From: Candidatus Sabulitectum sp.
GTDB taxonomy: Bacteria; Fermentibacterota; Fermentibacteria; Fermentibacterales; JCC-6
Assembly: GCA_029938555.1 (NCBI GenBank)
Contig: JAOZUR010000029.1
Span: forward strand, 1-34,819
Length of the DNA: 34,819 nucleotides
Direction of reading: 5' to 3'
Of this stretch, positions 1 through 34,819 are shown piece by piece; position 1 is the first letter of the stretch; every line of letters begins with the position of its first letter. The position numbers were made by a program, and so were the translations under genes. A model generated the notes under the pieces. That model did not search any database. It had not been told where the DNA came from and saw only the letters and a list, made by a program, of their open reading frames with translations.

Positions 1-371
1 ATTGCAAAATTTTGATGTTACTACCAATGAATCACCTAATAGTAAACCGGATAAACTGTATACGTGAAGATTGCCGCCATTCTCTGATTTTGAAAGTATT
101 GCAAGTGAAGTATCAGATAATGCTATTACATCAAATCAGAAGACTTGCCTAAAGACAAAACAAAGCTAAAAGCTCTGATTCAAAAAACTAAAGAAAAAGC
201 AATAACTCAACTATTTCAATACAAGCAAAGCCGCAGCATTACCTGCAAATTGATCAAGCTGAATCAAAAAATGACTGTAACATACCCTTGTTACGAACAC
301 TAACTGTATGTAACATGCCCTTGTTATAGACAAAATGCAACGCTCAACATTTTGCAGATATGAATAAATGC
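1..371. other. Left-edge stretch without a convincing gene
   Basis: No start codon with a ribosome binding site and no recognisable protein is visible. A plus-strand frame is open from 121 to 303, about 60 codons rich in Lys, Gln and Thr, but it has no start and follows a stop. It may be a remnant of a decayed gene or chance. The only clear structure is the repeat pair at 276-326. The stretch lies beyond the end of the minus-strand mbx operon. Confidence 0.5.
276..326. repeat. Two direct 18-bp repeats, each with internal dyad symmetry
   Basis: TGTAACATACCCTTGTTA (276-293) is repeated with one change at 309-326 (TGTAACATGCCCTTGTTA), start to start 33 bp. In the first copy GTAACA and TGTTAC form a 6-bp inverted repeat around a 6-nt centre (277-294). 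This could be a tandem regulator site or a small intergenic repeat. Two copies are too few for a CRISPR array. Confidence 0.5.
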
Positions 372-403
372 TTCAGGCGGAAGCTGTTATGCCTCCGCCT
401 GAA
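372..403 (-). terminator. Hairpin terminator after the mbx operon
   Basis: TTCAGGCGGA (372-381) pairs perfectly with TCCGCCTGAA (394-403) around a 12-nt loop. It lies about 19 nt past the TAA stop of the last mbx gene. In the minus direction the stem is followed by an AT-rich but imperfect T tract, so termination may be only partly intrinsic. Confidence 0.6.
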
Positions 404-422
404 ATTTTGTACTATTCTTAGA

Positions 423-2192
423 CTACTTCAAACTCTTTTCAATACCCTTAACAGCTCTAAGACCATCGGCTATTGCGGAGATTGCATCTCCCGCACCTGG
501 TGTTATGTCTCCACCGGCAAAGATGTTCTTGTAACCTGTGTACTGGTTATCGTTAACTATGATCCGGCCCCATTTAAGCTTCATTTCCTTCTGCATGCTT
601 TCAGGAATGAATTCAATGTCTGAGGTCTGACCAATTGCCGAGTAAAGAATGTCTGCTTCAATTACATGTTCAACATCATCCTTTGGTTTCGGAGAAGGTC
701 TGCCACCCTTAGGGTTAGGTACCATTTTAGCCTCAAAGTAGTAGTATTTAATTCCAGTTTTGGTTTTCTCAATTCTGATAGGAATTGTTTTAACTCTGAA
801 ATCAATATTTTCTTCAAGTGCTTCGTGGATTTCCTCATCATCTGCAGGCATGTCTTCAACACGCCTTCTGTAGGAAAGAATTACATCTGCCCCAAGCCTT
901 ACACAAGTTCTGGCAGCATCCATGGCAACATTTCCTCCGCCAACAACCACTATTGTTTTACCTTTGAGGCTTTCGCTATTTTCAGGCGATTTCATCAAAA
1001 GTTCAAAAGCGGGTTTAACTCCTGGAAGGTCTTCCCCTTCAATTCTCGCACTTGATGGTTTCTGAAGGCCTACGGCAAGGTAAACTGCATCAAATTTCTC
1101 TGAAAGCTCGCTGAGCAATTTTTGAGAAATAGTTTTGTTGTAGTGTAACTTTACTCCGGCTTCCTTAAACACTTCCATCTGTTTAGCTAAACCACTTTCT
1201 GGAAGTCTGTATTCAGGAATAGCTTTCCAGGCAACTCCTCCACCCTGTTCAAGTTTGTCGTAAACATGAACTTCATAACCCTTGCGGGAAAGGTAATAAG
1301 CTGCACTTAGACCGGACGGACCGGCACCCACAACAGCAACTTTTTTACCATTTGGTTTACCTGGTTTTGATTCTGCTTCAAGAACCTCAGAAAGAGATTC
1401 AAACTGCTCGCAGGCAAATCTTTTGAGCCATCTAATTGCAATGGCTTCACCCTGATAACCCATGGCGCATACTGTTTCACATTCACGGGTACAAACTTTT
1501 CCACACATTTCAGGAAGTGGATTGTTGTCGTAGAACAATTTTACAGCGTCAACGAATCTACCTTCAGCAATTGCCTTCAAGTAATCGGGAATATGCATGT
1601 GAGCAGGGCATGCACTTATGCACAAACCACACTCAATACATCTGGATGCTTCATCCATTGCCTGCTGAACAGTATAACCCTTAACAACTTCATCAAAATT
1701 CTTGATTCGTTGTTCAGGTGTTTCAATTGTCATTTCTTCTCTTGGAGAACCTGCCCATCCAAGAACTTCATTATCTTGTTTGAAGCCTTTTTCATTACCA
1801 TCCCATGGTTTTTTGTCAATTCCAGGGGTATAACGGCAAGTGTTTGGATCTTCAGTAACCCAGCTGTATTCATTTGAAAGACTTAAAGAGCCTGTTGAGC
1901 AAACATCAATACAGAGACCGCACCAGCAGCACCGACCGTAATCAACAGTAGGCCTGAGGCCGGAATCACCCTTTGATGTTTCAACTGTGTCTTGCTTTGT
2001 CATATCAATTGCTTTGTTTTCACAAATAACAGCACAACTGCCACAACCAATACACTTGTCTGAATCATTCTTATGAAAACCCCTGTACCGATCTGCACCG
2101 GGATTAGGCTGAGTTGGATATGGGATTGTATCTACTTTTTTAGCTGCCCTGGACCAGGCCAGGAATGGTGAAATTACATCTGTGAATTTCAT
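423..2192 (-). CDS. MbxN/NuoI-like ferredoxin subunit fused to an NfnB/GltD-like NADPH oxidoreductase
   Basis: This 589-residue protein joins two modules normally encoded separately. Residues 1-110 form a two-cluster ferredoxin of the NuoI/MbhN type, with C47-C50-C53-C57 and C88-C91-C94-C98 in Cx2Cx2Cx3C spacing. Residues 155-589 form an NfnB/GltD-type flavoprotein: a second Fe-S region starting at C185-C188-C191-C195, a C-rich motif (MCGKVCTRECETVC), an FAD Rossmann motif VVGAGPSGLSAA near 290, and an NADPH motif VVGGGNVAMDAA near 425 followed by YRRR, which fits the 2'-phosphate. A C-terminal FAD motif (IFAGGD) is present. The start is the ATG at 2192, preceded by AGGTAGG. An ATG upstream at 2225 lies inside mbxL and is less likely. 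The gene is last in the operon, 8 nt after mbxL. Inference: it supplies or withdraws electrons as NADPH at the peripheral arm of the membrane complex. The domain calls are firm; the direction of electron flow is not visible. Confidence 0.9.
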   Translation of the reverse strand: MKFTDVISPFLAWSRAAKKVDTIPYPTQPNPGADRYRGFHKNDSDKCIGCGSCAVICENKAIDMTKQDTVETSKGDSGLRPTVDYGRCCWCGLCIDVCSTGSLSLSNEYSWVTEDPNTCRYTPGIDKKPWDGNEKGFKQDNEVLGWAGSPREEMTIETPEQRIKNFDEVVKGYTVQQAMDEASRCIECGLCISACPAHMHIPDYLKAIAEGRFVDAVKLFYDNNPLPEMCGKVCTRECETVCAMGYQGEAIAIRWLKRFACEQFESLSEVLEAESKPGKPNGKKVAVVGAGPSGLSAAYYLSRKGYEVHVYDKLEQGGGVAWKAIPEYRLPESGLAKQMEVFKEAGVKLHYNKTISQKLLSELSEKFDAVYLAVGLQKPSSARIEGEDLPGVKPAFELLMKSPENSESLKGKTIVVVGGGNVAMDAARTCVRLGADVILSYRRRVEDMPADDEEIHEALEENIDFRVKTIPIRIEKTKTGIKYYYFEAKMVPNPKGGRPSPKPKDDVEHVIEADILYSAIGQTSDIEFIPESMQKEMKLKWGRIIVNDNQYTGYKNIFAGGDITPGAGDAISAIADGLRAVKGIEKSLK

Positions 2193-2200
2193 ATTAATTC

Positions 2201-3334
2201 CTACCTTTCTATTTCTGGCGGACATGTGGTAAGACTTACCATGATGTTGGAAACATCTGCGATATTTGCACCCACAAGCATTCTTTCAAGCAGCGGAACT
2301 GCATGAACATACGAAGGACCTCTAACATGTATTCTTCTTGGTGTTAAAGAACCGTCACTTACCACATAATAACCATACTCACCACGGGATGATTCCACTC
2401 TGGTGTATACTTCACCTGCTGGAACCCGCCATGTGGTAAGGTTGGGTAATTTCGTGGCAACCGGACCATTCTTGGGCATTTTCTTCAGTATCTGTCTGAT
2501 TAAAGACATGCTCTGGCTAATTTCTCTTCTTCTTACCATTGCTCTTGCGAAGATGTCATTTCCAGTTTCTGTAACTACATCAAACTCAAGCTGATTGTAA
2601 ACCTCGTAAGGGGCATCTTTTCGAAGATCACGGGTGGAACCACTGGCTCTAGCCACAGGGCCCACAAGACCGTACTCTTCAATCCATTCAGGTTTTACAA
2701 TTCCAACACCCTGTGTACGAAGTTTGAAAATTGCATTGTTTAGTACAAGGCGATCGAGCTCTGGAAGCCTTTCTTCTATCTTCTTCAGAACAGCTTCAAC
2801 TCTTCCCTCAAACCCTTCAGGCAAGTCGCGTCTAACACCACCAGGCTGAATAAATATATGATAGATTCTTGCACCGGTAAGTTCTTCAAAAAGGTCAAGA
2901 ACAAAATCGCGGAAGGTGATTCCCCACATGCCAGCAGTATGCAGGCCAAGTGTACCTGACTGGCCTCCAAAGGCCATAAGATTCACTGCAAATCTTGCCA
3001 GTTCAAGAACAAGAGTTCTAATCCATTTTGCTTTTTCAGGAACTTCAATACCTGCAAGCTCTTCAATTGCCATAGCGTAACATTCTTCATTTATGTCTGG
3101 TTCAGGCACGCAAATTCTACACACAAGGGGGAAGTTCTGAATCCAGAGTCTTTTCTCCATTAGCTTTTCAAAAGCTCTGTGCAGATAACCTACATGAGTA
3201 ATTGCCTTTGTAACCTGATCACCATCAAACCACATTTCAATACTCATGTTTCCTGTAACACCAGGGTGCTGAGGACCGAAGTACAGGTGTGTGGTTTTTT
3301 TCGGGTCTGTTGCGGGATCAATAACTGCACCCAT
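2201..3334 (-). CDS. mbxL: MbxL/NuoD-like large subunit with a degenerate NiFe site
   Basis: The 377-residue protein belongs to the NiFe-hydrogenase large subunit / complex I 49-kDa family. Motifs include FGPQHPG near residue 19, HVGYLHRAFEKL near 47 and GLVGPVARASG in the middle. The N-terminal Cys pair is present (C72-x2-C75 in CRIC, with another Cys at C85). Where a hydrogenase ends with CxxC, this protein reads TTCPPEIER, keeping one Cys (C371) and losing the other. It therefore should not hold a NiFe centre, as in the Mbx/Mbs branch. The start is the ATG at 3334, which overlaps the mbxK stop by one base (TAATG) and has GGAGG 7-8 nt upstream. An in-frame ATG at 3376 lies inside mbxK and lacks that support. 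The protein sits in the cytoplasmic arm between MbxJ and the quinone-site-like region. Confidence 0.88.
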   Translation of the reverse strand: MGAVIDPATDPKKTTHLYFGPQHPGVTGNMSIEMWFDGDQVTKAITHVGYLHRAFEKLMEKRLWIQNFPLVCRICVPEPDINEECYAMAIEELAGIEVPEKAKWIRTLVLELARFAVNLMAFGGQSGTLGLHTAGMWGITFRDFVLDLFEELTGARIYHIFIQPGGVRRDLPEGFEGRVEAVLKKIEERLPELDRLVLNNAIFKLRTQGVGIVKPEWIEEYGLVGPVARASGSTRDLRKDAPYEVYNQLEFDVVTETGNDIFARAMVRRREISQSMSLIRQILKKMPKNGPVATKLPNLTTWRVPAGEVYTRVESSRGEYGYYVVSDGSLTPRRIHVRGPSYVHAVPLLERMLVGANIADVSNIMVSLTTCPPEIER

Positions 3335-3897
3335 TACTTTTCCTCCTTCCGTTTTTGCCCCATAGGGGTGTTCCATTCGCCGACCATGTCGCCGATATAC
3401 TGCCTTGGATCAAGGTGCTCACGGGGCTGCCTCTCACCATATAGTTTCATGGAATATTCTTCTGTAAGGAAATCTCTTCTCATTGGTGGTATATCTTTCC
3501 AGCCTTCAAGAAGGAAATCTTCTCCTTCTCGTGGGTTACCTGGGAAACTTATTCCAAACATCTCGAATATCTCACGCTCAAAGGCACTTGCAGCTGGCCA
3601 GATATCACTTAGGGACGGCACAATACAGTTTTCTCTTGGATACCTAGCACTGATAAGAAGAGTAGTTTCATTGTTGTAGTTTTCCAAAATCCAAGTCATT
3701 TGAAACAAATTCTCTTCCATCCTGTCAACACTGCTTATCAGCTGAAGAGTTTTAAAACCAAGACTGGTTTTCGCCATAAGAATAGCGTCCATAGCTGAAG
3801 CTTTTTCTACCTCCACGTGAAGATAGTTATGCATTTCTCTAACCAGCTTCAATAAGGGGAAACGGATTTCCAGCTCTTTTTTTGTTTTGTCAATCAT
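3334..3897 (-). CDS. mbxK: MbxK/NuoC-like subunit
   Basis: A 187-residue soluble protein with the complex I 30-kDa (NuoC) signature near residues 100-120: WPAASAFEREIFEMFGI, then FPGNP and the MRRDF motif. It carries no cofactor; in this family it links the large subunit to the rest of the cytoplasmic arm. The ATG at 3897 follows a GGGGTG ribosome binding site, 11 nt after the mbxJ stop. The C-terminus is charged (GQKRKEEK), and its stop overlaps the next start, so translation of mbxL is probably coupled. Length and order match the hydrogenase-like MbxJ-K-L arrangement. In true complex I, C and D are often fused; here they are separate. Confidence 0.88.
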   Translation of the reverse strand: MIDKTKKELEIRFPLLKLVREMHNYLHVEVEKASAMDAILMAKTSLGFKTLQLISSVDRMEENLFQMTWILENYNNETTLLISARYPRENCIVPSLSDIWPAASAFEREIFEMFGISFPGNPREGEDFLLEGWKDIPPMRRDFLTEEYSMKLYGERQPREHLDPRQYIGDMVGEWNTPMGQKRKEEK

Positions 3898-3908
3898 ATT
3901 TTCACCCC

Positions 3909-4472
3909 TTACCAGTTGTAATCAGGAAGATCCCAATCAGTGATGATCTTCTTCTGGTTTTCCCGGTAATAATCCAGGTTTTCCTTGTAATGTTTCCATC
4001 CCTGTGCCCTGCCATCTTTGATCTTCTGCATTAGAAGACTAAAACCATCAATGACAGCTTCAGGTCTAGGCATGCATCCCATTACATAAACATCCACCGG
4101 CAGGTACTTATCAAGTACATTCAGTGTGTTGTATGAATCAAAATACATTCCTCCATTTATGGTGCAGGAACCAAGGGCTATGATATACTTAGGATCCTGA
4201 ATTTGCTCATAAACCCTGATAACTCTTTTTAAGGTTTTAGTGGCAAGATACCCTGATATTATCAAAACATCCGCCTGCCTTGGTGTAGGTCGCATGGCAA
4301 TTCCAAAACGCTCCATATCAAATCGTGAAGTGCCAAGTGGTCGAAGCTCAATTGCACCACACCCGGTACCGTAAGCTGTTACCCAAAGGCTATTTGCCCT
4401 GGCCATATTATTGATTTTTTCTAACATTCCTTTTTTTACCCCGGGCTTTTCCGGGCGCTGATTGCAATACAT
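3909..4472 (-). CDS. mbxJ: MbxJ/NuoB-like Fe-S small subunit
   Basis: This 187-residue protein is the NuoB / hydrogenase small-subunit homologue that carries the terminal N2-type 4Fe-4S cluster. GTGCGAIE (C38, E42), GSCTINGG (C103) and MGCMPRPE (C133) are visible. Complex I has a tandem CC at the first motif and hydrogenases have CxxC; here the second position is Gly (CG), so only three of the usual four Cys ligands are apparent. The start is the ATG at 4472, preceded by AGGAGG at a 5-nt spacing; a GTG just before it is too close to the ribosome binding site. The gene is 9 nt downstream of mbxM. It would pass electrons between MbxN and the MbxL site. The family assignment is firm. Confidence 0.88.
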   Translation of the reverse strand: MYCNQRPEKPGVKKGMLEKINNMARANSLWVTAYGTGCGAIELRPLGTSRFDMERFGIAMRPTPRQADVLIISGYLATKTLKRVIRVYEQIQDPKYIIALGSCTINGGMYFDSYNTLNVLDKYLPVDVYVMGCMPRPEAVIDGFSLLMQKIKDGRAQGWKHYKENLDYYRENQKKIITDWDLPDYNW

Positions 4473-4481
4473 CACAACCTC

Positions 4482-5381
4482 CTAAAGCATCACGCGGATA
4501 AGATCCACGAGGGCAAGAGATGTTGGAACAAACCAGAGAAATCTAATGCTCTGTTCTGTTCTGAATCTTGGGAATACCGAACTAACAACAACTGGATACA
4601 TGTAAAGAAGGAAAGTTTTTACTAAAAGACTAATCCAATTTGAAGCGCCACCGAACAGCAGACTTACAAAAAGAATCAATTTTGCAGTCCCAAAAAGAGC
4701 TCTGCCACTGAACATAAACGAAAGGAACCTACTGCTGTACTCTGTTGGAGGTCCAATAGGGATTTCCTGAGGAGCCAGCACAATGCCAAACGGATATGCC
4801 ATCTGCATTGGAAGGAATGCTATAAGCGCTCCTGCTGATGCAAATGGGAATCGGAAAATATTCCAACTTAGTATCCCCGCCTGCTGAGCTTCTACAATGC
4901 CTTCTATTCTGAAAGTTTTTAGTCCCACTGCAATTGCCACAACGGCAATAGAGAAAGACAATTCATAAGAAGACATCTGAGCAAGACCACGGCTTACAGC
5001 AATCACTGCATAAGGATGACCGGAGTTACCGGCACCAAGAGCCATTCCAAGGCAGCCAAAAAACATGATGTAAATCACCAGGAAAATATCACCGGCAAAA
5101 GACATGTTGTAGGTGATACTGTTTCCAATAACCAATGGAACCATGAGCAATACACAGATAGCTCCTGTGATTCGGAACATTGGAGCCATCCAGAACATTC
5201 CTCCATGATGAATAGAGGATGTTTTTTTGAACAGCTTCCACATATCGATGAAGTTCTGAGTCACACGAGGACCCATTCTTCCATGAATTCTTGCAGTAAC
5301 AGTTCTGGAGATACCGCCTAGCAGCAATCCCCATGATAACGCTCCAAGAATTGTCAGCACAATAGAGACGATGTTACCCAT
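4482..5381 (-). CDS. mbxM: MbxM/NuoH-like membrane anchor subunit
   Basis: A 299-residue hydrophobic protein with about eight membrane segments, homologous to NuoH/MbhM/EchB. The family motif after the first helix is clear (GRMGPRVTQNFIDMWKLFKK), and the acidic helix residue (SSYELSFSIAVV) and the C-terminal FPRFRTEQSIRFLWF are present. This subunit docks the cytoplasmic redox arm on the membrane and starts the chain of polar residues that carries ions to the antiporter subunits. The ATG at 5381 lies 2 nt after the preceding stop; GGAGG sits inside the end of that gene, 9 nt upstream. Confidence 0.9.
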   Translation of the reverse strand: MGNIVSIVLTILGALSWGLLLGGISRTVTARIHGRMGPRVTQNFIDMWKLFKKTSSIHHGGMFWMAPMFRITGAICVLLMVPLVIGNSITYNMSFAGDIFLVIYIMFFGCLGMALGAGNSGHPYAVIAVSRGLAQMSSYELSFSIAVVAIAVGLKTFRIEGIVEAQQAGILSWNIFRFPFASAGALIAFLPMQMAYPFGIVLAPQEIPIGPPTEYSSRFLSFMFSGRALFGTAKLILFVSLLFGGASNWISLLVKTFLLYMYPVVVSSVFPRFRTEQSIRFLWFVPTSLALVDLIRVML

Positions 5382-5383
5382 AG

Positions 5384-8302
5384 TTACATCCCTCCGTTCA
5401 GGAATACGAAAAGAAGCAGGAGGAAAATTAGAGAGTGAGCAAGATATGTTCTACCATCACCGGTGAACAAAGCACGCACACCATCCCCCAGCATATTAAA
5501 TGTTTTGTTTACACCTGAGAAAATTTTCTGAGCATGAATTTTCGGCAAAAAGCTAAGTGCCCTCTGATAAGGTCTGAAGAAGTTGTTAGAGTAATGCACT
5601 TCATCTGCCGAAGGAGGCATCTCACCTGCAAAACCGATATCAAGCTGCCCAACATACTTGGGCTTGTGGCCTGATATCCAGTAGAATACAAAAGCAAATC
5701 CAAAGAGACCCATAACCATCAGCCCAACCATCCAGGCGTTCCATGTTCCCATGGTGGTTAAAACCATATCTCCCTGAATAACAGGAGCCAAACCGGATAA
5801 GCCAATCTTTTCAAGCACTGGAACCAAGAAGTTAAGAAGAATAGTTGGTTTAAAACCTAGAACCATTATCGCCATGGCCAGAAGAGCCTGAGGAATTAAT
5901 AATGGAAGAGGCGCTTCCTTGGCATGAGCATTCTTGGGAGAAAGCTGACCGAGGAAAACTCCGTGAAGAAGTCTGAATGAGTAAAGAAATGCAACAACAG
6001 AAGCAAACATTCCAACTATCAATACAGGCAACCAGCCCTGTTCAATCAGACCGTTGTAAAGAAGCCACTTGCTTCCAAATCCTGCAAGAGGAGGAATACT
6101 TGCAAACGAAATCACGGAAATAAGCGTGAAAGCGAATGTCCATGGCATTTTTTTAACCAATCCACCTAAGTTGTTAAACTCTGTTGTTCCTGTTCTGTAC
6201 AGAACACCTGCTGCACCTAGGAACAAAGCCATCTTGAAGATAAGATGATGAATTGTATGATAAATAGCTGCAGTCCAGCCAAGAATACTGGCCAAACCAA
6301 GACCCATAAGAATGTAACCCAATTGTGAAACACTGGCGTGAGCAAGCATTTTTTTGTAATCAGGTGCAAGAGCTGCAAGAATCGCCCCACCAAGAGCGGT
6401 AAGTGCACCAATCCAGGCAATTACCCTGCCCCATGGCAAAGAAGCTGAAGATGAATTAACCGCAACAGCCACCAACAGAAGTACAGCTGCTTTGGAAGAG
6501 GTTCCCGACAAGAATGCCGGCAAAGTACCAGGTGCTGCAGGGTATGTGCGTACATTCCACAGATGAGTTCCAAATTGACCCATTTTTACCAAAGCTGCAA
6601 TTGTTATTAAAACCGCTGGCACTCCGGCCATGGCAAAACTTCCTTTGGAGAGAAGTATTCCACCAAGAAGGAGATAACCGGAAAGTGAAGCAAACACTGC
6701 ATACCAGAAAGTTCCTTTTGAAGCAGCAGTACCTTTGCTAACACCAATAACTGCTGCGAACGCAGATATTTCCCATAACAGATAAAATGTTAAACCATTA
6801 CCTGCAGCAGGAAGAATAGTTAGTGCCGCACCAGAGATAAGAAGCCAGAACCAGTAGCTTTTTTCGCGACCTATTCTGTTAAATACACCAGGCAGACAAA
6901 GAAGCGTTCCAATTGCAAACAGCCCATGGAAAATATTTCTAAGACCTGCTGATTCAATAATCGAGCCTGAGAAATCAAGTGCCCCCCATGACATGCGTGT
7001 TATCCATACACTTGCAAGAAGCATAAGCAGAACAGCTGCAACTGCTGAAGGCCGTTTTGCGGATTTCTCTCCGGTTTTTTCAGACCTGGCACTCCAGAAC
7101 CGGAACAGGTAAACTGCTTCCAGCAACAGGCCAGCAAGAACTGCATAAAAAATCACAGGGAATCCTGAAGCCAAATGAGCTAAGAAAGCAAATTTTGCCC
7201 AGAAAATCGGCAGTGGTGGAATTCCAGCGAGAAGAAGTATTGGAACAAGGAAAAGCAAGGTTCCAAAACCGCTCCACTGATCTTTTTTCTCTGGATTTCC
7301 AAGCATGAACAGACTAAATTTCGCTATTGATGAAAATATCATCAATACAATAACGGTCTGGGTATAAAACGCACCTGTTGTTGTGCCTGCTGCAACAAGA
7401 AGCAATGAAGCATAAGCAGAGGTGGAGTAACCCATAATTCTACCAGAACTTGATGCCCGAAGGCCAGCAAGCTGGCTGAATACAAGACCGGCAGCGCCAA
7501 TCCATGCGTAAATAATCGGATTACCTATAGGAAGAAGTGGAAGTACTTTAGCTGCCCAAAGAAGGACTGCAAGACTCCATGTTGCACTGTAAAGACCTGC
7601 AACAATTGAACTAGTTCCCTGATAGAAATCAAGCCCCCACCCAGTAAGAGGGAATGCTTTAATTTCTGTTACAATCACTGTGAGTAAAAGAATTGCTACA
7701 ATAACAGCTGACGCCCCTGAAACATTACCAAGAGCTGCAAGGGTAAGCATTCCTGTTGAGCGGTACAAAACAGCCACAGCAAGAAGATATAGTATTGTTA
7801 CAAGACCAGAAACCAGAGCTGCCTTTATTGCAGCTTCCCATCTGCTACCACACTTACAGGCAGCGGTCAGGCCAATTGTTACAATTGATCCGATTTCCAG
7901 AAAAACAAATGAGTTAAAAATATCAGTTGCAAACAGCAAACCAAGAGATGCTGTAAGAAGTGCAAGAATTAGCGGTTGACTCTTTGGAGTAGTCAGTGCA
8001 AATCTATGCAGTGAAAAAATTGTAGCAGCATACATTACTATTGCTGCAAGTGTGCCACCGGCGGTTATCTCCAGATTGATACTCAAAGGAGGAGATCCAA
8101 CACCTGTGGAAAGAATAACCGAGTCAGAAAGATCTCGAAGATTCCATGCACCCAATTGGATTGATAACATAATAACAGCAATCAAACCGGCAGTAAGCAT
8201 CAGATAGCTCACAACCCGGGATGCTTTGGGGCTTTTTCCAGGAAGCCATGCATTAATAAAGGCCCCTAGAAGCGGCAGGAAAATAGCTAGTGCTTTTACC
8301 AT
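5384..8302 (-). CDS. Fused double MrpD/NuoN-like antiporter subunit (MbxH-MbxH')
   Basis: This 972-residue, very hydrophobic protein is about twice the length of one antiporter-like subunit. The first half (about 1-440) has a Lys in the TM7 motif (IKAFPLTGWGLDF), but the usual His and Pro around it are altered. The second half (about 450-880) keeps a better MrpD-like pattern: VKMGQFGTHLW, then DYKKMLAHASVSQLGYI. The C-terminal 90 residues include a polar stretch and a last helix, resembling the lateral-helix extension of NuoL/MbxH'. Separate mbxH and mbxH' genes occur in the archaeal Mbx cluster; here they are one polypeptide with no stop or frameshift. It overlaps mbxG by 7 nt. Two antiporter-like units per complex suggest two ion channels per redox event. 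Whether Na+ or H+ moves cannot be told from this. Confidence 0.87.
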   Translation of the reverse strand: MVKALAIFLPLLGAFINAWLPGKSPKASRVVSYLMLTAGLIAVIMLSIQLGAWNLRDLSDSVILSTGVGSPPLSINLEITAGGTLAAIVMYAATIFSLHRFALTTPKSQPLILALLTASLGLLFATDIFNSFVFLEIGSIVTIGLTAACKCGSRWEAAIKAALVSGLVTILYLLAVAVLYRSTGMLTLAALGNVSGASAVIVAILLLTVIVTEIKAFPLTGWGLDFYQGTSSIVAGLYSATWSLAVLLWAAKVLPLLPIGNPIIYAWIGAAGLVFSQLAGLRASSSGRIMGYSTSAYASLLLVAAGTTTGAFYTQTVIVLMIFSSIAKFSLFMLGNPEKKDQWSGFGTLLFLVPILLLAGIPPLPIFWAKFAFLAHLASGFPVIFYAVLAGLLLEAVYLFRFWSARSEKTGEKSAKRPSAVAAVLLMLLASVWITRMSWGALDFSGSIIESAGLRNIFHGLFAIGTLLCLPGVFNRIGREKSYWFWLLISGAALTILPAAGNGLTFYLLWEISAFAAVIGVSKGTAASKGTFWYAVFASLSGYLLLGGILLSKGSFAMAGVPAVLITIAALVKMGQFGTHLWNVRTYPAAPGTLPAFLSGTSSKAAVLLLVAVAVNSSSASLPWGRVIAWIGALTALGGAILAALAPDYKKMLAHASVSQLGYILMGLGLASILGWTAAIYHTIHHLIFKMALFLGAAGVLYRTGTTEFNNLGGLVKKMPWTFAFTLISVISFASIPPLAGFGSKWLLYNGLIEQGWLPVLIVGMFASVVAFLYSFRLLHGVFLGQLSPKNAHAKEAPLPLLIPQALLAMAIMVLGFKPTILLNFLVPVLEKIGLSGLAPVIQGDMVLTTMGTWNAWMVGLMVMGLFGFAFVFYWISGHKPKYVGQLDIGFAGEMPPSADEVHYSNNFFRPYQRALSFLPKIHAQKIFSGVNKTFNMLGDGVRALFTGDGRTYLAHSLIFLLLLFVFLNGGM

Positions 8303-8652
8303 CTCAGCTCCTTCATTCTTCTAACATCGGCAGAGCCGGATTTGCGTGAAGCAAGAACACCAACCACCACAAAAAGAGCAGCAACAGCCACGCCAATCAC
8401 AATAGAGGTTAGCACAAGTGCTTGTGGAAGAGGATCAACCATAGAGGTAACAGATGCGTCTACAATGGGGGCTGAACGATTTGGCAAGAATCCGCTCCAT
8501 ACAAGAATCAGATTTACTCCAGTATCAGCAAGAGTAAATGCAAGAGCGATTCTAAGTATATTTTTTCTTGTGAGAACTCCCCATAAACCAATAAGTACAA
8601 GACCGGCAGCTGTCACAACAAGCGACCAATAAAATAGCGACTGAGCTGTCAT
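8296..8652 (-). CDS. mbxG: MrpC/NuoK-like subunit (MbxG)
   Basis: A 118-residue membrane protein with three helices, homologous to MnhC/MrpC and NuoK. The family pattern LIGLWGVLTRKNILR with LADTGVNLILV follows helix 1, and DPLPQALVLTSIVIG occurs near residue 75, where the DPLPQALVLTAIVI motif is typical of Mrp/Mbh proteins. It overlaps the preceding gene by 4 nt (ATGA) and the next gene by 7 nt, implying translational coupling. It forms part of the ion-translocating membrane domain. Confidence 0.9.
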   Translation of the reverse strand: MTAQSLFYWSLVVTAAGLVLIGLWGVLTRKNILRIALAFTLADTGVNLILVWSGFLPNRSAPIVDASVTSMVDPLPQALVLTSIVIGVAVAALFVVVGVLASRKSGSADVRRMKELRW

Positions 8653-9338
8653 TTCTCACCTCCAGCTTTTCTATAGGAAGCAAACACTCCTGATAACTCA
8701 CTTGCAACTTTGGCACCTATAACCAGTGAAATCAATGGAATGATTCCTGCAGACAAGAGTTTTCCAGGTGAACCAACTGGAAGAACCTTATTGTTAAGGA
8801 ACTGTCCCAATGTCATCATTCCCCAGAAACCAAGTAAACCGAAAGTAAGCCCAGCAAGAGATTCAATTGATGCAAGTAGTCTTGACTGACCTGGAATAGT
8901 ATTACTTCCAAGCATTATCAGCAAGAAAGCTGATGCCACAACCGCTCCTCCTGGAAAACCACCACCAGGGCTAAGATGTCCATGAGAGATTATGTAAATT
9001 CCGAAGAGCACAATAGCGCCAGGCAGTACGCCTGCTGTGAATGAAACAATCGAGCTTGACGGTGTGGGATTTGCTCCCATTGGAATCAGAGTAAGAATCA
9101 ATACTACTGCAGTGGAAGCACTGAATAGTACTACTACCTCGCCTAAAGTATCAAGTCCACGATATGCAACAACAACTGCTGTAACCAAGTTCACTGAACC
9201 AGTATCATCAACACCCCGTTGTGTGTAATTATGCCCGGTACTTCCTAATTCTAGAGGAACGGAATAATTGGAAAGTGACGAAACCACTATAGCTCCAAGA
9301 GCTAAAACAATAATCAGCCCTACATAAGTGCGAATCAT
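8649..9338 (-). CDS. Fused MbhE-MbhF (MnhB-like) membrane subunit
   Basis: This 229-residue protein contains two Mrp/Mbh modules. Residues 1-90 match MbhE: a first helix, then a short loop (GVDDTGSVNLVTAVVVAYR) and GLDTLGEVVVLFSA. Residues 95-229 match MbhF/MnhB: ISHGHLSPGGGFPGGAVVASAF is the hallmark. The genes are separate in many Mbh operons, while in Mrp operons the E part belongs to MnhA. The ATG at 9338 overlaps the mbxD stop by 4 nt and follows GGAGGAGA. The protein is part of the antiporter block that exchanges Na+ for H+ in relatives. Confidence 0.85.
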   Translation of the reverse strand: MIRTYVGLIIVLALGAIVVSSLSNYSVPLELGSTGHNYTQRGVDDTGSVNLVTAVVVAYRGLDTLGEVVVLFSASTAVVLILTLIPMGANPTPSSSIVSFTAGVLPGAIVLFGIYIISHGHLSPGGGFPGGAVVASAFLLIMLGSNTIPGQSRLLASIESLAGLTFGLLGFWGMMTLGQFLNNKVLPVGSPGKLLSAGIIPLISLVIGAKVASELSGVFASYRKAGGEK

Positions 9339-9586
9339 TCTTCTCCTCCAATCTTTCCTCTACCCCAGAGAAAGATCACAGTAGAAATAGCAGCGCCAAT
9401 GCTTGCTTCGGTAATTGCCACATCTGGAGCATCCATTAACAAAAACAAAACAGAAGCTGAAAGACTGACAAAAGCAACAATGATTATTGCAGAAATCAGT
9501 TTTCTTACCACAAGAGCTGCAACAGCTGCAACAAGCATCATCACACCTATCCCAATGGATGCGGCTGCAAGAAGAGACATGTTCAC
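9335..9586 (-). CDS. mbxD: MbhD/DUF4040-like subunit (MbxD)
   Basis: An 83-residue membrane protein with three predicted helices. The motif MDAPDVAITEASIGAAI near residue 50 is the DUF4040/MbhD signature, corresponding to part of MnhA. I keep the GTG start at 9586, which overlaps the mbxC stop by 4 nt (GTGA) and has AAGGTGG about 6 nt upstream. An ATG two codons later is the alternative. It belongs to the Mrp-like membrane block. Confidence 0.85.
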   Translation of the reverse strand: MNMSLLAAASIGIGVMMLVAAVAALVVRKLISAIIIVAFVSLSASVLFLLMDAPDVAITEASIGAAISTVIFLWGRGKIGGEE

Positions 9587-9918
9587 TTGTCACCACCTTT
9601 GTTGTCTGCAAGATCATCGATGATCAGATTGTCAGGTTTCTCGGAAGCATCATTGTGTGCTGCACGAGCTAAAGCGTGGCTTGAGACTGGGTTTGTAAGT
9701 ACTATAAAAAGCACAACAAGAAGCAACTTTGGCATCCATGTTGGTTCAAAAAGACCTATTCCTAAAAGGAAAAGTATTGAACCAAGGGTGGTTGCCTTTG
9801 TTCCTGCATGCATTTTGTTAAAAACATCAGGCATTCTGAAAACACCAAGGCCACTTGCAAACAAAACAAGAGCGCCAAGCCCTGTGAATACATGAGCAAG
9901 AATATCTAAAAAACTCAT
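9583..9918 (-). CDS. mbxC: MrpG-like subunit (MbxC)
   Basis: A 111-residue, three-helix protein of the MnhG/MrpG family. GLGVFRMPDVFNKMHAGTKA (about residues 23-42) and LTNPVSSHALARAAH (about 79-93) are family hallmarks. The soluble tail after residue 95 is charged. It overlaps the mbxB stop by 4 nt and the next gene by 4 nt. In Mrp and Mbh complexes the E, F and G subunits form a helical bundle at the Na+-exchanging end. Confidence 0.9.
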   Translation of the reverse strand: MSFLDILAHVFTGLGALVLFASGLGVFRMPDVFNKMHAGTKATTLGSILFLLGIGLFEPTWMPKLLLVVLFIVLTNPVSSHALARAAHNDASEKPDNLIIDDLADNKGGDK

Positions 9919-10202
9919 TTCAACCCCCCATCCAGGTATCTTGCAATTGCAAGAACGCCAAGGAAAGAAAGAACAGAATAAACCAAAGCCACATCAAGCA
10001 GCATTGATCTACCCTGAAGAAATGCAACAAGAACTAAAAAACCGGTTGTGATCAAGGTAGTAGTGTCCAGAGCAACAGCTCTATCTGTGGTTTTTTCGCC
10101 AATGATCAGGCGAAGAAACGCAAGAAATAACCCTCCACCGACCAACGCAAAAATAATGATCAGAAATGTGTTACTCAAAGATTTTCTCCAATCTTCCGGC
10201 AA
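9915..10202 (-). CDS. mbxB: MrpF-like subunit (MbxB)
   Basis: A 95-residue, three-helix protein of the MnhF/MrpF family. GEKTTDRAVALDTTT near residue 35 matches the conserved DR-x-x-ALD motif. The assigned start overlaps the end of mbxA by 32 nt, the largest overlap in the operon; no shorter start would leave a full first helix. It acts with MbxA and MbxC. Confidence 0.88.
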   Translation of the reverse strand: MPEDWRKSLSNTFLIIIFALVGGGLFLAFLRLIIGEKTTDRAVALDTTTLITTGFLVLVAFLQGRSMLLDVALVYSVLSFLGVLAIARYLDGGLK

Positions 10203-10668
10203 AACTATCTACCATAATCTGAGTTTCAGCATGTACATCACCTGCTGGCAGAAATACCCAGTGAACAAAAATTTCATCTTTGATAATATCGATGGTGATT
10301 GTTCCTGGTGTCAGGGTAATGGAATTCGCCAGTATCGCTTTGGCTCGCTCGCTTTTAAGAGTAAGTTTTGCCTTTACAATCCCTGGTTTAATAGGAATAA
10401 CTGGTCTGAATATCCGAAAAAATACATCAATATTAGCTTTTACCATTTGTCCAAGAAAGAAAAAGACATAACCAATAGTGGCTAAAAACTTTGCTGGAGT
10501 TAAGAGACGAAATAAGTTTCCAGTTAATGCTCCGTGGGTAGCAACCGCTGTAATTAGACTTACTACAAATCCTAGAACAATTTCCTGAATATCAGTACTT
10601 AGCGTAAGACTGAGCCAGATCCCGAATAAAACAACCGTAGTTGATACAACCGCCGGTTTTCTTTTCAT
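10171..10668 (-). CDS. mbxA: MrpE-like subunit (MbxA)
   Basis: A 165-residue protein of the MnhE/MrpE family: two or three N-terminal helices, then a cytoplasmic domain with the typical LANSITLTPGTITIDI and the EIFVHWV strand (about residues 112-140). It is the first structural gene of the membrane complex. Its ATG overlaps the stop of rex by one base (TGATG), which argues that rex and mbx are one transcript. Kept with MbxB and MbxC, it completes the Na+/H+ antiporter module. Confidence 0.9.
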   Translation of the reverse strand: MKRKPAVVSTTVVLFGIWLSLTLSTDIQEIVLGFVVSLITAVATHGALTGNLFRLLTPAKFLATIGYVFFFLGQMVKANIDVFFRIFRPVIPIKPGIVKAKLTLKSERAKAILANSITLTPGTITIDIIKDEIFVHWVFLPAGDVHAETQIMVDSFAGRLEKIFE

Positions 10669-11306
10669 CAGTTCACGCGCTCCTTCCTTCTTATTGAATG
10701 TGTTAGAACATCTAGTTCTGTTGATACTTCTACATACCTTACTTCTACATTTTCAGGGGCTCGAAGTGGTTCAAGAGTGAAACTTAAAATAGCTTTACAC
10801 CCTGCTTGTACAAGATTTTCAAGGGCTTGCTGACCGGCTCCACCAGTAACAGCAATTACTGCTATAATTTCATTGTTCACTTCAAGTACATTTTTGATTT
10901 CATCTGTGGATTGAATTATTTTTTCTCCACATTTTTTTCCGATTTTAGCAGGGTCATTGTCAAATATTGAATCGTATATGTAACCTCCAGTTCCATCTAA
11001 ACCAGAGTCCATCAAAGCACAACCGATGCTTCCTGCACCAACAATGATTACAGGTGGTGGATTTGTCGTGCCAAGAATATCTTCTATATTAACCAGCAGA
11101 TCATTAACGTTATAACCGGAACCCTGCTTGCCAAACTCGCCGTAAATAGACAAATCTCGTCTAACAGCAGCAGAGGAAATACCACAATTTGTAGCAAGCT
11201 GCTGTGATGTCATTATCAACTCACCTCTAAGTTTTGCCAGTCGGAGGCACCGAGCATAATGGCTTAATCTCCTGATAGATTTTTCTGAAACTTTTACTGC
11301 AATCAT
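10668..11306 (-). CDS. rex: Redox-sensing transcriptional repressor Rex
   Basis: The 212-residue protein has a winged helix (about 1-85: SEKSIRRLSHYARCLRLAK, then SSAAVRRDLSIYGEFGKQG, the DNA-binding pattern) and a Rossmann domain starting with IIVGAGSIGCALMD. Rex dimers bind NAD+ and NADH competitively, and NADH releases them from DNA. The start is the ATG at 11306, giving the family's usual length; the frame continues upstream over the promoter but that part is not Rex-like. A GAGG lies about 7 nt upstream. It is the first gene of the mbx operon and its own promoter carries candidate Rex sites, which implies autoregulation and induction of mbx when NADH rises. The identification is firm; the regulatory target set is inferred. 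Confidence 0.93.
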   Translation of the reverse strand: MIAVKVSEKSIRRLSHYARCLRLAKLRGELIMTSQQLATNCGISSAAVRRDLSIYGEFGKQGSGYNVNDLLVNIEDILGTTNPPPVIIVGAGSIGCALMDSGLDGTGGYIYDSIFDNDPAKIGKKCGEKIIQSTDEIKNVLEVNNEIIAVIAVTGGAGQQALENLVQAGCKAILSFTLEPLRAPENVEVRYVEVSTELDVLTHSIRRKERVN

Positions 11307-11321
11307 AGAAAACCTCGTTTT

Positions 11322-11349
11322 TATTGTGATTGTACAAACTATCACAATA
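11322..11349. promoter_or_regulatory. Inverted-repeat operator over the rex promoter (candidate Rex sites)
   Basis: TATTGTGAT (11322-11330) and ATCACAATA (11341-11349) are a perfect 9-bp inverted repeat separated by 10 nt. An overlapping 18-bp window, TTGTACAAACTATCACAA (11330-11347), has the TTGT-N10-ACAA outline of the Rex consensus, with one half-site 6/7 and the other 5/7 matched to TTGTGAA-N4-TTCACAA. The repeat covers the -10 and the transcription start, where bound Rex would block initiation. Confidence 0.6.
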
Positions 11350-11375
11350 GTACAACAATTTTCTCTGCCGGTCAA
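11347..11375 (-). promoter_or_regulatory. Sigma70-like promoter of the rex-mbx operon
   Basis: On the minus strand, TTGACC (-35, 11370-11375) and TACTAT (-10, 11347-11352) are separated by exactly 17 nt. The rex start codon is about 40 nt downstream of the -10. No other promoter is evident between rex and the last mbx gene, where coding regions overlap almost continuously. Confidence 0.65.
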
Positions 11376-11519
11376 GATACTATTTAGGTAGGAATATACT
11401 CTGAATTATCAGAGCTTGACAGATTGGATTATCACGAATTAGTAAAAATATTTATCTTTAATAGTAAAATTAGAAATTCTTGGACATTGTGGTTGTAACT
11501 TGCCTTTTTTAGCAGGAGA

Positions 11520-14500
11520 CTAACCCTTCAAAACTTGCTCTACCACCCTCTGTAACTCTACGTAATCATACGGTTTTACAATTCTTCCCATAAAACCGTA
11601 TGATTCGTAATTTGCCATTATTGAACTATTAGCATAACCGCTAGATACAATAATTTTGGCCTCTGGATTAAGAATCAGAATCTCTTGAGCTACCCTTTCA
11701 CCCCCAACGCCTCCGGGCAAAGTCAAATCTGTTATTACAAGATCGAACTGCATAGTTTTATACTTCTCTATGGCTTCATGCCCCTCAGCTGCTAAAGAAA
11801 CGCTATAGCCCATTAGTTTTAACATTGCCCCTAATACTTCTAAGACTTCTTCTTCATCATCCAACAACAGAATACGAGCATTATGTGGGGAAATCGTTTT
11901 AGATATTGCTGTTTTTTCTTCAATAAAATCAGATTTTGAAAACACTTTTGTCACTGGCAAGAGGATAGTAAAGGTCGTCCCCACGTTTAACTCAGAAGTA
12001 ACAGTGATACTACCATTATGTTTGCTGATAATAGAATGGCAAGAAGCCAACCCCAATCCACTCCCTGCTTGTTTGGTTGTGAAATAGGGATCAAATACCT
12101 TATCAATAAATTGTGGAGCTACACCAGTTCCCGTGTCTTGAATTCTAATTTGAACATATTTGTTTCCTGCAATATCTACATTCTCTGCAAAAATTGTTAC
12201 AACACCACCTTCAGCCATTGCTTGTTTGGCATTGAGAACAAGATTAGTGATAACCTGGTTTAATTGCCCTTTGTCCGCTTCAATCTCACATAAATCAGAA
12301 TCTATATCAGTTATTAGCTTTACATTACCGCCTCGTAATAAAAATTGTGCAGTTTTTACAATTATATCTGTTATATGCAAAACTTCTCTAATCGGGTCGC
12401 CCCCCTTAGCAAACGTGAGCAACTGTCGTGTGAGATTTACAGCTGTTTCCATTGAATGCCCAGCATCCTCAAGAAAGCTGCGAGATTTATCCGGGTTGGA
12501 AGTGAGGTGCATTTTTGCCAGTTCCATATTGCCCAGCAAAGCAGTCAATAAGTTATTAAAATCATGAGCTATGCCACCAGCCAATATCCCCACTGATTCT
12601 AGTTTTTTCAATTTTAGTTGCTCCTCTTCCATGCGCATACGCTGGGTAACATCAACGCAAAAGAGAGCAAATCCCACCAACTTGTTAGTGAGATCATAAA
12701 TACCAGAAACCCGTGAATCAAGAAAACGCTTCCCGTAATCGCCTTCTTGAGCAAGCTGGAACCTGTACTCTCCGTGATCACGAATGGATTCAATCGCCTT
12801 ATTGATCCGTTCAGGAGCTACTTTCTCGCGAGTATGTAATTCCTGCACAGTTTTACCTATAACTTCCTCCGGCTTGTAACCAAAGAACTGCTCAGCTAAA
12901 GGGTTGTAATAAGTGATGTATAAATCTAAATCAGTGGTAACAATGGCGTATTCAGTAGCACTACGCAGAATATTGTCCAGATAAATACTCTTTTCAGCAA
13001 GTTCTTCTTCAGCCTTCACTTGTTCAGTTATATCAACAGCAACACCCATAAGAACAGTGTTCTCTGAATCTATTTTTCTAAAAGGAACTTTAGTTGTCTG
13101 CAAGTATCTTATATTATTCTCGCTATCAGTTATTAATTCCTTTGCAATAAATTTGATTTTCCCTGAGTTAATGACCTCAAGATCATCTGCTCTGAAATGT
13201 TCTGCTTCCTCTTCAGTAGCAACAAATTCTGAATCTCTTCTGCCAGTAAGGTCTTCCACAGTTGTTCCAAAAACTTTTGCAGTAGCCTCATTAACAAGTT
13301 CAAACTTACCGGTTTCATCCTTCACAAAGATAAAATGCGGTACAAGATCTATGATTTGCCGTAATAGAGTTCTGTTTTCAAGTAACGCCTTTGTTGCCTG
13401 TTTACGCTTTGAACTTTCCACCAATACTCGCCATATTCCAAAAAACAATACCACAGACACGAGGGTGACTATCAAGATAGTATTCAAACGGCGACTATTC
13501 CGATGAGCATAAAGAACATCCGAAGGAATAAATGAAACAATTTTCCAGTGATATTCCAACTGGGTACTACCTTGAGAAAAATCCAAATAGGATCCTGTAT
13601 TAGATTTGTCTCTTACCTGCAAAGGGAAAACGGTTCTGAAAGTGAACAAGCCCTGAGATGTTTCAATTTGACCAGACTCGTTAAGTTCGATTACCTCCCA
13701 TGCGGCAGGATAGGTGTTCTGGAAAACACAGTCTTTACGCTCTTCATACATAAACCCCCACTCGTCTTCGGGATTTGGGCCCACAAGCCAGTATCCATCT
13801 GAATTAAGTAGCATCGACTGAATGTTACTCGAGGAAGAGGCAATACTAGAGAACCGCTGAATCAAATCTGACCCAAAATAGTTCAATAACACAATACCTC
13901 GTTTGATTCCATTCTGGTCAAAAACAGGAGTTGCAAAACGGATCATCGGCTTGAGTGGCTGCTCAATCTCACCATTCTCTACATTTAAATCAAGGGGCGA
14001 TACAAAAACTTCATTCTGGTTTAACCTGAAGGCTTCATCAAAATAATATCGACCACTTTTGCTTTGAAGTTCATTCTGCGAGACAATGCCTGGAGTACCA
14101 TTATTGAAATTAACCCTGACAATTTCCATCCCGTTTTCATCAATTAAGCGTATTTGATCGTATAACTGCCGGTAAACTGAGACTGTCAAGTACTCGGCAG
14201 ACAATTCTGAAAGAATTTCAGGAACAGGTATACCTTCGCCGTTCCACAAGTTCTCCATCTCTTTCTCATGTACAAGAAGTGCCAGATCAGAAAAGATGTG
14301 CTGAACGTCATCATTAATATTTCCCAATTGAGTGTCAACTACGCGCAACTCTTCCTGCTGATACTCGACTATTTCCGTGTTCTCAGTGACCCGGAGAATT
14401 ACCATAGTAAGAATATTTACCAACAGAAACAGAGAAAGAAAAATTATCAAGGTTTTTTTAAAGGACCCGTTACGATCCAACCTCTTAATCTGCTTATTGC

Positions 14501-14531
14501 TATCAGAGAATGTTTCCATTTTTCCATTCAT
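11520..14531 (-). CDS. Hybrid sensor histidine kinase (Cache-PAS-PAS-HisKA-HATPase-REC)
   Basis: This 1003-residue membrane protein has a helix at about 27-47, a periplasmic Cache-like sensor domain (about 50-345; SGRYYFDEAF and PLKPMIRFATPVFD are typical), and a second helix at about 350-370. Two PAS domains follow (about 385-500 and 515-630). Then come the HisKA motif ILAGGIAHDFNNLL with the phospho-acceptor His near 656, a HATPase domain with DTGTGVAP and GSGLGLA near 800-830, and a C-terminal receiver with the acceptor Asp near 935 (VITDLTLPGG). The ATG at 14531 has AGGG upstream; an ATG four codons later is possible. No response regulator is adjacent on the same strand. Candidates nearby are the receiver proteins at 20603 and 27076, but that link is only inferred. 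The ligand cannot be read from the sequence. Confidence 0.92.
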   Translation of the reverse strand: MNGKMETFSDSNKQIKRLDRNGSFKKTLIIFLSLFLLVNILTMVILRVTENTEIVEYQQEELRVVDTQLGNINDDVQHIFSDLALLVHEKEMENLWNGEGIPVPEILSELSAEYLTVSVYRQLYDQIRLIDENGMEIVRVNFNNGTPGIVSQNELQSKSGRYYFDEAFRLNQNEVFVSPLDLNVENGEIEQPLKPMIRFATPVFDQNGIKRGIVLLNYFGSDLIQRFSSIASSSSNIQSMLLNSDGYWLVGPNPEDEWGFMYEERKDCVFQNTYPAAWEVIELNESGQIETSQGLFTFRTVFPLQVRDKSNTGSYLDFSQGSTQLEYHWKIVSFIPSDVLYAHRNSRRLNTILIVTLVSVVLFFGIWRVLVESSKRKQATKALLENRTLLRQIIDLVPHFIFVKDETGKFELVNEATAKVFGTTVEDLTGRRDSEFVATEEEAEHFRADDLEVINSGKIKFIAKELITDSENNIRYLQTTKVPFRKIDSENTVLMGVAVDITEQVKAEEELAEKSIYLDNILRSATEYAIVTTDLDLYITYYNPLAEQFFGYKPEEVIGKTVQELHTREKVAPERINKAIESIRDHGEYRFQLAQEGDYGKRFLDSRVSGIYDLTNKLVGFALFCVDVTQRMRMEEEQLKLKKLESVGILAGGIAHDFNNLLTALLGNMELAKMHLTSNPDKSRSFLEDAGHSMETAVNLTRQLLTFAKGGDPIREVLHITDIIVKTAQFLLRGGNVKLITDIDSDLCEIEADKGQLNQVITNLVLNAKQAMAEGGVVTIFAENVDIAGNKYVQIRIQDTGTGVAPQFIDKVFDPYFTTKQAGSGLGLASCHSIISKHNGSITVTSELNVGTTFTILLPVTKVFSKSDFIEEKTAISKTISPHNARILLLDDEEEVLEVLGAMLKLMGYSVSLAAEGHEAIEKYKTMQFDLVITDLTLPGGVGGERVAQEILILNPEAKIIVSSGYANSSIMANYESYGFMGRIVKPYDYVELQRVVEQVLKG

Positions 14532-14595
14532 AACTATACCCTGTTTCGAACAACCTCGTCCGCTTAATCACACTACAAAATAATGCCCCTTACTA

Positions 14596-14624
14596 AAAAT
14601 AACAATAGCACCAAATCCAATCAA
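14596..14624 (-). promoter_or_regulatory. Possible promoter of the sensor kinase gene
   Basis: On the minus strand TTGATT (14619-14624) and TATTTT (14596-14601) are 17 nt apart, about 65 nt before the kinase start. In such AT-rich sequence a match of this quality is expected fairly often. Confidence 0.3.
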
Positions 14625-14671
14625 TCACAAGGGATTGCCTACTCAAAAAAACAATTTGACTGCTACCGTTT

Positions 14672-14718
14672 TTGTTTAAACAATCGCAGGTAATTTAACG
14701 ACAATTCATAGCGATTGT
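14672..14718. repeat. Palindrome and nested inverted repeat upstream of the sensor kinase
   Basis: TTGTTTAAACAA (14672-14683) is a perfect 12-bp palindrome. It overlaps the left arm of a wider inverted repeat, ACAATCGC (14680-14687) with GCGATTGT (14711-14718). These may be regulator sites. They resemble but do not match Rex sites. Confidence 0.35.
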
Positions 14719-15035
14719 GTTAGTTCAAACAAATATTTTATTCTACTAAAATCTTATTTCTTAACTGAGCCTCTTGCATCTTCAGCATTTTTTGCCATCA
14801 AAACAACCTTTAGCAAATTAGTACTGGATTTGTCACCAAAACTCATAATTCTCCACAGATTTTTTCCTTAGCCTTTGAGAATGAACGGCTCATTCAAAAG
14901 CAGATGATTAATATATTTGTAAAATTTCTGCAAATCAATTTTTCGCCTAATCAAGTTAATCTGTTAACTAATAGATAGTTACGAAAGGTGGTAAAGGGTT
15001 ATTACTGGAAAAAAATATTTATTCATTTGTTGGGT

Positions 15036-15064
15036 TTGGTACAAACAATTTACTGGCATATATT
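15036..15064 (+). promoter_or_regulatory. Promoter of the first glutamate dehydrogenase gene
   Basis: TTGGTA (15036-15041) and TATATT (15059-15064) are 17 nt apart and lie about 95 nt before the start codon. No better -10 is present closer to the gene. Confidence 0.5.
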
Positions 15065-15159
15065 ACTTGAAGTCGGCTAACCCTTGCCGGCTATACAAAT
15101 CACACAAGAAGCATTATTAGCTTCTGCTTTTGCCGGTATTTTCCGGTTGGAGGTCAGAA

Positions 15160-16443
15160 ATGTCCAAGGGATTCGATGCATTCAAAATGGCACAGGGTCA
15201 GTTCGATCTTGTAGCTGAAACACTTGATCTTGATGCTGGTGTACGAGCTTTTCTCCGGGAGCCTATGAGAGAATACCATTTCACTATTCCGGTTCACATG
15301 GATGACGGTTCTGTAGAGGTTTTCCGTGGATTCAGAGTTCAGCACAGTGATGTTCGTGGTCCTTGCAAAGGTGGAATCCGTTTTCACCCGGATGAAACCA
15401 TTAGTACAGTTAAGGCTTTGGCCACATGGATGACATGGAAAACTGCAGTTGTAGATATCCCTCTTGGTGGCGGTAAGGGCGGAGTTATCTGTGATCCACA
15501 TGAACTTTCCATGCGTGAGCAAGAACAGATCTGCCGCGGTTGGATCCGTAATGTTTGGAGGAACATAGGACCTGTTCAAGATGTTCCTGCTCCTGATGTA
15601 ATGACAACACCCCAGCACATGCTCTGGATGATGGACGAATACGAAACTCTTATGGGTGGCAAATACCCAGGCGTTATCACTGGAAAACCTGTTGGTAGTG
15701 GTGGATCTCTTGGTAGAACAGAAGCTACAGGTTACGGCGCAATCTACACTGTTAGAGAAGCTCTCAAGCGTCTTGGTATCGACATTAAAGGCGCAACTAT
15801 GGCATGTCAGGGTTTCGGTAATGTTGTTCAGTATGCAACCGAACTCTTTATTCAGTATGGCGGAAAAGTTCTCTGTGTTTCCTGTTGGGATCAGAAGGAC
15901 ATGAAAGCTTACACTTACCGTAAAATGGACGGAATCGATCTTGAATTCGTAATGAGCATTACAGATAGATTCGGAACACTTGATGCTGAGAAAGCAATCG
16001 CTGCTGGATACGAACAGCTTTCTGGTGATGCCTGGATTGAAACTGAAGCAGATGTACTTCTTCCTGGCGCACTTGAAAATCAGATCAATGCTGAAACTGT
16101 AAGCAAAATTCACGCAAGAGTAAAAGTTATTGCCGAAGGTGCAAACGGACCAACAACACCTGAAGCTGATGCTGTACTCAGTGAAAGAGGAATTTTCAAC
16201 ATTCCCGATTTCCTTTGCAATGCCGGTGGAGTAACATGTTCATACTTCGAGCAGGTTCAGAACAACATGAACTATTATTGGGAGAAAGACGAAGTTCTCT
16301 CAAAGCTTGATACAAAAATGACAACAGCATTCCACGCAGTTGCTGACTTGGCAGAAAGCCAGTCTGTTTACATGCGCGATGCAGCATACATGATCGCTAT
16401 CGATAGAGTAGCAAATGCTGCTAGAATGCGCGGTCTTGTTTAG
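15160..16443 (+). CDS. Glutamate dehydrogenase (Glu/Leu/Phe/Val dehydrogenase family), first paralogue
   Basis: This 427-residue enzyme interconverts glutamate and 2-oxoglutarate plus ammonium. Family motifs are clear: GPCKGGIRFHP with substrate-binding Lys, PLGGGKGG with the catalytic Lys near 106, PAPDV with the catalytic Asp near 146, GSLGRTEATGYG near 185, and the Rossmann motif CQGFGNVVQYA near 218. The start is the ATG at 15160 because GGAGG lies 6 nt upstream; an in-frame ATG at 15130 has no such site. The gene is monocistronic, with a strong terminator behind it. It is of a different clade from the enzyme at 18964 (shorter, different insertions). The second strand of the Rossmann fold (CVSCWDQKD) is unusual, so I do not assign NAD or NADP, though NAD is more usual for this clade and a catabolic role is plausible. 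Confidence 0.92.
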   Translation: MSKGFDAFKMAQGQFDLVAETLDLDAGVRAFLREPMREYHFTIPVHMDDGSVEVFRGFRVQHSDVRGPCKGGIRFHPDETISTVKALATWMTWKTAVVDIPLGGGKGGVICDPHELSMREQEQICRGWIRNVWRNIGPVQDVPAPDVMTTPQHMLWMMDEYETLMGGKYPGVITGKPVGSGGSLGRTEATGYGAIYTVREALKRLGIDIKGATMACQGFGNVVQYATELFIQYGGKVLCVSCWDQKDMKAYTYRKMDGIDLEFVMSITDRFGTLDAEKAIAAGYEQLSGDAWIETEADVLLPGALENQINAETVSKIHARVKVIAEGANGPTTPEADAVLSERGIFNIPDFLCNAGGVTCSYFEQVQNNMNYYWEKDEVLSKLDTKMTTAFHAVADLAESQSVYMRDAAYMIAIDRVANAARMRGLV

Positions 16444-16457
16444 CCTATATTCCATAA

Positions 16458-16493
16458 AAGGATCAGGGTGTTAAACCCTGGTCCTTTTTTTTT
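16458..16493 (+). terminator. Rho-independent terminator of the first glutamate dehydrogenase gene
   Basis: AAGGATCAGGG (16458-16468) pairs with CCCTGGTCCTT (16476-16486), 11 pairs with one T-G wobble and a 7-nt loop. A run of nine T follows (16485-16493). It begins 15 nt after the stop codon. Confidence 0.92.
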
Positions 16494-16566
16494 ACCTCTC
16501 AGAGGATTAGAATAATTCCAACAGGGAAAATAATGAGTCCGCTTTTTTCACAGAAAGGTTTTGCAT

Positions 16567-18906
16567 ATGCCACCACTTAGCCATGCTAATGTCGTCAACC
16601 CAGGTACTCCTGAATGGAAAATTATTCTAAAACTTCTCAGCGAAACAGATCCTGAGTTGTTAAGCCGCCTGAGCAGAAAAATGCTGAATTACCTTTTCAG
16701 AAGAAAAATAGCAAAAATTTCTGAAATAATGGAAGAGTTACTTCCCAAGCAGGTTGATACAGTGGAAACAGGTGATATGTACGGAGAGAATCAACCAGCA
16801 CCAAGAATGGACTACAACATTCTAGAGGACATAACCAAGCAGGTTTTCAGAGTTGCTGAAGAAGTTCTATCTCCAAATGAAATTACCATGGCTCTTTACC
16901 GATGGTTGCGATACGAAAAAATTAGATTTCTTTCTGTGACAGCAGGTAGAAGAGATGTTCCTTTAGGGAAACTACGAGAAGCTCTGGATAAATATGAAAT
17001 GCTTCCCAAAAGAAACAAAAAAATGGAATCCAGAGATAGAGAAAACATTATTGTTGGCCTCACAAGAAGACTTTTCACAGACGATCTCAATTACATAAGT
17101 ACCATTAGAAAACATGTGACTATAGATGATTTTGCGAATGTTGTTAATCACATGATAGGTCCATACAATGGCAATGGCAAAGTGGGTGGAAAAGCAGCAG
17201 GTCTTTTCCGTGCGGAAAAAATACTAAACACCTACAAGAAATCCCATACTGTATTGCGCAATCTAAAAGTACCAAAGACTTGGTTCATCTCCTCCGATTC
17301 CGTCCTTGAGTTCATCAGCCATAATGCGCTGGAAGAAATGATGGCAATAAAATATGCCCGACAGGAAGAAATTCAGCAAGAGTATCATCTTCTTGAGCAG
17401 GTATTTAAACACTCTATAATGCCATACAGTGTTTTGGCAGGATTAGAACATGCGCTTGATTACTTTGGAACAACCCCATTAGTAGTAAGATCCTCAAGCC
17501 TTCTAGAAGATAGCACCGGTGCTGCTTTTGCAGGAAAATACAAAAGCCTGTTTGTTGCGAACCAAGGTTCCAGACAACACAGATTAGACGCGCTGGTTGA
17601 TGCTGTACTTGAAATTTATGCAAGCATATTTGGACCAGACCCTATAGAATACAGAAGAGAAAGAGGGCTGCTGGATTTTAATGAAGAGATGGGTATTCTT
17701 ATACAAGAGGTTGTTGGGTCAAAAATAGGAAAATACTTTTTCCCTCCTTTTGCAGGTGTTGCATTCAGTAGAAACGATTATCGCTGGTCCCCAAGAATTA
17801 AATCAGAAGATGGTATTGTTAGACTGGTTGCAGGACTTGGAACAAGAGCAGTTGATAGAACCGGTCAGGATTTCCCTGTTCTAATGAGTCCTGGTCAGCC
17901 CAAACTTCGAATAAATGCCTCTACCGAGGAATTGATAAGATATGCTCAAAAAAACATGGATGTTGTAAACCTGGAAAAAGGATGCTTAGAAACAGTGAGC
18001 ACTGAAAAAATGATTAGGGAATATGGGTCAAAAGTTCCATGTCTCCCGTATCTTGTATCACTGTATGAAGAAGGAACTATTCAACTATCACCTGGGTCAA
18101 TGTTGAATATCCAAAAGAAAGATACAATAATAACCTTTCACAATCTTCTTGAACGAAGTCCTGTTCCACTGTTTTTTAAAACTGTATTAAACATTCTTGA
18201 AGATGAGATAGGTCTACCTGTAGATATTGAATTTGCTTACGGTCATGATATACACACCCCGTACCTGCTTCAATGTAGACCTCAAAGCGTAGGCAAGGGT
18301 AATGTTGATGTGACTATTCCCAGCAATATTCCCAATGATACTGTAATGTTCTCTGCAAATAAATACATCATGTCAGGCGCATGCCATAACATAGATTACA
18401 TGGTCTATGTGGATGGAACGGCATATGATGAAGTAGAAAGTCGAGAAAAACTACTTGAAATTGGTCATATCATTGGCAAGCTGAACAAGCTTCTTCCTCA
18501 GAAAAAATTCATTTTGATCGGGCCAGGTCGATGGGGAAGTAAGGGTGACATAAAACTTGGTGTTCATGTGGGTTACAGTGATATAAACAACACAGCCATG
18601 CTCATAGAAGTTGCAAAAATGAAAAAAGGACAGATTCCTGACTTGTCTTTTGGAACACATTTTTTCCAGGATCTGGTAGAGGCAGATATAAGGTACTTGC
18701 CGTTGTATCCTGATAATGATGGGGTTGTTTTCAGAGAAGATGTTTTCTTTAACAAAAAAAATCATTTAATTGATTTTATATCCAAGTCAAAAGGTTTTGA
18801 GCACATTATTAAAGTAATTAAAGTGACTGATATTCAAGAAGATGCATCTCTCTCTGTAATTCTAAATAGTGACGTAGATGAAGCAGTTGCGTTTCTGAAA
18901 AAGTAA
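16567..18906 (+). CDS. PpsA/PPDK-like ATP-grasp protein lacking swivel and PEP domains
   Basis: This 779-residue soluble protein has the pyruvate-phosphate dikinase / PEP synthase ATP-binding domain: GGKAAGLFRAEKIL near 207, the triphosphate-loop-like VVRSSSLLEDSTGAAFAG near 305, and the closing motif LLQCRPQS near 567. In PpsA and PPDK a swivelling His domain and a PEP/pyruvate barrel follow; neither is present. Instead, residues 590-779 form a domain I do not recognise, with ILIGPGRWGS near 651 and FGTHFFQDL near 700. The first 200 residues are helical and charged and also unrecognised. The start is the ATG at 16567, with AAGG 8 nt upstream; TTG two codons earlier is possible. The same ATP-grasp plus C-terminal pair recurs in the protein at 20603. 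It cannot perform the PEP synthase reaction alone. Possible roles are ATP-dependent phosphotransfer to a partner or allosteric sensing; neither is shown. Confidence 0.8.
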   Translation: MPPLSHANVVNPGTPEWKIILKLLSETDPELLSRLSRKMLNYLFRRKIAKISEIMEELLPKQVDTVETGDMYGENQPAPRMDYNILEDITKQVFRVAEEVLSPNEITMALYRWLRYEKIRFLSVTAGRRDVPLGKLREALDKYEMLPKRNKKMESRDRENIIVGLTRRLFTDDLNYISTIRKHVTIDDFANVVNHMIGPYNGNGKVGGKAAGLFRAEKILNTYKKSHTVLRNLKVPKTWFISSDSVLEFISHNALEEMMAIKYARQEEIQQEYHLLEQVFKHSIMPYSVLAGLEHALDYFGTTPLVVRSSSLLEDSTGAAFAGKYKSLFVANQGSRQHRLDALVDAVLEIYASIFGPDPIEYRRERGLLDFNEEMGILIQEVVGSKIGKYFFPPFAGVAFSRNDYRWSPRIKSEDGIVRLVAGLGTRAVDRTGQDFPVLMSPGQPKLRINASTEELIRYAQKNMDVVNLEKGCLETVSTEKMIREYGSKVPCLPYLVSLYEEGTIQLSPGSMLNIQKKDTIITFHNLLERSPVPLFFKTVLNILEDEIGLPVDIEFAYGHDIHTPYLLQCRPQSVGKGNVDVTIPSNIPNDTVMFSANKYIMSGACHNIDYMVYVDGTAYDEVESREKLLEIGHIIGKLNKLLPQKKFILIGPGRWGSKGDIKLGVHVGYSDINNTAMLIEVAKMKKGQIPDLSFGTHFFQDLVEADIRYLPLYPDNDGVVFREDVFFNKKNHLIDFISKSKGFEHIIKVIKVTDIQEDASLSVILNSDVDEAVAFLKK

Positions 18907-18912
18907 CCTGTA

Positions 18913-18944
18913 AAAAATCCCCTGCGAAAACGCAGGGGATTTTT
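18913..18944. terminator. Bidirectional terminator between convergent genes
   Basis: AAAAATCCCCTGCG (18913-18926) and its exact complement (18931-18944) form a 14-bp stem with an AAAA loop, with A and T tracts built into the stem base. It can end both the plus-strand PpsA-like gene (stop at 18906) and the minus-strand gdhA (stop at 18964). Confidence 0.92.
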
Positions 18945-18963
18945 CTATCACTAAGAAACCAGT

Positions 18964-20416
<1,453 letters not shown>

Positions 20417-20602
20417 TAGGAGATTTCCAAGCTTGACTGATGATGTATGTAGTCTTCATAATTCATATAGTATTTAAAAAATAACCTGTTTTAGCAAACT
20501 AGTACTCCGTTTGATGGGCGTAGCGTTACTCCGCAATTAAACAAGTAACACGGCTGAGATATTAGACACCAAAGCTATTCTCTACAGAGTACTATTAAAT
20601 GG

Positions 20603-23584
20603 ATGGTGGCGCAAATTATGTTCTCTCCCCAGAAACTCAATGGTCAACTACAATTAAGGCGTACGGAATTTCTACTCAAAGATTTAAATAAATTCAGAGT
20701 ACAGAATGTTTTGCTTCTCTGTAGTCTTTATGATTATTACACCGTTGAAGAAGACGGTATGTTAGAAGATATTCTTAGTGGCGTAGGTGATTCAGGGAAA
20801 ACGCCTATTATTACCCAGATTTCAAATGCAACAGAAGCCTTGAAATTACTTAAAGACAATTCATCCATTAACTTTCAATTAATTATATGTATGTCCACCG
20901 GCGAAAATATTTCTTTTCTAGATTTTACCAATGAAGTTCACTCAATAAAACCAGATCTTGCTGTGACAGTTCTTACCCACAACCGCGAAGAACTTAAAAA
21001 AGTAACTGGAACAGAGATTCCGGTGAATGTTCCTTACCGACTTTTTAACTGGATGGGCACAGGAGAAATCATTCAAGGCATAATTCAGCTTACGGAAGAT
21101 GCACACAATGCAATGCATGATTGCAAAGTAATTAATACCCCTTGTATCCTGCTTGTAGAAGACGATGTTCTTTTCTATTCTAAATACCTACATCAGGGAA
21201 TGCGTGAAATTCATCTTAAAACCAAACAGGTCCTTGAGCAGATGAAATCACAAACCATGCGTAAGATGAAAAGAAAAGCTAGAACTAAGCTTATACTTGC
21301 TGTAAACATGGAGGAAGCTGAATTAGCTCTAAAGCATTTTAGTAATTCCCTTGTTGGAGTTATCACTGACATGAGATTTCACCACAAGGGAACCCACGAT
21401 AAAAAAGCTGGAGTTAGTCTGATCGAAAAAATAAGGCAAATTAATTTCAACATTCCAATTGTACTTCAGACTAGTGAACATGACGGTGAACAGATAGCAA
21501 AAGAGATGGACGTGGGTTATGTGAACAAAAATTCTGAAACTCTTATGTCAGATTTCAGTGATGTTCTTGTTAGCTCGCTTGATTTTGGCCACTTGCCTTT
21601 TGAAAATAAAGAGGGATTGGTAATCAGAAAAGTATCAAATATCCGGGAGCTTGGAATTGCACTTGATAAACTTCCAGCAAGTGCTGTGGCAAGAAACTGG
21701 AAAACCGGGAAAATGTCCCGATGGCTGAAAATCCAAACAGAACTTGAACTGGCTGAAGACATGGATGAGTGCAATCTGATTAATTGCACTGATGATCAGA
21801 TTAAACTAGCACTTCTTCAGGCATTCAGATCATGGAAAGCAGACCAAAGGCGTGGTTTCGTCGTACCCTACAGTAGATCCTTCCATGAGGAAGATCTGAT
21901 GTTTAGCCGTCTGGGAAATGGATCAATGGGTGGCAAAGGCAGGGGGCTTGCATTTATTGACAGAGTATTAGTTGCAAACCTGAAGGAAAATGCTTTCAAA
22001 AAAGTTAATGTTTCTGTTCCTAACACTGTGATTATTACAACACAATTTTTTGATGAATTCATGAAAATTAACAAGTTGCACCAGTTTGCCATAGAATGTG
22101 AAGATGACAACAGAATTCAAAGAGCTTTTCAAAAAGCATCTCTTCCACCAACAATCCTTGGTGATATCAGAGATTATGCAAAATCTGTAACCACCCCTCT
22201 GGCTATTCGCTCATCAAGTTTGCTAGAAGATGCAATGTACCAACCATTCGCAGGTATTTATGCAACCAAAATGCTCCCAAATAATTCAAGGGATCTAACG
22301 GTAAGATTCAAGCAACTTTCAAGCGCAATAAAATTCGTTTACGCATCAACATTTATGCAGTCTGCAAAGTCATACATCAGAGCAACTAACCACAGAGTAG
22401 AAGAAGAAAAAATGGCAGTGCTTCTTCAGAAGGTGGTAGGCAGGCAGCATGGAGATCTTTTTTATCCTCATTTCTCTGGTGTTGGCAGATCTTATGATTT
22501 CTACCCTGCTGGCTCTGCAAAACCCGAAGATGGTGTTGTAAATGTTGCATTAGGGTTAGGTAAAGCAATCGTAGATGGTGGCATGTCGTTAAGGTTCACC
22601 CCTAAGTACCCTAGGGTACTTCCACAATTTGGAACTGTAAAAGATATGATGGATAATTCACAAAAACAATTCTATGCTGTACAAATGGACAATAACCACT
22701 GGGGCACAAAATTAGATGAGGATCAATACATCACATCACACAACCTCTCCACATCTGAAAAGGATGGTACTCTGGAATTTCTTGCATCAACTTATGATGC
22801 GTCTAATGATAGAGTCATGGACGGTATTACCAGGCCCGGGCCAAGGGTTGTGAGTTTTGCCCATGTTCTGAAAAATGATGTATTTCCACTTGCTCCAATA
22901 AGCGACTATCTGCTTAAAATGGGAGAAAAATCAATGGGTTGCCCTGTTGAAATAGAATTTGCCGTTACTCTGGGAAAAAAGCGAGCTCTTCCGGCCCATT
23001 TCAGTCTATTGCAGATAAGACCTATGGTGGTAAATAACGACCTTGTAGATATAGATCCAGAGACTTTCGATGACGAAAAACTTTTATGCAAAACCGATAC
23101 AGCACTTGGAAATGGAACAATCCAAAGCATTAGGGATGTTGTTTACATTAAACCAGAGAGTTTTACAGCTTCAAAAACAAGAGACATCGTAAAAGAAATA
23201 GAAGCAATTAACAGAAAACTCTTCGAAGCAGAAAAACCATTTATTCTCATTGGTCCAGGAAGATGGGGTTCATCAGACTCATGGTTAGGTATTCCAGTTA
23301 CTTGGAGTCAGATTTGTGGAGCAAAAGTTATTGTGGAAGCAAGTCAAAAGAACATGAACATTGATCCCTCCCAGGGTTCACACTTCTTCCAGAACATGAC
23401 TTCACTTGGTGTTGTTTATTTCACAGTACCCCACAACCGCTCAGGTTCAATGATAAACTGGCAGTGGCTGAATTCCCTTGAAGCAGTCTCGGAAACCGAG
23501 TTCACAAGACATGTTTCTGTGGAAGAACCTATAAAAGTAATGGTGGATGGAAGAACTGGCAAAGGAGCCATGTTGCGAAGTTAG
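20603..23584 (+). CDS. Receiver-containing PpsA/PPDK-like ATP-grasp protein
   Basis: A 993-residue protein related to the one at 16567 but with N-terminal receiver domains. Residues 30-165 have a receiver-like alternation without the acidic acceptor set. Residues 178-345 look like an active receiver: LLVEDD near 182, the likely acceptor Asp near 255 in VITDMRF, VLQTSE, and a Lys in YVNKN. A long charged insert lies between its first helix and second strand. Then come GNGSMGGKGRG near 438, the ATP-grasp loop AIRSSSLLEDAMYQPFAG near 533, LLQIRPM near 801, and the shared C-terminal domain with ILIGPGRWGSSDSW near 882 and GSHFFQNM. The swivel-His and PEP barrel domains are absent. ATG at 20603 is taken; ATG at 20618 with GGTGG upstream is equally possible. 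Its stop overlaps that of the next, convergent gene by 4 nt. Function unknown; a phosphorylation-controlled ATP-dependent enzyme is the reasonable guess. Confidence 0.8.
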   Translation: MVAQIMFSPQKLNGQLQLRRTEFLLKDLNKFRVQNVLLLCSLYDYYTVEEDGMLEDILSGVGDSGKTPIITQISNATEALKLLKDNSSINFQLIICMSTGENISFLDFTNEVHSIKPDLAVTVLTHNREELKKVTGTEIPVNVPYRLFNWMGTGEIIQGIIQLTEDAHNAMHDCKVINTPCILLVEDDVLFYSKYLHQGMREIHLKTKQVLEQMKSQTMRKMKRKARTKLILAVNMEEAELALKHFSNSLVGVITDMRFHHKGTHDKKAGVSLIEKIRQINFNIPIVLQTSEHDGEQIAKEMDVGYVNKNSETLMSDFSDVLVSSLDFGHLPFENKEGLVIRKVSNIRELGIALDKLPASAVARNWKTGKMSRWLKIQTELELAEDMDECNLINCTDDQIKLALLQAFRSWKADQRRGFVVPYSRSFHEEDLMFSRLGNGSMGGKGRGLAFIDRVLVANLKENAFKKVNVSVPNTVIITTQFFDEFMKINKLHQFAIECEDDNRIQRAFQKASLPPTILGDIRDYAKSVTTPLAIRSSSLLEDAMYQPFAGIYATKMLPNNSRDLTVRFKQLSSAIKFVYASTFMQSAKSYIRATNHRVEEEKMAVLLQKVVGRQHGDLFYPHFSGVGRSYDFYPAGSAKPEDGVVNVALGLGKAIVDGGMSLRFTPKYPRVLPQFGTVKDMMDNSQKQFYAVQMDNNHWGTKLDEDQYITSHNLSTSEKDGTLEFLASTYDASNDRVMDGITRPGPRVVSFAHVLKNDVFPLAPISDYLLKMGEKSMGCPVEIEFAVTLGKKRALPAHFSLLQIRPMVVNNDLVDIDPETFDDEKLLCKTDTALGNGTIQSIRDVVYIKPESFTASKTRDIVKEIEAINRKLFEAEKPFILIGPGRWGSSDSWLGIPVTWSQICGAKVIVEASQKNMNIDPSQGSHFFQNMTSLGVVYFTVPHNRSGSMINWQWLNSLEAVSETEFTRHVSVEEPIKVMVDGRTGKGAMLRS

Positions 23585-25728
23585 AAAAACCTGGTCAACT
23601 TAGCATAAACTGTAAATTCTGGGTCTTCTTCGTTTTCACTTACCTCACCTGCAAGAAAATGGAATGAGCTTCCTGGTGCATACTCCCAGCTGTATAGAAG
23701 ATTCAACCAGATATTATCGTTCACATAAGATGAAGTCTCTGTATCCCAATCTCTTTCAAATCTTGATACCTGGCCATTCAATCGAATCCTCATGAGTGGA
23801 GTAAGCATATAAGATGCAGAAAGTGTGAAAGATTTCCAGTCTGACGAGGTTTTTTCCCATAATTCTTCAGTCCAGTTGTAACGGGTTGCTGCTTCCTGAA
23901 TTCTCCATGAAGGATTTAGGTCAAGAAAAAAGACTGGAGATGGCTTAAGCCTTAAACCTGCAGAAAATCTTCTCATATAGGAATCTAGATAACTGCTACG
24001 ATTTGCACTGAACCAGCCTGCAACAGGTTTTCTGTAATCGGTGGAAAATGAAAAACCGCCAGAAAAACCGCCATTATACCATCTTCCATTTGGACCTTCG
24101 TATTTATCAAACCAGCGATCATTGTAATCAGCCCATGTATTCAAACTCAACCGGCTGATAGTGGCAGCTCCAAGCCACATATTCAAACCGCTTCCAGAAT
24201 TTCTATTCTCGGAATCAACACTGTACCAAGGGTTAAAACCAAACCAGAGACCATCCATAACTCCTGATTCAAAGTCATGGGATATTCCTGAATACATAGA
24301 GTAGGATGTTTCACCATTTCCTTGCGTATAACCCAAGTAAGATGGACTAAAATTGTTGCCTTTTTTCTCTACTCTGAAGTTCATATCAAAATGCTCACGG
24401 AAATAACCTGCATCAACTCTAAATGCAGCATTCTCTGAGTCCTCTTGGAATCTATTCCAGGTTAAACCCAATTTTCCCTTAACCTCAAAATACTGTCTGG
24501 TTGTGAACATGCCACTGAAAGAAGCTGATCTGCCGAAGAGATACTCTTCTCCTTCCTGACCGGGAACATCCACACTTGTGGCCGAGACTTTCATCCAGTT
24601 TCCAGGACTAAACTCGCCAAGTAATGACCCAACGCTGTATGAAGTTGCTGCTTCTGCTAAAGTAGTATCATTATCCCACACCCTGTCTGTAACAACTTCT
24701 AAAAAACCGTACCTGAGTTTACCTGAAGTGCCTGTTATTTTTGCACCGCCAAGAATGGGAATCAAATCTCCATTCCAAGCAACTGAACCAATATTTCTAG
24801 AATAAAACATATTAAACGGCATATCAAAAATATCTGTGCCTTCCATGAAAAAAGGTCTTTTTTCCCTTAACCACGGTGCCCAGTGAGATATATTGCCTTG
24901 ATCTGCATCTGACTCTATTTGACCAAAATCTGGGTAGACTGTCACATCAAGTACAGACTGCATCGTTAACGGAATCTTCAAATCAATACCAGCACTGCCC
25001 CATGGGTCACTGAATAAGCCGTCACCACCACCAAACTGCAATCGTCCTGCAACAAAAGGTCTAATCTCTATTCCATGTTTTGTGGGTAAATCATTCAAAC
25101 CGGTAAGATCTTCAAAACAGGAAACATCTGTACCGCCCTGTTCTTTCATTCGGAGCAAATAACCAGCTTCATTAGAGTATGAAATAGTGCGTCCAAAATT
25201 AACTCCCCACACCTGATCAGTGTCAGGTGAGTAACGAAGAATAGAGAATGGTAGGGCTATCTCGGCAGTCCACCCGGAATCACATTCTGAAACCGCAGAA
25301 GTCCACACTGCGTCCCAGTTTCTATCCTGCCCGTTAATTTTTGTTCTACGAGAATCTAGCTGAACACCATCAACTGTTACAGTAAAAACAAAACAGTTCG
25401 AATCATCATTAAAAGTATCTAAATAAATATAAAATTTATCAACCGGCAATTCATCATCACGGGCACCTATTTGATGAATTAACCTTGAAGGATCAGGTTC
25501 AAACATAAATGCAGTGATGTAAAGAAACTCATGATCAAATGTCAGTTTTATCTCAGTTGGTTGCGACATTGGAACATCAGCTCTAGGGCGAAATGCTGTA
25601 AATTCCCCTGAAACAGGTTCAATTGTCTGCCAACACAGATCATTTGCAACACCATCAATAACTGGAGTAAACTCCGCTCTCTCCACGGAAAAACCGCTAA
25701 GGGCAATAAATAGTATTAGTAAATTCAT
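23581..25728 (-). CDS. DUF5916 outer-membrane protein with CBM9-like N-terminal domain
   Basis: This 715-residue protein starts with a short hydrophobic leader (MNLLILFIALSGFS) without basic residues, then a CBM9-like beta-sandwich at about 20-210 (DGVANDLCWQTIEPV, then WTAEIALPFSILRY). The rest, from about 215, is the DUF5916 pattern: alternating aromatic beta-strands, the conserved REKRPFFMEGTDIF near 293, YSRNIG near 312, and a terminal strand ending in Phe (KLTRFF) as in outer-membrane barrels. Known relatives are found mostly in the Bacteroidetes-Gemmatimonadetes area and have no settled function. A sigma70-type promoter ends only 6 nt before the ATG, and there is no ribosome binding site, so the message may be leaderless. 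It converges on the gene at 20603, and the two stops overlap. Confidence 0.83.
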   Translation of the reverse strand: MNLLILFIALSGFSVERAEFTPVIDGVANDLCWQTIEPVSGEFTAFRPRADVPMSQPTEIKLTFDHEFLYITAFMFEPDPSRLIHQIGARDDELPVDKFYIYLDTFNDDSNCFVFTVTVDGVQLDSRRTKINGQDRNWDAVWTSAVSECDSGWTAEIALPFSILRYSPDTDQVWGVNFGRTISYSNEAGYLLRMKEQGGTDVSCFEDLTGLNDLPTKHGIEIRPFVAGRLQFGGGDGLFSDPWGSAGIDLKIPLTMQSVLDVTVYPDFGQIESDADQGNISHWAPWLREKRPFFMEGTDIFDMPFNMFYSRNIGSVAWNGDLIPILGGAKITGTSGKLRYGFLEVVTDRVWDNDTTLAEAATSYSVGSLLGEFSPGNWMKVSATSVDVPGQEGEEYLFGRSASFSGMFTTRQYFEVKGKLGLTWNRFQEDSENAAFRVDAGYFREHFDMNFRVEKKGNNFSPSYLGYTQGNGETSYSMYSGISHDFESGVMDGLWFGFNPWYSVDSENRNSGSGLNMWLGAATISRLSLNTWADYNDRWFDKYEGPNGRWYNGGFSGGFSFSTDYRKPVAGWFSANRSSYLDSYMRRFSAGLRLKPSPVFFLDLNPSWRIQEAATRYNWTEELWEKTSSDWKSFTLSASYMLTPLMRIRLNGQVSRFERDWDTETSSYVNDNIWLNLLYSWEYAPGSSFHFLAGEVSENEEDPEFTVYAKLTRFF

Positions 25729-25734
25729 ATTGAA

Positions 25735-25762
25735 ACTATCGTAAGATTTTAAATTTTGTCAA
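25735..25762 (-). promoter_or_regulatory. Promoter abutting the DUF5916 gene start (leaderless candidate)
   Basis: TTGACA (minus strand, 25757-25762) and GATAGT (25735-25740) are 16 nt apart. The ATG at 25728 begins 6 nt after the -10, about where transcription should start, and no Shine-Dalgarno sequence is present in between. Confidence 0.5.
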
Positions 25763-25828
25763 GAGTACTAACAAAAAACCTACTAACTTGTTATTATTTA
25801 CCGAGTTGCTCCGCCAGCCTTAGTTCGT

Positions 25829-26446
25829 TCATGCATTCTTAAGTTCCAGTTCAACCGGATAGCTTCTCTTGTTTCGTTTCATCTTACACAACATTATTTT
25901 AAAAAGAATCACCGGTGCTATTTTGAAAAAATTCAAAATCACAGCCAATTCCTGCCAAAAACTGCTTCCTTCAATCCCCTGACCTTTCAGCCTAAGTTTA
26001 AAGGCTTCAAGAGTATTGCCGTGCAAATTAGCCAGCATGATTATTAGAATGTGTGACATTATATCTTTTGTTTTTTCTTGCTCGTAAGTGTTTTGTAATT
26101 TTTGTACAGCTTCAGGGTCTGGGTTACCTATTGTATCAGCATAATGCTGAGCAAAAAGCAAAGCTTCTAGCTGTTCCTTGGGGGCGTTGTCAAATCCTCC
26201 AGCTAACAAGTATTCCACTTCCTCCTGGCTCATTCCAGCTTTCAAAGCATTCTTTGCGTGGGCATAACTACACAGTTTACACCCATTAACCTGTGTTACT
26301 GCCAGACTAATGCTCTCGCTGAAAGCCTTGCTTATCACAGGGAAAACCATAGTTTCGGCAAAAGCATCTGAATGGGCGAGAAGTTTTTTTATATCTTCGT
26401 TCTGAGTTTTTAAGTCATGTATTCTCTTATCAAATTTTCTATTCAT
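25829..26446 (-). CDS. AhpD-like carboxymuconolactone decarboxylase family protein
   Basis: The 205-residue helical protein has the AhpD-type active site: E44, then C56-x2-C59-x3-H63 (CKLCSYAH). AhpD-like proteins act as thiol-disulfide partners or peroxidases; the CxxC-H set is complete here. It is longer than the core domain by a hydrophobic, then basic C-terminal segment (about 165-205, FKIAPVILFKIMLC then KMKRNKRS) that may lie on the membrane. The start is the ATG at 26446, only 2 nt after the marR stop, so the two are translationally coupled; a start at 26476 would overlap marR and has no binding site. The pairing suggests a response to an oxidant or electrophile controlled by the upstream regulator. 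Confidence 0.85.
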   Translation of the reverse strand: MNRKFDKRIHDLKTQNEDIKKLLAHSDAFAETMVFPVISKAFSESISLAVTQVNGCKLCSYAHAKNALKAGMSQEEVEYLLAGGFDNAPKEQLEALLFAQHYADTIGNPDPEAVQKLQNTYEQEKTKDIMSHILIIMLANLHGNTLEAFKLRLKGQGIEGSSFWQELAVILNFFKIAPVILFKIMLCKMKRNKRSYPVELELKNA

Positions 26447-26448
26447 TA

Positions 26449-26916
26449 TTAATTTCCCATTCTGCTTAACATGCATATTTTATTTAAAACTTTTAAACCG
26501 TCTTCAAGTTTATTCAATTCATCCTGATTTAGCACCTTAATATCCTCATGAAAAACATCCTTCATTCTCTTAGAAATTTTGTTTGTAATCTCATGACCAC
26601 CCTTTGTAAGAGAAATGTATATTTTTCTTCTATCGTTTGGATCGGTAATTCTTTCCACATACTCAAGATCCAACAGCTTGTTAACTGAAGCAGTCATTTG
26701 AGATTTTGTTATTCCAAGACTATCCACAATTTCTGTAACATATAGTTTACCACTATCTTTCAACATTTTCATAATCATGAAATGATGCTTGGCCAACCCT
26801 GCAACCAGATCCTTAAGAATAACATTCACAAACCTGTTGCTCATGTTTCTACACATTCTTGTTGGAATCATGAATAGCATTTCTTCTATTCTGTTTATCT
26901 GCTTATTATTTTTCAT
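26449..26916 (-). CDS. MarR-family transcriptional regulator
   Basis: This 155-residue protein has the MarR winged-helix fold. The recognition helix region is VDSLGITKSQMTASVNKL, and the wing follows with YVERITDPNDRRKIYISLT, the DxRxxx wing hallmark. The start is the ATG at 26916, with GGAG about 7 nt upstream; the frame extends 26 codons further but that lies across the promoter. It is the first gene of a two-gene unit with the AhpD-like protein. MarR proteins usually repress their own operon until a ligand or thiol oxidation releases them; Cys residues near both ends (in RMCRNM and KICMLS) might take part, which is inference. Confidence 0.9.
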   Translation of the reverse strand: MKNNKQINRIEEMLFMIPTRMCRNMSNRFVNVILKDLVAGLAKHHFMIMKMLKDSGKLYVTEIVDSLGITKSQMTASVNKLLDLEYVERITDPNDRRKIYISLTKGGHEITNKISKRMKDVFHEDIKVLNQDELNKLEDGLKVLNKICMLSRMGN

Positions 26917-26951
26917 CTGTCTCCAATTGCTATTAGTTCGCTCCACCAACT

Positions 26952-26988
26952 GTACACTTAATGTACTATATTTTTTTTGCTTTGTCAA
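26952..26988 (-). promoter_or_regulatory. marR promoter with overlapping inverted repeat
   Basis: TTGACA (minus strand, 26983-26988) and TACATT (26960-26965) are 17 nt apart. An inverted repeat, GTACA-N5-TGTAC (26952-26966), covers the -10, the usual position of a MarR autorepression site. Confidence 0.5.
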
Positions 26989-27075
26989 AATCATCCGAAT
27001 TCCACTCTTCTTGACTTGGAGCAGTATTGCTTTTAGCGTTCAAGCATCATTTTTTTAAAACAGAGGAGGAAACCA

Positions 27076-28050
27076 TTGAAGGGTCGAGTACTCATAATTG
27101 ATGATGAAGCAGAAATCCGTAGAAATCTAACCTTCGGGCTCACTCAGGAAGATTACTCCGTGGTATCATGTCCTGACGGAATTTCCGCCATTCATGAGTT
27201 AAACAACGGATTTGCTTATGATTACCTTGTTACAGATGTATTTATGCCTGATATTGACGGACTGAAAATCTTAAAGGTTATCAGAAAGCTATATCCAAAC
27301 TTACCAGTGGTTGTGATCACCGGTTTTGGCGACGAAAGACTCAAATCTGCTGTATTAGCAGAAAAGAATACAGGCTTCTTGAATAAACCATTCGAGATTT
27401 CGGAACTAGTCACTGCCTTGGCGGAATTAACCCCTGGAAAAACATCAACAAACTTTTCTGAAGTCAAACAGTCAGAAACAATACATGAGTCTACAAGTGC
27501 CTATTTAACCATAAAAATTACTGATTCTGACAACAGCATGAGTATATTCAAAGAACTTAGTGTTATGCCTGGTATTCAGTCATGCGATGCTGTTCGAGGT
27601 GAATTTGATGTAATTCTTCTTGCTAAGGCTGAATCAGCAGATGGCATCAAAAAGACATTTCAAACTGTTAAAAACATTCAGGGCATTCAAATTCTTTCAA
27701 TGTCAGAAATAGAGCGTCCTAAACTTGACAGAGACATAGATCAATTTATGGATACCTATCTTAAAGCCGTTGAGAAGGAAGTTAAAAAAGAAACAGCACA
27801 ACAAACCGAGTCAATGAGTTACATAATCATAAACATTGATCCTGCTGCAATTCAGCAAATATTCACCACTGTATTTTTTATTGATGAAATTGTAGTTTGT
27901 GATGTGATTGAAGAAGGCAAAAAACTTGTCGGAATGATAACAGGCTTAGAAGCTGTTGGGCGAACACCAAGAATAATCGAAAAACTCAACCAGATTGATG
28001 GAGTTCTTCGCGTAAGAGAAGCAAGGGTAATCAAACTTATAGACGACTGA
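27076..28050 (+). CDS. Response regulator with two AsnC-like (RAM) ligand-binding domains
   Basis: The 324-residue protein starts with a complete receiver domain (1-120): D9 and D10, acceptor D54, T82 and K104. The rest resembles two AsnC/Lrp-type effector-binding domains: about 140-220 (SAYLTIKI, then VMPGIQSCDAVRGEFDVILL) and about 250-324 (SYIIINID, then LNQIDGVLRVREARVIKL). No helix-turn-helix is visible, so this is not a classical Lrp regulator. It begins with TTG at 27076, chosen because a perfect AGGAGG lies 6 nt upstream and no ATG is nearby. It is followed at 61 nt by the NuoE-like gene on the same strand, so it may adjust that enzyme or be co-transcribed. RAM domains often bind amino acids, which would fit the glutamate theme, but the ligand is not shown. 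Confidence 0.8.
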   Translation: MKGRVLIIDDEAEIRRNLTFGLTQEDYSVVSCPDGISAIHELNNGFAYDYLVTDVFMPDIDGLKILKVIRKLYPNLPVVVITGFGDERLKSAVLAEKNTGFLNKPFEISELVTALAELTPGKTSTNFSEVKQSETIHESTSAYLTIKITDSDNSMSIFKELSVMPGIQSCDAVRGEFDVILLAKAESADGIKKTFQTVKNIQGIQILSMSEIERPKLDRDIDQFMDTYLKAVEKEVKKETAQQTESMSYIIINIDPAAIQQIFTTVFFIDEIVVCDVIEEGKKLVGMITGLEAVGRTPRIIEKLNQIDGVLRVREARVIKLIDD

Positions 28051-28111
28051 GAATTAATATACATTCATCTAATTTCCACTTATCTAGCAGGAAAAATCTG
28101 CTGGGGTTTAA

Positions 28112-28639
28112 GTGGCAATTTTGAAGGGAGTGATGAAAACGGCAGCTAAAAAGGAAAATTTCAACTACAGGCTCTGGAAATATGACGGAGCACCTGGCGA
28201 ACTGATTCCACTGCTACAATCTGCTCAGGAGCATTTTGGATACATCCCAAGACGAGCTATTACTTACATATCAGGTGTTACCACAATTCCTGAATCTGAT
28301 ATTTACGGCGTCATCACCTTTTACAGTCAGTTCCGACTTCAACCTATGGGCAAATTCGTAGTAAGAGCGTGTGCAGGAACAGCTTGTCATGTGTCTGGTG
28401 CAAAAGCGATCATCGGTACTATTGAAGATGAGCTCGGAATCGAAGTAGGAGACACTTCCGAAAATGGTCTCTTTACATTCCTGACAGTTGCCTGTATCGG
28501 CTGCTGTTCGCTCGCTCCTGTAATCATGGTAAACGACGACACACACGGCAGGCTAACTCCTGCTTCTCTGCGTAAAATACTGAAAGAGTATACAAGAAAA
28601 GGTAAAAAGATAGCTGAAAGCGCAGTTGGTAAATCCTGA
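28112..28639 (+). CDS. NuoE-like 2Fe-2S subunit (StnA/HydC type)
   Basis: A 175-residue thioredoxin-fold ferredoxin of the complex I 24-kDa family. The 2Fe-2S ligands C87-x4-C92 and C128-x3-C132 are present (RACAGTACH and CIGCC). Such subunits pair with a NuoF-like protein in bifurcating hydrogenases, formate dehydrogenases and transhydrogenases. I keep the GTG start at 28112, with GGGG 5 nt upstream; an ATG at 28133 has an AAGGGAG only 2 nt away, which is too close, but the ribosome could use it if the N-terminus is short. It precedes the NuoF-like gene by 33 nt. No hydrogenase gene follows in this window, so a role in hydrogen metabolism is not supported. Confidence 0.88.
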   Translation: MAILKGVMKTAAKKENFNYRLWKYDGAPGELIPLLQSAQEHFGYIPRRAITYISGVTTIPESDIYGVITFYSQFRLQPMGKFVVRACAGTACHVSGAKAIIGTIEDELGIEVGDTSENGLFTFLTVACIGCCSLAPVIMVNDDTHGRLTPASLRKILKEYTRKGKKIAESAVGKS

Positions 28640-28672
28640 TTATTTAAACAGTAATTTCCAGGGGGCTGATAG

Positions 28673-30454
28673 ATGAAGAAAATAATTGTTGGAATGGGAA
28701 CCTGTGGGCTTTCTGCTGGAGCACAGCCAGTATATGACAAGCTTAAAGAGTTATCCGAGAAACATCCTGAGATATGTAAACTTGACATAACAGGATGTAT
28801 AGGAATGTGTTTCCGTGAACCACTGGTTGAAATTCAAGACGAAACAGGAAGAACGATTTACGGTGATGTGTCTGCTGAATCTGTGGAAGAAATCTTTAAT
28901 GAACACATTCTCAATGGTAAAAAAATAGAAGACGAAAGAATTATTTATGGAGTTAACCTAGATAAAACAACTTACGGATCAGAAGTTCAATTCCTTAACT
29001 TGCAGGATAGAATAGTTCTCAGAAATTGTGGAATTATCAATCCTGAATCCATTGAGGACTACGAAAACATTGGTGGTTATCAAGCTTTAAAAAAAGCACT
29101 GGGTGAAATGACCTCTGATAGCATCATTCAAACAATGAAGGACTCTGGGCTTCGTGGTAGAGGAGGAGCTGGTTTTCCAACCGGTCTCAAGTGGTCTTTT
29201 GCTGCTGCAAACGAAGGTGACATCAAATATGTTGTCTGCAATGCAGATGAAGGTGATCCTGGTGCTTTCATGGATCGATCTGTTCTTGAAGGTGATCCAC
29301 ATGCAGTTCTTGAAGGCATGATAATCTGTGGAAAAGCAATAGGTGCTAGTTTCGGTTACATCTACTGCCGAGCAGAATATCCATTGGCAATTGCCAGACT
29401 TGATAAAGCTATTATTGCTGCAAAAGAAAAAGGCTATCTGGGAGAAAACATTCTGAACTCAGGTTTTACTTTTAACCTGAAAATCAAACAGGGTGCTGGA
29501 GCATTTGTTTGCGGTGAGGAAACTGCACTTTTTGCCTCCATTGAAGGCGAACGAGGTATGCCAAGAATCAGACCTCCATTTCCTGCTGAAAAAGGCCTGT
29601 GGCAGAAACCCACAAACAACAACAATGTAGAAACTTTTGCCAATGTTCCATGGATTATTTTTAATGGAGCAAAAGCTTATTCCTCAATTGGCACCGAGAA
29701 AAGTCCCGGTACAAAAGTTTTCGCACTGGCAGGTAAAGTTGCCAAGGGCGGCCTAGCTGAAGTTCCAATGGGAACAACAATTGAGCAACTTGTTTTCAAT
29801 ATAGGTGGCGGCATAAAAAATAACGGTGAATTTAAAGCTGTTCAGATGGGTGGACCTTCTGGCGGATGCATTCCTGCAAGCCTTAAACACACACCTGTAG
29901 ATTTCGAATCAATTCCAACCACTGGTGCAATAATGGGTTCAGGCGGTATGGTGGTAATGGATCAGGGAACATGCATGGTTGGAATTGCAAGGTTCTTCCT
30001 TGACTTCACCCAAAGCGAATCCTGTGGAAAATGTACCTTCTGCCGAATTGGTACCCTTCGAATGCTTGAGATTCTCGACCGCATAACCAAAGGAGAAGGT
30101 GTTCCTGCTGACATAACCAAGCTTGAAAAACTATCTATACAGATTAAAGAAGCAAGCCTATGCGGACTGGGGCAAACAGCACCTAACCCTGTGCAGACAA
30201 CTATTCGGTACTACTTGAACGAATACAAAGCACACATAGAAGACAAAAAATGTCCAGCTGGGGAATGTGAAGCTCTGGTTGACTTCATCATCATTCCAGA
30301 GAAATGCGTGGGTTGCACTCTTTGTGCAAGGGCATGTCCTGTGGATGCCATCGTGGGCAAAGTAAAGGGAATTCACATCATAAATCAGGAAAAATGTGTT
30401 AAGTGTGGCAAATGTATAACCAGCTGCAACTTTAACGCAGTAGTGAAACGGTAG
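28673..30454 (+). CDS. NuoF-like NADH/FMN subunit (StnB/HydB type)
   Basis: The 593-residue protein has an N-terminal thioredoxin-like 2Fe-2S domain (1-90; C11, C42, C46 in TGCIGMC), then the NuoF core: FMN/NADH motifs GLRGRGGAGFPTGLKW near 160 and NADEGDPGAFMDR near 190, CGEETALFASIEGERG near 281, and the N3 cluster ESCGKCTFCRIGT near 449 with SLCGLG near 497. Two 4Fe-4S motifs end the chain (CVGCTLCARACP and CVKCGKCITSCN). This layout is that of HydB/HndC/StnB, the NAD(H)-binding subunit of electron-bifurcating complexes. ATG at 28673 follows GGGG. It is tightly linked to the next gene (6-nt gap). It oxidises or reduces NADH at FMN; the partner decides the rest. Confidence 0.92.
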   Translation: MKKIIVGMGTCGLSAGAQPVYDKLKELSEKHPEICKLDITGCIGMCFREPLVEIQDETGRTIYGDVSAESVEEIFNEHILNGKKIEDERIIYGVNLDKTTYGSEVQFLNLQDRIVLRNCGIINPESIEDYENIGGYQALKKALGEMTSDSIIQTMKDSGLRGRGGAGFPTGLKWSFAAANEGDIKYVVCNADEGDPGAFMDRSVLEGDPHAVLEGMIICGKAIGASFGYIYCRAEYPLAIARLDKAIIAAKEKGYLGENILNSGFTFNLKIKQGAGAFVCGEETALFASIEGERGMPRIRPPFPAEKGLWQKPTNNNNVETFANVPWIIFNGAKAYSSIGTEKSPGTKVFALAGKVAKGGLAEVPMGTTIEQLVFNIGGGIKNNGEFKAVQMGGPSGGCIPASLKHTPVDFESIPTTGAIMGSGGMVVMDQGTCMVGIARFFLDFTQSESCGKCTFCRIGTLRMLEILDRITKGEGVPADITKLEKLSIQIKEASLCGLGQTAPNPVQTTIRYYLNEYKAHIEDKKCPAGECEALVDFIIIPEKCVGCTLCARACPVDAIVGKVKGIHIINQEKCVKCGKCITSCNFNAVVKR

Positions 30455-30460
30455 GCGGCA

Positions 30461-33400
30461 ATGGACATGATAAAATTAACGATTAATGGACAGGAAATAG
30501 AAGCCGCTGCTGGAAAAACAATTCTTGAAGTGGTTAGAGATAACAATTTAGATGATATTCCCACCCTATGCCACTCACCTGAACTGAAACCTTACGGTTC
30601 TTGTTTTGTCTGCGTTGTTCAAGTGAAAGGCCGTGGAAACCTGGTGCCTTCATGTGCAACTAGAATTACATCCGGCATGGAAGTGGAAACAAAAAATGAG
30701 AGAATAATTGATTCGAGGAAAACAGCTTTTGAGTTGCTTTTATCCAATCATTATGCTGACTGTGTATCACCCTGTCTTGAGGGGTGCCCTGCAAATGTTG
30801 ATGCTCAAGGCTACATAGCCCTGTCTGCAATGGGTGAACTTCAACAGGCAATTGACCTTATTCGAGAGAAGAACCCACTTCCTGCAGTTTGTGCAAGGGT
30901 TTGTGTGAGAAAATGCGAGGATGTCTGCCGAAGAATGGATGTTGATACTCCTGTTGCAATCAACAATATCAAACGCTACCTTTCTGATGCGGAAAACGCT
31001 TATGCCACCGAACCGGAATGTCTGCCTGCTACAGGTAAAACTGTTGGAATTGTCGGTTCCGGCCCTGCTGGACTTACAGCAGCATGGTTTCTTGGTAAAC
31101 AGGGAATTAAACCTGTTATCTACGAAGCTAAAGAGCGCACAGGCGGCATGCTAAGATACGGAATCCCTGAGTACAGGCTTCCAGATGATGTAATGGATAA
31201 AGAAGTTGAATACATCAAAAAAGTAGGTGCTGAAATACACTGCAATGTCAAAGTTGGAACAGACATTACTTTGAATGAACTAAAAAACAAACACGATGCT
31301 CTCTTTCTTGCTGCAGGTGCCTGGACCGGCAAAGCAATGCGTGTTGAAGGTGAGTTTGATACCGAGGGTGTTGTTACCGGTGCAGATTTCTTGCCTGAAA
31401 AAGTAGACAATCCAGAACCACTCACTGGAACCATTGTTGTTGTAGGTGGTGGCAATACAGCCATGGATGCTGCAAGAACCGCATGGCGTTTAAATGCAGA
31501 CAAAGTCATAGTTCTTTACAGAAGAACCAAAGCACAAATGCCTGCAGATAAAATGGAAATAGAAGATCTTCTTGATGAAGGCATAGAGCTCATGGAACTT
31601 GCTGCTCCAGTTGGTATCGTTCAGGAGAATGGTAAACTGAAAGCACTAAAATGCTTGAGAATGAAACTGGGAGAACCGGATGCTTCAGGCAGACGCCGAC
31701 CTGTTCCTCAGGAAGGCTCCGAATTTGAGCTTCCCTGCAATCTTGTGATCTCCGCTATCGGGCAAAACACTGTTCTTGATGGCCTAACCAAAATAGAGAC
31801 CGGTGAAGTTGAACTCACCAGGTGGAACACCTATGTGGTAAATACAAAAACCATGGAAACAAATGTTGAGGGAATTTTCGCAGGTGGTGATGCAGCTGAT
31901 GATGGTCCGACTGTGGCAATTGATGCTATCAGAGACGGCCAACTTGCAGCGAACTCAATAACCGCTTGGTTAAACAAAACAAGCATTACTCCAGAACCAT
32001 TTGTTGTGCGTAAAGAATTTTGGGCAAAACCTGGAAAAACTGAACTAGGTGAAATCAAAGAATCCACCAGACATGAACTTCACACAATTGAAGTGGAACA
32101 AAGACGGAACAGTTTCCAAGAAGTTGCCACTGGGTTTGACTTGGAAAATAATGAGCACGAAACTGAAAGATGCCTTTCCTGTGGATGCATCCGTTTTGAT
32201 GATTGTGACCTAAGACTCTACAGCGAGCAATACGGTGTAGATATGGATGAATTCAAGGGTCATGTGCGCAAGCACAAGGTTGATGAAAGACATCCGTATA
32301 TCGTTTATGATCCAAACAAATGCGTTCTTTGTTCACGGTGCGTTCGAACATGTGCAAGAGTTCTGCCAATACCGGCGCTTGGCCTTGTTGGCCGTGGGTT
32401 CAAAACTGAAATGCGTCCTGCCATGAACGATCCTCTTGTTGATACAAGTTGTATCAGCTGCGGTAACTGTGTTGATTCATGCCCAACAGGTGCTCTTACA
32501 ATGAAGTACCCCTTCAATGGTAGAGCCTGCCTTGAAACAGAAGATATCAAAACATATTGCGGTTTCTGTTCTATCGGATGTGAAATCACAGTAAGAAGTA
32601 TCGGCGATTCCCGATATTTCATTAAATCAAGCGGCAAACCTGGTGATTATCTTTGTCGATATGGAAGATTCGGTAATGAATTATTCATTAAACAAGGTAG
32701 AATGAAAAACCCCGTTATCAGAGATGGCAGTACCTACAAAGCTGTTCAGCAGGACCTAGCTAACGCTACCATAGTAAAACAAATGCGTAAAGCAGTAGAG
32801 CTACATGGTGCAGAGAATGTGGCAGTCTTCATTTCACCAGAGCTTACAAATGAAGAATTCTATCTTGCGTCCTGTATAGCAAGAGATGGACTTGGCACAA
32901 ACAACATCGGCTCTCTGGCCTTCCTTAGCGGAGGCGGACGCTCTGCTGTTCTTGATAAATCTTTCGGATTTACTGCGTCAACAGCTAACAAAGAATGCCT
33001 AAAAGATGCTGACCTTATCATCTGCAACAACACAGCCCTGGAAGCAGATCACCTGATACTTGCAGTAGATGTGATTCAGAGGGTAAAAGATGGGGCAAAA
33101 CTAATAGTTGCCAACTCTACTCTGGCAAATTCTGATCAGCACCTGGCAACACTGGCTGTGGACCCCATGCGCGGCAGAGCCTCTTATTTCTGGGATGCAG
33201 TAACGCAAGAGTTAATCAACAACAAACAGGTGAGCCCAGAAAACATAAAAGGTAAAGATCAATTCGTGAAGAATAGGGAAAATTCTGTAAGCAAAGGAGT
33301 ATCAGAAGCAGGTATTGAACTGGAAAACATTCAAAAAGCTGCTGATCTTTTCAAAAATGCAAAGCGAATTGTAATCATTCACGGTCTAGACAGACCTCAG

Positions 33401-34126
33401 GATGCAGCCCCACAGGATATTGAAATTCTCGCTAATCTTACCCTTCTACTAAGAGATGCTGGAAAACAAACTGATATTCTTATGCCAAGACTAATAGCAA
33501 ACACTGCAGGTCTTGAAGTTATGGGTGCCGATCCAGCATTTACAACTGGACGAATTCCTGTTGGTGAAAAAACTCTTCCTGGTGCAAAAACCAGTGAAGA
33601 TCTAAGAAATATCCTTGAAGAAGGCAAACTTAAAGCTGCTTTCATCATAGGAGAGAACCCAATGGACTTCAACAGAACCGGTTCATGGTTCCAGAACTGT
33701 GATTTCATAGCAGCCATGGACTGGACTGATACTGAAACCACCATGGCAGCTGATGTTTCATTACCTGGATCAACATATCTTGAAACCCCTGGAACAAGAT
33801 GTAACTACGAAGGCAATGTGATCTGTTTCAATGGAGCAGTCACCCCTGCAGCCGGCAAGACAGGAAGAGAAATTCTTGAATCACTTGCAGAAGCATTCAA
33901 CATCAAGCTGAATGATGAAATGGATGAACTAATCCGCGAGAAGCTGGGAGACATGGTTCGTTTTTACTGGAATACCGGCGAAGACAGAAACTGGGATGGC
34001 AATGGCACCTTGGTACCTATTACACCAGATGCAAAGGCCTCTTCCATAGAACCACCGCTGACTCACAGCCAACAGTATCGCAAAGACATAAGAAAAGTTG
34101 GAACAGAAAGGTTCCGGGTACTCTAA
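30461..34126 (+). CDS. NuoG-like subunit with inserted NfnB module and degenerate molybdopterin domain
   Basis: A 1221-residue fusion. Residues 1-80 form a 2Fe-2S ferredoxin (C37, C48, C51, C65). Residues 95-510 form an NfnB/GltD-type flavoprotein: ADCVSPCLEGCP and CARVCVRKCEDVC, an FAD motif IVGSGPAGLTAA near 193, an NADPH motif VVGGGNTAMDAA near 325 with YRRTKAQMPA. A Cys-rich linker (CLSCGC, about 567) leads to two 4Fe-4S motifs (CVLCSRCVRTCA near 620 and CISCGNCVDSCP near 665). From about 697 comes a molybdopterin-oxidoreductase fold beginning with YCGFCSIGC and GDYLC. The region where formate dehydrogenases carry Sec/Cys-His (after GTNNI) reads SLAFLSGGG, so catalysis at a Mo/W centre is unlikely. 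ATG at 30461 is taken; ATG at 30467 has a better-spaced GGCGG. With the NuoE- and NuoF-like partners it fits a Stn-type transhydrogenase linking NADH, ferredoxin and NADPH. Confidence 0.88.
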   Translation: MDMIKLTINGQEIEAAAGKTILEVVRDNNLDDIPTLCHSPELKPYGSCFVCVVQVKGRGNLVPSCATRITSGMEVETKNERIIDSRKTAFELLLSNHYADCVSPCLEGCPANVDAQGYIALSAMGELQQAIDLIREKNPLPAVCARVCVRKCEDVCRRMDVDTPVAINNIKRYLSDAENAYATEPECLPATGKTVGIVGSGPAGLTAAWFLGKQGIKPVIYEAKERTGGMLRYGIPEYRLPDDVMDKEVEYIKKVGAEIHCNVKVGTDITLNELKNKHDALFLAAGAWTGKAMRVEGEFDTEGVVTGADFLPEKVDNPEPLTGTIVVVGGGNTAMDAARTAWRLNADKVIVLYRRTKAQMPADKMEIEDLLDEGIELMELAAPVGIVQENGKLKALKCLRMKLGEPDASGRRRPVPQEGSEFELPCNLVISAIGQNTVLDGLTKIETGEVELTRWNTYVVNTKTMETNVEGIFAGGDAADDGPTVAIDAIRDGQLAANSITAWLNKTSITPEPFVVRKEFWAKPGKTELGEIKESTRHELHTIEVEQRRNSFQEVATGFDLENNEHETERCLSCGCIRFDDCDLRLYSEQYGVDMDEFKGHVRKHKVDERHPYIVYDPNKCVLCSRCVRTCARVLPIPALGLVGRGFKTEMRPAMNDPLVDTSCISCGNCVDSCPTGALTMKYPFNGRACLETEDIKTYCGFCSIGCEITVRSIGDSRYFIKSSGKPGDYLCRYGRFGNELFIKQGRMKNPVIRDGSTYKAVQQDLANATIVKQMRKAVELHGAENVAVFISPELTNEEFYLASCIARDGLGTNNIGSLAFLSGGGRSAVLDKSFGFTASTANKECLKDADLIICNNTALEADHLILAVDVIQRVKDGAKLIVANSTLANSDQHLATLAVDPMRGRASYFWDAVTQELINNKQVSPENIKGKDQFVKNRENSVSKGVSEAGIELENIQKAADLFKNAKRIVIIHGLDRPQDAAPQDIEILANLTLLLRDAGKQTDILMPRLIANTAGLEVMGADPAFTTGRIPVGEKTLPGAKTSEDLRNILEEGKLKAAFIIGENPMDFNRTGSWFQNCDFIAAMDWTDTETTMAADVSLPGSTYLETPGTRCNYEGNVICFNGAVTPAAGKTGREILESLAEAFNIKLNDEMDELIREKLGDMVRFYWNTGEDRNWDGNGTLVPITPDAKASSIEPPLTHSQQYRKDIRKVGTERFRVL

Positions 34127-34140
34127 AAAACCTGAAAACA

Positions 34141-34172
34141 AATCAGCGTCTGCCAAATGGTGGGCGCTGATT
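34141..34172. terminator. Hairpin between the NuoG-like gene and the nuclease pseudogene
   Basis: AATCAGCG (34141-34148) and CGCTGATT (34165-34172) pair perfectly, extended by six weaker pairs to an AAAT loop. In the minus direction a T-rich tract follows, so it best terminates the minus-strand pseudogene. In the plus direction no T tract follows the stem. Confidence 0.55.
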
Positions 34173-34257
34173 CTCAATAAGCACGTTTTGAAGAACTAAT
34201 CGCTGCTAAACTTCACAGCTACAAGGTTTTCAAGAATTGTCTTTTTTAATACAGAGT

Positions 34258-34819
34258 TCACTCTGAGTTGCTTATGCTTTCCTCAAGAAATCTCTTCATT
34301 TCCTCTTTGCTTGGCAACTCCAGCTGATACCTTAAGACAAACAGGTTGTTGTCCATACCTGCAAGGGCGTACTCTATCAGTGCATTATCTTTCTTTGCGC
34401 ATAGAAGAATACCTATAGGATTGTTGTCTTCTTCCTGCATCATGTTCTTTCGGTACCAGCTTACATATGTGTTAAGTTGACCAATGTTTTCGTGGGAAAA
34501 CCTCTCAATTTTAAGATCAATCAACACATGGCACTTCAATATTCTGTGATAGAAAACCAGATCAACAAATCCGTACGTATCACCAATAAGAATTCGTTTC
34601 TGCCTAGTGCACTGTACAGCTTAATGTATCGGTATAATGCGCAGCTATCCTGGGCTCCAGTAAGGCACTGGTTTATGCGCATAGCACCGCTATGCAATTG
34701 AACTAGTAACGCCACTGGGGCTCTGGAGAGCCAGCAGGATGCGAAAGTTTAAGCTGTATAGTGTACAAAAGCCATGTCCAAGCTCCAGCAGGAAGTCCTG
34801 CAATTTGTCAAGCAGGGCA
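34258..34819 (-). pseudogene. Interrupted DUF1016/YhcG PDDEXK-family nuclease gene
   Basis: Two parts of one gene lie in the same frame, separated by an insertion. The upstream part, cut by the window edge, reads ALLDKLQDFLLELGHGFC (34818 downward). The downstream part resumes with RQKRILIGDTYGFVDLVFY and continues through VLIDLKIERFSHENIGQLN to the end at 34258. Both match the C-terminal nuclease domain of DUF1016 (YhcG) proteins; the D and the ExK-like LIDLKIE region belong to the PDDEXK core. Between them the 160-bp insert brings a TAG stop, so the full protein cannot be made. A 93-residue tail from the ATG at 34539 could still be translated but would lack part of the nuclease core. A stop lies at 34258-34260. 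The identification of the family is good. Confidence 0.8.
34607..34766. mobile_element. 160-bp insertion with 18-bp terminal inverted repeats (MITE-like)
   Basis: The ends are GTGCACTGTACAGCTTAA (34607-34624) and, at 34749-34766, the complement of GTACACTATACAGCTTAA: 16 of 18 positions match. Inside lie further imperfect inverted repeats, for example CCTGGGCTCCAG (34649-34660) with CTGGAGAGCCAG (34723-34734), and a GCATAG-CACCG-CTATGC hairpin, so the element could fold as a long imperfect stem. It has no open frame. It interrupts the DUF1016 gene. A TA lies just outside or within each end (34605-34606 and 34764-34765), compatible with a TA target duplication, but the exact ends are uncertain. 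Confidence 0.7.

Follow-up and report, generated by a model that had tools for sequence, protein, structure and literature searches.

A NuoI-GltD fusion subunit in Mbx-type operons of Fermentibacterota and other bacteria suggests NAD(P)H as a direct partner of the pump

Introduction

Which electron carrier serves an Mbx-type ion pump whose N subunit is joined to an NADP(H)-binding flavin module? The question was raised by a contig of Candidatus Sabulitectum sp. (Fermentibacterota; GenBank assembly GCA_029938555.1, contig JAOZUR010000029.1), which is 34,819 nucleotides long and is called the window here. Bacterial Mbx pumps, that of Thermotoga maritima included, have been drawn as ferredoxin-driven sulfur reductases or possible hydrogenases (PMC9431562, PMC7414866). 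The first-pass annotation of the window described an Mbx subunit N, taken to be fed by ferredoxin, in one chain with a GltD/NfnB-type module. It proposed a complex, perhaps previously undescribed, that couples NADPH/ferredoxin electron transfer directly to ion pumping, an NADP counterpart of Rnf.

The fusion gene and its product

The fusion gene was located at positions 423 to 2192 of the minus strand, with the ATG at 2192 and the stop codon at 423-425. It encoded 589 amino acids in one uninterrupted frame, and TAGGAA, a plausible ribosome-binding site, lay a few bases 5' of the ATG. The stop codon of nuoD was found 8 bases upstream of this ATG, and the fusion was the last gene of a rex-mrpEFGB'BC-antiporter-nuoH-B-C-D operon. 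Domain matches divided the product into a NuoI/MbxN-type part with two [4Fe-4S] clusters and a GltD/NfnB-type 2x[4Fe-4S]-FAD-NADP(H) module. In Pfam, a single chain (600-residue reading) carried a 4Fe-4S dicluster domain at 57-112, Fer4_20 at 173-275 and Pyr_redox_2 at 294-588. In NCBIfam, NuoI/FpoI models covered residues 6-122 and GltD/NfnB models covered residues 149-589. The complete motif sets in one frame with no internal stop, as noticed at first reading, were confirmed by both libraries, the open reading frame and the ribosome-binding site.

The NuoI/MbxN-like part (residues 1-140; 1773-2192, minus strand) was delimited by domain and structure matches and by alignment. It carried Cys47/50/53/57 and Cys88/91/94/98. 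Domain matches and alignment likewise placed the N-terminal Fe-S domain of the GltD type (residues 150-275; 1368-1745, minus strand), which carried Cys185/188/191/195, Cys230/234/238/242 and, at the position of K170 in StnC (PMC10482914), Lys257. The FAD- and NADP(H)-binding domains (residues 280-589; 426-1355, minus strand) were recognised by domain matches and had a predicted fold like that of NfnL, GltD and StnC. A sequence motif marked the predicted NADP(H) site, VVGGGNVAMDAARTCVRLGADVILSYRRRVEDMPAD (840-947, minus strand). One chain held four [4Fe-4S] motifs and FAD, and all sixteen cluster cysteines were kept in the fusion proteins aligned.

In a search of solved structures, residues 7-112 matched chain N of Pyrococcus MBX (6u8y_N) better than every complex I chain. 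The best matches of residues ~150-589 were NfnL, GltD and StnC-type chains. An AlphaFold2 model (15 rows) was of moderate confidence (pLDDT 73.6), with poor values in the linker and in the first 35 residues. In Foldseek, the model aligned with NfnL and GltD across some 470 columns. Only three Fer4_20 proteins were found in the genome: the fusion, its paralogue and a StnC-like protein.

Occurrence of the fusion in other genomes

The first-pass annotation had suggested a search for NuoI and GltD-type domains in one chain beside mbx genes. Over 25 independent loci had such a chain next to nuoH-B-C-D. Because of this recurrence in relatives, a chance fusion was ruled out, as were a frameshift and an assembly error, the faults that the annotation itself had named as a danger. 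Sixty genomes were searched as relatives. Within the window's family, 18 of 36 genomes yielded a nuoD homologue, which was accompanied by the fusion. Among the genus and family relatives with the fusion, it lay directly 3' of the nuoD homologue wherever the contig reached. In a scan of named genomes, full-length fusions occurred in Cloacimonadota, Delongbacteria, Fermentibacteraceae, Bacteroidota, Spirochaetota, Thermotogales and Gammaproteobacteria, the last including the sulfur-oxidising Ca. Thiodiazotropha and Sedimenticola. On contigs that were long enough, the order was mrpEFGB'BC, antiporter(s), nuoH, nuoB, nuoC, nuoD and fusion. The fusion is conserved across seven phyla and its operon position is constant. 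The covalent joining of an N-type domain, beside an Mbx-type membrane arm, to a GltD/NfnB-type module with the NADP(H) motif YRRR was indeed conserved and operon-linked.

Some loci departed from the common form. At L018 (genome G011), the fusion gene and the nuoD homologue were both broken, by sequencing error or in a decayed copy. A spirochaete fusion (L061, 9977-12220) had an open frame of 748 amino acids, about 150 longer than the others. A rubrerythrin/ferritin-like gene was observed directly 3' of the fusion at L062 (11835-12404), L065 (11805-12308), L066 (11737-12240) and L069 (9444-9941). The hosts were Gammaproteobacteria and one Thermotogales genome (L069), in which this gene overlapped the fusion.

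The membrane arm and its catalytic chamber

The rest of the operon, all on the minus strand, was compared with known complexes. Its first gene encoded a Rex-type repressor (10668-11306, likely start ATG 11306). It was followed by MrpE/MbxA (10171-10668), MrpF/MbxB (9915-10202), MrpG/MbxC (9583-9918), an MbhD-like subunit (9335-9586), an MrpB/MbxE-like subunit (MbhE and MnhB in Pfam; 8649-9338) and MrpC/MbxG (Pfam; 8296-8652). An Mrp-type Na+ module was therefore part of the operon, as in MBX/MBS. Two antiporter-like subunits were found in one 972-residue chain (5384-8302). Its N half resembled 6u8y MBX chain H and its C half chain X, so both halves matched MBX chains, as an H and H' type pair. 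NuoH/MbxM (4482-5381) was assigned by Pfam and chain comparison, NuoB/MbxJ (3909-4475) by comparison with MBS (PMC7684303), NuoC/MbxK (3334-3897) by Pfam and NCBIfam, and NuoD/MbxL (2201-3376) by profile and structure-chain comparison.

A palindrome, TTGTGATAGTTTGTACAATCACAA (11324-11347), was located 5' of rex as a candidate Rex operator. A scan for Rex sites with one mismatch was by itself at chance level. Palindromes resembling Rex operators were also found upstream of rex in three relatives (L039, L041 and L022). This suggests that the operon may be autoregulated by NADH/NAD+ through Rex.

In the case of NuoD, the match to Pyrococcus MBX/MBS (6u8y) gave 361 bits, compared with 235 for complex I and 132 for hydrogenase. 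The corresponding values were 225, 143 and 106 bits for NuoB and 114, 50 and 54 bits for NuoH. By these scores, Pyrococcus MBX/MBS is the nearest match of the core, well ahead of complex I or hydrogenase. The proximal [4Fe-4S] cluster of the polysulfide-reducing MBS has three cysteine ligands, MbsJ C28, C93 and C123 (PMC7684303). NuoB of the window had the same ligand set, C39, C104 and C134, which was kept in relatives. In its GTGCG motif, Gly stood at the position of MbsJ C25. NuoD had C86-R-I-C89-VPEPD, with RICVPEPD as in MBS, and C385-PPEIER. C89 and C385 were the equivalents of MbsL C85 and C385. Because the three-cysteine cluster and C89/C385 were kept and the quinone residues were absent, the catalytic chamber was assigned to the MBS type and not to that of complex I or hydrogenase.

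These residues also bore on two other readings. The whole complex resembles complex I, and could be an NAD(P)H:quinone oxidoreductase with another input module. However, His38 and Tyr87 of Nqo4 were replaced by Thr41 and Val90 in NuoD, and the position next to C39 in NuoB was Gly40, so that the adjacent cysteine pair of complex I was missing. This made the reading very improbable. An NADPH-driven membrane-bound hydrogenase of the Mbh type would agree with cysteines at three of the four [NiFe] positions of NuoD (C86, C89 and C385). However, the fourth ligand was Glu388, the extra cysteine C86 was not conserved in relatives, and the similarity to Mbh was the lowest for NuoD and NuoB, which left this reading barely credible. 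The quinone reductase and [NiFe] hydrogenase readings were rejected on the NuoD and NuoB residues.

The complex of the window shared with Pyrococcus furiosus MBX/MBS (6u8y, PMC7684303) the Mrp module, the two antiporter-like subunits, the NuoH/B/C/D-type arm, the three-cysteine cluster, and the RICVPEPD and CPP motifs. In contrast, the antiporter subunits of P. furiosus are separate chains, and its N subunit is a separate, ferredoxin-oxidising protein of 208 residues with neither a flavin nor an NAD(P)H module. No such separate MbxN was present here, since the N-domain was fused to the GltD-type module.

The flavin module and its two coenzyme classes

Lys257 occupied the fourth-ligand position of the FAD-proximal cluster, where NfnB has Glu. 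This position was Lys in every fusion protein aligned, and the lone exception was a non-fused NfnB-like sequence. In StnC, K170 accompanies a flavin that does not bifurcate and that hands electrons from NADPH on to Fe-S clusters (PMC10482914). By analogy, we infer that the fused flavin would be non-bifurcating and StnC-like. Electron bifurcation at this flavin was disfavoured by Lys257. StnC of the NfnABC transhydrogenase (8oh5, 9bov, PMC10482914) is likewise a GltD-type NADPH plug-in that feeds Fe-S clusters and has Lys at the ligand position. However, it works in a soluble bifurcating complex on NuoEFG-like parts, with no membrane arm. NfnB/NfnL (4ylf, 5jca) shares the fold of the C-terminal module and the YRR NADPH motif, whereas it has Glu in place of Lys257 and pairs with NfnA in a soluble bifurcating enzyme. 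Pfam found no NfnA domain in the fusion, and an NfnA partner with an NAD site and a [2Fe-2S] cluster, the mark of Nfn, was lacking.

The fused modules fell into two classes. The class of the window had the motif GGGNVAMD...LGAxVxxSYRRRxEDMPAD. The other class had GGGNVAMD...RLQ...TxLE, with Glu in place of the second Arg. In Rossmann folds, Arg residues bind the 2'-phosphate, and Glu at this place favours NAD. The YRR motif points to NADPH specificity of the window class, and the Glu class is probably NADH-specific. A single branch with 100/100 support divided the two classes. When NfnB-type outgroups were included, the flavin-domain tree kept the fused modules together except that of Delongbacteria, which fell outside the other YRR proteins with weak placement.

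A coenzyme split that followed the whole complex was ruled out, as the NuoD tree mixed the classes. The mixing was seen in the Cloacimonadota and Delongbacteria rows, with the truncated loci L018 and L019 disregarded. When the Cloacimonadota locus L056 was compared with an other-class complex from Fermentibacterota, the identity was 77% for NuoD and 79% for the NuoI domain but 40% for the FAD/NAD(P) domain. This contrast suggested either that the coenzyme module was swapped within the fused gene or that the domain diverged very fast. From the sequences, a swap inside the fused protein seems to have occurred.

Both coenzyme classes were encoded in the genome of the window. Its second Mbx operon, of the other class, was noticed at locus L034 (9573-11366; genome G000, contig C118), where the contig ended within nuoC. 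The Cloacimonadota loci L055 and L056 were mosaic, with a NuoI part near the Fermentibacterota Glu class and an FAD/NADP part of the YRR class.

Electron path and acceptor

We give about an even chance to the following explanation. The complex would be a bacterial Mbx/MBS-type pump in which MbxN forms the foot of an attached NAD(P)H dehydrogenase, and the transfer of electrons from NADPH to sulfane sulfur, or to an acceptor of similar potential, would drive ion pumping. NADPH would reduce the FAD of the fused module. Electrons would leave the FAD singly, first along the pair of [4Fe-4S] clusters in the GltD part and then along the pair in the NuoI part, and would arrive at the proximal cluster of NuoB with its three cysteines. 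The NuoB/NuoD/NuoH chamber would be the place where polysulfide, S0 or an acceptor of similar potential is reduced, and this reaction would drive ion movement by both antiporter-like domains and by the Mrp Na+/H+ module. We infer the path, the sulfur-type acceptor and the direction. Counted in favour were the MBX-like core and antiporter halves, the MBS-type three-cysteine cluster, RICVPEPD and the missing quinone residues of NuoD, the four [4Fe-4S] motifs and FAD in one chain, Lys257, YRRR, the co-occurrence of NuoD with the fusion, the NADP-specific glutamate dehydrogenase of the window and the S0 response of T. maritima.

Several points were counted against this explanation. By textbook potentials, the step from NADPH to polysulfide yields about 0.1 V. 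Because so little energy is released, few ions would be moved per turnover. The scanned genes adjoining the Mbx operons included no sulfur gene, and one member of Fermentibacteria was reported to have no sulfhydrogenase genes (PMC5763382). The moderate confidence of the fusion model was also counted. Ferredoxin may still dock, which was a further point against. The feeding of the N-domain by ferredoxin, as first claimed, is nevertheless an assumption. The flavin module replaces the 208-residue MbxN from about residue 120 onwards, so NAD(P)H may have taken the place of ferredoxin as carrier.

A ferredoxin:NADP+ oxidoreductase pump, with electrons passing from ferredoxin along the Fe-S chain to NADP+ or in reverse, was considered rather unlikely. 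It would span a bigger energy gap, and Pyrococcus MBX takes ferredoxin electrons at this arm (PMC7684303). An earlier reading of Mbx as a ferredoxin:NADP+ oxidoreductase is also cited in PMC6349859. However, electrons would bypass the NuoB/NuoD/NuoH coupling chamber unless ferredoxin binds there, and the chamber keeps MBS-type residues. The genome also has a separate Rnf, as judged from one NQR2/RnfD/RnfE-type gene match. Rnf is a functional analogue as a redox-driven ion pump, but its subunits are unrelated to those of this complex, and Pfam and NCBIfam found no RnfABCDGE subunit in the operon. Of the direct NADPH/ferredoxin coupling first proposed, the fusion and the Mbx arm held, whereas the bypass of the chamber and the separate Rnf match spoke against the Rnf-like scheme. 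Because this family couples at the NuoB/NuoD chamber, NADPH oxidation with a polysulfide-like acceptor fits better.

A pump with two donors was regarded as doubtful. Here ferredoxin would dock on the N-domain, NADPH would feed its electrons into the same chain of clusters by way of the fused module, and both would drain to the chamber acceptor, balancing both pools. Neither of the two [4Fe-4S] clusters of MbxN is missing from the N-domain, and surface docking may persist. However, the loss of the rest of MbxN to the flavin module stood against this scheme, as did Lys257, which argues against a bifurcating flavin.

Returning to the explanation with NAD(P)H and a sulfane-type acceptor, we noted that a cysteine-complete NAD(P)H module was fused to the pump in seven phyla at a constant place in the operon, which suggests that NAD(P)H is its direct partner. 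A wider proposal is put forward tentatively, at somewhat less than even confidence. Bacteria would have evolved, independently of NuoEFG, a second NAD(P)H route to a complex I-like pump by joining a GltD-type dehydrogenase to MbxN. This route would have an NADPH form and an NADH form, with flavin modules exchanged inside the fused protein. Many anaerobes would have an NAD(P)H:polysulfide pump, and the Mbx of T. maritima would then be driven by NAD(P)H and not by ferredoxin. Reverse operation, from sulfide to NAD+, is a suggestion for the sulfur-oxidising symbionts. If NAD(P)H is the direct partner, models of ATP yield and redox balance in these fermenters would change. As a second and simpler point of entry for NAD(P)H on a scaffold of the complex I kind, the fused design would be useful for the study of modular complex I assembly. 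Since both coenzyme classes occur in a single genome, the choice between NADH and NADPH can be put to a direct test.

Thermotoga maritima and the existing family model

The fusion was compared with NF010590 (PRK13984, 'putative oxidoreductase'), a profile of 611 positions. Residues 4-588 aligned with positions 9-606 at 580.8 bits, below the curated equivalog cut-off of 946 bits. A Thermotogales member scored 986 bits. The T. maritima match also lay above the cut-off, and this was the sole control genome with a match at E<=1e-100. The window protein resembles the T. maritima protein in being a NuoI-GltD fusion along its whole length, but differs in its NADP motif and in its score (581 against the cut-off of 946 bits). 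Since NF010590 already models the fusion end to end and T. maritima matches it above the cut-off, the architecture is not new, and the suggestion of an undescribed complex could not be upheld in this respect. No description of the fused subunit was found in the literature searched under several names, although earlier Mbx/MBS and Fermentibacter papers may discuss it. Its function appears to be undescribed in that literature.

In a Thermotogales relative (L069), the fusion was the next gene after nuoD and belonged to the Glu class, which probably uses NADH. The last gene of the T. maritima mbx unit is presumably annotated as a glutamate synthase subunit. The published unit of 13 genes is induced by S0, with mbxA up 4.4-fold, and was modelled with ferredoxin as the donor (PMC9431562). 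Because the fused design occurs in many phyla, T. maritima included, it is probable that a pump so far regarded as ferredoxin-driven gives electrons to NAD(P)H or takes them from it.

Metabolic setting

One gene in the window matched NADP-specific glutamate dehydrogenase at 739 bits, above the cut-off of 536. NuoE-, NuoF- and GltD-NuoG-like genes were consecutive at 28112-34126 of the plus strand, as in the electron-bifurcating transhydrogenase StnABC/NfnABC. With this set and the glutamate dehydrogenase in the window, the oxidation of glutamate could plausibly supply the pump with NADPH. In the third protein of the set (1221 residues), the Lys of StnC K170 was present by eye. The genome also encoded FeFe hydrogenases and a soluble NiFe hydrogenase. 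A PPDK_N (phosphoenolpyruvate synthase-like) domain was the one assigned part of two large proteins, at 16561-18906 and 20603-23584 of the plus strand, that adjoined two glutamate dehydrogenases.
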